Shown: positions 1 through 64,000 of the stretch, one piece after another | Layout of the letters: every line of letters starts with the position of its first letter | Position numbering within the stretch: position 1 is the first letter of the stretch | From: Turnera subulata | Taxonomy: Eukaryota > Streptophyta > Magnoliopsida > Malpighiales > Passifloraceae | Length of the DNA stretch: 64,000 nucleotides | NCBI GenBank assembly: GCA_028386065.3 | Contig: JAKUCV010005683.1 | Location: 273,324 to 337,323, forward strand | Direction: 5' to 3' | Notes under the pieces: model-generated | Databases searched by the model: none | Told to the model about the DNA's origin: nothing | What the model saw: the letters and a program-made list of their open reading frames with translations, nothing else | Position numbers and translations under genes: made by a program

Positions 1-1001
1 AGGCGCGACCCGACAACCCAGGAGCTCGCGACCCGGACACAACCCGCCCAAAGGATTCGGATCCTCACCTTGGGGACGGCGGCTACGGCGCAACGCAGCG
101 TGAGGATGGGTCACGAGGCGCGGCGAGGGGCGGCGACTCCAAGGGCGGTGCAAGCTCGGCGCGAGGCGGCGCGGTGGCTGAGCAGGGCGGAGGAGAGGCA
201 GATCCACGGGTCTGCTTGCGGGTCGTCGGCGCGTCAGGGCGGCTCCGGCGGTGGATCAGCTCGGCGACGACGGGGGTGAGCTCGCGACGGCATGGGCTTC
301 CTGCTGGCGGCGGCGGTGCGATGATCTACGGCGGGGAACGGCTTCATGTGCACAGTGACGAGAGGTGCAGCCGGGTGATGGTGAACAGTAACTTCCATTT
401 CCTTTTTCTTCATTTTCTTTTCTTTTTCTTGATTTTCTTCCCTTTTTCCGATTTTCTTCTTCTTCTTTTTTTTTCCTCTTTTCTTGTATTTATTTTTTTT
501 CCTCTTTCTTTTTCCTCTCTACTTTTTTTTTGTTTCTCTGATTTTCCCCCTTTTTTCTCTTTTTTATTTTCTTTCTCTTCTTTTTTTTCCTCTCTTTTTT
601 TTCTTTTTCTCTCTTTTTTCCTCTCTTTTTTTTTCTCCTTCCCTTCTTCCCCTCCGATTTCCTCTTCTTATAACGTGAAAATTACTGTTCAACCTGTGAT
701 TTACTATGCAGAGTGTGATTAACCAATAATGCAGGCGGGTCCGATCCGGACCAGAAAATAACTAATATCCCCTTAGTTATTTTCCGGTGTGATTTTCCGA
801 GAAATTCCGAAACTCGAAAAAATACCAACTTAGTTCCGAAAAATCCACGTAAAAATCACGAGCGCGGGAAAACCCTCGGTTTCGAAAAACGACTCCCGAT
901 TTACCTTGAATTAATTACCCAAGAATAATTCAATAGTAAATCACGGTAAAAAGACTTCTACAGTCCCGGTAAAAATCAAAAATTTTACCCGGGTTGTTAC
1001 A
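1..1001 (-). repeat. 3' LTR of element A, partial
   Basis: Nearly identical to 5237-6241. It contains a GC-rich block (about 1-360), a long polypyrimidine stretch on the plus strand (about 395-650) and the terminal CCCGGGTTGTTACA. The window starts inside the LTR. Plus-strand ORFs here are low-complexity translations and are not annotated as genes. Confidence 0.85.
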
Positions 1002-1017
1002 GTCTACCCACCTTAAA
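1002..1017 (-). promoter_or_regulatory. Polypurine tract of element A
   Basis: On the minus strand TTTTTAAGGTGGGTAGAC runs directly into the LTR start TGTAAC. Purine-rich AAGGTGGG next to an LTR is the usual plus-strand primer. Element B has the same tract at 12094-12110. Confidence 0.75.
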
Positions 1018-1145
1018 AAGAATTTCGTCCCCGAAATTCCGTCTTATCCGTGGGTCCTACCATGATAAGCTTCTGGCACACTCTGCCAGGTGTCCAACTT
1101 CAACATGAGATACCGCTTATACCCTTAAGCGACATCTCATCCGCT

Positions 1146-1153
1146 TATAAATA
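1146..1153 (+). promoter_or_regulatory. TATA box for antisense ORF-1 of element A
   Basis: TATAAATA lies 42 bp before the ATG at 1188. Element B has TATATAAAT at the equivalent place (12238-12246). A short untranslated leader lies between the box and the ATG in both copies. Confidence 0.6.
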
Positions 1154-1187
1154 CCAAACCTCATGACTGGCATACTCACACACAGTC

Positions 1188-1565
1188 ATGGACTCTCCAC
1201 TCCGATCTCGAACTACCTCAGACTCCGAGAAAAATAGCTACATCGGCGGCACAGCTTTCCCGACAAGCTCCGATGAAGAACCTCCCAAGAAGCGGTTCAA
1301 AACCAACATCATCGGCCTGAAGGAGCACATGGTCGTTTCCCCAAAACGACGAAAGAAGCGAGTCCCCAAGAAAGCTGATGACAAGAAAGGCAAGGCGGTA
1401 GCTGAGAGCAGCACTCCGCAGCAGAAACTTACGCAGCTGAACATCTCACTGAAGATGATCAGCTCGGCGGTAGCGCAAATCGAACTGGCGTGCGCGAAAC
1501 TGTTCCCACACATGAAGAACGTAGAAAGGCTTGTAAAAGATCTGGAGAAGCAAGTAACTCGATAG
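1188..1565 (+). CDS. Antisense ORF-1 of element A: small basic nuclear/coiled-coil protein
   Basis: This 125-residue ORF runs opposite to the element that contains it. I do not recognise the family. Visible parts: an acidic/Ser-rich N terminus (residues 1-32), a bipartite basic stretch PPKKRFK followed by KRRKKRVPKK (about 33-62) that looks like a nuclear localisation signal, and a helical C terminus (about 78-125) with heptad-like Leu/Ile/Val spacing that could form a coiled coil. Element B encodes the same protein (12279-12656) at exactly the same length with many silent differences, so it is real coding sequence. It has a TATA box upstream and AATAAA at 1603 downstream, so it is probably its own transcription unit. 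A DNA- or RNA-associated oligomeric protein is inference. Confidence 0.75.
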   Translation: MDSPLRSRTTSDSEKNSYIGGTAFPTSSDEEPPKKRFKTNIIGLKEHMVVSPKRRKKRVPKKADDKKGKAVAESSTPQQKLTQLNISLKMISSAVAQIELACAKLFPHMKNVERLVKDLEKQVTR

Positions 1566-1602
1566 AGTACTTCTTCTCCTGTTGTAAAACCATTATGAAA
1601 TT

Positions 1603-1608
1603 AATAAA
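1603..1608 (+). terminator. Possible poly(A) signal after ORF-1
   Basis: AATAAA lies 37 bp after the ORF-1 stop in an AT-rich tail. Element B has AATAAAATAAAA in the same place (about 12693). Confidence 0.4.
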
Positions 1609-2260
1609 ATAAATTTTCTTTTTAAATCAAAACTTCTTGTGTTATGAAATCTCTTGTTAAATGAAAAATAAAACATCTCAAGGCAAAATAAAACTTAACC
1701 ATAAAAATATAAAATCAAACATAAAGAAATCAAAAATAAAACTCGTTTAACAAAATCAAAACAAAAAGGAATTAAAATAAAACATATTTTCATGCTCGGC
1801 GCTCTAGATCGATCGTATCCATCCTCAATCCCGAGAAACGTAACGTACGCAGCTAACGGTGACGATCACGAGAGCGTCCTGCCCCTCGAAAGACACGTTA
1901 CCCACTTGTTCAAAAATTCTGCATGAGCCAAAAACGTCTGTCTCGTCTCGTATCTCTCCACGATGTCCGAACAGCTGAAAACTTGTCGCACATGCGCTCT
2001 ACTCGAGATGTGGTCCCATCCGTCAAGCCTCAATGGTCACGGATGCAAGTGATAAAAGATGCAAGAAAATAATGATAAACCATCAAAAGAAACGCCAAGG
2101 TAGCCAGGGCGTAAGAAATCGTGAGTCAGAAAAGAGCTGTAAAACACTGGCTTAGTAGCCCGAAAACGCGTAAAGTAACAAAGCATTAAATAAAGCAACG
2201 GTAAAATTCAAAAAGCAAAATCTTGAAAATCAAAAACGGTAATCACGATCCCCATAAGAG
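1609..2260. other. Spacer between the two antisense genes of A
   Basis: Non-coding. It is A-rich at first, then mixed composition. Parts match the spacer of element B (the CTCTAGATCGATCGTA motif, and a GTGATAAAAGATGCA motif near 2050). It diverges faster than the ORFs on either side. Confidence 0.5.
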
Positions 2261-2268
2261 TATAAAAG
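2261..2268 (+). promoter_or_regulatory. TATA box for antisense ORF-2 of element A
   Basis: TATAAAAG lies 102 bp upstream of the ATG at 2363. Element B has the identical octamer at 13705, 115 bp before its ORF-2. The sequence around it otherwise differs between copies (B has a long polypyrimidine insert), so the box stands out as conserved. Confidence 0.6.
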
Positions 2269-2362
2269 AAGGAGCAGTGATGTGTAAATCATCAAAGCAT
2301 TTTAAAAGCAACAAAACTCTCAGAAATACAAACCACAACGTTCAAAACAAAATACCCACACG

Positions 2363-3046
2363 ATGTCTGCTCCCTCATCAGTCTTCTTCGTCGAAGGTGC
2401 CAATCTTGGCAGGAGAAACCGGCTGGCGTACAGCATGATCAACGAACGTCCAGAGGAGCTTCCGAACGAGCTCGGCAGAATGCCTCGACTGGTCTTCGTC
2501 GACGAACTCTACTCGTCGCGGTTCTTCGTCACTCCCATGGAAGAGACCTTCTTCCTGGAGGACCATGGAACTCTGAGGACATCCTTCTACGGATCGGCAA
2601 ACTCCGTAATGTTCTTCATCTCCGAAAGACTACAGGAGTTCAACCTGGAGCCCACTTGCCAAACTGTGGAGCAAGGTACCTACTACCAGCTCTCGTTGAC
2701 GGCTCAGAGCATGCCCAGAATGACTCGATTACCTCCAACCTGGCCAAAGGCACGACTACTGGTGTGGAACTGCAGAGGAGTAGCAAGGCGTGCCCAGGAG
2801 TTCTCACGTACTCTGAGGGACCTGAAGAACCAATATAAGCCGAACATGGTTCTTCTGACGGAGACACAGTGGCAACCACGGGACGATCACGGTCTCTTCC
2901 CACTCCGGTTCCCTCAAGCTAACCGGTTCGAGATTCCTGGCCAGAACAACAGAGGCGGCATGTGGTTCTCTTGGAGCGACAGAGTCACGGTCAACATCAA
3001 CAACGACCCGAACAGTTTCCATGTCAACGTCGTTCCAAGGCGTTAA
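2363..3046 (+). CDS. Antisense ORF-2 of element A: chimeric protein with partial LINE-type endonuclease domain
   Basis: 227 residues, antisense to the element. Residues 1-120 are not recognised; they include PEELPNELGRMPRLVFVDEL. Residues 125-227 resemble the first third of the APE/EEP endonuclease of plant LINE retrotransposons: LLVWNCRG (catalytic Asn region), then KPNMVLLTET (catalytic Glu region), then a G-rich segment ending MWFSWSD..V.V. The later catalytic blocks (GDFN-like and SDH-like) are absent because the ORF stops first, so nuclease activity is unlikely. Element B has the same 684-bp ORF (13820-14503) with one nonsense codon. The start is the first ATG after the TATA box and matches in both copies. 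A nucleic-acid-binding role is inference. Confidence 0.7.
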   Translation: MSAPSSVFFVEGANLGRRNRLAYSMINERPEELPNELGRMPRLVFVDELYSSRFFVTPMEETFFLEDHGTLRTSFYGSANSVMFFISERLQEFNLEPTCQTVEQGTYYQLSLTAQSMPRMTRLPPTWPKARLLVWNCRGVARRAQEFSRTLRDLKNQYKPNMVLLTETQWQPRDDHGLFPLRFPQANRFEIPGQNNRGGMWFSWSDRVTVNINNDPNSFHVNVVPRR

Positions 3047-3314
3047 ATGTATTTTCTTTATTTTTATAAAATATCAAATATCAATTTAATGTTTCTGTCT
3101 TGTAATCAAAATATCAGTATTATTAATAATATTTGTATTTTCACTTATCTATGGTATCATTTACCTCATATGTGTATGTTCCGCGACAGCTGGCGTCCCT
3201 TGACTGGATCCATAATGCACTTAACTAAAATGATATAAAATAATAAACAAATGGAGCGAACTATGCAAACAAGACAACAAACACACAAAGACTGCCCAAA
3301 AAGACCTAACGCCC

Positions 3315-3326
3315 GCTCTGCTACCA
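3315..3326 (-). promoter_or_regulatory. Primer binding site of element A
   Basis: On the minus strand TGGTAGCAGAGC lies 3 bp inside the 5' LTR. It differs by one base from the usual plant tRNA-iMet site TGGTATCAGAGC. This fixes the element orientation as minus. Confidence 0.75.
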
Positions 3327-3329
3327 AAA

Positions 3330-6241
3330 TGAAACGCCCCGACCCGTATTTACCGTACCCAGTAAACACGTGCCGGAACTGTGACAATCCAACCCAACAA
3401 AGCCCAGCATACAGTGTATACAACAATAACTCGGGCTCAACAGCCCAAAAATAATAACAATAATAACAACATATCTGGCCCAAAGGCCCAATAATAGTAA
3501 AACAATGCACAGCGGAAGACTTTATTAACTCACAAACACTGTATGCGACACTGATGCAAACTATGGATCCAAGCCCTGTCCAAGGGATAACGCCGCAGCC
3601 TGTCTGGAATGCACCAATCCTGTACCAAAAATAACTCATTCCACGGGATGAAAGCCCGCAGGTGAGGGGTGAGTCCGAAGTGCTCACCGACGAATGAAAG
3701 ACAATCAATATGCACACTATAAAACTCAAGGTCCAAAAACAGGCATAAACCGCCAAATACATACCAAACCGAAAGACTGGACCCAAAACCCGGTCCAAGA
3801 CCAAAAAGACTCAAGTAAAATCCAATTATCCAATTTTATCTTTCCCCCGTCACGGATAAGACCTGGTTATCAACACATTCCGGGTGCCAGACCAAATCCA
3901 GAGAACCCAGGGATCGACATCCCAAAAATACGAACCCAGGGATAGACAACCCAAAAATATATCACGGGATAGATATCCCAAGCATAGACATGCTTATCAA
4001 GTAACCCAGTTCAAGGCCACCACGAAACAGTCTCTAACCATCGAGTCGTACCACTACTTATCACGTGACAATTATATTATCGTCGTCAAAATCAAATCAC
4101 AGGGATCGACATCCCTAACCAAGATACCGGGATAGACATCCCTATCCAGAAACCAAGGATCGACATCCTTGTCACAATTTATTAATTATTCCATTATACT
4201 CATGGTCAAGACACGAAAATAAATATTCAAACCCAATCAAAATACTGGGATAAACATCCCGACAACATTCAAGACCATGGGATTAACATCCCGAGACAAA
4301 CCACAACAAACACAATATTCAAGAATGCAATAATCCACAAAACAAAATAACCGAGTAATACAGGCACATATTGAAGGAAATCCATCCTCACCTTGGCCGA
4401 TTACTCAACTCCGGAAACAATGACCGGTCCGACGCCGGCTCCTCGGGAAACTGCCCGATATCAAACCTATACAACAAAACCATATATACACATAAATGCA
4501 CATAATCGGTATACTATGATGCCAAACTGCGAAACAACCCATCCCGGTTATATATCCTTTATTATTATCTTTTACCGAAAATAATTAACCATACGTACTT
4601 TCTAATATAATTTTGGTACCATACTTTCGTTAAAACTCCTTTCCAAAATATTTTCATAAAATACTTATAATCTTCCAAAGTAATAATCTACATAATTTTT
4701 CCAGAAAATAACAACCCATTTATAATTTTCATAAAATATTTACATAGTATTTATCTTTTCTAAATATATATAGTAATAATATTTTCCAACACAAAATATA
4801 ATTAACTTTAATTTCCAATATACATATTTATATACATATACCAAAATCATAATTTTCCAGACGAAATAATATACATATTAAATTTTCAGAAATTATTTTC
4901 AAGGTATACATATATATTTTCCAAACTAACCATAATAATAATTTACAAACAAAACTTAATTATCTATCAAAGTGTTTATACTTATATTTTCCTAAAAATA
5001 CCAGAATTATATTGTCCATAATTTTCTCAAAATAAATATATAATTTTTTTCTAAAATTATATATCAGATTATGTATAAATAAATATATATATGTAAATTG
5101 TTTGTTTTTAATTAAATGGGCTAGGCCATGAATAGTGTCGGCCCAGACTAAGGCTGCTGCCAAGCCCAACCCAACACCAAACAGCCCAAGCCCAACAGCA
5201 AAACCCAACAAACACAGCCCGATCCACAGAAATCCAAGGCGCGACCCGGCAACCCAGGAGCTCGCGACCCGGACACAACCCGCCCAAAGGATTCGGATCC
5301 TCACCTTGGGGACGGCGGCGACGGCACGACGCAGTGCGAGGATGGGTCACGAGGCGCGGCGAGGGGCGGCGACTCCAAGGGCGGTGCAAGCTCGGCGCGA
5401 GACGGCGCGGTGGTTGAGCAGGGCGGAGGAGAGGCAGATCCACGGGTCTGCTCGCGGGTCGTCGGCGCGTCAGGGCGGCTCCGGTGGTGGATCAGCTCGG
5501 CGATGACGGGGGTGAGCTCGCGACGGCATGGGCTTCCTGCTGGCGGCGGCGGTGCGACGATCTACGGCGGGGAACGGCTTCGTGTGCACAGTGACGAGAG
5601 GTGCAGCCGGGTGACGGTGAACAGTAACTTCCATTTCCTTTTTCTTCATTTTCTTTTCTTTTTCTTGATTTTCTTCCCTTTTTCCGATTTTCTTCTTCTT
5701 CTTCTTTTTTTCCTCTTTTCTTGTATTTATTTTTTTTCCTCTTTCTTTTTCCTCTCTACTTTTTTTTTTGTTTCTCTGATTTTTCCCCTTTTTTTCTCTT
5801 TTTTTTATTTTGTTATTCTTCTTTTTTTTCCTCTCTTTTTTTTCTTTTTCTCTCTTTTTTCCTCTCTTTTTTTTTCTCCTTCCCTTCTTCCCCTCCGGTT
5901 TCCTCTTCTTATAACGTAAAAATTACTATTCAACCTGTGATTTACTATGCAGAGTGTGATTAACCAATAATGCAGGCGGGTCCGATCCGGACCAGAAAAT
6001 AACTCATACCCCCTTAGTTATTTTCCGGTGTGATTTTTCGAGAAATTCCGAAACTCAAAAAAATACCAACTTAGTTCCGAAAAATCCACGGAAAAATCAC
6101 GAGCGCGGGAAAACCCTCGGTTTCGAAAAACGACTCCCGATTTACCTTGAATTAATTACCCAAGATTAATTCAACAGTAAATCACGGTAAAAAGACTTCT
6201 ACAGTCCCAATAAAAATAAAAAATTTTACCCGGGCTGTTCA
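3330..6241 (-). repeat. 5' LTR of element A
   Basis: About 2.9 kb. On the plus strand it runs from TGAAACGCCCCGACCC to CCCGGGCTGTTCA (terminal TTACA altered to TTCA). It contains the hairpin array (3910-4292), an AT-rich core (about 4600-5110), a GC-rich block (about 5240-5600) and a polypyrimidine stretch (about 5632-5900). No protein-coding capacity is supported. Long ORFs here are low-complexity. Confidence 0.85.
3910..4292. repeat. Array of GGGAT-NNAC-ATCCC hairpins in LTR A
   Basis: Inverted repeats with a 4-nt loop occur at 3910, 3939 (decayed), 3966, 4102, 4129, 4247 and 4279. Variant stems with compensatory changes occur at 3981 (AGCAT..ATGCT) and 4155 (AAGGAT..ATCCTT). The same array lies in both LTRs of element B. 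Confidence 0.8.
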
Positions 6242-6803
6242 ATGTTGATAACCAGGTCTGACCCCTAGCTTATCCGTGACGGGGCCCGGAAAGATAAAAT
6301 TGGAAAATTGGATTTTTGTTTTAGTCTTTTTGGTATTGGACCAGTTTTGGGTCAAGTTTTTGGTTTGGTATGTATTTGGTGGTTTTTACCTGTTTTGACC
6401 TTGAGTAATTTTAGTGTTGCATATTGATTGTCTATCCTTCGTCGGTGAGCACTTCGGACTCACCCCTCACCTGCAGGCTTTCATCCCGTAGGATGGATTA
6501 TTTGTTGTACAGGTTTGATGCATTCCAGACAGGCTGCAGCGTTATCCCTTGGACAGGACTTGGATCCATAGTTGCATCTTGTGTCGCATACAGTGTCTTT
6601 GTGAGTTATTAAGTCTTCCGCTGTGCATTATATTGCTATTGTTGGGCCATTGGGCCAATTATGATGTTGTTGATGTTTTTATTTTGGGCTGTTGTGCCCG
6701 AGTTACTGATGTATACACTGTATGCTGGGCTTGGTTTGGTTGGGTCGTCAGAGTTCCGGCACGTGTTTACTGTGTACGATAAATTCGGGTCGGGGCGTTT
6801 CAC
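6242..6803 (+). repeat. Truncated LTR of the A/B family in opposite orientation
   Basis: Reverse complement of roughly 3330-3862. It ends TCGGGGCGTTTCA at 6803, the 3' end of this LTR family read on the plus strand. No primer site follows, so it is the end of a 3' LTR or solo LTR. The rest lies left of the window, beyond element A, which appears to have inserted into it. To the right it directly abuts Helitron helicase coding sequence. Confidence 0.75.
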
Positions 6804-7206
6804 TCTCTATTGCAAACTGTTTTGCCATTGGTGCTTCATCCCACACAATAAGTCTTGTCTTTCCCATCAATTGTGCAGTTGAGTCTTGCTTTGACATTTT
6901 ACATGAATTTGTTTCATCAGTGATGATCGATCTATCGAAATCTGAGTGAGCAGTTCATCCACCAGGCATAGTTGCTGCTGCGACACCACATGTTGCCGTT
7001 GCAAGTGCTATCATCCCTCTAGATCTGACATTCGCAAGTAATAAACGATATAAAAATATTTTTCCTGTCCCTCTCAGGCCGTCTACAAAAAATATCCCAC
7101 TGTTTTCAAATTGTATTCTTTCCATAATCATCATGAAAGTAATCTCTTGTTCAAGGTTTAACTTGGTATGTGCTTTCGAATCTTCCAAAGGGATATCAAT
7201 TGACAT
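6804..7206 (-). pseudogene. Helitron PIF1-like helicase fragment
   Basis: The minus-strand translation has a Walker A-like motif GLRGTGKIFLYR (about 7060-7095; the canonical G and T are replaced by R and I), then ALATATCGVAAATMPGG. After a frame break it has the Walker B region LIVWDEAPMA (about 6806-6850). These are hallmarks of the Helitron RepHel helicase. The inverted LTR cuts the sequence right after DEAPMA, so the C-terminal helicase motifs are missing. Non-functional. Confidence 0.85.
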
Positions 7207-8396
7207 TTCCTAAATTATTTTTCTTGGGAGAGTTGTTTGATCTTCAAAAGAATAAATATTTGATTCTAATAACTTATATTCATAGATATTTTTTTCCCAT
7301 ATTTTCTGAAAAATAATTGACACTTTCGAGTCTCAATAAAACTTGAACCTCAGTGGAGTGTTTTTGGTTTCTTCTGAAATCTCCAGACATTGGTTCAAAA
7401 TAAATAGCCCACAGTACCCTCGCATTTTCCGGCTATAGGGCACCAAAATGATTGCAAAAAGTCTTTGTAACTCTTGTGGCATTTAGAACTTGACAGCTTC
7501 CTTCATACAATCTGATATGCCTTCATTAGATTCCAAAAGGCCCCTTTTTGTGCTGCTTCTTTGAATGTTGAGTACCGCACTCCAGCGACAGAGAAAAGAT
7601 TTTGAAATGATTTTGGTCCTCTTACTTGATTCAAAAGTAGTCGAAGGTAGTACTTTTCACCTTATTTTGGGTTTGACAAATTTACATGGTCAACAACGAA
7701 TTTACTCTTTCTCAGAGTCTACGCTTTCTCTTTTGCTTTTCCACGCATAATGTTCCAGAAATTCCCTATAAATTTGGCAATTTTTAGTAAAAAGTATTTT
7801 AAACTTAATACTTTTTGTTACTATATATTATATTTCATTTGATGTTAGTATGTCAATTTTCTTAAAATAAAATAAATATTATTTCTTTCTTAATATAAGA
7901 AAATTGCCCCAAAAAACATTAAAAATATATATTGGAATTTAGTTTACTACATGCAGGGCAAGTTAATTTTTTTTCTTCTAATATAGGAAAACAAAATTAA
8001 AAATGTTTCAATAAACTTATGGTAAGAGGTGATTTAATACCTGTAGAGAAATTTACGGGAACTTTCTTCTTTGGAGCACATCACCATAAATTCAGTGAGC
8101 ATTGTTCTTGTTATATGATCCCAACTATTAACATTTGATAAATTTGCGTTTTCCTAATAATAAACAACTTGTTTCCTTGGTAAGTGCAATTGTGGATTAA
8201 TAATTGAGGGAATGATTTCATATAAATTTAAGCTCAAAATTCTCCATGCTGCCTCTTATGAAGATAAAAATCTTGCATCTTGGAAATTTTAAATCTCATC
8301 TATCGATGTACTCCCATTGTTTTCTGCAATATTCACTATCACTTTGTCGTGTTCTTTGTAAATGCACTTGTAAAGATACTTTATAGAACATATACT
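7207..8396 (-). pseudogene. Degenerate linker between Helitron Rep and helicase
   Basis: Around 7430-7600 the minus strand reads KRGLLESNEGISDCMKEA followed by MPQELQRLFAIILV with stops, which fits the region before the helicase in Helitron proteins. The part at about 7750-8270 is AT-rich with no recognisable protein. Confidence 0.55.
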
Positions 8397-9075
8397 TTAG
8401 CATATCTCGACTTTAATATGACAATTATATCTTGTCAAGAGATATGGATTGTAAAGTACAACCCATCGGTTTTCTAGCATTTTACCTTTCTTTCTCACGA
8501 TCCGATTATTATTCTTTCGTCTATATATTGGATAACCATCTTTTCTAGGATAATGAAATCGACATTGCCGACTTTTTTTATCAATATTGTCTTGCACCAT
8601 GCAACCGCAATTTTTGTTAAGTTTACCGCAAGGCCCATGCATCATACACTTTGATACTAAGTGACAGAGCAAAGAATTTTATTTCTGGTCTGGAATCTCT
8701 ACACAAACGATTGGTCAAATTGTTATGGAGATGTAATTTCATAGCTTTCCTTCAGCATAAGCAATAAATATACATGTGGTATTCCTTTTTTTTTTGAAAC
8801 TCTGTGATGAAAGAATGTGCTGTTACTTCTCCAAATATATGTTTTTTAATTACTTGAACTTTGATATCCTGAAATTTGGCCTACAACACTTTACCTGCTA
8901 ACTCCGGTTTGTTTTGTTTTGTCCATATTTCAACTCATCCTTTATCTCTTGCCATTTTGGATTGCATGTTACTGTTATAAATAAATCTGGTTTCCCAAAT
9001 CGTTGAACCAACGTCATTGCATCTAAATATCGATGTCGCTGGTTTCTCTTTCTTCTCCATGATTATTCTGTTTGA
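8397..9075 (-). pseudogene. Helitron Rep (HUH) domain remnant
   Basis: Minus strand, in order: DAMTLVQRFGKPDLFITVTC (about 8965-9035), the two-His region as IPHVYLLLML (about 8755-8790), then CMMHGPCG, DGYPIYRR and CHIKVEIC (8397-8650). These are conserved Rep blocks of Helitrons. The canonical HxH metal-binding pair is changed to H-V-Y and the frame is broken, so the domain is dead. Confidence 0.8.
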
Positions 9076-9114
9076 TAGATGTTATTCTAGTTTATAGTTT
9101 TCGCTGACTCTTCA

Positions 9115-9119
9115 GTTAT
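9115..9119 (+). repeat. Left target-site duplication of element B
   Basis: GTTAT directly before the LTR; the same five bases follow the right LTR at 17727-17731. Confidence 0.9.
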
Positions 9120-12093
9120 TGAGACGGCCCGTCCCGTATTTACTAGCCACAGTAAACACATGCCGGAACTGTACAATAGTAAATACAACATGATACACGG
9201 CCCAGTGGCCCAAAGATAATATCAATGAATAAAGCAGAGAAACCGGCCCAACGGCCCAATGTAATCAAAATAAACATCAGAAATCTGGCCCTTCGGCCCA
9301 ACATCAAAACACATCACCCAAACCCGGGAACCCAAATTATAGCACAGTGGAAGCAATTTATCATTCTCAATAATAGTATGAAACCATGCAATGCAACATA
9401 TGGATCCAAGTCCAGCCCGAGGTAACGTCACAGCCGCCAAAATGCATTCGTACCTGAATCACAAATAACTCAACCTACGGGATGAAAGCCCGCAGGTGAG
9501 GGGTGAGTCCGAAGTGCTCACCAACCATGGATAGAAAAATAATATGCAACACTATAAAATACTCAAGATCGAAAACAGGCACAACAAAATATATCAATCC
9601 AAAAGACTCGACCCAAAACTGGTCCAAGACCAAAAAGACTTAAACAAAATCTAATTTCCAATTTTATCTTTCTGGGCCCGTCACGGATAAGCTAGGGGTC
9701 AGACCTGGTTCTCAACATATTCCGGGTGCCAGATCAAAACCAAGAGAGCCTAGGGATCGACATCCCAAATATAATCACGGGATAGACATCCCAAGCATAG
9801 ACATGCTTATCACAAGTAACCCAGAACATGGCCACCACAAAACAGTCTTAAACCATCGAGTCGTACCACTACTTACCACGTGACAATTATATCATCATCA
9901 TCAAAAACAAAATCTCAGGGATCAACATCCCTAACCAAAACACCGGGATAGACATCCCAATCCAAAACCAAGGATCGACATCCTTATCACATTTTATTAT
10001 TTAATCCGTTATTCTTTATACCAAAAAGACACAGGGATAAACATCCAAAAACTCAATGCATGGGGATAACATCCCAAAACCAAATCATGAGGATAAACAT
10101 CCCAAAATCAATCAAGGCACTGGGATAACCATCCCGAATCAAACCACAACAAATGCAACAATCAACAGTGCAGCAATCATCAAACACAACAACCGAGTAA
10201 TATAGGCACATATCAAAGGAAATCCATCCTCACCTTAGCCGATTACTCAACTCTGAAAACATCAATCGGTCCAAAGCCGGTTCCACAGGAACTGCTCGAT
10301 ATCGACTCCTATATAACAAATGCACACATAAGATGCACATAATAGGTATGCTATGATGCCACAAATTCTAAATTAAACCCCGTTGGTTATACGTCCCGGT
10401 TATATTTCATAAAATTATCTTTAATCGTTTTTAAATCCTTTTCCGAAAATAGTATATCGTACGTATATCCGAATATCACTTCGGTATTTAATACTTTAGT
10501 AAAACTCTTTTCAAAATATTTTTATGAAGATATTTATCATTTTCCAAAAATATAATTATCATAAAATAATTTTTCTAGAAAGATATGTATTTATATTTAT
10601 ATTTTTAAAATTATTTATATAAAATAATTATACTTCTCCAAAAATATAATTACTATAACATATTTTCCTGAAAATATAACGTATGCTTATAGTCCAAAAA
10701 TGTTTACAGTATATGTGTACTTTTCTAAAATAATTACTATACAGTAATTTTGCAAAGGATATAATTCATACTTTAATTACCATTGTTTTTTGAAAATAAT
10801 ATAACTTGATAATTACTTTTTTTATATTTACAAAATTACTATGTATTTATATTTCTCAGAATATATATATATATATTCCATATAACATTTTTTTCCAAAT
10901 TTTAAATGTATATATATAAGTTTTTATTATTATCTTTTTTTTAAAACAGACTCGGCCCGAACAGTGCTGGCCCAACCTACTACACAGGCCAACTCAGGCC
11001 CAAGCAGGAGCCCAAGGACAGGCCCGCGCAGCAGGCCCAGCACACAGCCTAGCAGCCCAGCAACCAGGCCAGGCGCGACCTGCCCATGGAAACGAGCTAA
11101 CCTGACCCGTCTGTCAACCCATCTGGGTCTGCTCACCTCGCTGAGCAAGACGGCAGCGGCACGGCGACGCGATGCGACGATCGACGTGCAGGCGGGAGGG
11201 CGACGGAGGCGAGGGTGACAGTCGAGTGGGGGCGGTGCGACACTGCGGCAGGAGGAGGGACGGGTTCGGGCAGCTTCGTCGGGTCGATCTCTAGGTGACG
11301 GCGACGAGGCGAGACGTGGATGGCAGCGTGTGGTGGTAGCGGTCGTGGCGAGGGCGGCAGCAGGCGGTTGTGGGGGTCGACGGTGGCGGCGAATAACTTG
11401 GGTGGCCTGCCTCTCGCCTCCCGGAAGCGACGTCGGCAAGGAGCAGAGGAAAGGGGAAGGAGAGGAGAAAGGGTGGCGCGAAAGGGAAGGGAGAGGTGGT
11501 GGTGTTGTGGTGGAGGTGTGGTCGGCGAGGTGGTGGCCCGGGCATGGGTCGTGGGTAGGAGAAGGAGAAAAGAGAGGAGGAAGGAAGGGGATGGAACGGG
11601 TTGTGTTACTTTTTTTTACTGGTTTGTGTCTTGGGTTTTTGCTGGAAGGAGAAAGATCAAGGCGTGAGAGGCTGGTTGCAGACAAAAGGAAGAAGAGCTG
11701 GGTTATAGGGTGAAAAGGCAAAAAGAAAAAGAACACAGGTGAGCATTACGGGTTCACAGGAGATCACATGCTTCACAGGAGAAAAGCGCCTCCTGCATAA
11801 TTGAGGCGGCTCAATTATGCAGAGCCGTGTCCAGACCGGACCAGAAAATAACTGATACCCCCTTAGTTATATTTCTGGTGAGATTTTTCTGAGGATTCCG
11901 GGACCCGAAAAATACCAACTTAGGTCCGAAAAATCCACGGAAAAAATCCCGAGCGCGGGAGAAACCTTGGTTTTGAAAAGCGATGCACGATTTACCTTGA
12001 ACTAATTACCTAAGATTAATTCATTCGGTAAATCACTGTATAACGACTTTTACAGTCCCGATAAAAATCCAAATTTTTACCCGGGTTGTTACA
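9120..12093 (-). repeat. 3' LTR of element B
   Basis: Plus-strand termini are TGAGACGGCCCGTCCC and CCCGGGTTGTTACA. It contains a hairpin array (9753-10135), an AT-rich core (about 10380-10950) and a GC-rich segment (about 10960-11600) that gives many spurious ORFs on both strands. Confidence 0.9.
9753..10135. repeat. Hairpin array in left LTR of B
   Basis: Same GGGAT-NNAC-ATCCC units as in LTR A, for example at 9753 and 9779, with the compensated variant AAGCAT..ATGCTT at 9793 and further units to about 10135. Confidence 0.8.
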
Positions 12094-12110
12094 TTCTACC
12101 CACCTTAAAA
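12094..12110 (-). promoter_or_regulatory. Polypurine tract of element B
   Basis: On the minus strand TTTTAAGGTGGGTAGAA abuts the LTR start TGTAACAACC. The adjacent minus-strand codons read NFEDEI..GRM-stop, which looks like the tail of a chromovirus pol ORF. Confidence 0.75.
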
Positions 12111-12237
12111 AAAATTTCGTCCTCGAAATTCCGTCTTATTCGTAGGTCCTACCATGATAAGCTTCTGGTATACTCTACCAGGTGTCCAAACTCAACGCGA
12201 GATACCGCTTATACCCTTATGCGACATCTCCTCCGCT

Positions 12238-12246
12238 TATATAAAT
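12238..12246 (+). promoter_or_regulatory. TATA box for antisense ORF-1 of element B
   Basis: TATATAAAT lies about 40 bp before the ATG at 12279, mirroring element A. Confidence 0.6.
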
Positions 12247-12278
12247 CGAACCTCATAACTGAGAACTCACTCTCAGCC

Positions 12279-12656
12279 ATGGACTCTCCACTAAGAACAA
12301 GAACCACCTCAGACTCCGAGGATAACAGCTATATCGGTGGTACTGCTTTCCCGACAAGCTCCAATGAAGAACCACCCAAGAAGCGGTTCAAGGCAAACAC
12401 CATCAGTCTGAAGGAAGCTATGGTGGTCTCCACAAGACAGCGAAAGAAGCATGCCAACAAAAAAGCTGAGGATAGAAAGGGCAAGGCAACTGCTCCCAGC
12501 GATACTCCACTGCAGATACTGACGCAACTGAACACTTCACTGAAGAAGGCCAGCTCGGCGGTGATGCAGATAGAACTGGCGTGTGCGAAACTCTTTCCCC
12601 ACATGAAAAACATCCAAAAGCTTGTAAAAGACCTTGAGAAGCATGTAACTCAATAG
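12279..12656 (+). CDS. Antisense ORF-1 of element B: small basic nuclear/coiled-coil protein
   Basis: 125 residues, collinear and gap-free with the copy in element A (1188-1565). The N terminus MDSPLR, the YIGGTAFPTSS block, the basic PPKKRFK motif and the C-terminal IELACAKLFPHMKN helix are all kept. Many differences between copies are third-position or synonymous (for example Gly and Pro codons). An open frame exists upstream of this ATG, but the TATA position and the match to A favour 12279. The frame is intact, while ORF-2 of the same element has a stop. Function unknown. Confidence 0.75.
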   Translation: MDSPLRTRTTSDSEDNSYIGGTAFPTSSNEEPPKKRFKANTISLKEAMVVSTRQRKKHANKKAEDRKGKATAPSDTPLQILTQLNTSLKKASSAVMQIELACAKLFPHMKNIQKLVKDLEKHVTQ

Positions 12657-13704
12657 AGTACATCTTTTCTGTATTGTAAAACTTTAAGAAAAAATAAAAT
12701 AAAACAACTTTTCTTTTAAAAAAAACTCTTATTAAGATATGAAAACTCATGTTCAACAGAAAAGCAAAATATTTTAAAGCAAAAAAAAACCATCAAGAAG
12801 GAAAATAAAATCAAACATAAAGATGTTAAGAAAAACAGAACCAACAAAAGGAAGCAAAACCAACATAAAGAAATTAAAAACAAAACAAAACTCGTTTTCA
12901 TGTTCAATGCTCTAGATCGATCGTACACGTCCTCGAACCCAAGAAAAACAACTCGTATAGCCAACGGAGATATCGGTTCTCCTTGTGAAAACGACATCTG
13001 TTAACTCGCAAGGAGATGATCACGAGAATGTCCTGTGTCCCTCAAAAGAAACGATATCCACCTGTCCACAAGCCAAAAACGTCTTCCAGACATCGTATCC
13101 CTCTATGATGTCCAAACAGGTGTAACCTTGTCGCACATGCACTCTACCCGAGGTACGGTCCCATCAATCTAGCCACAGCGGTCACGGATGCATGTGATAA
13201 AAGATGCAGGAAAAAGTTATAAAAAGAAACGCCAAGATAGCCAGGGCGAAAGAAAATTGTGAGATGGAGAAGAGCTGAAAAACACTTGCGTTTGTAGCCC
13301 CAAAATACACAAAGTGATGAAGCAATAAATGAGGCAACGACAAAATTTTTAAAAAGCAACACCTTGAAGAATGAAAACGGTTTGGAGATTTGTGAAAAAG
13401 AATCTACTTTTCCTATCCCCGAAAAATATTTTATTTTGTTTTCTTTTTCTTTTTCATTTCCATCTCCTCTTTTTTTTTCTTCTTCTTTTTCTTTCTTTTC
13501 TTTTTTTTACTGTTTTTTTCTCTTCCCTTTTCTTTTCTTTTACTTTATTATTTTTTTCTTCTCTTTTCTATTCCTTCTTATTTATTTTTTTTTCTTCTTT
13601 TCTCTTTTTTTTCTCCTCTTTTCTTTTACTCTCTTTTTTTTATTTTCTCTTTTTTTTTGGGAACAGGTGGGGTCTATATTTTCAAAAACAGGTAAATATT
13701 TTTC
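12657..13704. other. Spacer between the two antisense genes of B
   Basis: Non-coding. An A-rich tail follows ORF-1, then mixed sequence partly matching A's spacer. A plus-strand polypyrimidine tract at about 13435-13660 has no counterpart in A's interior. That tract gives a spurious Phe/Leu/Ser-rich ORF. Confidence 0.5.
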
Positions 13705-13712
13705 TATAAAAG
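13705..13712 (+). promoter_or_regulatory. TATA box for antisense ORF-2 of element B
   Basis: TATAAAAG lies 115 bp before the ATG at 13820 and is identical to the box in element A. Confidence 0.6.
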
Positions 13713-13819
13713 GCGAACAACGGAAAGCAAAAACCACAATGCATCCAAAAGACAACAAAACGCTCAGGCAAAGAAAACACAACGTTCAGAAAAAGAAAAA
13801 CACAACGCGTCGAGACAAC

Positions 13820-14503
13820 ATGCCTGCTCCATCATCCGTCTTCTTCGTCGAGGGTGCCTCAATCGGAAGAAGGAATCGGTTGGCCTACAGCCTGATCAAT
13901 GAACGTCCAGAGGAACTACCGAACGAGCTCGGCAGGATGCCTCGTTTGGTCTTCGTCGACGAACTCTACTCGTCGAGGTTCTTCGACACTCCCATGGAAG
14001 AGACGTTCTTCCTAGAGGACCAAAGCACCCTGAGGACCTCCTTCTACGGCTCGGCCAATTCCGTCATGTTTTTCATTTTTGAAAGACTTTAGGAATTCAA
14101 CCTAGAGCCCACTTGCCATTTCCTGGACCAAAGAACCTACTACCACCTTTCAATGACTGCCCAGAGCATACCCAGAGTATCTCGGTTACCACCAACTTGG
14201 CCAAAGGCCCGACTGCTGGTGTGGAACTGCAGAGGAATCGCTAGGCGTTCCCAGGAGTTTTTGCGTACCCTGAGGGACCTGAAGAACCAGTACAAGCCAA
14301 ACATGGTTCTTCTCACGGAGACCCAGTGGCAGCCTGAAGACGATCACGGTGTCATCCCACTTCGGTTCCCTCCAGCAAACCGGTTCGAGCTTCCTGGCCA
14401 GAACAACACGGGCGGTATGTGGTTCTCGTGGAACGATAGCATCAGGGTCAACATTAACAATGACCCTAATAGCTTCAGGGTCAACGTTGTACCAAGGAGA
14501 TAG
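13820..14503 (+). pseudogene. Antisense ORF-2 of element B with one nonsense codon
   Basis: 684 bp, the same length and frame as ORF-2 of element A. A TAG at 14090-14092 replaces a Gln codon (CAG in A). The C-terminal part (14153-14503) keeps LLVWNCRG, KPNMVLLTET and MWFSWND, the partial LINE-endonuclease signature. No indels occur over the whole length. The single point mutation suggests recent inactivation, or a readthrough/truncated product of about 90 residues. Confidence 0.7.
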
Positions 14504-14733
14504 ATAATTTAAATAATAATTATAATGTAATAATAATATCAGTATTATTAATAATATTTATGTTTCTGCATGTTTATGGAATCAATTACCTCTTATGTGA
14601 ATGTTCTGTGGCAAGCTGGCGTCCCTCGACTGGATCCATTATGTACTAAATAAATGATATAAATGCAAAATAATAAACATATGGAGCGAGCTATGCACAG
14701 CAAATAAGCAAAACAATCACCCAAGGACCTACC

Positions 14734-14752
14734 GCCCGCTCCGCTACAAAAA
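14734..14752 (-). promoter_or_regulatory. Primer-site relic of element B
   Basis: On the minus strand TTTTGTAGCGGAGCGGGCG follows the 5' LTR. Compared with A (TTTTGGTAGCAGAGCGGGC) it has lost one G of the TGG start, so priming may be weakened. Confidence 0.55.
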
Positions 14753-17726
14753 TGAGACGCCCCGACCCGTATTTACCAGCCTCAGTAAACACGTGCCGGA
14801 ACTGTACAATAGTACATACAACATGATACACGGCCTAGTGGCCCAAAGATAATATCAATGAATAAAGCAAAGAAAGCGGCCCAACGGCCCAATGTAATCA
14901 AAATAAACATCAGAAATCTGGCCCTTCGGCCCAACATCAAAACACATCACCCAAACCTGGGAACCCAAATTGTAGCACAGCGGAAGCAATTTGTCATTCT
15001 CAATAATAGTATGAAACTATGCAATGCAACATATGGATCCAAGTCCTGCCCGAGGTAACGTCAAAGCCGCCAAAATGCATCGTACCTGAATCACAAATAA
15101 CTCAACCTACAGGATGAAAGCCCGCAGGTGAGGGGTGAGTCCGAAGTGCTCACCAACCATGGATAGACAAACAATATGCAACACTATAAAATACTCAAGG
15201 TCGAAAACAGGCACAACAAAATATACCAATCCAAAAGACTCGACCCAAAACTGGTCCAAGACCAAAAAGACTTAAACAAAATCCAATTTCCAATTTTATC
15301 TTTCCAGACCCGTCACGGATAAGCTAGGGGTTAGACCTGGTTCTCAACATATTTCGGGTGCCAGATCAAAACCAAGAGAGCCCAGGGATCGACATCCCAA
15401 AATAGTAACCCAGGGATAGACATCCCAAATATAATCAAGGGATAGACATCCCAAGCATAGACATGTTTATCACAAGTAACCCAGATCATGGCCACCACAA
15501 AACAGTCTTAAACCATCGAGTCGTACCACTACTTACCACATGATAATTATATCATCATCATCCAAAACCAAATCTCAGGGATCAACATCCCTAACCAAAA
15601 CACCGGGATAGACTTCCCAATCCAAAACCAAGGATCGACATCCTTATCATATTTTATTATTTAATCTGTTATTCTTTATACCAAAAAGACAAAGGGATAA
15701 ACATCCAAAAACTCAAAGCACGGGGATAAACATCCCAAAACCAAATCATGAGGATAAACATCCCAAAATCAATCAAGGCACTGGGAAAAACATCCCGAAT
15801 CAAACCACAGTAAATGCAACAATCAACAGTGCAACAATCATCAAACACAACAACCGATTAATATAGGCACATATCAAAGGAAATCCATCCTCACCTTAGC
15901 CGATTACTCAACTCTGAAGACATCAATCGGTCCAAAGCCGGTTCCACAGGAACTGCTCGATATCGACTCCTATATAACAAATAACAAATGCACACATAAG
16001 ATGCACATAATAGGTATGCTGTGATTCCATAAATTGTAAATTAAACCCCCCTTGGTTATACGTCCCGGTTATATTTCATAAAATTATCTTTAATCGTTTT
16101 TAAATCCTTTTCCGAAAATAGTATATCGTACGTATATCCGAATATCACTTCGGTATTTAATACTTTAGTAAAACTCTTTTCAAAATATTTTTATGAAGAT
16201 ATTTATCATTTTCCAAAAATATAATTATCATAAAATAATTTTTCTAGAAAGATATGTATTTATATTTATATTTTCAAAATTATTTATATAAAATAATTAT
16301 ACTTCTCCAAAAATAAAATTACTATAACATATTTTCCTGAAAATATAAGGTATGCTTATAATCCCAAAATATTTATAGTATATGTGTACTTTTCTAAAAT
16401 AATTACTATATAGTAATTTTGCAAAGGATATAATTCATACTTTAATTACCTTAGTTTCTTGAAAATAATATAACTTGATAATTACTTTTTTTATATTTAC
16501 AAAATTACTATGTATTTATATTTCTCAGAAAATATATATATATTCCATATACCATTTTTTTCCAAATTTTAAACATATATATAAGTTTTTATTATTATCT
16601 TTTTTTTAAAATGGACTGGGCCCGAACAGTGCTGTCCCAACCCACTACACAGGCCAACTCAGGCCCAAGTAGGAGCCCAAGGACAGGCCCGCGCAGCAGG
16701 CCCAGCACACAGCCTAGCAGCCCAGCAACCAGGCCAGGCGCGACCCGCCCATGGAAACGAGCTAACCCGACCCGTCTGTCAACCCATCCGGGTCTGCTCA
16801 CCTCGCTGAGCACGACGGCAGTGGCACGGCGTGCAGGCGGGAGGGCGACGGAGGCGAGGGTGGCGGTCGAGCAGGGGCGGTGCGACACTGCGGCAGGAGG
16901 AGGGACGGGTCCGGGCAGCCTCGTCGGGTCGATCTCCAGGTGACGGCGACGAGGCGAGACGTGGATGGCAGGTAGCGGTCGTGGCGAGGGCGGCAGCAGG
17001 TGGTTGTGGGGTCGACGGTGGCGGCGAACAACTTGGGTGGCTTGCCTCTTGCCTCCCGGGAACGACGTCGGCAAGGAGCAGAGGAAACGGGAAGGAGAGG
17101 AGAAAGGGTGGCACGAATGGGAAGGGAGAGGTGGTGTGTTGTGGTGGAGGTGTGGTCGGCGCGGTGGTGGCTCGGGCATGGGTCGCGGGTAGGAGAAGGA
17201 GAAAAGAGAGGAGGAAGGAAGGGGATGGAACGGGTTGTGTTACTTTTTTTTTACTGGTTTGTCTTGGGTTTTTGCTGGAAGGAGAAAGATCAAGGCGTGA
17301 GAGGCTGGTTGCAGGCAAAAGGAAGAAGAGCTGGGTTATAGGGTGAAAAGGCAAAAAGAAAAAGAACACAGGTGAGCATCACGGGTTCACAGGAGATCAC
17401 ATGCTTCACAGGAGAAAAGCGCCTCCTGCATAATTGAGGCGGCTCAATTATGCAGGGCCGTGTCTAGACCGGACCAGAAAATAACTGATACCCCCTTAGT
17501 TATATTTCTGGTGTGATTTTTCTGAGGATTTCGGGACCCGAAAAATACCAACTTAGGTCCGAAAAATCCAAGGAAAAAATTCCAAGCGCGGGAAAAACCT
17601 CGGTTTCGAAAAGCGATGCTCGATTTACCTTGAATTAATTACCCAAGATTAATTCATTCGGTAAATTACTGTATAACGACTTTTACAGTCCCGGTAAAAA
17701 TCCAAATTTTTACCCGGGCTATTACA
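14753..17726 (-). repeat. 5' LTR of element B
   Basis: 2974 bp, near-identical to 9120-12093. The hairpin array is at about 15383-15800. GC-rich at about 16610-17230. It ends TTTTTACCCGGGCTATTACA and is followed by the GTTAT duplication. Confidence 0.9.
15383..15800. repeat. Hairpin array in right LTR of B
   Basis: GGGAT-NNAC-ATCCC units, starting with three close units near 15385, 15413 and 15438. This copy has one more unit there than the left LTR. Confidence 0.75.
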
Positions 17727-17731
17727 GTTAT
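17727..17731 (+). repeat. Right target-site duplication of element B
   Basis: GTTAT, the same as 9115-9119. Confidence 0.9.
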
Positions 17732-19371
17732 TCTTCTTCATAATTTTATTGTTTTTTCAGTAATTATTATTCTTCTTAATGCTTGATAGTTGTTGAAAAA
17801 ATATAAATAAAGGCTTATATATCAATCATTTTCTTGAGAACGATTTATATATAATGTAGTCAAAAAAATTCCATAATCTACGAATTGTTTAGAATTAATT
17901 TTTCTATTAGAATAAGAATGTATATGTTGATTATTGGTAATGATATTTTTTAATTCTTTAATATTCTAAATTATATAATTTTAATTATTAAATTATATTA
18001 CTAATGAAGGGGATTATTAAACTATGTTATTATTTTTTCAATAGCCGTTGTTGTTGGTAGTTTTTTGTTGACCATTCGACTGTTTTTCGATTTTTCTTTT
18101 TCATAATTCTTGTTGACAGTAAACTACAAATACATCCATCACAAGTTATTGTGATTATTCATCTCTATCATTATTCTTTTTTTTTATATTTGCATTGTTC
18201 TTGTTTGTAGTTTTCGCTGACTCTTCGAATGTTCTTCTTTGTATTTCTATTATTTTTTCAAACAATATTGTTTTTTTATAATTCTTGGTAACAGTTGAGA
18301 AAATATAAATAAAGACTTATATATTAATCATTAACTTGAGGAGAAATTATATATAATGTAGGCAATAATTTTTTTCTGAACGAATGGATACAAATTGTTT
18401 AGAATTAATTTTTGTATTAGAATAGAAATTTATAAATCAAATTTTCTTCTCCAAAGTTGTTATTGGTTATAAATTAAAAAAAAATATATGTCTTGAGTTC
18501 TTATAATTATTCTTCTCTATGGTTATTCTTTTTCACTGATGTTATTCCTGTTCATAGTTTTCACCGACTCTTCGGCAGTTCTTCGTCGTAGTTTTATTAT
18601 TATTCAATAAAAATTATCTTTAATAATTCATCATAGTTGCTGAGAAAATATAAATAAAGCTTTATAATTATTTTCTTGAGAAGAGCTTATGTATAATGTG
18701 AACAAAGTTTTTTCTTAATTGGCATAACAAAGAGATTCCATATTATTGGAGGGCTTGTTAATTAGAGATAATTTTTTGGTAAAAAAATGTCAAAAATAAT
18801 TAGGGTTCAACTCATTAACTGAAAATAAATAAATTAATGGGTTTAAAGTTCAATTTATTAGTCAAACTAAGAGGCTCAGTTTGTTGTTACCAAAGTCGGT
18901 GGGTTATGATTTAACTGATACAGTAACCTTAGCTAGTTACATCATTATCTGCAACCTTGTTTAAATCAATATCCTTAAATCGATGGAAGGTAATCGTTGT
19001 AATTATAGATTGTAATCACTTAACTTTGTCAGTAATAGAAATAAATTTTTATATGATGTAGATAGATATATTTTATATAGATTTTTCAATCAAAAATTAA
19101 TGTTATTTAGGTTTAATTTGTGGATAGAGATAAAGCTAGTAGTCGTAGAAGTTGTAGGAGAAGAAAAAATTGAATATGGTACTCATGTGTTTTTTTAGTG
19201 TCGCCGTAGTGGATTTGCTCTACTTATTTCTTGTATTTATAAGGTTATACAGATAATAATATAATTAAATAATAAAGGGTACCTGGGTCAATTTTGATTA
19301 ATGAAGGGTAATGGGATCAATTTGTCAGCTTTTCTAGAGTGGTGCTTTTATATAATATATAGATATATAGA
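17732..19371 (-). repeat. Helitron 5' non-coding region with three subterminal repeats
   Basis: Three diverged direct repeats each hold a TAGTTTTCGCTGACTCTTC-like core (9092, interrupted by B; about 18205; about 18555) and a GAGAAAATATAAATAAAG-like core (about 17793, 18297, 18646). The remaining sequence is AT-rich with no coding signal. The minus-strand 5' terminus TCTATATATC is at 19371. Confidence 0.6.
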
Positions 19372-21919
19372 TTTTCCCATGGCTTCTCCTCACCTCCACG
19401 CCTTTTGGCCTGCCATGGTCACTCCATCTCTTTTTCAAAAGTTTCCAAAATTACTCCATATGTAAGTCTTACACTTCTATTGTTCTCTGTTCTATCTATC
19501 TTAAATTTTCCCTTCTCTCCCCACGTCTACTATAGGCTATAGATATTAGGGTTTATTATTTTTTTCTCTCATCACTCAATCTCTTTTCCAAAATCTTACA
19601 TCACTTTATCTTCTGTGTGATTGAAGCATATTAATTTCCCCTAAAATGAATTCCTTTCAGCAATTATATGGAATGATGGATTTTATGTTCTAATCAAATT
19701 TGACTAATGTTATTCGGCTGAAATTAATTAATTTGTTAATAGACCATGAGGCTAAAATTATGGAAGGTGCTGCATTTGTAAGATGATAATATGGTTTTTG
19801 CTCAAGCTTATAGTGTTTATTCTGGGTTTCTATATAATTGTATGTGAGTTTTCTATTTGTACTTTGTGGCTACCCGGAGGGGTTGTGCTTGGTAATCTGA
19901 TTTGAGGTTTCCTTGTGTTACTCGAGCTATTGTCGGACCATCCTGCTCTTAATCGATATCGCTCCCTCAAAGAAGGTTGAGTGGACTAGCAAAAAGCTTG
20001 GGAATATCCACACCATAGTTGTTGTACCAGGTGCGCCATTACTGTGTCTAGAATCCTAAAGGATTTTTTCTTTTGTATTCATTCTATGGTATAAATTATA
20101 TTGCAAATAATCATACTCATTGTTAGTACCTTATATTTGAAATTGAAATTATATATAACAAATCTTAAACCTGCCAATGCTGGCATCTAATATGTGATTC
20201 AATATTGGTCTTGAAGACTAACTAACTTTGCCTTTTTTTTTAAATAGGAACATGCCATATAACTTCCATTTATCTCATTTATTTTGAAACGGATTGAAGT
20301 TTGGGAGGAAGTGAAAATATACAGTGCTGGTGAGATTTTGAGTGCTTGTCGATTAATTATTCTTTAAGAGTTCAAATGCTAGAGATATAGGAATTGGATG
20401 AAGCTTTAGGGTGCAACATTTGTGCCTTAAGTTCAGTTATAGGTTAATATGAGCATGGTTATTCATCCACTGGTAAATGAGCACAAATAAATCTGACTTA
20501 TGAGTTTTGTCATTTGCACGATTGATAATTATAAATGTTCTCAACAACAACAATGTTCGTTCTTACCCAATTGGTATCGTGATGTTGTTGATATTATGAA
20601 GTAAATAGTTAAAACCTATGAACTTTGTTGGAACAAAGGGAAGTCAGGTCGGGATATTTGTTGGCTGGCTTTCTAAGCTAATAATGTGTTGGTGAATCTT
20701 TATTTTGCTGACTTTTATGTGTGCAGGGAGTTTGAGGATGCGGTGCATTAGCTAAGCAAGAATTTTCTATTGTTCTTTTTGTTGGTAGTTAGTTTTGATC
20801 TTGCTTTTGGTCTTTTTTTCCCTGTTGTTCTATGTGCTTTTTTTTTTTTTACTTCTTTTCCAATTATCAAGATCTTCTTCTTCCAATTTATGATGATTTC
20901 CCGTTTTCTCCCGTTGTTTTCCAGGTTTATAAGCAAGCTCCTATATTAAAAAATAAAAAGATTTATAAGCAAGCATGATATATTTTGCTTTTTTTTTTTT
21001 TTCAATGGATGGCCCTTGAGCAAAAAGCTGATGCAGCAACCTTTTTGTTCTCCTCTCTCTTTGGATTGTGACGATTTTTTTGTTTGGATTATCTTGACTT
21101 CCTCCCTTCCTTTCAGGTATAAACAATTTGTTCTTATTTTCTCTTTCAATTAGTTTGTTGTTTACAAATAGGTATAACAATTTCGATGGTAAATAAGATT
21201 GATGTTTTGTTCTCTCCTTGCCCGTTTGGATTTTGTTTTAGCCATTGTTCGGTATATAATTGTTTGCTTATTAGTCGTCAATTCTAACTGTGTGTTTTTA
21301 TTTTCTGATTGTTGTCATCATCCTATTGATGAATGATGTACTTGAGTTCAGTATCTCTTGGATTCTGCTATGATAACATGGTTGAATAGGAAGGAGAGAA
21401 TGATAGTTGGATAGGAAGGAGAGAATGAATACTATCAGGCCTAGACGTTTGGCTGTGCGTAAGAATAAGGTATCTCTATCCTTTCTGTTTGGGCAAAACA
21501 ATCCGATAATTGTATAAAAAATTCTATGATCAAGCCATTGTGTTATTAAATCCATCATCCAACGTTGTAAACTAAATCGACAATTGTTTGGTTGTAGGAC
21601 AAAAAAACTGACAGGTGCCGGCAACTGTCCCTGCCATTCCGGTGAGGAAAAGAAGGAATCATGACCTGCTCTTGCAGCCTCTCACATGACATACAACTGG
21701 AGGGTTGATGACAGTTTGTCTATATCCTAAGTAGACAAGGGAACTGCAAATTCCCAGACTTTTTGGACCTAATAGATATGATAAGATAATCTTTAATAGC
21801 TATTTCTGTGAAGGTACCAAGCTAATGTGGACTAATGCACAAGTTAGGAATGTTTTTTCCCCATTTTGTAGTTTGGATGTTCCCCAGCGTCTTTATTCAT
21901 ATATTCATATACACATATC
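19372..21919. other. AT-rich region with possible captured exon fragments
   Basis: No complete gene. An open stretch near 19935-20050 encodes IDIAPSKKVEWTSKKLGN and then HTIVVVPGAPL, ending at a possible splice donor. I do not recognise it. The stretch ends at a Helitron-type 3' terminus, so it may be cargo of a non-autonomous Helitron, but I could not find that element's 5' end. Confidence 0.3.
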
Positions 21920-21946
21920 CGAAGCGAAGCGAGGGGGTTTATCTAG
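21920..21946 (+). mobile_element. Helitron-type 3' terminus
   Basis: A GC-rich CGAAGCGAAGCGAGG stretch is followed by TTTATCTAG and then T, the form of a plant Helitron 3' end (weak hairpin, CTRR, T target). The orientation is plus. The start of this element is not identified. Confidence 0.5.
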
Positions 21947-22123
21947 TATTGTATATATTTTTTTAGTGATCAAGATAGTAGTGACGATGAAGAACTACAA
22001 CTATATGAAACCAAAGATATAAACTCAATCATTGCAATATTTGACATGTGAACAACAGAGTATAATGGTACGCAATAAGAATATTAGTCACTTTCACTTT
22101 TATTACATCATTAAAGTAGGTAA

Positions 22124-23687
22124 CACTCCATCTATATTAATGCTAGAAAATATTCCTTAACTTTATCTTTTTCATCACTATTCTCCCTAAACAAGTTATT
22201 GAGTAATTGTTGTCCCTTAACTTATGGGAAACCGAGTAATGTCGGCTATTTACCTACAATAATCGGTTTCACAAGTAGGGCCTACCAATATCACAATTTA
22301 AAATTACTTTCTTATCTTTACCGGCAATGTACATCAGTTTAAAATTAATTCACATAAAAAAATTAAAATTGAAAATATTTTTCGGAAAAATAGGAAATGC
22401 ATGTGGGTCCCATATCAACTCATCATCCAGCGTGATGGTATCTTTCTTCATCTTTTATTTTCTTTATTTTCTTTATTTTTTATTATTACCCAGAACTTCA
22501 AAAAACTAATGTATAAACAACCAAATCAATATCAAAACTCAAAAGTTATGTATGAGAAAAACAGTAGCTCTTAAACTCCAATCCACAGAGCTCAAAACAA
22601 CCAAGTTAATGGCTTCCACCACTACCGTAGCATCTGATTCCACTATCAACTTTTTAATACCCATTCTGCAATTCCCTTGAATGCCAAACGAAATGGCTTT
22701 AGCCTCCCCTGCTGATAGATTAGTATCATGAGAGACTTCCATACCCATGTCTATCACTCTTCATTGTTACTTTTATTATATAAAATTGGACACAATAATA
22801 TTAGTAGAGAAAGGAACCCAGTTATGAAGAAAGTAATGAAACAAGCATCTCAGTGTCATTATGTTTTGAATATCACAGGATAACAAAAAAAAAGGATAAA
22901 GAAAAAAAAATAGAAAAAACAAGATCTAAAATTTTGATCACTGCGAGAAGAGCAACAAACAACTAGCACTTGCTAGAAAAGCAAAACTAGTTTACATACT
23001 CTCAAGATCCTAAAAATGGATCTGCAACCTTCCCATTCACAATTAGAAAGGTCATTGGTAAAATTGACTCCATTTCCGCCTCATTCCCCTCCATCAATGA
23101 CTCCTGGATTGGCTGGTTGTCCTCCCTATCTCCAAATCCGATTTCCAAACCAACCTCTCATCTGTCTTCGAGCCTTACCTCCGCTTCGAAGATATCCGCA
23201 ACCACACATCCAAGGAGGCTTTTGAATTTAAAGATGGAGATTGCATGCTTAATTAGAAGTGGGAGAAATGATGCATGAGAAGGAGTGGCTATTGTGAAGG
23301 AGATGCTTACAATTGAGAAAAAAATAATGATTTGGGGTTTTAATATCATTAGTGGGTGTTTCTAAATTAAAAAAAAAAAAATGTGCGTGTGGGACCCATG
23401 CATATTTATAATTTTAAATCTTTTTTTCTACACAAATTAATTAACTGAAATCGGCTGACAAAATCAAGAAATTGATTTTAAATTAAAATATTGGTGGGAC
23501 CCGCCTGTGTAACCGGTTATTGCAGGGAAATGTCCTATATTAATCAGTTTATTACAAGTTAAGGGACAACTAAAGGTGAATAATTTTTTTATCAAAAAAA
23601 AAAGGTGAATAAATTATTTAGGGACAATAGTAATGAAAAACATAAAGTTGAGGATATTTTTAAGCATTAACCCCACTCCATCTATAT
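22124..23687. mobile_element. Mutator-like element (Pack-MULE-like) with its target duplication
   Basis: CACTCCATCTATAT is repeated on both sides (22124-22137 and 23674-23687) and includes a likely 9-bp TSD. The inner ends form long, imperfect terminal inverted repeats: TAATGCTAGAAAATATTCC on the left; the right end read in reverse is TTAATGCTTAAAAATATCC. Both continue through a matching CTTTATCTTTTTCAT region and GTCCCTTAACTT blocks. The interior has no transposase but carries a retroelement-derived coding fragment. Confidence 0.65.
22539..22757 (-). pseudogene. RNase H-like fragment captured inside the MULE
   Basis: A 72-residue minus ORF. LSAGEAKAISFGIQ, then KKLIVESDATVVVEAIN, then SSVDWSLR matches the RNase H-like (RVT_3) domain common in plant LINEs and in related host proteins. 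It lacks the N-terminal part of the domain. It may derive from a LINE or an RVT_3 host gene. Confidence 0.6.
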
Positions 23688-24895
23688 AGTTACTAACAAC
23701 TTTTATAATTTTATTACACTTTTCAGGCATGTTCTAGTTATCAACAACGTATACGGTATACCACATCAATTTAGGTCTAGATATAGAAGAAGCTAACAAG
23801 ATTCAACAGTGGTAAGTATATTATTTATTTTAATTATAATTCAAATAATGGTACTATTAGAAAAATTAATATCTAAAAATAGGCTTAGCAGTATCAGAAA
23901 AGAAGGAATCGAAAATAGGCAAACATGGCCAACAAAAAATAATGAGAGAAGCTGAAAAATGTTCGATATGGGACATACAAAACATGAGTACTCCTACCGC
24001 AACAAAGGTGAATATCATATTTAAATAAATAGCATCAACAATTCATATTTTTTTTAAAGAAACATTTTTTTATGTGCTGACATAAAAATTGTAAATAAAT
24101 GGAGGTAGTATACTCCAAGCTACCATGGTATTATGGATGCAAACCATGTGAAAAGAAAGTAAATGTTTCTGATAACAAAGTACAATATGTGAGAGAGAAA
24201 ACTACAACGGATATGATCAATAAAAGCTAATGTATGATTTAATTGAAATTCTAATATATATAATAGGTATATATTAAGACTTGAAGTATTTGATAGAAAA
24301 GACAATGTATTTCGCTACGTGAGGCAAAAACACTAATTGGATGTAACGTCACATATTATATAATGGCGTCCAGTACTAAGGTAAATAATTAATACAATTT
24401 CATAATTGAATAACATAACTTTAACGATTATTGACAAATTTAATTATTTCAAATTTTGGCAGGAAAATGAAGATACTCAAAAGCTCATCAATTGTCAAGG
24501 CACATATTATATTTTCTTAATAATTATGAGTAAAATAAATGAAAATAACATACAAGGATTTGTTGCTTTGTTGCTGAGAAAGTTGGATTTGTAAGTTTAG
24601 AGGTTAAAAAAGAAAAAAAGCTTCATTGATATTGAAGATGAAGACAACTACATGCAATCGATTCCAAGAAAATTAAGAAGGAAAAGGAATAAATTATTGT
24701 TATTAGTTTATATATTACTATTATTATAATTAATATTTAAACAATATATTATTAATTTTTTTTAAACAATGTTATCATTTTATTATTATGTTGATGAATA
24801 TTATTATAAATAGTTACTATTTACATTATATATTTTTTTTAAAAAATAAAAACAAAACTACTCATATTTGTAATTTAAAAAAGATAATACCATAC
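23688..24895. other. AT-rich region with exon-like fragments before a Helitron end
   Basis: An exon-like segment with consensus borders lies at about 23725-23815 (TTTTCAG before, GTAAGT after). Another open stretch at 24460-24594 starts after TTTGGCAG. I could not identify the source genes. Helitrons often carry such fragments. Confidence 0.3.
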
Positions 24896-24922
24896 ACGTG
24901 CATCGCACGTAAAAAAAACTAG
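24896..24922 (+). mobile_element. Helitron 3' terminus with hairpin
   Basis: A perfect ACGTGC-ATC-GCACGT hairpin (24896-24910) is followed by a short A-run and CTAG at 24919-24922, then T. This is the standard Helitron 3' end. The 5' end is not identified. Confidence 0.65.
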
Positions 24923-26071
24923 TTTTTCAAAAAGTATAAAGGAAAATAACATTTAATTCTACTTGATCTGATTCTCCAATACTTTTTCCTATATAGTTTT
25001 GATATCACTTGATATATATACAATTCCTTTGTTGTACATACAAAACTCTTCAAAATCATCTCCTACAAGATTTGGATTGACAAAAGGAGTGTATTGATAA
25101 TAATTTTTATACATAGTTTCAAATTTCTTTGGATTAGTATGGTACATAAAGAGTCACCATTCACTCATAACTTTTTGTATTCATTAAAAAAAAAAAACTC
25201 AAATATCTATTCATTTAGTGTACTTCTCCCACGGATACATATGGAGAGTGATGATTCACTAACACCTTTTAGTATTCTTAATTTAATATCTTAATTTAAT
25301 TTTGCATAATACATATTAAGAAGTCTAACACCATATATTTTAATTTGACACTAAATCCTTTAACAACCTACCTTGTCAAAATAGTTATTAAAAGTTCAAC
25401 ATTATTCTAAAAATTCAACTCCTCAAAGTTGATATGTTTTTCTACTTTTTGAGAGCAAACGCTCGGGCACCTTTCCAGTAAAATAATTGGCTCGGCAATA
25501 TTTACTAGTATATATATAGAGAGAGATTCTTTGGTACGTGTCCTCTGTTTTAATGCATGACTTGATTGACCCCAACAAGCTCCCTCAAAATTTTCAGGTT
25601 AAGAGGCAAACCTCTATTCATACACCACATTGTAACCTTCCTTGATCCTCACCGAATTAACTTAGTTTCATCGATCTTCAGAACATGAAACGCAAAAAAA
25701 AATTGATCTTCAGAGAGCTAGTGCAAGCGACACAATAGTCGAGAGAATGCAATTTAGCAAGCAGGTACCAATAAAAGAGCAGAAAAGCAAAACCACCGTT
25801 CAACAGCACCAACAAAACTGTCATTAAGGCTCCAGACCAGACAGCAATCCCACTTCAAAGTTGAAACCAGAAGTACATGCTCCAAACATTGAACTCGTGA
25901 CTAGAGAGTGGATTTCTATACAACAACCAACTTTTGTAACTAACCACAAAAGGCTATAATGGGTCGCTTTTGGAATACCAAATTACAATCATCTTCTTTT
26001 AAGCATATGGAGTATCACGCCCAAACCAAATCATGGAGCAAATATTATGGATCACAATTTGGAAGGGAAAA
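24923..26071. other. Intergenic region and probable 3' UTR of gamma-SNAP
   Basis: AT-rich with no supported gene up to about 25550. The part nearest 26071 is presumably the 3' UTR of the minus-strand gamma-SNAP gene; I could not place a poly(A) signal with confidence. Confidence 0.35.
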
Positions 26072-29000
26072 CTATGTCAGGTCGTTCTCATCCAAAGGTT
26101 CTTCCTCCTCTTTTGCAGCACCAATCTTGAATTCACCAACATCCCCAGTAGGTAGCTTCCTTGCAAGCCTGATGATCTACAAACCAGAGCCAGATATGGT
26201 CAAAATCAAACTATATCATTGACATATACTAGTTTAACTTGTAGCACCAATATGTAGGTAAATTCGGTTCAGCAGATGAAAACCAAATCCATTAAAAGAT
26301 AGAGATCCGCCAAAGATTCAGTATAAGATGGTACAGGAGCATAAAAAGGCATCAGTTGTGGCAAGCTGAAGGGAGTGAGAGTATCATATTGAATAGGAAC
26401 TCAGGTTGGCGGCAGGAATTCTTTCTTTGGACTTAATGTCAACACATTGGTAAAATCTTCTATGCCTTAATTGCAAAGCATGCTCCTAACTAGCTACTCT
26501 TGCAAGAAAACACGCATGCACATCCCGCAAAGCATAAGTCACGTGAAAGTTCCAGATGCACAGTCTGCAGAGGGAATGAGGAATGTAGAAGCCTAGAAAT
26601 GACAAAAATCATATGCCTTGCCTATGCATTTTACTTCTAGTCCACACATGGCTGTATACCCGTGCAATGAAACTTCTAGACAAAAGAAACAGGTTTTTGG
26701 CAGGGTTTGTTCCCTTTATATACTTGTACTTTGAAATTGTCCCTTTAAAATACCTGCACTATTGATTTTGTTCTCATCCTATACCTTCATCCATCACACT
26801 TCAACAAAATTCACATGGCACCATGCTCATGGGAACAAAATTAATAGTACAGGTATATCAAAGGGAACAAACCCAATAGTACAGGTATGTTCCGTACAAA
26901 ATACTCTTTCCCAAAAAATTCAAAAATGATTTTCTGGGCTGATGTGGCACGACCAAAACAACATTGTATGATGCCACGTGGATTCCGTTAACGGTGTGGA
27001 CGGAGGCGAGGATGGGAACAAAATCGATAGTATAGGTATAAGAAAGGGGCAATTTGAAAGTACAGGTATACAAAAGGAATGAACCGAATAGTACAGGCAT
27101 GCTCCATACCAAAAACCCCAAAGAAACTCTGCTGTGCGATAGTATTGGGAACTGCATACATGCATGTCACTGTGTATCAGTCCAAGAAAAGAATTCAATT
27201 CTGAGAATGCAGTAGTTTATATGCAGTGGTAGCACTAGCTTAGGAACACATGATAAATCCAAAGAGTTGACTTGGCAGTGTTCTAGGCAAAATAATAACT
27301 AAAGCTAGTTGATCATAGCAAAGGCTAATTTGCAGAAAAAGTAATTGAAATCATATGAAGCAGCATAGGATAGACATCTAGATTCAACAAGTTTCTCATA
27401 GATAAATGAGAAAACCAGGAGTGCTTAAACATAAGATAATGGCTTGGTGCAGTCTCAACAGAGAGGGTGAGAGCAGAATATAAGCTTTACCACATTATCA
27501 AGATGAGAAATAGGGCTGGATTGAGCCAACTTTTTAATTTCTTCGATGTCACCTTCTGTATAAGCCGAAAGTAGTCTACTAGCACAACGGTTGTGATCAC
27601 TGCTCAAAAAAGCATCAATTCTGCAAAAATCAAATTTACAAAATTAAATAATTAGAATATTTCATTTGCGTTTGTTTCTTAAGAAAATACTGAAAAATAG
27701 ATCACAATGAAACACTGTTATTTAAATCAGTGGCATACAGCTTAAGAGATCATAAGAGTGTGCCAACTATAGATTGAAGTAACATTCCGGCGAGTTCCAT
27801 AATCATGACACAATCTGGATCCAGTGGGTTTACTGTTTACTAGAGTTGCATTGGAGGAGTCTATTGATGCAATCAAAATTTCTGAAGGTCATTGCCTATG
27901 CTTGTCGTAAATTGAAGAAACACGAAGGGAACTATCCGACATATGAGATGGGGATTGCTGCAGTTATCTTTCTGCTGAAAATTTGGAGAGATTTCTTATA
28001 TGGGGAGACGTGAGATACGCATTACAAGTGTTGCAAGATCATGCAAATTGAAAGTGTTACATAAACTCAAAAATTACATATTTATACTTGTGTTGATGAA
28101 ATCAAAAGGAAGGTCTCACACTCGACTTCTGTGGCTTCATATGGTAGAAAGTTTGCAGAAATATTTACTGAAGTATCTATCAGACAATAAACCTCAACAA
28201 TGAAAAACTAAAGAACTTTCAAGTTTAGCTAATTTAAACTGCAAGAAGTCTGAATGAAAATTGATTCCATTTGGGATGGTTTAGCAGCACATAATTTGTT
28301 CTTTCAGAAAGCCACACTTTTTCAAGGAATTGCACAAAATAGTATGAGAACCATACTTACTGTGAACAATCATTGTAGCATTTTTCTGCTTGCTTGAAAT
28401 CATGAGCATAAAGATACACAATAATTGCGCTAAGATATGCCTGCAATCAACAAAGGCATAACATGTAAAATGTATGAAGAAGACTTTTGAACATCAACAT
28501 TGCAAACTCGTTTAAATGCAACTCATTGTTCTATAGATCAAGGCTATAAACAATGTGTGGATGCATTTGCATGTGACAGCAATGAGGATCACACATAAAG
28601 TAGTTGAGTGGTTGCGAAACAAGCAAAACTAGGTTTGAAAGAGACAAGCATAGAAAGAATTAAAAAGCTTGTGTAAAAAGGACTAGGGACTAGCACAAGC
28701 TTAGAGAAATAGAAACCACAGAAAGTACCACACCTTGCACTGGCTGTTGGTAGCATTGCACTTGTCAGCTGCTAGACCCAATCGCAGCAAGACAGCAGCT
28801 GCATCTGTATATCTGCAGGCACAGCATTAGTGCAACAGACTTATCAAGGTTTTATCATACGAATACAGATACAGATGAAAATATTGGATTCTAGGTTCAT
28901 AACAAATCTGAAAAAATGGAAACATTAATCAACATGTAATGTGTGATTCTAGTGCAAGCAGTTAAATGAGCACAATAGATGAATATATGGAAGACAAGAA

Positions 29001-29508
29001 CTAGTAGCAAGTAGTATCTAAACGGGCCCTGGTACCACTACTACTACTTAATATCTGGCGTGAGGGATTTGACCTATGTGTTCTTTCTGTGTAGACATAG
29101 GATAAGGCACTACAAATATGAAACACCAGGCAAGGACATAGTAGCAAAACACCACACATGATGGAATAATACAGATCCCTAAATCTGCCATTCAAACTAT
29201 TGTCTGTCTACTGCAGACGCTAACATCCATTTGAAGGGGCCAAACAATGAATTATATTAATAGGCCCATAAACCAGCTCTCATTCATTCGATAAATATCA
29301 TGGATTATCTGAAGCACGGAAAGAAACTTATAGACTACTTGTCATTTACTATTAAGAGTAGAATAGTTTAACAATGAGGAGGGCAGTGAGAAAGAAACAG
29401 GGAGAATATGTGTAACCATGAGAAGCTGACAGAAGCAGAACAAAATGGGATGAGATGAAGAGCATCATGTCAAAGGAGATGAAGAGCATAATTAACTGCG
29501 TGATGGGC

Positions 29509-29553
<45 letters not shown>

Positions 29554-30599
29554 GATGGATGGAGAGCAATAGAAAGGAAGAATGGTGGGTGGCTGACTTG
29601 TTAAGCTTAATATAAACAGAGGAGGCAGCACGGTATAGATCAAAAGCCATCTGCTCCTTGCCATCATCTTCAAGGAGGAGGCAAGCATCGGTGTAGAGTT
29701 GGACAGCAACATCTGGTACCGTATCCTCCACAGCACTACAACATAAATTAATTAAGGAATGAAAGCAAGGTAGAGAGAATGGGTTGGCGTTGGGGGGCTA
29801 ATTAAGCAGACTCATACAAACCGAGCAGCCTTGGCAAGGGCATCGGAAGCAGGTTGAGATCTGCTGCACTCGATGTACAGCTGGGAGGCCTTCCGGTAGA
29901 GGTCTGCAACTTGGTCCCACTTCCCTAACTCCTTGGCCATGGCTCCCGCGGATTCCATGTGCTTTGCAGCATCCCAAGGCCTACATATTATGAAATCATA
30001 ATATAAATGAAACAACAACAGCAACAACAACAACAACAACAACAACAGAAGAGAGGGAGCATACGAAGAGAGCATTTCTTGTCCCTTGGATGCCATCTCG
30101 AAAGCTGATCCCGCTTTCTCATAATTCTTGGAACCCCTGAACGCATTACCTGAATCCAATCCAAACAAAACCATTCAAATTCATTCTTTCTTTTTTTATA
30201 TAAAAGAGTTAATATTACTCTCTACATCATTTACATCATCATCATCATCAGAAGAAGAAGAAGAAGAAGAAGAAGAAGAAGAAGAAGAAGAAGAAGAAAA
30301 AGAAAAAAAAAAAGTAATTTTGTGTTACCGGCTTGCTCGTACAAAAGAGTGGCGCTTCTCCAGTCAGCACTCCATCTGGTAAGGCTTAGTTTTGTCCTTT
30401 TTTTTTGAAAAAAAACAGAAAAGAAACACACACACACACACACAGATCAATTTCATTTGAACGAACATATATATGACAGTGAAAAGAAAAAACTGAATCA
30501 ATCAATAAATAAACAATTAAGAAAGGAAGAGATGAAAAGAGGAAGTTACAGTTTGTCTGCTTTAGCGATCAGCTTATCGGGATCGGTAGTAGGAGGCAT
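26072..30599 (-). CDS. GSNAP: Gamma-soluble NSF attachment protein (gamma-SNAP)
   Basis: Nine coding exons in transcript order: 30599-30550, 30396-30329, 30149-30065, 29980-29822, 29735-29598, 28812-28734, 28440-28361, 27620-27491, 26176-26072. All introns have GT..AG ends and the phases join into 894 nt (297 residues plus stop). The product starts [17 protein letters not shown] and contains [80 protein letters not shown] and [13 protein letters not shown], with an acidic C terminus ending DENDLT. These are TPR-like helical repeats of the SNAP family, at the usual gamma-SNAP length (about 290). SNAPs recruit the ATPase NSF to SNARE complexes so that they are disassembled after membrane fusion; gamma-SNAP is the divergent plant and animal form. 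The reading frame is intact. Introns hold transposon debris and microsatellites. Confidence 0.95.
26683..27128. mobile_element. MULE-type MITE in gamma-SNAP intron 8
   Basis: 9-bp flanks AAAGAAACA (26683-26691) and AAAGAAACT (27120-27128) match at 8 of 9 bases. Between them, long inverted repeats start GGTTTTTGG and include GGTTTGTTCCC-, TACTTGTACTTT- and TTGATTTTGTTC-like blocks on both arms. It is non-coding. An extra, partly repeated arm copy lies near 26830-26890. Confidence 0.65.
27861..28203 (+). pseudogene. Ty3/gypsy RNase H relic in gamma-SNAP intron 7
   Basis: The plus strand reads [20 protein letters not shown] and then [16 protein letters not shown] (27888-28010), the conserved RNase H block of Ty3 pol. 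Flanking sequence is full of frameshifts. It is antisense to the host gene. No LTRs seen, so it is an old truncated insertion. Confidence 0.75.
29511..29551. repeat. Compound AT/AG microsatellite in intron 5-side region
   Basis: (AT)n followed by (AG)n, then ATGG repeats, within the intron between the exons at 28812 and 29598. Confidence 0.9.
30246..30299. repeat. GAA microsatellite in gamma-SNAP intron 2
   Basis: About 17 GAA (TTC on the coding strand) triplets in the intron after exon 2. A CAA-type repeat also lies in intron 3 (about 30017-30048) and a CA repeat in intron 1 (about 30428-30443). Confidence 0.9.
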
Positions 30600-31289
30600 G
30601 CCTGGTGCTTCTTCTCTTTTCTTTTCCTTTTTTTTTTTCTTAACAAATACAATACAAAATACAAAATACAAATGTTGTTATTTCTCGTTACTACTACTAC
30701 TGTGTTTTATTTATTTATTTTTGTTATTGTTGTAGTTGTTAACTTAATTATCAATCACAGAGATATAGAGAGAGAGAGAGAGAAAGGCGAGTTAAGGAAG
30801 GAAAGCAAAACAAAACAAACCAGCGCGCACGCACCGCAAAGCAATAGCTCTGCGCAGTCCTAAGTGACTTCAGGTTTTGTTTGATTCTCTTCGTTCTCTT
30901 CTTCTACTCTCCATTATCTTTTGCAAAGCAGTTTTAACTCTTTTTTCTCTTCCTCTTTTCTATGCCTTCTTATGGTATTAGGGATTAGTTATTAGGGAAA
31001 ATTTGAGAAAAAAACCCATAGTTAACCCTGCATAATGCACTGATCTCAAACTAAGAGGAGGGTCTAAAGAATCGTTTACTCCTGGATACCATCTAATTAA
31101 ACGACACAGACGGTAAATGTGTCTGTGTTTATGCTCGGATATTACTCACTTACTCCTCAATCGTGAAGACAACCCAACATTTCAACTAGCAAGCATACAT
31201 GCAAAACAATAGAAAATAACTGTGTGCGATTGCGATAAGTGAACATGCTTATGAACTTAAAGTGCGGAAAAGTAAACGATTGCGCTTAT
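30600..31289 (-). other. Upstream region of gamma-SNAP
   Basis: Probable 5' UTR and promoter of the minus-strand gene. It contains an AG microsatellite (about 30764-30783) and a plus-strand CT-rich stretch (about 30875-30960). No clear TATA box on the minus strand. LTR D starts at 31290, so about 690 bp separate the ATG from the repeat cluster. Confidence 0.45.
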
Positions 31290-32516
31290 TGTGAACACCT
31301 AAATTTGACCCACGAATTCCCCACAAAAATTAGATTTTAAACATGTTTGAACTTAGGGTTGATGAGATGATTTGATCCTAGGAGTAAGGCATGTCAAGAA
31401 TCTATTTTAGTGGAAATAATACATTTTGGTAATTTGAGCCTTTGTATATTGGTACGCTATGATTAATGAGATGATTTAATCTTAGAGTAAAATATATAAT
31501 AAGGTTTATTTACACTAAAATGTGTTTATTTCATTACTTGGGCTTTTTATCTATCTTTAATCCAATTTTAATGAGAAGATTTATCTTTGGGTTGAGGATG
31601 GGTTTAAGGGCCCAAATTAATGAATTCTCCAGAGTTTAATTAGCCTATTAACACTTTTCTTGCACATTAATCTTGGCTCTAATTTTCCAAATCATCATTT
31701 AATTAGAAATTGTGTTTTTGGTATGATTTTGCTTAAAATGGGTGTCTAATGTATAATCAATTAGTTATGGAATGATTTAGGGGAGTAATAATCAACAATT
31801 GAGTGATTCTGGGTTGATTACGCGGTAGGATCAAATCAGGGCTGAATTAGGGGGATTAGGGATTCGAAAATAGAAGGAACGGGTGACACTCGGACTGCCG
31901 GGCGGTCATTGTGCCGACGAACATCCACACATGACCGTGTTAGAACAATAGCCCTACGCTAGAGGGGGGGTGAATAGCATTTTTCGGATTAAAACAATAT
32001 AAGCAGGAAATAATTGCGGAATTGAAAGATTGAAGGACACAACCAATTTATCCTGGTTCACACACACTCTACTAGTGTGGCTAATCCAGCTCTTCAAGTC
32101 TCACTTGAAGATTTCACTATCTAGTGTTAAGCTTACGGGTGCTTAACAAACCGTTACAACCTAGGAATTCTAGTCATAAGAATCCTAAACCTAAGAGTTC
32201 AAGTCACATGAACCTCAACACACTTGCTTGAAGATACCTCACTTCAAGACTTCTCACATAAGAAGATATACTCTCTTCCTATGAATCTCAACAAGGAAAC
32301 TAACCTCCCTTAAGGGGTATGAATACACAATTCAATCACTCAAACAAAGAACTCTCTCAAAGAGCAGATATGAGTATACAAGTAAAGCTCTAAAAGGCAA
32401 CTCTCAAATCCTCAAAAGGATATTGGCTCAGTAATAATTTTGATGAATGTATGGAATGAATGCTTGAATGTTGAGAGTTGATTTTTTTTTTTTATAATCA
32501 GAGCTGAAAATACTCA

Positions 32517-32523
32517 ATTTATA
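32517..32523 (-). promoter_or_regulatory. Probable TATA box of the solo LTR
   Basis: TATAAAT on the minus strand, about 100 bp downstream of the nearest palindrome in LTR orientation. Confidence 0.5.
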
Positions 32524-32619
32524 GCTCTCAAAAGTAATGGAGCCGTTTGAAATGCACCCAAGAAAACACCTTTAAACAAAGCATAGTGGGTGCTGAAAAG
32601 TTGTCTGCTCAACGGCTAA

Positions 32620-33306
32620 AACATCGATGTTTAAAGGTAGAACATCGATGTTTTGCCCATTAAATTTGAATTTTGGGCTAACGGTAACTAAAACATCGAT
32701 GTTCTCCATCCCAACATCGATGTTATTTTGATTCTGTGAAAATGAGATGAAAACTGATTTGTGAAGAACATCGATGTTTAATTCACAACATCGATGTTAT
32801 TTTGCTTCTGTGAAAAACGATTAAAGCTGACCATTGAAGAACATCGATGTTATGAAATCCAACATCGATGTTTTGCTTATGTAAAGGATATTTTCAAAAT
32901 GCAACGGTCATGAGAACATCGATGTTTGGGAAGCCAACATCGATGTTCTTAGCCTTCTGCCAACATTTGGAAAAATGGTTGAAACCAAAAACATCGATGT
33001 TTGGGATGCCAACATCGATGTTATTTGCCTACTGCCAATTTTTGGAAAATTCTTTGAAGGCAGGAACATCGATGTTTAGAAGGAAACATCGATGTTATTT
33101 TGGCTCGGCAAAAACAAATTGAAACTGACCAATATGGAACATCGATGTTACAAATGGGAACATCGATGTTATTACTAATTTTAAAAGCAACGGTCACTAG
33201 AACATCGATGTTTAGGATTCCAACATCGATGTTATTTGTCTACTGCCTGTTTTGGAAATTTTTTGGAAGGCAGAACATCGATGTTTTAAAACATAACATC
33301 GATGTT
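32620..33306. repeat. Twenty AACATCGATGTT palindromes in ten pairs
   Basis: All twenty copies are perfect 12-bp palindromes. Start positions by pair: 32620/32641, 32692/32713, 32767/32787, 32840/32861, 32915/32936, 32990/33011, 33065/33085, 33138/33159, 33201/33222, 33274/33295. Spacing within a pair is 20-21 bp. Pairs recur every 63-75 bp, mostly 73-75. The DNA between pairs is less conserved. Confidence 0.95.
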
Positions 33307-33785
33307 ATTGATACAGAAAAACAGTTTGATGTTTGAAATATGTTTATGTGATGCATGAGCAAATTTTATCTTATTTTGAGCCAATGTCCTAGAAGAGTTG
33401 AGTGTTATACCTTGTACAATTTATGGATCTAACTCTTCTTTCTTGGCTCTTCAATTTTTGTGATCATTCACTTTGATCCTTTGCTTCTTGATTGGTTTCT
33501 TTTGCTTTGAGGATTGGTTTGGCTTCATTTCTTTTTGCTTCATCTTTGTCATGACCTGGAACTAGTTTGTCAATTATCAAAACCTGTAATGAACCATGAG
33601 TTCTAACAGACCGCGACACTGGCGGTCATGCAGCAGATGCCCGCCGGCAATGGCGGTCATCACTTCCCAGATTCGCCCAAATCTCCGATTTTGTTTCTAA
33701 TTTCGATCCTACGCGGTTTTGGACCAGATTTTCGGGCATAATTTTCACCATTAAGCAGGTCCACGCCCCTAGGCTTCCAGAGCAC

Positions 33786-33794
33786 TATAAAAAG
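33786..33794 (+). promoter_or_regulatory. TATA box of LTR D
   Basis: TATAAAAAG within CACTATAAAAAGGACCCC. LTR E has the equivalent box on the minus strand (40371-40378), and LTR F near 50480. Confidence 0.65.
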
Positions 33795-34772
33795 GACCCC
33801 TCACACACATTTTAAAGGATCAAGCTCTCATTATACACACCCCCATAAGCTTTGTTTGTTTGGAGAAACTCTACTTCTCCAACCCTAGAAACATTCTTAT
33901 AGGCAGAAACTCTGGAGAAATTTTGTGGAAAAACATCAAGAAAGAAGCCAACAAGAGGAAATCAAGAGGAGATCAAGAGGAGGAAGCAATCAAAAGCAAT
34001 CTAGGAGCCAAGAAGGTGGGCAATCCGAATAGAAGGGCCTGATGCGAGCAGTTTCAGAAAACAATTTATATCTCGAGTTCTAGAAGTTGGATTGCCATGA
34101 TCTTGGACTCTCTGGAAAGCTAAAAGGGAGAGCTACAACATTACTGTTGAAACTAGAAGCTGAATCGGCCATTTACATTGTCCAAAATCTAGTAGAAGAC
34201 GATCCATAGATTCTGTCCAACAACCGAGATAAGTGTTCTAACCCTTTTTGATTACGCACCTTATTGATTGCTACTTGCTGGTGATTTGATGATTCTTTAA
34301 TTGATTATGTGATTGCTGTGATGCCATGTCAAGAACTACGTGGGTTTTGAACCTGGTTGCCGGGGTACTAGGTGGTCTCTAGTGGTGGAGACTCAAGCCC
34401 AGATATTTTTATTTTTCCTTTTTGTTCCGTACCTTCTTCTCCTTCCCCTCCAATTCAATTTTGTTATTTTTATGTGATTTGTTTCCACACTTGCACACCT
34501 GCACAAGGCACACTTGTACTCTTCAATTGCATAAGGTCTCTACCCAACACAGATGTGTGCCTAACACTTTCCCATCCGTGACGAACCCCCGATCCCATGT
34601 CTTTGTTTCACCATGACCATGTTGCCTAAGGAGTCATACAAAGGTTTTTTTCCTAAATTTTGTCCTAAATAAAATTTGGGTGGCGACTCCATTGACATGG
34701 GATTGACCCGAGGAAGAAGGTGAAATGGAATAGGTGAATAGGCCCAAGTGATTTTGGGTCGGATATTCACAG

Positions 34773-34791
34773 TTGGCGACTCCGCTGGGGA
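34773..34791 (+). promoter_or_regulatory. Primer binding site of element D
   Basis: TTGGCGACTCCGCTGGGGA begins one base after the LTR end. This resembles the tRNA-Arg-type primer sites I associate with Ogre/Tat elements. Confidence 0.65.
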
Positions 34792-34893
34792 AGTAGTGCG
34801 TTTAAGAAACCTTGTGCAATTGTTGAGTCTTGTGTGCATTTTTACTTGTCATCATAAGTGCCTTGTATTCATGATGATTGATGTGAAGCTTCT

Positions 34894-35893
34894 TGTGAAG
34901 GCCCTCCCCCTGAGGGACCCACCAAATCCAGGTATTGTTACATCACTCCCTCTGCCCGATTAAATCCTTTACCATGCTGCAACACTAGGGATTCAAACTC
35001 GGGACGTGATGCTTTTTATCCCCCTCAAGGAGAGCACCTTCACCAACTCAGCTGCAGATGAATTGGTGAAGGTGCTCTCCTTGAGGGGGATAAAAAGCAT
35101 CACGTCTCGAGTTCGAATCCCTAGTGCTGCAGCATGGTAAAGGATTTAATCGGGCAGAGGGAGTGATGTAACAATACCTGGGATTGGTGGGTCCCTCGGG
35201 GAGAGGGGGAGGGCCTTCACAAAAAAGGAGCCCCCTCTCCCCGAGGGACCCACCAAACTTAGGTATTGTTACATCACTCCCTCCGCCCGATTAAATCCTT
35301 TACCATGCTGCAGCACTAGGGATTCGAACTCGGGACGTGATTATCCCCCTCGAGGAGAACACCTTTACCAACTCAGCTGCAGTTGCATTGGTAAAGGTGC
35401 TCTCCTCGAGGGGGATAAAAAGCATCACGTCCCGAGTTCGAATCCCTAGTGCTGCAGCATGGTAAAGGATTTAATCGGGCAGAGGGAGTGATGTAACAAT
35501 ACCTGGGTTTGGTGGGTCCCTCGGGCAGAGGGCCTTCACAAAAAAGGCGCCTTTTCTGTGAAGGCCCTCTCCCCGAGGGACCCACCAAACCCAGGTATTG
35601 TTACATCACATCCCTCAGCCCACACCTTTTCAAGGTTTAATCCTTTACCATGCTGCAGCACTAGGGATTCGAACTCGGGACGTGATGCTTTTTATCCCCC
35701 TCAAGGAGAGCACGATCTGCAGATGAGTTGGTGAAGGTGCTCTCCTTGAGGGGGATAAAAAGCATCACGTCCCGAGTTCGAATCCCTAGTGCTGCAGCAT
35801 GGTAAAGGATTAAACCTTGAAAAGGTGTGGGCTGAGGGATGTGATGTAACAATACCTGGGTTTGGTGGGTCCCTCGGGGAGAGGGCCTTCACA
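34894..35893. mobile_element. 1000-bp fold-back element built of three head-to-head tRNA-like units
   Basis: CTTCT duplications flank it (34889-34893 and 35894-35898). Termini are perfect inverted repeats starting TGTGAAGGCCCT. Inside are three consecutive units of about 320 bp, and each unit is itself an inverted repeat. The arms carry GAGTTCGAATCCCTAG (a polymerase III B-box-like motif) and, nearer each centre, TTGGTGAAGGTGCTCTCC (A-box-like). Arms end in GGGCCTTCACAAAAAA, like a short SINE tail. It could be tRNA-derived SINEs joined head to head, or a fold-back DNA transposon that took up a tRNA-like sequence. No protein is encoded. Confidence 0.65.
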
Positions 35894-35898
35894 CTTCT

Positions 35899-38800
35899 AC
35901 CGTAAGGGGGCGAGGGAATCCAAGTCCACCACAATGCTTTCTTTGGGTAACTCTGCGTAGGGTGTTATATTGCGTGGTATGAATTGACGAGTCTAATAAA
36001 TGAACCCTCGGGGAGTAAGTATACATGCTTACGACGATGTTAGATTTTTTGTGTTGTTTCCCAGTTGGCACATATGTTCAGTCGGTCTACCTTTGTCTTA
36101 GGGAATTTACATTTGCATACATTGAGCATTGCATTACATATTTTTCAAAGCATAAAACACGAATTCGAGCTAGGGTGTCTCATTTTTTCAAATCCTCATC
36201 TCTTTGGGCTTGAGTTTTGAAAGGAAGAAAAATAAAGAAATGTTTTGAAAGAATAATGAAACATGTTTTGCAAATGTATTCCATCACGCATTTCCCATCG
36301 TTTCCAAATATCTTGAAAGAAAACAAAGCTTGAGTCTAGGATTCCTGATGACCATGAACTCTATCATTAGAATTGAACCCTTAGGACACCAGGGGTGGGT
36401 AGTGCCTTAGTTAGAAGGAAATGGTGAAGATATTAGGGATGATGGATATATCACAAGGTGATGAATTTTAGTAGACGGGGAGATGGTGAAGACATTGGGA
36501 GTCATGGAGGTATCCTAAGGCAAAAGGTGGGAGGAAGGTAGAGGCAGTGACGGGGCATCAAGTGGGGACATTGCCTTTGGGCCTTCGCGTGAGAAGAGAT
36601 GTAAGCCCCAATATTTATGGTAGAAAAGGAGAGATGGGATGACTTGATTTGGCTTTCTCCTGAGAGGAGATGTAAGCCCCAATATTTATGGCAGAAGAAG
36701 TGAGATGAGATGACCTGGTTGGGCCTTCTCGTGAGAGGAGATGTAAGCCCCAATATTTATGGCAGAAGAAATGAGATGGAGTAACCTGATTAGGCCTTCT
36801 TAAAAAACGCAGATGTAAGCCCTAGTTTTTACTTATGAATTGAGCTTATAATCCAAGATGAGAAATCAAGATGATGAATCGGATTAAAGATGCCAAGTTG
36901 GGAACCTAGGAACTAGGGTGTAGAGCCAAGCCAAGCTGATGATGATTGAGTATACGAGCTAAGACAAATCAAGGGGGGCCATATCATGGGAAGAAATGTA
37001 ACTTCCAGGAATGGGGAACAATGAAGAAGAACGTGCGAAGAAGATGAGATGAGATGAATGACGGCAAGACGACAAGGAATGGGGAACAATGAAGAAGAAC
37101 GCGGGAAGAAGATGAGATGACAATGAAATATGACGACGAAGGGAATGATCGAAGCAACGACAAGGCGGCACTAACATGGGGCAATGAGATGAGGCAATAG
37201 GAGTGATGCATTCCAAGGAACCACTCGATAGTGTTGGGGGTAGATGAGAACTACAAGTATGGGGAAAAGTTGAGTAGAGACCACGGGCCAAACTGTTGAG
37301 CATGGGTAGAACGACTGCCAAGAATCGGGAGGGGCAGTATAGTTGCTCTTTAGAGTTTAGAGGTTGAGTCAAGTCAAAAGGGGGCAAGGGTTAAATTCTA
37401 TATCCAACAATCAACAGGGTCATCATTTGTACCTTAATTTTTCACACAAGGAATAAAACTCTAATTTTCTTATCTTCTGTGTATATGGGGCAAATTATGC
37501 ATGACTTCATGACATTCTATTGGATCAATCTGGGGGACCATAAAACGAACTACGAGGACCTGATTCTGTGAATGTAATCCCAAACACCTACCTTGACCCA
37601 CTTCCCAAACACTTGTTAACACAGACCCTCGAACACTTACCTGCACTAGCCTTTAAACACTTACCCGACTTGACCTTTGAACACCTATCTAGCTCGACAT
37701 CCATGTTAACCCCATCACATCTACCTTGAATACTTGTCTAGAAGAGTTACTTCCCAAAGATAAATCTAGTTTCCAAAAGAGTCCTATCCAAGTACACTTG
37801 TTCAAAAGGGTCACTCCCCTTGGGAAAAATAAAAGGAAAAAAAAATCGAAGAAAAAAGAAAGAAAAAGAAAAAGAGAAAAAAGAGAAACGAGAAAAGGGA
37901 GGTGACCCTCAGTGCTTGGATAATTCATCGTCCATTTCATGAAATTGGGACGAAGAAATCATAATGAAGAAGACAAGTGTTCCCATGTTAACTTTGGCCT
38001 CCCACTAAACACCATTCTACCAAGCACCCACTATCTTCAGCCTTCCACAAAACACCATCATCTCAAACCCCACACCACATCCACAGATACGTAGGTAACC
38101 CGGCAACGGGCTCGGTCTATTGTTGGTTCCCAGATTGATTCAATGGAAAGATGGGGTCATTGCTAGATACGCACGCCACATTGTTGATTGTATTCGGGCC
38201 TCTTTTGTAGTCAAAAGGTCTCTCTTTTCGACTTGTATCAACCGAGTCCGTCTCTCTCTAGAAATTCATTCTGAATTTGGTCACCAATTGTCATGCATCT
38301 TCGATGGTCTCCCAATAGCACTCTGGTTTCCCACTAACCTCTCATTGAAACCGATAGCCTACCTCTCCATTGGTCAACCGAGTATACCTAGCCTAAGTGG
38401 TCTTGATCTTGCCCAAACTTCATGGTCTCCATACTCTATGTCTATGGTTGCTATTCCCACAAAAAAATAAAGAAAAGAAAAAAATGAAAAAAGAAAGGAC
38501 AAGCCTGTTAGGTTGAAAACCCGAAAGGGCGGCCTAGGCAAAAGTTAAGGCCAAAGTAGAAATGGGATAGTAGCCGATGACAACAAAGAGACATCCATGT
38601 GTTAGATCACTCATCAGAGATAGACCACTCAGTTGGCAATGTCATCATCAACGAAAGGGGTATGGAAGCATCTGGGCACGTTGTCCCCATCTATTTTCAA
38701 AGGGGCATTCACTCATCCGTCCACCTTACTCCGATTAGACAATTTGTCCATCAAAACCTTTTTGACAAGGAATGCTTACCTCTGCTAGAATTTGAAATGA

Positions 38801-39633
38801 ATGGGTTCATAGTCGTTGGATGTCTTTTTCTTTGAGGCTTTGGGATTTTTGATGGGATAACTCGCTTTTTTTTTTCAAACTACTTAACTCTCACCTTACC
38901 TCGAATGGTATTTAATGCTCGTGCATCATTCTAGGGGCATTTATATTCAAGTGGACTACGTCTAAGATAGAAAGTACATACATCCAAACATGCATATAGA
39001 AGTAGATGGCACTTGCATCCAAGGGGAGAGGGGAGACAAGAGAGAGAAGAAAAGAGAAGAGGAGAGAAAAAGGAGAATATGGGATAAAGAGAGAACAAAA
39101 GAGAAGAGGAGAGAAAAGGGAGAACATGAGATAAAGAGAGAACAAAAGAGAAGAGGGAGAATGAGAGATTGAGAAAAGAGGGGAGATGAGGAAAGGGGAG
39201 AAAAGAGAGAAGAAAGAAAAAAAATTCGAGAGGGGAAAGAGAGAAGACGAAGAAAGGAAAACATAATGAGGGAAAATTCGAGAGAAAATGGAGAGAAGAG
39301 AAAAAGGGAGAAAACATGTCATAAGCACTTGCATCCAGACACAGACATGTAGAAGCTAGGGGTACCTTCATGCATCACTTACATATAGAACATGAATTCC
39401 ATGATAAGGTATATTTGGTTGAGGGTAAGGGGTAAACAAGGGTGACAACACCATGAATCCATCGCTCAATGTAGACTTACATTTCCTAAAGTTGTTAGTT
39501 GAAGGGGCATGGCATGAACAAATCTTGTAGATAATGAGAATTGTAGACAAAGGGCATGTCATACCTTGTTTCTCTGACTTGTCAAGTCGACAACACGCAA
39601 TAGAGGCACATCTACCTTGAGAATTAGACCTGC
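35899..39633. other. Non-coding interior of element D
   Basis: No supported ORF. Continues the leader of D after the fold-back insert. It contains a 71-bp tandem repeat (36579-36812), a tandem pair of about 61 bp (37014-37130), sequence with repeated short ACTTACC/ACACTTACC phrases (about 37580-37700) and a GA-rich tract (about 39005-39320). ORFs across the GA-rich tract are low-complexity artefacts. Confidence 0.5.
36579..36812. repeat. 71-bp tandem repeat, about 3.3 copies
   Basis: Copies start at 36579, 36650, 36721 and 36792, exactly 71 bp apart. The shared core is GAGATGTAAGCCCCAATATT. The last copy is truncated and decayed. Confidence 0.85.
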
Positions 39634-41240
39634 TGTAAATACCCGACCCAAAATTACTTGGGCCTATTCACCTAATCCTTTCACCTTCTTCCTGGGTCAA
39701 TCCCATAACATTGGAGTCGCCACCCAAGTTTTATTAAGGACAAAACTTGGGAAAAACCTTAATATGACTCCTTTAGGCTACATGGTCATGGCGAACAAAA
39801 GTTATGGGATCGGGGGTTCGTCACAGATGGGAAGGTGTTAGGAACCCATCCGTGTTGGGTCGAGACTATGTGCAATTATAAAATGCAAGTGTGCCTGGTG
39901 CAAGTGTGCATGTGTGGAAAAGTAAAGAGAAGGGGAAAATAAGAAGAATTGGCTTGCATCCCGTTGTATGACCAAGATTACCTACGTACCCGAGTGATCG
40001 GGGTCAAAGCCACGTAGTTCTAAACATGGCACAAATCGGCCACTTACATCATCAAAAGCATCAACATATAATCAGCAAAGAATCAATAAAAAAGGAAGGT
40101 TCAGTGTTACCTCTTGTAGCCCTCCTCTAGCTCCTTGCAATGGGTTGAGTTCTACACCCACCTTCTTGCCATTTCTAAGCTCTATGGTTGATCCTCTTCT
40201 TAACTCCTCCTTGCTGGACTACTGCTAATGCCTCCCACGAAATTCCTGCAGAGTTTCTGCCTAAAGAATGTGTTTCTAGGCTTGGAGAAGTAGAGTTTCT
40301 CCAAGCACTCAACGCTTAAAGGTGTGTATGTGAGAAAAGTGTGTCCCCCTTGAAATGTGTGTGAGGGTCCTATTTATAGTGCTCTGGGAAGCTTAGGGGC
40401 ATGGACCTGCTTAATGGTGAAGAGTATGCCCGAAAATCTGGTACAAAACCGCGTAGGATCGAAATTAGAAACAAAATCAGAGATTTGTGCGAATCTGGGA
40501 GAACATGACCGCCGCTGCCGGCGGTCATCGACGGCTTGACCGCCAGTGCCGGCGGTCTTGAGTGGATGCCCGCCAGCACCTGGCGGTTGTCGCGAGATGA
40601 CCACCGATTGCCCCGCGTCCCACCCGTTCTTTCCATTTTCGGACCCCCAATCCCTTAATCCAGCCTTGATTTGATCTTACCGCGTAATTAACCCCTAATT
40701 AACCCAGAATCACTCAATTACTTGATTATCACTCCGCCTCAATCATTCCATAACAGAATAATTACACCTTAATGCCTATTTCATACTAAATCATGCCAAA
40801 AACAACATTTCTATATAAATGATGATTTAACTCTGATTTTCCACGAAAATCACAGCTAAAATTAACATGCAAGAAATGTGTTAATGGGCTGGGTAAACTC
40901 TGGAGAATCCATTTACTTGGACCCTTAAACCCATTCCTAACCCAAAAATGAATCATCATGTAATTGGATTAAAAAAACAAAAAAGAGCCCAATCAATGGA
41001 ATAAAATGTCTCCTAATGCAAATAAACCTTGTTATATGATTTACCCTAAGATTAAATTATCTCATTAATCCTAAGGTTTGGGTGTCCAAAGGTTTAAATT
41101 ACCAAAAATACATTAATTCTACTAAATTAATTTCTTATCATGCCTTAACTTAAAATCGAATCATCTCATTAACCTCAAGTTAAGCATGTTTGGAATCTAA
41201 TTTTAGCAAAACATTCGTGGGTCGAATTTGGGTGTTCACA
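39634..41240 (-). repeat. 3' LTR of minus-strand element E (family of D)
   Basis: 1607 bp with plus-strand ends TGTAAATACCCGACCC and GGGTGTTCACA. A polypurine tract (minus strand AACGAGGGGCATC) abuts the right end, partly displaced by the copia insertion, so this is the 3' LTR and E extends to the right. TATAAATA on the minus strand at 40371-40378. Three GACCGCC-type palindromes lie at 40507, 40538 and 40569. Confidence 0.75.
40507..40588. repeat. GACCGCC..GGCGGTC palindromes in LTR E
   Basis: Three copies with 31-bp spacing (40507-40526, 40538-40557, 40569-40588; the last is diverged), upstream of the TATA box in LTR orientation. LTR F has diverged copies at about 50628-50700, and LTR D at 33609 and near 33640. 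Confidence 0.75.
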
Positions 41241-41242
41241 GA

Positions 41243-41247
41243 TGCCC
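41243..41247 (+). repeat. Left target-site duplication of the copia element
   Basis: TGCCC, repeated at 49477-49481. It falls in E's polypurine tract. Confidence 0.9.
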
Positions 41248-42762
41248 TGTAAGTAACCGGGCATGCAAACTTGACAATCAAGAGCAGCGGAAAGACCCGG
41301 AAACCTTGGAGGATCCAAGTGAAGCAACTAAATCGAACAACAAAACGAACATACCTGAAACGGTTAGGATCTTTCACCTAACTGAAGAACAGCTAGAGCA
41401 AGAAGGATATCCTGCTCCTCTACGGTATCCACATGAACCGTCAATCACAAGCCGGAATCGTCTCACGATCTCCAACCCCCGAGCACTCCCGAACCGTGGT
41501 GCTAGCTACGGATTTCCGGGAGTTATGTGGTGTACCTTTGTTTCTCAAAGAATGTGTAAGTGTTTGTGTGTGTTCTTGCTGGTCTGAAAAACACTCTCAA
41601 GGCTCTCAAAAACCAGAATGCCATCAGCCAAAAACCCCGAGCATAATCTAATTATGCCACTCAATTAGTGCTTATGGTAATGGCCAACATAATGGCCCAT
41701 CATGATTAAGATACCCATTATCTTGTCTACCACTAAGCACTAATGGGATTACACATCACAAGCAATCAGGTTTGGCTCAATAATTCTGACAATTATTGAA
41801 TCAAACCAGCCCAAAACGACCCTGGTCCAACCATGGTCCAACCACACCTAGTCCAACCACGGTCCAACCACACCTGGTCGAACCATGGTCCAACCACGGT
41901 TCAACCACCTGCTCGAATCAACGGTTCTATGTGTGTGACCCTGTAGGCACTTGTAACGTCCGGCAATAATTGTAAAATCTCATTTTGCAATTATAAGCAA
42001 AGAGCGGCGTCTAGCAACACATCATTGCTACCCGAACGACAAGATCAGTACTGATTCTATATGCCTCGGAACATGTCATCGTCCTTTCGTCCCATTATCA
42101 AGATTAAACCGAGACATGGAAACGTCAATCTCGTATATGTTTAATCTTAGTTTCTTGATCCCCGAGTTAACTGTGTAAAACGGATCCTAATGATATCACC
42201 ATATCATATAATCCGAGCATGGCCATGCATTTACAGTTCAACTCTATCAAGAGGCCCATCTGATAATATACCCGTTATATGGGTCGGACGAATCCCATCT
42301 TGATCAATCAAAACCCACTACACATTTATCATATACCCAATGATTGTCCTTAAGTCCACCCAGTTACGGATGACTAGGAATAATATCAAAGTATACGACT
42401 CATATGTTGGGAACCTTGATGATCTCAGGTCTAAGGACAATACATATAAGAACCGCTATCGACAAACATACAACGTTCCATGTAGCATTCTTATGTGGGT
42501 CGGTCCAGTCCACAAGTTCTCTAACTTGTACCCGTATGTAGAATTCATATCACATATAAGTTCTCAACATACGCTAGTCTTAATTTATCATTACAACCCA
42601 TCCATAATAATAATCGACTAGGGACATTTTAAGAATACAAAGTATTCTATGGTTATAAATATGTGCAAGCGATTATCTCATAATCATATTTATTGGAATA
42701 ACCTCAATGTATATACATGACTACAATCATCCATTGATTGGCTTTTGGGCATATTACTAACA
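41248..42762 (-). repeat. 3' LTR of the copia element
   Basis: 1515 bp, TGTAAGTAACC to ATTACTAACA on the plus strand. It includes a run of GGTCCAACCA-like short repeats (about 41820-41910). Small ORFs shared with the other LTR reflect LTR identity, not coding function. Confidence 0.9.
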
Positions 42763-42782
42763 ATCTCCGACTTGCACTAAAG

Positions 42783-45700
42783 TCAATCATACATGTATCT
42801 AATACCAATGAATACAGCATGACCATCATGCTTCCGCTGTGTGAGAGACTCAGTCAATGGGTCTGTTACATTGTTCTCAGAAGGAACTTTGCACAGCCAC
42901 TGTTGTAGAGTCGGTAACTGTTCCCTGCTTGGAACTCTTCCAGCATACAATACCACCTCCAAGACAAAAACACATAACCTGACTGCGATCTAAAATCATC
43001 CCTATCGGTTTGGAAGCTAGCATCTGTGTAACCCATTACAACAAGCTCATCAATGCTTCCGTAAACCAGGAATGCATCCTTTAGTCCTTCTCAAGTACTT
43101 AAGGATGTTCTTAACCGCTATCCAGTGACTCTCACCGGGATCAGATTGGTATTTGCTTGTGACACTCAAAGCATAAGCGACATCCGGTCGAGTACATTGC
43201 ATGGCATACATGATAGATCCTATTGCAGAAGCATAAGGAATCTTACTCATCCGCTCTCTCTCCTTAGATGTACTAGGACATTAATTCTTTGAGAGAGATA
43301 TGCCATGTGACAAGGGCAAGAATCCTTTCTTGGAATCTTGCATGCTAAACCTCTTTAGCACCTTGTCAATATACGTACTTTGGCTTTGCCCGAGAAGCGT
43401 TTTGGATCTATCTCTATAGATCTTTATACCTAACATTTAGGTAGCTTCTCCTAAGTCATTCGTCGAGAAATTTTCCTAACCAAGCCTTTATAGACTGTAG
43501 TGTCGGAATGTCATTCCCAATGAGTAGGATGTCGTCAACATACAACAACAAGAAAACAATAGTACTCCCACTAACCTTCTTGTAAACACTTGGTTCATCT
43601 TCGTTCTTAATGAAACCAAACTCTTTGATCACATCATTAAAACAAAGATTCCAACTCCTAGAAGTTTGCTTCAATCCATAAATGGATCTCTGCAACTTGC
43701 ATACCATATTGGCATTCTCTGGATCGACAAAACCTTCAGGTTGTGTCATGTACACATCCTCTAAGAGATTTCCGTTAAGGAAAGCGGTTTTGACATCCAT
43801 TTGCCATATCTCATAATCATAGTATGCCGCTATAGCCAATAGAATCCGGATGGATTTTACCATTGCAACTGGTGAGAAAGTTTCATCATAGTCAATACCA
43901 TGAACTTGCTTAAAACCTTTTGCCACCAATCGCCCTTTATAGGTAATCACATTACCATCTATTTCGGCCTTTTTCTTAAAGACCCACTTGCACCCTATGG
44001 GTTTTACCCCTTCAGGTGGATCAACCAAGGTCTATACCTTGTTTTGATACATGGATTCCATTTCCGAATTCATGGCTTCCAGCCACTTCTTAGAGTCCGC
44101 ACCCGTGATGGCCTGCTGATAGGAAGTGGGCTCATCCTCTTCTATGAGCATCACGTCCCCAGTATGAGTCATGAGAAATCCATATCTCTCAGGCTCGTAC
44201 CGAGTCCTACCCGATCTATGTGGTCCATGTGTTATAGGCACAGGCTTCTCATCCACAACATCTTGTGGCTCCTGTCCTTGTTCCATCTCAGCCTCGTTGT
44301 CTCGAACTTCTTCGAGTTCTATTTTCTTCCCACTGATTCTTCTAGAAATAAATTCTCTTTCTAGAAAAATAGCAGTCTGACCAATAAACACTTTGTGCTC
44401 GGTGGGATTATAGAAGCAATACCCTTTTGTTTCCTTAGGGTATCCTACAAAGAGGCACTTGTCGGATTTAGGGCCGAGTTTATCTGATGCTTCACGTCTC
44501 ACGTAAGCCTCACAACCCCAAATCCTCATAAAAGACAAATTGGGACGCTTCCCAGTCCATATCTCATATGGTATCTTTTCGACGGATTTAGATGGAACAC
44601 GGTTAAGTGTAAATGCAGCACTCAATAATGCATGTCCCCAAACTGAATAAGGAAGGTCTGCTTGACTCATCATAGAACGAACCATGTCTAACAAAGTTCT
44701 ATTCCTCCTTTCAGATACACCATTCCATTGAGGCGTACCTGGTGGAGTAAGTTGTGATACTATACCACATTGCTTTAGATGATCAAGAAATTCTCAGCTC
44801 AAGTATTCACTTCCTCGATCAGATCGAAGCATTTTAATACTTTTACCGAGTTGATTTTGTACTTCATTCTAGAATTCTTTGAACCTTTCAAAGGATTCTG
44901 ACTTGTGTCTCATCAGATACACATAGCCATACCTACTGAAATCATCAGTAAATGTAATGAAGTATTGAAATTCACCTCTAGCTTGTGTCGACATCGGTCC
45001 ACATACATCACTATGTATAAGACCTAACAAGTCCGAAGCCCTTTCACCTTTTACCAGCAAAAGGAGTCTTCGTCATCTTGCCTAACAAACATGACTCACA
45101 TGTCCCAAATGATTCAAAATCAAATGAGTCTAAAAGTCCATCTTTATGGAGTTTAGATATACGAATCTCGTTTATATGGCCCAATCGACAGTGCCAAAGA
45201 TAGGTTTCATTAGAATCATTCATTCTAACCTTCTTCGTATTAACGTTATAGATAGGCGTTTCTTGGTTTAGAACATACAAACCATTGCTCAAATATGCAC
45301 CACTATAATAAATATCATTGAAATAAATAGAACAACAATTGTTCTTTATTACAAATGAAAAACCTTTCTTATCAAGACAAGAAACAGAAATCAAATTTCT
45401 GCTTATGATCGGTACATAATAACAATTGTCTAGTTCTAAACCAAACCACTCGGCTAATGCAGCAACTCTTGCTCCATTTCCCACATGCAGGTCCATCTTA
45501 CCCTTTACCAATCCCCTACTCTTTCTCAGTTCCTTCACATTTACACAAATGTGAAAACCACATCCGGTATCTGATACCCATGATGCTGAGATAGAGATAT
45601 CAGCTTCTATAACGAAAATACCTGAAGCGGAAGTCTTACTTCCCTTCTGCTTCTTTACCTCTTCAAGGTAAACAGGGCAGTTACGTTTCCAATGACCGGA

Positions 45701-46431
45701 CTTCTTGCAATGGAAGCATTGACCTTCCTTTGCAACACCACCTTTGGGTTTCAGCACTTGTGAAGAAGATGCACCAAACTTTTTGGCAAATTTCTTCCCC
45801 TTGCCCTTACCCTTTCCCTTGCTACTTCCAACCATCATAATGCTGTTGGATTTGTTTGCCTTCATCTGTTGCTCAGCTGTTCTTAACATGTTGAGCAACT
45901 CAGACAAGGATTTGTCAAGATGATTCATTTTGAAGCTTATGACAAATTGGCTGTAACTATCCGACAACGATTGCAGGACTAGATCAAGAGCCAACTCCTT
46001 CTGCAAAGGAAAACCAAGACCCTCAAGGCTCTCAATGTATCCAATCATTTTGAGCACATGAGATCTTATGGGTGATGACTCAACCATCCTGCATTGGTAC
46101 AATGCCTTAGAGGTCTCATACCTCTCAGGTGTTCGATCACATCAAACGCCCCCAATTTCTCATTTGCTTCTGAAGCTCAGAGTCCATGGTTATAAGCATA
46201 AAGCATGATGCATCCAATGCATCATCAAGAAGCTTCTTGTAAGCATCCCTTCCTGCCCTAGAAGCACTAGGCGCCGGTTCATTTGCAACAGGCCCTTCGA
46301 GGACATACAATTTATTTTTCTTGAATGAGGACTATCCTCAAATTACGATACCATTTTATGAAGTTATTCCCATTCAGTTTTTCCTTCTAAAGGACCGATC
46401 GCAGTGATATTGTGATAGTATTTTGTGCCAT
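42783..46431 (-). pseudogene. Copia gag-pol polyprotein, inactivated
   Basis: Domains in minus-strand order: gag from ATG at 46431 (MAQNTITISL, then LNGNNFIKWYRNLRIVL and AYKKLLDDALDASCF); CCHC zinc knuckle CFHCKKSGHWKRNC (about 45690); protease VSDTGCGFHIC (about 45560); GAG-pre-integrase LWHCRLGH (about 45190); integrase with HSDVCGP, then WNGVSERRNRTLLDMVRSMM; RT with MDVKTAFLNGNL and LLYVDDILLIGND; RNase H with GSIMYAMQCTRPDVAYA and YTDASFQTDRDDF. Stops occur in gag, at about 44868, about 44796 and 44029-44031, with frameshifts near 46140, 45050 and 43250-43450. The length and order fit copia. Not functional; Tork/TAR-like lineage possible but unproven. Confidence 0.9.
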
Positions 46432-47956
46432 GGAAATTCTATAACAATGATCTACTCACACAAATAAGAGTCATGCATACAAAATCATTTAATAAGGAAT
46501 TCTATTAAATGATACTCCCACTATATAAATCAAGACAATCATATAAGTAGGCCAAGATCCACATTTCACTACTAGATAAGTCAGCTTTGGCTGATCGCTT
46601 ACTTCATAGCTATTTAGGTAGACAACTCTTGTCAATTACATCTCATGTAACTCTTGGATAGTTGAGCAAACAACACTTGTTCTTGTCTATCTCATAGACA
46701 TTACTCAACTCCTTGCCTCTAAGTCCTTAATCCTATTAAGATGATCTAGTTAAGTCCAAACCCACAATAAGCAGTTCAGATATTACAATTATCCAGTCGC
46801 ACCTTGCTAGGATAAACATAGGCACCTTGCTTTGGCAAAACCTACCTAATGTTGATCTAAGAAATGATGAGTGCTTATCATGGAAGGCAACTAAGAACTT
46901 AATATTTATATCAACAATTGTTTCCATGCATAACAATTATGCCATCACATCTTGCTAGGATAAATATTGGCACCTTGCTTTGGCAAAACCTACCAAATGT
47001 TGATCTAAGCAGTGATGAATACTTGTCAACAATTGTATCCATACATGTCGTGCATGTAATTCACAAATTATATATCTCATATACAATAACAATGCATCAT
47101 ATGCAATATAAGCCGCTACGCAGAGGTAGCACGGCGGTCCCGCTAGCCAGTTAGCGGGCGGGGTCAAGGGGCAGAGCCCCGGCCCAAAAATTATATGAAC
47201 ATCGATGTTTTGAGAATCTGATTCTCCCAACAACTTGGCAATGCTCATGGACATCGATGTCCTATCCTGAACATTGATGTCTTTTGGCCTCTGGAACACA
47301 AGAACATCGATGTCTAGACCTCAACATCAATGTTCAACACTTGAACATCGATGTTTGATTCTTCAACATCGATGTTGGAAGGTTCTGGAAGTCCAAGAAT
47401 TAGGTAGTAGTTTTAAACATCGATGTCTAACCCTTAAACATCAATGTAGGACTCATGAACATCGATGTTCAAACTTGAACATCGATGTTGGAGACCTCTG
47501 CCAATTCAAGTTTCATGGCAGTACTTTTAAACATCGATGTATAGGCCCTAAACATCGATGTTTCTGTCCTGAACATCGATGTTCCCTACTGAACATCGAT
47601 GTTTCAGACTTCTGCCAAGGCCAAAACTCATGTGAACATCGATGTTCAACCATTGAACATCGATGTTCTGGCCTCGATGCACTAGAACGACCATCGTTCC
47701 TTACGAAAACTGACAATCGATTTTCCTTTTGTCGAACCCCTTCGACTTACTGCCAAGAACCTCTTGATTGATATCACATACCAATCAAGTGCTTGTTGTC
47801 AAAATCCTTTTGACACAACCAACCTCAACATATATCGCATATACAAAAATGAATTCAGCATATCACATATACCAAAATGAATTCATCATATCACACACAT
47901 TAAGAAGAACATATCACACATATGCATAACTAAATTCGGTTTAGAGATTCACAAGA
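46432..47956 (-). other. Copia 5' leader with tandem duplication and palindrome array
   Basis: The untranslated region between primer site and gag. A roughly 150-bp tandem duplication (about 46799-47035) repeats the CTTGCTAGGATAAA and GGCACCTTGCTTTGGCAAAA blocks. The palindrome array follows upstream (47198-47667). No ORF is supported. Confidence 0.65.
47198..47667. repeat. Seventeen AACATCGATGTT-type palindromes in copia leader
   Basis: Ten perfect copies (47198, 47344, 47365, 47458, 47478, 47551, 47572, 47592, 47635, 47656) and seven with one or two changes (47250, 47270, 47303, 47323, 47416, 47437, 47530). Spacing within clusters is 20-21 bp, in groups of two or four. It is the same motif and spacing as in the solo LTR at 32620-33306. 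Confidence 0.95.
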
Positions 47957-47969
47957 GGCTCCGCTACCA
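47957..47969 (-). promoter_or_regulatory. Copia primer binding site
   Basis: TGGTAGCGGAGCC on the minus strand, next to the 5' LTR. It is related to the tRNA-iMet site TGGTATCAGAGC. Confidence 0.7.
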
Positions 47970-47970
47970 C

Positions 47971-49476
47971 TGTAAGTAACCAGGCATGCAAACTTGACAA
48001 TCAAGAGCAGCGGAAAGACCCAGAAACCTTGGAGGATCCAAGTGAAGCAACTAAGTCGAACAACAAAATGAACATACCTGAAACGGTTAGGATCTTTCAC
48101 CTAACTGAAGAACCGAATCAGCTAGAGCAAGAAGGATATCCTGCTCCTCTATGGTATCCACACGAACTGTCAATCACAGGCCGGAATCATCTCACGATCT
48201 CCAACCCCCGAGCACTCCCGAACCGTGGTGCTAGCTACGGATTTCCGGGAGTTATGTGGTGTAACTTTCTTTCTCAAAGAATGTGTAAGTGTTTGTGTGT
48301 GTTCTTGCTGGTCTGAAAAACACTCTCAAGGCTCTCAAAAACCAAAATGCCATCAGCCAAAAACCCCAAGCATAATCTAATTATGCCACTCAATTAGTGC
48401 TTATGGTAATGACCAACATAATGGCCCGTCATGATTAAGATACCCATTATCTTGTCTACCACTAAGCACTAATGGGATTACACATCACAAGCAATCGGGT
48501 TTGGCTCAATAATTCTAACAATTATTGAATCAAACCAGCCCAAAACGACCCTGGTCCAACCAGGGTCCAACCATGGTCCAATCATACCTGGTCGAACCAT
48601 GGTCCAACCACGGTTCAACCACCTGCTCGAATAAACGGTTCTATGTGTGTGACCCTGTAGGCACTTGTAACGTCCGGCAATAATTGTAAAATCTCATTTT
48701 GCAATTATAAGCAAAGAGCGGCGTCTAGCAACACATCATTGCTACCCGAACGACAAGATCAGTACTGATTCTATATACCTCGGAACATGTCATCGTCCTT
48801 TCGTCCCATTATCAAGATTAAACCGAGACATGGAAACGTCAATCTCGTATATGTTTAATCTTAGTTTCTTGATCCCCGAGTTAACTGTGTAAAATGGATC
48901 CTAATGATATCACCATATCATATAATCTGAGCATGGCCATGCATTTACAGTTCAACTCTATCAAAAGTCCCATCTGATAATATACCCGTTATATGGGTCG
49001 GACGAATCCCATCTTGATCAATCAAAACCCACTACATATTTATCATATACCCAATGATTATCCTTAAGTCCACCCAGTTACGGATGACTAGGAATAATAT
49101 CAAAGTATACGACTCATATGTTGGGAACCTTGATGATCTCAGGTCTAAGGACAATACATATAAGAACCGCTATCGACAAACATACAATGTTCCATGTAGC
49201 GTTCTTATGTGGGTTGGTCCAGTCCACAAGTTCTCTAACTTGTACCCGTATGTAGAATTCATATCACTTATAAATTGTCAACATACGCTAGTCTTAATTT
49301 TTCATTACAACCCATCCATAATAATAATCGACTAGGAACATTTTATGAATACAAAGTATTCTAGGGTTATAAATATGTACAAGCGATTATCTCATAATCA
49401 TATTTATTGGAATAACCTCAATGTATATACATGACTACAATCATCCATTGATTGGCTTTTGGGCATATTACTAACA
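47971..49476 (-). repeat. 5' LTR of the copia element
   Basis: 1506 bp, near-identical to 41248-42762 apart from small indels, including a shorter GGTCCAACC repeat run. Confidence 0.9.
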
Positions 49477-49481
49477 TGCCC
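49477..49481 (+). repeat. Right target-site duplication of the copia element
   Basis: TGCCC, matching 41243-41247. Confidence 0.9.
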
Positions 49482-49741
49482 CTCGTTGATGAGTCCTTAG
49501 GAACCAAGGACGAAACAACGTAAGATAGGAACCACCAAATTTGAATGATGAATGTGTGGTGTGTGTCAAGTTTTGGAGCATCCCATGCTCCTCTCCAGGA
49601 ATCATCTCAATCTGAAGTTTTGAGGGACGGGCCCTCGAATTTTAGGAATCATCTCATCCCAGGTCTCGGGAATCATTTCATCCCGAGGTGATAGATTCAT
49701 CTCATCTATAGGGTCGTTGACAAGGAATCTTCTCATCCTTG
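49482..49741 (-). other. 3'-most interior of element E
   Basis: Continues E after the copia insertion: CTCGTTGATGAGTCC, then repeated GGAATCATCTCATCC-like phrases. It matches the start of F's interior (51325-51459). It ends where LTR F begins. Confidence 0.65.
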
Positions 49742-51324
49742 TGTGAATACCCGACCCAAAATCACTTAGGCCTATTCACCTATTCCTTTCACTTTCTTCC
49801 TCGGGTCAATCCCACATCATTGGAGTCGCCACCTAAGTTTTATTAGGGACAAAACTTAGGAAAAACCCTCAAATGACTCCTTAGGCAACACGGTCATGGC
49901 GAACCAAAGATATGGGATCGGGGGTTCGTCACGGATGGGAAGATGTTAGGCACCCATCCATGTTGGGTCGAAATCTTGTCCAATCAAAGAGAAAAGTGCG
50001 CCTTGTGCAAGTGTGCAAGTATGCAAGCGTGGAAAACAAAGAAAGGGGGGAGGAAAAGACTTGGCTTGCATCCCGTTGTGAAACCGAGACTACCTACGTA
50101 CCCGAGTGACTGGGGTCAAAGCCACACAGTTCTAAACATGGCACTAATCGGCCACTTACATCATCAAAAGCATCAGCAATCAATCAGCCAGAATCAATCA
50201 AAAAGGGATTTAGGATTACCTTGTGTAGCCCTCCTCTAGCTCCTTGTAATGGGTTGAGTTCTACACCCACCTTCTTGCCACTCCTTAGCTCTATGGTTGA
50301 TCCTCTTCTTGACTCCTCCTTGCTAGACTACTGCTTGCTGCTCCCCATGAAAATCCTCCGGAGTTTCTGCCTTAGAAAATATTTCTAGGCTTGGAGAGCT
50401 AGAGTTTCTCCAAGCAAGAAGAGCTTATGGGTGTGTATGTGAGGAATGTTGTGTGTGTTTTGAAATGTGTGTGAGCGGTCCTATTTATAGTGCTCTGGGG
50501 AGCCTAGGGGCGTGGACTTGCTTAATGGTGAAGATTATGCCCGAAAATCTGGTCCAAAACCACGTACGATCGAAAAAGAAACAAAATCGAAAAAATCGGG
50601 GATTCTGGAGGGTGGTGACCGCCATTGCCAGCGGTCATCCGCTGCATGACCGCCACTACCTGCGGACTTGTATGGATGCCCGGCGGCAGCCGGCGGTCTT
50701 TGCGAGATGGCCGCCGGTCGCCCCGCGTTTCGCCCGTTCTTTACTTTTCGAGCCCCCAATCCCCCTAATTCAGGCCTGATTCGATCCTACCGTGTAATCA
50801 ACCCCTAATCTACCCAGAATCACTCAATTACTTGGTCATCACTCCCTCAAATCATTCCATAATCAAAAGATCACCCATTAACACCCAAAATCATACAAAA
50901 AACACATAATCTACTTAAAAGATAATTAACTCTGACCTTCCACGAAAATCAGAGCTAAAATTGATCTGCAAGAAATGTGTTAATGGGCTGGACAAACTCT
51001 GGAGAATAATTAATTTGGACCCTTAAATTCATTCCTAACCCAAGAATAAATCATCTCATTATTATCGGGTAAAAATAAAAAAGGCCCAAATATATCTTAA
51101 TGCAAATAAACCTTATCATATGTTTTATCCTAAGGCTAAATCATCTCATTAATCCTAGGATTTAAGTGCATAAAGGTTTATGTCATCAAAATACATTGAT
51201 TCTACTAAATTAAAATTCATATCATGCTTGAACCTTGGACCAAATCATCTCATTGATCCTAAGTCTACACATGTACAAAGTCTCATTTAGTAAAATTTCT
51301 GTGGGTCAAATTTGGGTGTTCACA
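49742..51324 (-). repeat. 3' LTR of minus-strand element F, inserted in E
   Basis: 1583 bp, TGTGAATACCCGACCC to GGGTGTTCACA, homologous to LTRs E and D. It is followed on the right by its own polypurine tract and interior (GATGCCCCTCGTTGATGAG), so it is again a 3' LTR. Its 5' LTR is not in the window. Possible TSD CCTTG at 49737-49741, unconfirmed. Confidence 0.75.
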
Positions 51325-51459
51325 GATGCCCCTCGTTGATGAGTCCTTATGAATTAAGGACGAAACAACGTAAGACAAGAACAACCAAAATTGAATGATT
51401 GATGCTCGTGGTGTGTGCTATGGTTTGGAGCATTCCATGCTCCACTCCGGGAATCATCT
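51325..51459 (-). other. 3'-most interior of element F
   Basis: 135 bp homologous to E's interior, interrupted by element C. About 16-20 bp of homologous sequence resumes at 59634 before the viral sequence begins. Confidence 0.6.
51455..51459 (+). repeat. Left target-site duplication of element C
   Basis: CATCT. The right copy, 59629-59633, is CAGCT, with one mutation. Confidence 0.65.
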
Positions 51460-54400
51460 TGAAACGCCCGAGTCCCAATTTATTAATATAAAATAGAATT
51501 TAAATATAAAATGACTAAATTGCCCTTACCATTTCCGGGACACGAAAAAAAACCATCAACTAAACACCCGTATCCCAAATAACCCATTAAATTAATTACA
51601 ACATGAGAAGTGACCAAAATGCCCTTCTCTCTGGGATACGATATCAACAGCATAATCAACACACAATTATACAATTAATTATACAAGGAAGCGAGTATGC
51701 AGCGGAAGACAAAACATATAATAACATGTATGCAGTGAACTCTATGGATCCGACCCGAGGGGAAAGCACCGCCACCTGCTGATATGCACCACTGCTCAAT
51801 GAGCAGTTAACCTGAAAAAGACTATGAGGGGGTGAGACCAACCACTGTCTCACCGCAAACAATTAAACCAAAGTATACAACTACAAATCAACCACAAATA
51901 CACCAACATTAAGCAAAAACAATCACAGTGCACAAGCAAGTCACAACACCCAACACACTTAATCACCAGACTTCAAACCATCACTTATCATTACTTATAT
52001 TATTATCGTTGTTATTAGGTTTAAATATTTTATTAGGGCCCTCTACTGTGTGCGTCGAGCTCGGTCCCGTCTCTTGAGACAACCAGGGCATAAGCCCAAT
52101 ATAATCAGGGCAAGGCCCAATACAATCAGTGAGAGAGAGAGAAAGACAGAGAGAAAGAGGGAGATAGAAAGGGAGAGATAGAAAGAGGGAGGTAGAACCG
52201 GTCATCACAGACCCATATGCTAAACCGCATATACCATGCTATCCCGCATGAAATCCCGAGGGGTATCACTTCCCTCTCGAACCAACTGGTCAACAGCCCC
52301 ACAGTAGAATTATTATAGTATGTTATTCTCAATTATGCTTAAAGAGTTGTGCCATACGTTATGATGAAACAGGATTATGTGGTTTTAATATCTTTTCCTC
52401 AAGTCCGGGCCTTCAGCCCTCAAGTCACCACACGAACCACAGTCATAAATCAATTCTTAATCATAACAACATATCATGCTCAACTAGCATACCATATCAT
52501 ATAGGCTCACAGTTCACATGATTAGGCACTCAACAACAAAGATATCATCATCATGATACACCGTGCAACAACAACATCAACACAACAGGCATACACACAT
52601 GCAGCTTTAAATGCCAAACAAATATTATCACTTAATGAACCACAACAAATAATCGAGTATTGTAGGCAGTTCGCATACAAAGGTTTATATGTCCTCACCT
52701 GGGCCATAATAATTGCCTCGGAAGCCGAAGCCTCATCCCGTCTTACTTTCCTATGTCCACAGTATCCTACGAACATACACATCATATAAGATGATTTATA
52801 CTCAACAAATAAATTAATGCATGCCAATGCATGATCTCGAGTATAAACCGTAATACTAGGCCCGTTACAGAGAGATTCGGGTCTAAACCCAACTCAAAAC
52901 CAATTTTATACCCGGGCCTAAAGCCCACATCATAAAAACCATTGGGCCTAAAGCCCATCTTAAATTATTTCATTTATTAGGCTTAAAGCCCATTCCATAT
53001 CCATAAATCAAATAAGAAGTTATTGGGCTTGGGCCCGATCAGTCATAACAATCACATTATTTAATAACCCGAGCCCAGCCTTTCCGGCCTAACGGTCCTA
53101 TCCGCGTCGGTAGGATCCCGGCCACGCACCTCTCAACTCGTCACACTCGGTTTCCACTAACTCTATTTCTTTGTAATACATCGATTACTTCTATTAAGAA
53201 CATGACTTGCTCGGAAAAAGAATAAACGACATCAAATAAGAAGTTATTGGGCTTGGGCCCGATCAGTCATAACAATCAGTCCTATCCGCGTCGGTAGGAT
53301 CCCGGCCACGCACCTCTCAACTCGTCACACTCGGTTTCCACTAACTCTATTTCTTTTTAATACATCAATTACTTCTATTAAGAACATGACATGTTCGGAA
53401 AAAGAATAAACGACATCGTCCGAAAGTTACCGTGTAAGGCCGGTTAAAAATTATCGTCTCGCTGGAAAAAGAGTCTGTCTTGCCGGATTCTGGGCAGCCC
53501 TAGCCGGAAAATTTCTGAGCTGGCCGGATTCCGATCAGTCCGCCGGAAAATCCCCAAAATCAACCAAGAAACAGCCACAACAGTTCTGCTAAAACCAATC
53601 AACGCCCAACCATATTCATCCCAACAACATCCAATTAAATCAACACAAACACCCACTGAACACATATATATTGATTTAACTAAGGAATTGGGGGAGTTGA
53701 TTCCTTATCCAGAAATCAATCTCAATCTGTCCATGTCGGATTCCCAACAAAAAAATGGCAAATCGAGCCACAACATCTCTGCTGGTATTCGAACCCAAAC
53801 ACATACAGCAAACAATTCAATCACACAATCCCCGCAGCATCCAACGAAAAGAAGAAGAGTTGGAGAACGAATCCTTACCCGAAGCCAAAATCGGATCCGT
53901 CAATCAACTCTAAATCCGACTGACCGTGGAGAACCCACACAGTGTCGAGAGCTGAACGACAACACGGCATGCAACCATCCCTGAACACAAAACCAACACA
54001 CGTCCCGCCGCCAAACAACAATAGACCCGAAAACTATCTCGCGCCGTCGCATCCGCCGTCACCAACACACAACCCGGCGGTGCCGAAAACTCCACCAGCA
54101 ACCATCAACAACCCCGACACCGGCCGCCACAAAACAAAGAAAACCCAAACGGGTTAGTTTTCCCCAACAACAAAAAGAAAAGACGAAGCAAGGGAAAATA
54201 CAGAGGGGCGCGGAACTCACCATGCGACGGCGAAGGGGCGGCGGCGACTCGCGAGCTCGCAGCACTCCTCGCGCATGGAGCACTTCCCCTGAACCTCTTC
54301 CAAACCGTCTCTGCGATCTGTAGCGGCAGCGTGAAGGAGAAAAAAGAGGAATCGGGTGCAGGTGATTATCGGAAAGAAAAGAAAGATGGAAGTGGCGAAA

Positions 54401-54909
54401 GAGAAAGAAAAAGTAAAGAGGTCTGTTGGGGGTGACGGTTGCAGTATCGTGGGGAGTGAGGGTGAGCCATCGGAAGAGAAAAGAAAAGAAAAGGAAGGAG
54501 AGAGAGAGAAGAAATGACGTTTATATACCTAGACGAACCCTAGGATTCGGCCGTACACAAAACTGCGTCGTTTCGCCTTTCCCAGCATCTCAGGTCAACG
54601 CGCTTATGTGACCTAGTCAAAGCACCAGCTTCCTTTGAGTTTAAAGCCTTGACACTCCCAAAACTACGTAGTTTTAATAAAACTACTATGTACTCTTTGT
54701 TTTACCCCGAAACTCCAATCGTTCTCACAGAAACCGACTAAGAATTAATTCCAGAAGTAATAAAACATTCCAAGAAAAATAAATTAATAACAATAATAAT
54801 TTTCTTGACTTAAAATACCCGGAAATTCCATAAGGGTAAAATTGGAAATAAAATTTCAAAAATTCCGAAAATCCATAAAAGTTAAATACCGAAAATCCGG
54901 GGCATTACG
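51460..54909 (-). repeat. 3' LTR of element C
   Basis: 3450 bp, starting TGAAACGCCCGAGTCCC. The terminal CA is mutated to CG. It contains an AG/GA-rich stretch (about 52127-52195) and a partial tandem duplication (53008-53231 repeated at 53232-53415, the second copy lacking about 45 bp). A 98-codon ORF in both LTRs is explained by LTR identity. Confidence 0.85.
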
Positions 54910-56356
54910 ATTCTACCCCACTCAACAAAATTTCGTCCTCGAAATTTGTAAAAAAAAGTCAAGTAACCAATTGCTTAAGTGGCACAACAGGTGTCAACCG
55001 GTATCAAAATACCATTGGCCAAACAACCAAGTAGAACCATCATGTCCATCAATCACATTTCCAAGCAAGAACTTCAATATACCATGTCAATCATTGACTT
55101 TAGTCAACCATGATCAACAGAACATAAGATTAAATCTCTATCCAAAGAATCTTATCCAATCATAATCAACATTATTAATACCAGAATCCATAAACCGTTT
55201 CATTTATCATCAATCAACCAAATATATCCACTCCTTTAATCCGTTACGCATTTCCTCTAACACCGAACCCCAAGTTGTTACCTAAGTAACAAGATCATCA
55301 CCCCCATTGTGAATACCTCGAGACCAAAAATCCATAATCTATCTCATATTTCGAACCTCAAGTATTTCCTTTTCCACATACCGATTCAGCCAAAATAGTA
55401 TAAAATTTCCGGAATATACCTTAGGCACTAGAACCCGATCATTACCAAAATATCATAAATATACTTGTATACCTTGGATTCCTCAACACCCAAACATACC
55501 CTATCACATCACTTACCCTGTCATACTCCAGACATTTAACTCACATCACCCACGACAAGTTCACAAATCTAGCCTTATGACCCAAACATTATCAATATCC
55601 ACAAGAGAAGAGTAAACCTACACCTCCACAAGGGTAGTATAATCGAATCCTCAATATGAACACACTATCGGTATCCTCAACCCGCATTCAAGTGATAACT
55701 TCAACAACAATTCATGATTGAAACTCTTTAATCACAGACACCTTCAATACCTCAAATCGCAACCAAGTTAAATACCTCAAGTATCATTGAAAGACATTTC
55801 CCTAAATATGCCATTTGGTCAACCTCAAATTAATTCAAGAAATTGTCATCTCGAACCCCGAACAAGATTAAATCCATATTATAATTTTCACAAGTAAATT
55901 CAAATCCTCGAGTTCAGATAATCAGACCACACATAACATGATCACCAAGTTTACAGGAATCATTTCCACAAGTGTCATATCAAATCATCCCTTAACAGAT
56001 GTACATCCAAAAGAAAATTGATGGTTCTTACTTATATTGGCCAGTTCCACACAAACACGAAACACAAGCAAAGAGTCAAGAGTCCACACCGACCCTGACA
56101 AAATAATGGACATTCCTCAAAATAAGCCTTGCTACAGCCTAAGCCGTAAACGTAAGCATACCATTTCAACGACAATATCGGGTCGCTCTGACCCTCAGCA
56201 GGTGCGTGTCCTCCACCGGATCCATAGTACGACTCACTATATGAATGCATATGACAATGCAACATACGACTCGAAAAGGAGCAGACTCATGCACATAAGA
56301 ACACAAAAAAAATATACACACATCCCAAAGGATCTACAGCCGGCTCCGCTACCAAC
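54910..56356 (-). other. Interior of element C
   Basis: Non-coding. It begins (plus strand) ATTCTACCCCACTC, the complement of the polypurine tract, followed by AAATTTCGTCCTCGAAATTT. The rest is AC-rich with no similarity I recognise. An ORF at 56037-56393 runs into the LTR and is not supported. Confidence 0.6.
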
Positions 56357-59300
56357 TGAAACGCCCGAGTCCCAATTTATTAATATAAAATGACTAAATT
56401 GCCCTTACCATTCCCGGGACACGAAAAAAAACCATCAACTAAACACCCGTATCCCAAATAACCCATTAAATTAGTTACAACATGAGAAGTGACCAAAATG
56501 CCCTTCTCTCCGGGATACGATATCAACAGCATAATCAACACGCAATTATACAATTAACTATACAAGGAAGCGAGTATGCAGCGGAAGACAAAACATATAA
56601 TAACATGTATGCAGTGAACTCTATGGATCCGACCCGAGGGGAAAGCACCGCCACCTGCTGATAAGTACCACTGCTCAATGAGCAGTTAACCTAAAAAAGA
56701 CTGTGAGGGGGTGAGACCAACCACTGTCTCACCGCAAATAAATAAACCAAAGTATACAACTACAAATCAACCACAAATACACCAGCATTAAGCAAAAACA
56801 ATCACAGTGCACAAACAAGTCACAACACCCAACACACTTAAACACCAGACTTCAAATCATCACTTATCATTACTTATATTATTATCGTTGTTATTAGGTT
56901 TAAATATTTTATTAGGACCCTCTACTGTGTGCGTCGAGCTCGGTCCCGTCTCATGAGACAACCAGGGCATAAGCCCAATATAATCAGGGCAAGGCCCAAT
57001 ATAATCAGGGCAAGGCCCAATACAATCAGTGAGAGAGAGAGATAGATAGAGAGAAAGAGGGAGATAGAAAGGGAGAGATAGAAAGAGAGAGGTAGAACCG
57101 GTCATCACAGACCCATATGCTAAACCGCATATACCATGCTATCCCGCATGAAATCCCGAGGGGTATCACTTCCCGCTCGAACCAACCGGTCAACAACCCC
57201 ACAGTAGAATTATGATAGTATGTTATTCTCAATTATGCTTAAAGAGTTGTGCCATACGTTATGATCAAACAGGATTGTGTGGTTTTAATATCTTTTCCTC
57301 AAGTCCGGGCCTTCAGCCCTCAAGTCACCACACGAACCACAAAGTCATATATCATTTCTAAATCATAACAACATATCATGCTCAACTAGCATACCATATC
57401 ATATAGGCTCACAGTTCACATGATTAGGCACTCAACAACAAAGATATCATCATCATGATACACCGTGCAACAACAACATCAACACAACAGGCATACACAC
57501 ATACAGCTTTAAATGCCAAACAAATATTATCACTTAATGAACCACAACAAATAACCGAGTATTGTAGGCAGTTCGCATACAAAGGTTTATATGTCCTCAC
57601 CTGGGCCATAATAATTGCCTCGGAAGCCGAAGCCTCATCCCGCCTTACTTTCCTATATCCACAGTATCCTACGAACATACACATCATATAAGATGATTTA
57701 TACTCAACAAATAAATTAATGCATGCCAATGCATGATCTCGAGTATAAACCGTAATACTAGGCCCGTTACGGAGAGATTCGGGTCTAAACCCAACTCAAA
57801 ACCAATTTTATACCAGGGCCTAAAGCCCACATCATAAAAGCCATTGGGCCTAAAGCCCATCTTAAATTATTTCCATTTATTAGGCTTAAAGCCCATTCCA
57901 TATCCATAAATCAAATAAGAAGTTATTGGGCTTGGGCCCGATCAGTCATAACAATCACATTATTTAATAACCCGAGCCCAGCCTTTCCGGCCTAACGGTC
58001 CTATCCGCGTCGGTAGGATCCCGGCCACGCACCTCTCAACTCGTCACACTCGGTTTCCACTAACTCTATTTCTTTTTAATACATCGATAACTTCTATTAA
58101 GAACATGACATGCTCGGAAAAAGAATAAACGACATCGTCCGAAAGTTACCGTGTAAGGCCGGTTAAAAATTATCGTCTCGCTGGAAAAAGAGTCTATCTC
58201 GCCGGATTCTGGGCAGCCCTAGCCGGAAAATTTCTGAGCTGGCCGGATTCCGATCAGTCCGCCGGAAAATCCCCAAAATCAACCAAGAAACAGCCACAAC
58301 AGTTCTGCTAAAACCAATCAACGCCCAACCATATTCATCCCAACAACATCCAATTAAATCAACACAAACACCCACTGAACACATATATATTGATTTAACT
58401 AAGGAATTGGGGGAGTTGATTCCATACCCAGAAATCAATCTCAATCTGTCCATGTCGGATTCCCAACAAAAAAATGGCAAATCGAGCCACAACATCTCTG
58501 CTGGTATTCGAACCCAAACACATACAGCAAACAATTCAATCACACAATCCCCGCAGCATCCAACGAAAAGAAGAAGAGTTGGAGAACGAATCCTTACCCG
58601 AAGCCAAAATCGGATCCGTCAATCAACTCTAAATCCGACTGACCGTGGAGAACCCACACAGTGTCGAGAGCTGAACGACAACACGGCATGCAACCATCCC
58701 TGAACACAAAACCAACACACGTCCCGCCGCCAAACAACAACAGACCCGAAAACTATCTCGCGCCGTCGTATCCGCCGTCACCAACACACAACCCGGCGGT
58801 GCCGAAAACTCCACCAGCAACCATCAACAACCCCGACACCGGCCGCCACAAAACAAAGAAAACCCAAACGGGTTAGTTTTCCCCAACAACAAAAAGAAAA
58901 GACGAAGCAAGGGAAAATACGGAGGGGCGCGGAACTCACCATGCGACGGCGAAGGGGCGACGGCGACTCGCGAGCTCGCAGCACTCCTCGCGCATGGAGC
59001 ACTTCCCCTGAACCTCTTCCAAACCGTCTCTGCGATCTGTAGCGGCAGCGTGAAGGAGAAAAAAGAGGAATCGGGTGCAGGTGATTATCGAAAAGAAAAG
59101 AAAGATGGAAGTGGCGAAAGAGAAAGAAAAAGTAAAGAGGTCTGTTGGGGGTGACGGTTGCAGTATCGTGGGGAGTGAGGGTGAGCCATCGGAAGAGAAA
59201 AGAAAAGAAAAGGAAGGAGAGAGAGAGAAGAAATGACGTTTATATACCTAGACGAACCCTAGGATTCGGCCGTACACAAAACTGCGTCGTTTCGCCTTTC

Positions 59301-59628
59301 CCAGCTTCTCAGGTCAACGCGCTTATGTGACCTAGTCAAAGCACTAGCTTCCTTTGAGTTTAAAGCCTTGACACTCCCAAAACTACGTAGTTTTAATAAA
59401 ACTACTATGTACTCTTTGTTTTACCCCGAAACTCCAATCATTCTCTCAGAAACCGACTAAGAATTAATTCCAGAAGTAATAAAACATTCCAAGGAAAATA
59501 AATTAATAACAATAATAATTTTCTTGACTTAAAACACCCGGAAATTCCATAAGGGCAAAATTGGAAATAAAATTTCAAAAATTCCGAAAATCCATAAAAG
59601 TTAAATACCGAAAATCCAGGGCGTTACA
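56357..59628 (-). repeat. 5' LTR of element C
   Basis: 3272 bp, ending GGGCGTTACA. It is the unduplicated version of the left LTR. Confidence 0.85.
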
Positions 59629-59649
59629 CAGCTCATCCCGAAGGTTTGA

Positions 59650-61539
59650 GACACCGGAGCTTCACTCTGTTTAGCAGGAGAAGAAGTCATTAGAAAAAAT
59701 CAATGGGTTAAATCAAAAGATCCGATAACAGTAAGAATCGCAAATGATACTACAATAGAAATTAATGAAGAAGCATACCTAATTGATATAAAGATAGAAG
59801 GATTTAAATTTTATTTGCCAAAATTATACAAACAAAAGACAGGAATGAAATTAATATTAGGAAATAACTTCTTAAGATTACACGCACCATTTTGCCAATA
59901 TTTAACATATATCACTTTAAGATGTCCTAAAATATTCAACCAACGAAGTCAAACGGTCAAAATACCTATAGTACATACACAGGTAGTAAAAACTATATTA
60001 ACTATAGAATATGCCAAAGAAATACTTCTTGAGACATTAACTCAAAAAGTAGAACAAATGTTAGAAGAACTTACAAGCCAAAATCCGTTAGATAAAGAAA
60101 AGAATAAAAATAAAGAATTAATACATATAGATTTAAAAGATCCCCAAGACGAAGTAAAAGTACCAAACAATATACCATATACATTAAAAGACGTTGAGGA
60201 ATTTACAGAAGAATGCAGGAAATTACTTGGTCTGGGTGTAATAGAAGAAAGTAATAGTAGACATAGTGCCCCGACATTCTATGTTGAAAATCACTCAGAA
60301 ATCAAAAGAGGAAAGAGAAGGATGGTAATAAATTATAAGAAAATGAACAATGCTACAAAAGGATATGCAAAAACATTACCAAGAAAAGATTACATAATTC
60401 AGAAAATACAAGGAAATAAATGGTTTAGCACTTTAGATGCAAAATCAGGATACTGGCAATTAAGACTAAATAATTCAACCAAAGAATTAACAGCTTTTAC
60501 TTGTCCACCTCAGAAATTCTATCAGTGGACAGTGTTACCTTTTGGATTAAAGCAAGCACCAGGAATCTATCAGGAATTTATGGATAAAAACTTACAGGGA
60601 TTAGAAGATATATCATTAGCATACATAGATGATATAATAATATTCAGTAAAGAAACACAAGAAGATCACATCAAAAAGGTATTAAGAGTATTGCAACGAT
60701 TAAAGGAAAAAGGAATAATCCTAAATAAAATAAAAGCAAAAATAGCACAAAAAGAAATAGATTTTTTGGGATTAAATTTTGATGAAAATGGGATAATTAA
60801 AATTCAACCACATATAATTGAAAAAATAAATCAATTTCCAAATGAATTGCAAGATAGAAAACAAATCCAAAGATTTTTGGGATGTTTAAATTGTTTATCG
60901 GAACAAGGATACATCAAACAATTAGCAAAAGAAAGAGCATATTTACAAAGGAAAATAAGCACTAATGAACGATGGACATGGACAGATAATGACACAAAGA
61001 TAGTAATAGCATTGAAACAAATATGTCAGAACCCACCTCAATTGTACAACCCATCAGAAAAAGACAGACTAATAATTTACACTGATGCAAGCAACGATAC
61101 ATGGAGTGCAGTGATGCACGCCATTCAAAAAACAGGAGAGAATATTTACGAAGATATAAAACAGCTAAGTAAAAAAGAACCAAGCAAGTTTGAAAAATTA
61201 TGTAAATTTACAAGTGGAACATTTAATAAAACAAAATTAAATTATCCAGTTCATGAAAAAGAATTGTTAGCAGTAATAAAAACAATAAAGAAATGGAGCA
61301 TTGATCTACAACAAACCCACTTCCTACTAAGAACAGATTCTATGTAGGTTCGATATTTTATTAAAAATGATAAAAAAATAAAAGCAGCATATAATCAAGG
61401 CAGGTTAACAAGATGGAAGTTAATAATATCCTACCTAAGTTTAGAGGTACAACATATTACAACGGATAAAAACAGCATTGCAGATGCATTAACCAGAGAA
61501 TTAACAATCTCAGGAAATTGCAATGGAACAAGCCATTAA
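59650..61539 (+). pseudogene. Endogenous caulimovirid PR-RT-RNase H ORF, 5'-truncated, one stop
   Basis: The frame is open from DTGAS (aspartic protease active site) at 59650. The protease body follows (LILGNNFLRLHAPFCQY, about 59850-59905). Then RT with FSTLDAKSGYWQLRL and YIDDIIIFS (about 60625-60650), and RNase H with LIIYTDASNDTWSAV (about 61069). A TAG at 61345-61347 interrupts late RNase H; the same frame then continues to 61537-61539 through a GRLTRWKL..ADALTREL-like tail. Everything upstream (movement and coat regions) is missing. A stop codon lies just 5' of DTGAS, where sequence resembling element F ends. It overlaps the next ORF by 17 nt. The order RT then TAV fits caulimoviruses with a separate transactivator; the genus is not assigned. 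Old integrated copy, not an active virus gene. Confidence 0.85.
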
Positions 61540-62869
61540 GGCACTCTTGGATGTAGTCCAAACAAAGAAGAAGGAGATCCTTGGACTCCAAAAGAGCATT
61601 TCGCTGAAAGAGAAGGAAATCTCAGATATCATGTGCAGCCTACAAGCTTTGGGCTATAAAGAACAAGCGACCTCAGGGTCAAGGCAAGAAAACACAAGTC
61701 TCGAGCCAACTCAAGAAAATATGGGTTCAGAGACAAATCAAGGAATTAAGCCAGATGGCAAAAACGAAATAGAACAAGTTCAGAAAGAATTAAAAGAAAT
61801 TATACAAAAGCCCAGAAAGAATTTTTATGTCATTTTCTCAGGACCTATGCAAGGGATCTATGATGAATGGCACAAGGCGGCCCCCTTTATCAACGGGAAA
61901 AATGTCATCCACAAAGCCTACGAATCATTGCAAGAAGCCCAAGAGGCACTAGCAGAAGCTAAAAAGATCCAATCACTTGTAGCCCCATACAAACGGGCCC
62001 TAGAAGAAGTAAGCCCAAATATGAACCAACCCGGTCCAAAAAACTGGTATACTATGCAGATAAAAAATCAAGGACCACGAAGCATTGACCAGGTACTCAG
62101 TCCGAAAGAAAAAGAAGTTACCACTGAAAGAATGCAAAAGCTAGAAGAAATTCTAACCAACTATGGAGAAGAAGATAGAAAGTATAATATCTACCCAACC
62201 TACCGGCCCAAATTTGGAATCAAGGCAGTCGTCATGCCTGAAGCTACAGGAGGAATAGTCAACGATCTGTTCTATTCAGGTCTAATAGATACAATTTATT
62301 TGAACAAGCATACAATCAGTCACCAACTATCCTGGTTTTCTGGAGGAATGCAAAAGGCCATTAAAGCCTTTCAAGACAAGGTTGTCAAAGACAGAGAAAT
62401 ATATATCAGAGTATACAATCTCTACCCAAAAATCAAAGAAGGCAAGATCGCTGAAATCAAGGTCCTTATGCAATTAGGGATTTCAAATAATAATTACCCA
62501 CAATTAAGTACAGGTCCTCCAGTATCCAAAAAAGAACAGAGAATCGGCAATTATTATAGAATAGTCACTCAGATCGAGAAGTTAACTGATCAGAATAGAA
62601 TCAGCTTTCTCAATCCAGAAATATTAGTTACATCAGCCGAGCTCAAAAAACCAATGGAGCAGAAGCACAAGGAATTAATTTTCCGTTGGGAAGAACCAAT
62701 AGTCAGCCTTGCACTAGCTGAAGAAGAGGACAAAACAGAATTATGCTCGTTAATAAAACAAGTGCATGAGTCACACCAATACTTGTGTCCACTATGCGCC
62801 AAAGGAAAGAAACCAGCAGAAGAAGAAGATGCCATCAGCGCCAGTTCAGATGAAGCAATAATAGAATAA
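61523..62869 (+). CDS. Endogenous caulimovirid viroplasmin/translational transactivator (TAV) ORF
   Basis: 448 codons, uninterrupted. A coiled-coil-prone N terminus (residues 1-45) is followed by a viroplasmin-type RNase H-fold block at about 95-150: NFYVIFSGPMQGIYDEW, then NVIHKAYESLQEAQEAL. The central part (about 170-330) is the likely TAV core. A C-terminal Cys pair, CPLCAKGKK, near residue 425 may be half of a zinc motif. In exogenous relatives such proteins form inclusion bodies and allow reinitiation on polycistronic RNA. The start ATG overlaps the end of the pol ORF. The frame is intact although pol carries a stop; expression in the plant is unknown. Confidence 0.8.
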   Translation: MEQAIKALLDVVQTKKKEILGLQKSISLKEKEISDIMCSLQALGYKEQATSGSRQENTSLEPTQENMGSETNQGIKPDGKNEIEQVQKELKEIIQKPRKNFYVIFSGPMQGIYDEWHKAAPFINGKNVIHKAYESLQEAQEALAEAKKIQSLVAPYKRALEEVSPNMNQPGPKNWYTMQIKNQGPRSIDQVLSPKEKEVTTERMQKLEEILTNYGEEDRKYNIYPTYRPKFGIKAVVMPEATGGIVNDLFYSGLIDTIYLNKHTISHQLSWFSGGMQKAIKAFQDKVVKDREIYIRVYNLYPKIKEGKIAEIKVLMQLGISNNNYPQLSTGPPVSKKEQRIGNYYRIVTQIEKLTDQNRISFLNPEILVTSAELKKPMEQKHKELIFRWEEPIVSLALAEEEDKTELCSLIKQVHESHQYLCPLCAKGKKPAEEEDAISASSDEAIIE

Positions 62870-63073
62870 AATGATGTAAGCAATGACGAAAGAAAGCAAT
62901 AATAGCTGAGACAGCGAAGTATGTGCTGATCCTGTCAAAAGATAAAAAAGATAAGGCAGTAGAGTGTGCTGACCTATCTTACCTGATAAGATAAGGCCAT
63001 AGTGCCATAAGGGTCCCAGTCCGTCCCAATAATGTAAAGATATTAGCATCAATAGGATGTCCTGTCCACCTAG
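62870..63073 (+). promoter_or_regulatory. Probable pregenomic promoter of the endogenous pararetrovirus
   Basis: The region between TAV stop and TATA box holds a GATGTAAGCAATGACG stretch (TGACG-like) and repeated AGATAAGGC motifs (GATA-type, about 62950-62995). Position and motif types resemble 35S-type caulimovirid promoters. Confidence 0.5.
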
Positions 63074-63081
63074 TATATAAG
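63074..63081 (+). promoter_or_regulatory. TATA box of the viral promoter
   Basis: TATATAAG followed by GAGG. AATAAA follows about 20 bp later (63101), as expected where the RNA start and terminal redundancy lie close together. Confidence 0.65.
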
Positions 63082-63506
63082 GAGGTTTTCTCCTCATGAA
63101 TAAACACATCTAGTTGAAAAACCATTTGAGAGTTTATACTCTAGGGTCCAGAGAACATTTTCTCTGAAGGTTGTTAGTACCTAGTTGAAGCTTGTCAGAG
63201 TTTCTGGAGCTAAACACTAACACAAAATTATCTAAAACACTTACCCAATACTCAAAGAAGCAAACAGGAAGCTAGCCCAGAGGCAATCTCAGGTATAATT
63301 TTCATAATCCTCACACAACACACGAAGAGCACATAGACATGCATCGGGAATTCGATCATTCTCGTGAGTCAAGTTCTGTCCCCGAACAGACTGGCAAATC
63401 AGATCAACTCTTTCTCAAAAATAACTTGCATAAGCATATAGCATATGCAATTAATCTTATGGTATATAGGCTGGAAACCGCCCTAGCACTACGGTGTGAA
63501 CACGTT
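63082..63506 (+). other. Pararetroviral leader-like region
   Basis: Downstream of the viral TATA box. It contains short ORFs; the longest, starting at 63339, is not recognised. No tRNA-Met primer site was found. The viral sequence is probably rearranged within or just after this part. Confidence 0.4.
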
Positions 63507-63563
63507 GGGAGGAAGGCGGAAGTACGCGCCAAAACAACGTCGGGAGGAAGGCGGAAGTACGCG
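63507..63563. repeat. 35-bp tandem repeat at a rearrangement point
   Basis: GGGAGGAAGGCGGAAGTACG occurs at 63507 and 63542. The linking segment GCCAAAACAACGTCGGGAG (63528-63546) recurs in inverted orientation at the window end (63982-64000). Confidence 0.8.
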
Positions 63564-63572
63564 CGCGGATTA

Positions 63573-63743
63573 TTAAAAGAGTTTGCGTGGTGGAGTAATC
63601 AGCCATTCATTTTGAGGGTCTTTTATTTCTAAAATTCTTTTTTCTAAATCTTCTAATTTCTTTATTATTTTTGATAATTTTTCTAATATTTTTCCCATAT
63701 TTTCTTGTATAGCCTGAACATCTTCTGTGAGTTTTCCGGTCAT
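63573..63743 (-). CDS. Small coiled-coil ORF in inverted viral fragment
   Basis: 56 codons on the minus strand from ATG at 63743. Leu/Ile heptads (ENMGKILEKLSKIIKKLEDL) predict a coiled coil. The start overlaps the stop of the upstream ORF as ATGA, a layout typical of caulimovirid consecutive ORFs. It may be a small virion-associated or transmission-type protein, or a fragment; not identified. Confidence 0.45.
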   Translation of the reverse strand: MTGKLTEDVQAIQENMGKILEKLSKIIKKLEDLEKRILEIKDPQNEWLITPPRKLF

Positions 63744-63981
63744 AATTGATCCCGTATTTCTTGAGAAATTTTAGTTAATTTTGCTATTTGTTTACTTAGA
63801 CTTGTTTTTTCAGTTGGATGTATATTTACTGGACTGTCAATTCCTTCTATTTTTATTTCACTAAACTGGCCATTTTCTTCTTCAATTTCTTCTTCTTTGT
63901 ACGTTGTATCCTTTAGTAAAGGTCTTGGATTTATTTGTTCTATTAATGCGGTTGGTATAAAGTTAATGCGGTTGGTTTCTT
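63740..63981 (-). pseudogene. C-terminal fragment of a caulimovirid upstream ORF, inverted
   Basis: A minus-strand frame that includes ALIEQINPRPLL and an acidic EEEIEEENGQ stretch ends at a TGA (63740-63742). Base composition and codon use match the pol/TAV block. The position before a small coiled-coil ORF suggests a movement-protein C terminus, but the diagnostic core is absent. It lies opposite to the rest of the viral insertion. Confidence 0.4.
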
Positions 63982-64000
63982 CTCCCGACGTTGTTTTGGC

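Follow-up and report, generated by a model that had tools for sequence, protein, structure and literature searches.

Antisense accessory ORFs in LTR retrotransposons

A survey of extra ORFs was reportedly made by Steinbauerova et al. (2011). In the Tat/Retand group, antisense accessory ORFs are established (PMC7264820, PMC11963269): antisense TRP28 ORFs were described in 97% of Retand clusters, and at least one standard domain is absent from 10 of the 63 Retand clusters (PMC11963269). The antisense ORF of Grande has its own promoter and encodes a nuclear protein; what plant antisense accessory ORFs do is left open in the consulted parts of both papers (PMC7264820, PMC11963269). PvRetro13 is another element with an antisense ORF (PMC7264820). 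Other ORFs have been acquired as well, such as a demethylase ORF in Ty3/gypsy elements of orchids (PMC9289625) and further ORFs in elements of bdelloid rotifers (PMC5408684). Among chromoviruses, Tekay/Del elements of sunflower (group 2), maize, sorghum and rice carry an extra ORF upstream of gag (PMC11728184).

Here we analyse a window of 64 kb (the whole stretch of DNA studied), the first 18 kb of which contain two LTR elements, A and B. Each internal region contains two plus-strand ORFs, in the same order in A and B and antisense to the element. The initial annotation had pointed to antisense ORFs in Grande as a precedent, and the published descriptions of Grande and its kin bear this out (PMC7264820, PMC11963269). 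Like Tat/Retand elements, A and B have a conserved coding ORF that is antisense and adjoins the 3′ LTR (as judged from one A/B pair); Tat/Retand elements keep pol, whereas A and B lack gag-pol and have a primer-binding site (PBS) and a pol stump that appear to be of chromovirus type. For neither ORF of either element did Pfam list the TRP28 domain (PF04195) at E up to 1.

The extra ORF of Tekay/Del resembles what is predicted for the A/B system in its chromovirus lineage and in its nuclear-type, largely disordered product, which in maize and sorghum has a long C-terminal helix; it differs in being a single plus-strand ORF (402 aa in sunflower) in elements that keep gag-pol, whereas A and B have an antisense pair without gag-pol, the comparison being one of descriptions (PMC11728184). 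In PMC6317226, none of six terms for antisense or additional ORFs occurs. Antisense accessory ORFs as such are already known; among the papers listed in our literature searches, in the parts consulted, we found no antisense ORF in an element of chromovirus type or in one wholly devoid of gag-pol (the lineage of PvRetro13 is not given there); an antisense pair in an element that is both is new in that scope.

Structure and lineage of elements A and B

Both elements are oriented on the minus strand, as follows from a PBS-like sequence at one LTR edge and a purine-rich tract with a pol stump at the other. The parts of the two elements are as follows.

1–1001, minus strand: inner part of the 3′ LTR of A, 96-97% identical to 5237-6239, ending in ...TGTTACA; the remainder precedes the window
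1002–1039, minus strand: purine-rich tract and pol stump EFRGRNSF* of A, adjoining the 3′ LTR
1002–3329: internal region of A
3315–3326, minus strand: PBS-like site TGGTAGCAGAGC (reverse complement of 3315-3326), adjoining the LTR edge at 3330
3330–6239, minus strand: 5′ LTR of A
9120–12093, minus strand: 3′ LTR of B
12094–14752: internal region of B
12105–12131: pol stump EFRGRNFF* of B, counterpart of EFRGRNSF* in A
14753–17726, minus strand: 5′ LTR of B

Element B is flanked by the 5-bp target duplication GTTAT (9115-9119 and 17727-17731) and so combines the paired LTRs and target-site duplication of a LARD-like element; the outer 3′ end of A lies outside the window. Divergence K within LTR pairs is 0.035 for A (1001 bases present) and 0.043 for B. 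Between A and B, K is 0.44 for the LTRs, 0.25 for ORF1 and 0.19 for ORF2. A block of 43 bases is identical between the otherwise ∼67% alike LTRs (3646-3688 in A, 15112-15154 in B).

Judged by ORF length, neither internal region has a further ORF above 117 aa and thus none of gag-pol size; the sole pol remnant in each element is the 9-codon pol-like stump. The loss of gag-pol and the non-autonomous state proposed in the initial annotation agree with this. We take EFRGRNSF* and EFRGRNFF* to be the end of a Tekay/Del pol, and TGGTAGCAGAGC presumably resembles the initiator-Met tRNA site. The Met-type PBS and the long LTRs (2.9-3.0 kb) support Tekay/Del and do not define membership; Del LTRs in sugarcane measure 2762-5139 bp (PMC3352295). 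An assignment to Tekay/Del fits the stump, the PBS and the LTR length, in elements that have no reverse transcriptase, integrase or chromodomain. We assign A and B to a single family of LTR retrotransposons that are non-autonomous and probably derived from chromoviruses.

Small gaps aside, the two elements can be aligned from the pol stump into ORF1 and once more between the end of ORF2 and the PBS. Given the same stump and the matching flanks of the cassette, the simplest reading is that gag-pol loss is older than the A/B split; gag-pol was thus probably lost before A and B separated, in which case the constraint on the ORFs described below would have acted inside a non-autonomous lineage. 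A different history would have the cassette selected in an autonomous sister family, with A and B as separate deletion derivatives in which the ORFs merely ride along. Non-autonomous elements often arise by deletion, and the helper is not in view; on the other hand, the shared stump and the shared run from ORF2 to the PBS would call for two deletions ending at matching places, and we regard this history as unlikely.

At 6243-6802 and 6955-7206, a reversed LTR fragment, 86% like the LTR edge of A, adjoins that element; it is followed by a match to PIF1 helicase (E 9.2e-17), perhaps a Helitron remnant. Farther along the window, minus-strand frames at 43456-46141 resemble Ty1/copia gag-pol by eye and lie between repeats at 41247-42762 and 47970-49476. 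A cluster of 150-200-bp repeats, some direct and some inverted, with arms 92-100% complementary, lies at 34890-35893. An endogenous caulimovirus-like insertion occupies 59650-62869, with matches to peptidase A3, reverse transcriptase and RNase H in one frame and Cauli_VI in the next; direct repeats of ∼3.3 kb, 95-96% identical (51460-54908 and 56357-59627), end just before its frames.

The ORF pair and its conservation

The two genes opposite to the element that the initial annotation had reported, in the same order in A and B, were found colinear on the plus strand.

1188–1565, plus strand: ORF1 of A, 125 aa, predicted basic part and C-terminal coiled coil
2363–3046, plus strand: ORF2 of A, 227 aa; residues 134-222 resemble the first half of Exo_endo_phos, and nothing matches the N-terminal part
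12279–12656, plus strand: ORF1 of B, 125 aa; an in-frame ATG upstream, at 12219, precedes the TATA box
13820–14503, plus strand: ORF2 of B, equal in length to that of A, with an in-frame TAG at codon 91 (14090-14092)

Protein identity between A and B is 77% for ORF1 and 85% for ORF2. The lengths of 378 and 684 bp are indeed identical in the two elements, as had been noted; an intact ORF2 in B is ruled out by codon 91, which reads TAG there and CAG in A, so that three of the four frames are open. ORF1 is overlapped by a minus-strand ORF (91 aa in A, 94 aa in B). In a tblastn search of the window, the ORFs had matches beyond A and B only at E 0.22 or worse.

The chance occurrence of ATG ORFs was assessed in 500 dinucleotide shuffles of each internal region. 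For A, ORFs of at least 227 codons were found in 0/500 shuffles and ORFs of at least 125 codons in 44/500; for B, the counts were 1/500 and 26/500, respectively. Since 44 shuffles of A reach 125 codons, the length of ORF1 is by itself unremarkable; it is conservation that carries the coding case, a judgement made from sequence comparison.

Selection was measured on a single pair of copies (A versus B) from one genome by the NG86 method with bootstrap, using 125 codons of ORF1 and 226 codons of ORF2 (stop codon left out). For ORF1, dN is 0.145 and dS 0.768, with dN/dS 0.189 (bootstrap 95% 0.108-0.323); for ORF2, the values are 0.080, 0.671 and 0.119 (0.074-0.18), and its two parts taken separately give 0.113 and 0.128. 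For this one pair, the check put forward with the initial annotation, dN/dS of both ORFs, gives ratios far below 1. Differences fall on codon positions 1/2/3 as 17/19/44 in ORF1 and 24/11/76 in ORF2. No gap occurs in 1062 aligned coding bases (354 codons), compared with 458 gap columns in the spacer, leader and 3′ parts. Subtraction by hand of the neutral time since insertion (∼0.039) lowers the ratios to ∼0.14 (ORF1) and ∼0.07 (ORF2), as arithmetic without a fitted model. Low ratios are also obtained in the reverse frame sharing third positions (0.235 for ORF1 and 0.216 for ORF2, after 2 and 9 stop codons, respectively, had been skipped); in the remaining control frames the ratio is 1.1 or more.

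When the observed changes were shuffled, with number and kind of change preserved (neighbour effects were not), a ratio as low as the observed one appeared in 0/2000 shuffles for each ORF, and the shuffles created on average 2.5 stops in ORF1 and 3.7 in ORF2 against 0 and 1 observed. Frames that arose by chance or are decaying could account for the ordinary length of ORF1 and for the stop in ORF2 of B; with the shuffle test of dN/dS and the stop counts against them, such frames are extremely unlikely, and we rejected chance ORFs. The data suggest that purifying selection kept both proteins between A and B. The ORFs are very probably selected antisense protein-coding genes of the element; the selection may also have served the host.

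Promoter-like and polyadenylation signals

Signals that would serve transcription of the ORFs lie on the plus strand.

1146–1153, plus strand: TATA box of ORF1 in A, TATAAATA; counterpart TATATAAA at 12238 in B
2261–2268, plus strand: TATA box of ORF2 in A, TATAAAAG; counterpart TATAAAAG at 13705 in B
1603–1613, plus strand: two overlapping AATAAA (1603, 1608) after ORF1 of A; counterparts at 12693 and 12698 in B

The initial annotation had assigned the same TATA boxes to A and B. This stands for ORF1, whose boxes are opposite each other in the A/B alignment; the ORF2 boxes correspond by distance and not by position in the MAFFT alignment. Each of the latter is 48 nt upstream of CAACAAAACxCTCAG, common to A and B (a hand count on the leaders), and because of this equal distance we regard the two as one and the same box. 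The plus strand of the first 18 kb has 20 occurrences of TATAAA[AT], which makes the TATA boxes alone weak evidence. The poly(A)-like signal annotated for ORF1 was recovered in both elements, with AATAAA ∼40 nt past the end of the ORF; after ORF2, an AATAAA common to both is found ∼200 nt downstream in A (3242) and ∼170 nt downstream in B (14672).

The spacer between ORF1 and ORF2 has diverged overall, as reported earlier, and has done so unevenly. Positions 1978-2202, upstream of the ORF2 TATA box, are still 80-83% identical between A and B, more than their surroundings, and possibly represent a promoter region. Also upstream of the ORF2 TATA box, B has a pyrimidine-rich segment (13429-13658) that is absent in A and resembles T-rich parts of the LTRs of A.

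Predicted protein products

The ORF1 protein has a pI of 10.1, with basic clusters at residues 34, 53 and 66. A structure model built on an alignment of two sequences contains one helix (residues 77-124), with mean pLDDT of 91-93 in blocks of residues 81-120. Hydrophobic residues occupy 13 of the 14 a/d heptad positions in both copies (P ∼1e-4 after correction for seven phases). The model predicts an unfolded basic part followed by a C-terminal coiled coil; judged by eye, the basic part looks like a nuclear signal. In Pfam, ORF1 of A had only weak matches to COG3_N and XhlA (E 0.18-0.19), far under the cut-off, and a search of a protein database (possibly poor in plants) gave nine candidates, none at E 0.001.

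A retroelement protein of comparable arrangement is HBZ of HTLV-1, a zipper protein encoded in antisense, by which LTR activity is regulated (PMC10186651). Both are antisense products of a retroelement with a zipper or, as predicted for ORF1p, a coiled coil at the C terminus, a likeness by analogy only (PMC10186651). HBZ is a bZIP protein started from the 3′ LTR, whereas ORF1p has a Pro-containing stretch between basic part and coiled coil. A bZIP identity for ORF1p was considered and rejected, since Pfam listed no bZIP domain for A or B down to the limit of E 1.

Exo_endo_phos (PF03372) is an AP-endonuclease-type domain that is present in LINEs too. In the ORF2 protein, the first 132 residues matched nothing in Pfam, and residues 134-222 match positions 2-95 (of 225) of the Exo_endo_phos profile with E 0.0052. 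Isolated pieces give E 0.00077 (A) and 0.0014 (B); the scores of these matches, 17.0-19.7 bits, all lie below the Pfam gathering cut-off of 24.5. The match stops at profile position 95 or earlier, short of a complete domain, and the second half is absent at the same end in A and B. Asn136 and Glu167 presumably occupy the positions of the first two metal-site motifs. The C-terminal part of ORF2p is thus likely the first half of an Exo_endo_phos domain, which we infer to be a half-domain without catalysis; ORF2 as an active nuclease was ruled out, only half of the domain being present. The structure model of ORF2 (mean pLDDT 34.8) is useless for the fold.

Further homologue searches yielded little. 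With ORF2 of A, 82 candidates came from the protein database (possibly poor in plants), none at E 0.001; with the ORF2 alignment, just one of the 1719 candidates came in at E 10 or below, namely P0001 (E 0.028), a sequence of 84 residues with the source ‘lgn’ and without Pfam match. Matches among PDB sequences were weak and apparently unrelated (E 0.19-0.83), and viral contigs gave 1 and 14 pattern matches with no relative among them.

The endonuclease-type piece likely present at the end of ORF2 would suit another explanation, namely that the ORFs are captured pieces of host or LINE genes and that it is the antisense RNA, not a protein, that matters, through double-stranded RNA control of the sense transcript. 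Antisense RNA control has been discussed for such elements (PMC7264820). A function at the RNA level does not predict the third-position bias or the lack of any indel in 354 codons, and we consider this explanation very unlikely. Elements A and B probably produce proteins that they themselves encode.

A palindrome array in the LTRs

The palindromic 14-mer GGGAT-N4-ATCCC, absent from the initial annotation, is arrayed 8-10 times in each of the three complete LTRs (sites counted with at most two mismatches).

3910–4292, minus strand: palindrome array in the 5′ LTR of A, 8 sites
9753–10135, minus strand: palindrome array in the 3′ LTR of B, 9 sites
15385–15796, minus strand: palindrome array in the 5′ LTR of B, 10 sites

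The three LTRs have 6, 5 and 5 exact sites, whereas their shuffles average 0.01, 0.0 and 0.02 (maximum 1); beyond these LTRs, the 64 kb window has none. The excess is smaller for two-mismatch sites, of which there are 9-10 against shuffle means of 1.7-1.8 and maxima of 6-7; outside the arrays, the 64 kb contain 12 places that come within two mismatches, including two (3433, 5288) in the 5′ LTR of A. In 25 of the 27 copies the loop reads GTYN on the sense strand, which gives the array a direction. Sites are spaced by 26-32 bp in 18 of 24 cases, and TRF units are 26-29 bp. Among copies within one LTR, the motif columns are 81-85% identical, compared with 36-49% for the 13-nt flanks; between A and the right LTR of B, agreement is 105/112 (94%) in motifs and 227/283 (80%) between motifs. 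A sense start site of the LTR was not locatable by eye on the A/B LTR alignment.

In Arabidopsis, VANC proteins of VANDAL elements bind dense short motifs in the noncoding DNA of the element and remove silencing (PMC5735166, PMC10398659). The likeness to A and B consists in an element-coded protein accompanied by dense directional motifs spread by tandem repetition (PMC5735166, PMC10398659). VANDALs are DNA transposons, the VANC motif YAGTATTAY is no palindrome, and what A and B show of such a system is the motif array.

The main competing explanation takes the array as hairpins of the sense RNA, used in packaging or dimerisation and read by the Gag of a helper, with the ORFs unrelated to it. 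Packaging signals are indispensable to a non-autonomous element, and the array region of A folds with z -2.0 (2/100 shuffles as low). Some stems have changed on both sides under a kept GTYN loop: AAGGAT/ATCCTT and AAGCAT/ATGCTT. The former occupies an orthologous position in the three LTRs and may be a single event; the latter, AAGCAT-GTCT-ATGCTT, is perfect in two of the three LTRs and differs on one side in the right LTR of B. Other copies break a stem pair, and the nine non-Watson-Crick cells in five stem pairs of 27 copies (two being G-U in RNA) disfavour a strict hairpin. As a whole explanation, this one is doubtful, though the strongest of the alternatives. As regards the array itself, its sequence would suit a dyad site for a protein as well as a hairpin in RNA; it is compatible with a helper or anti-silencing role and, to the same degree, with an RNA packaging signal.

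A working model and its implications

We propose, as a working model likened to VANC or HBZ with no claim of membership in either, that the internal region consists almost wholly of an accessory cassette, whose two genes are transcribed from antisense promoters belonging to the cassette. ORF1p would enter the nucleus and form coiled-coil dimers or oligomers; ORF2p would serve in binding, as half of an exonuclease-endonuclease-phosphatase fold that lacks catalysis. The two proteins would work in trans, their target being DNA or RNA of the family itself, perhaps via the LTR array, and so favour expression or helper-driven mobilisation in an activator or anti-silencing role. Of the readings considered, a trans-acting accessory role of some kind for the element is the one we find most likely, with chances that seem to us evenly balanced. 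That one element combines a basic, probably dimeric protein with a dyad array that has a direction suggests, without proving it, that the two meet; a specific link of the proteins to the array, a candidate target, is nonetheless rather unlikely. The full proposal, that a coiled-coil nuclear protein and a half-endonuclease partner recognise the LTR palindromes of the family and lift silencing or secure packaging, is a speculative one that we hold to be unlikely. If it were true, a parasite of a parasite would bring its own VANC- or HBZ-like controller.

Non-autonomous elements are usually viewed as passive riders that keep only the signals read by a helper. A gag-pol-less family in which purifying selection has maintained two proteins as far as dS ∼0.7, as the A/B pair suggests, contradicts this view and raises the question of which cis-preference or shared benefit preserves such genes. 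With its small two-gene system and a candidate target in the LTR array, the family would offer a test case for the antisense accessory ORFs of plants.
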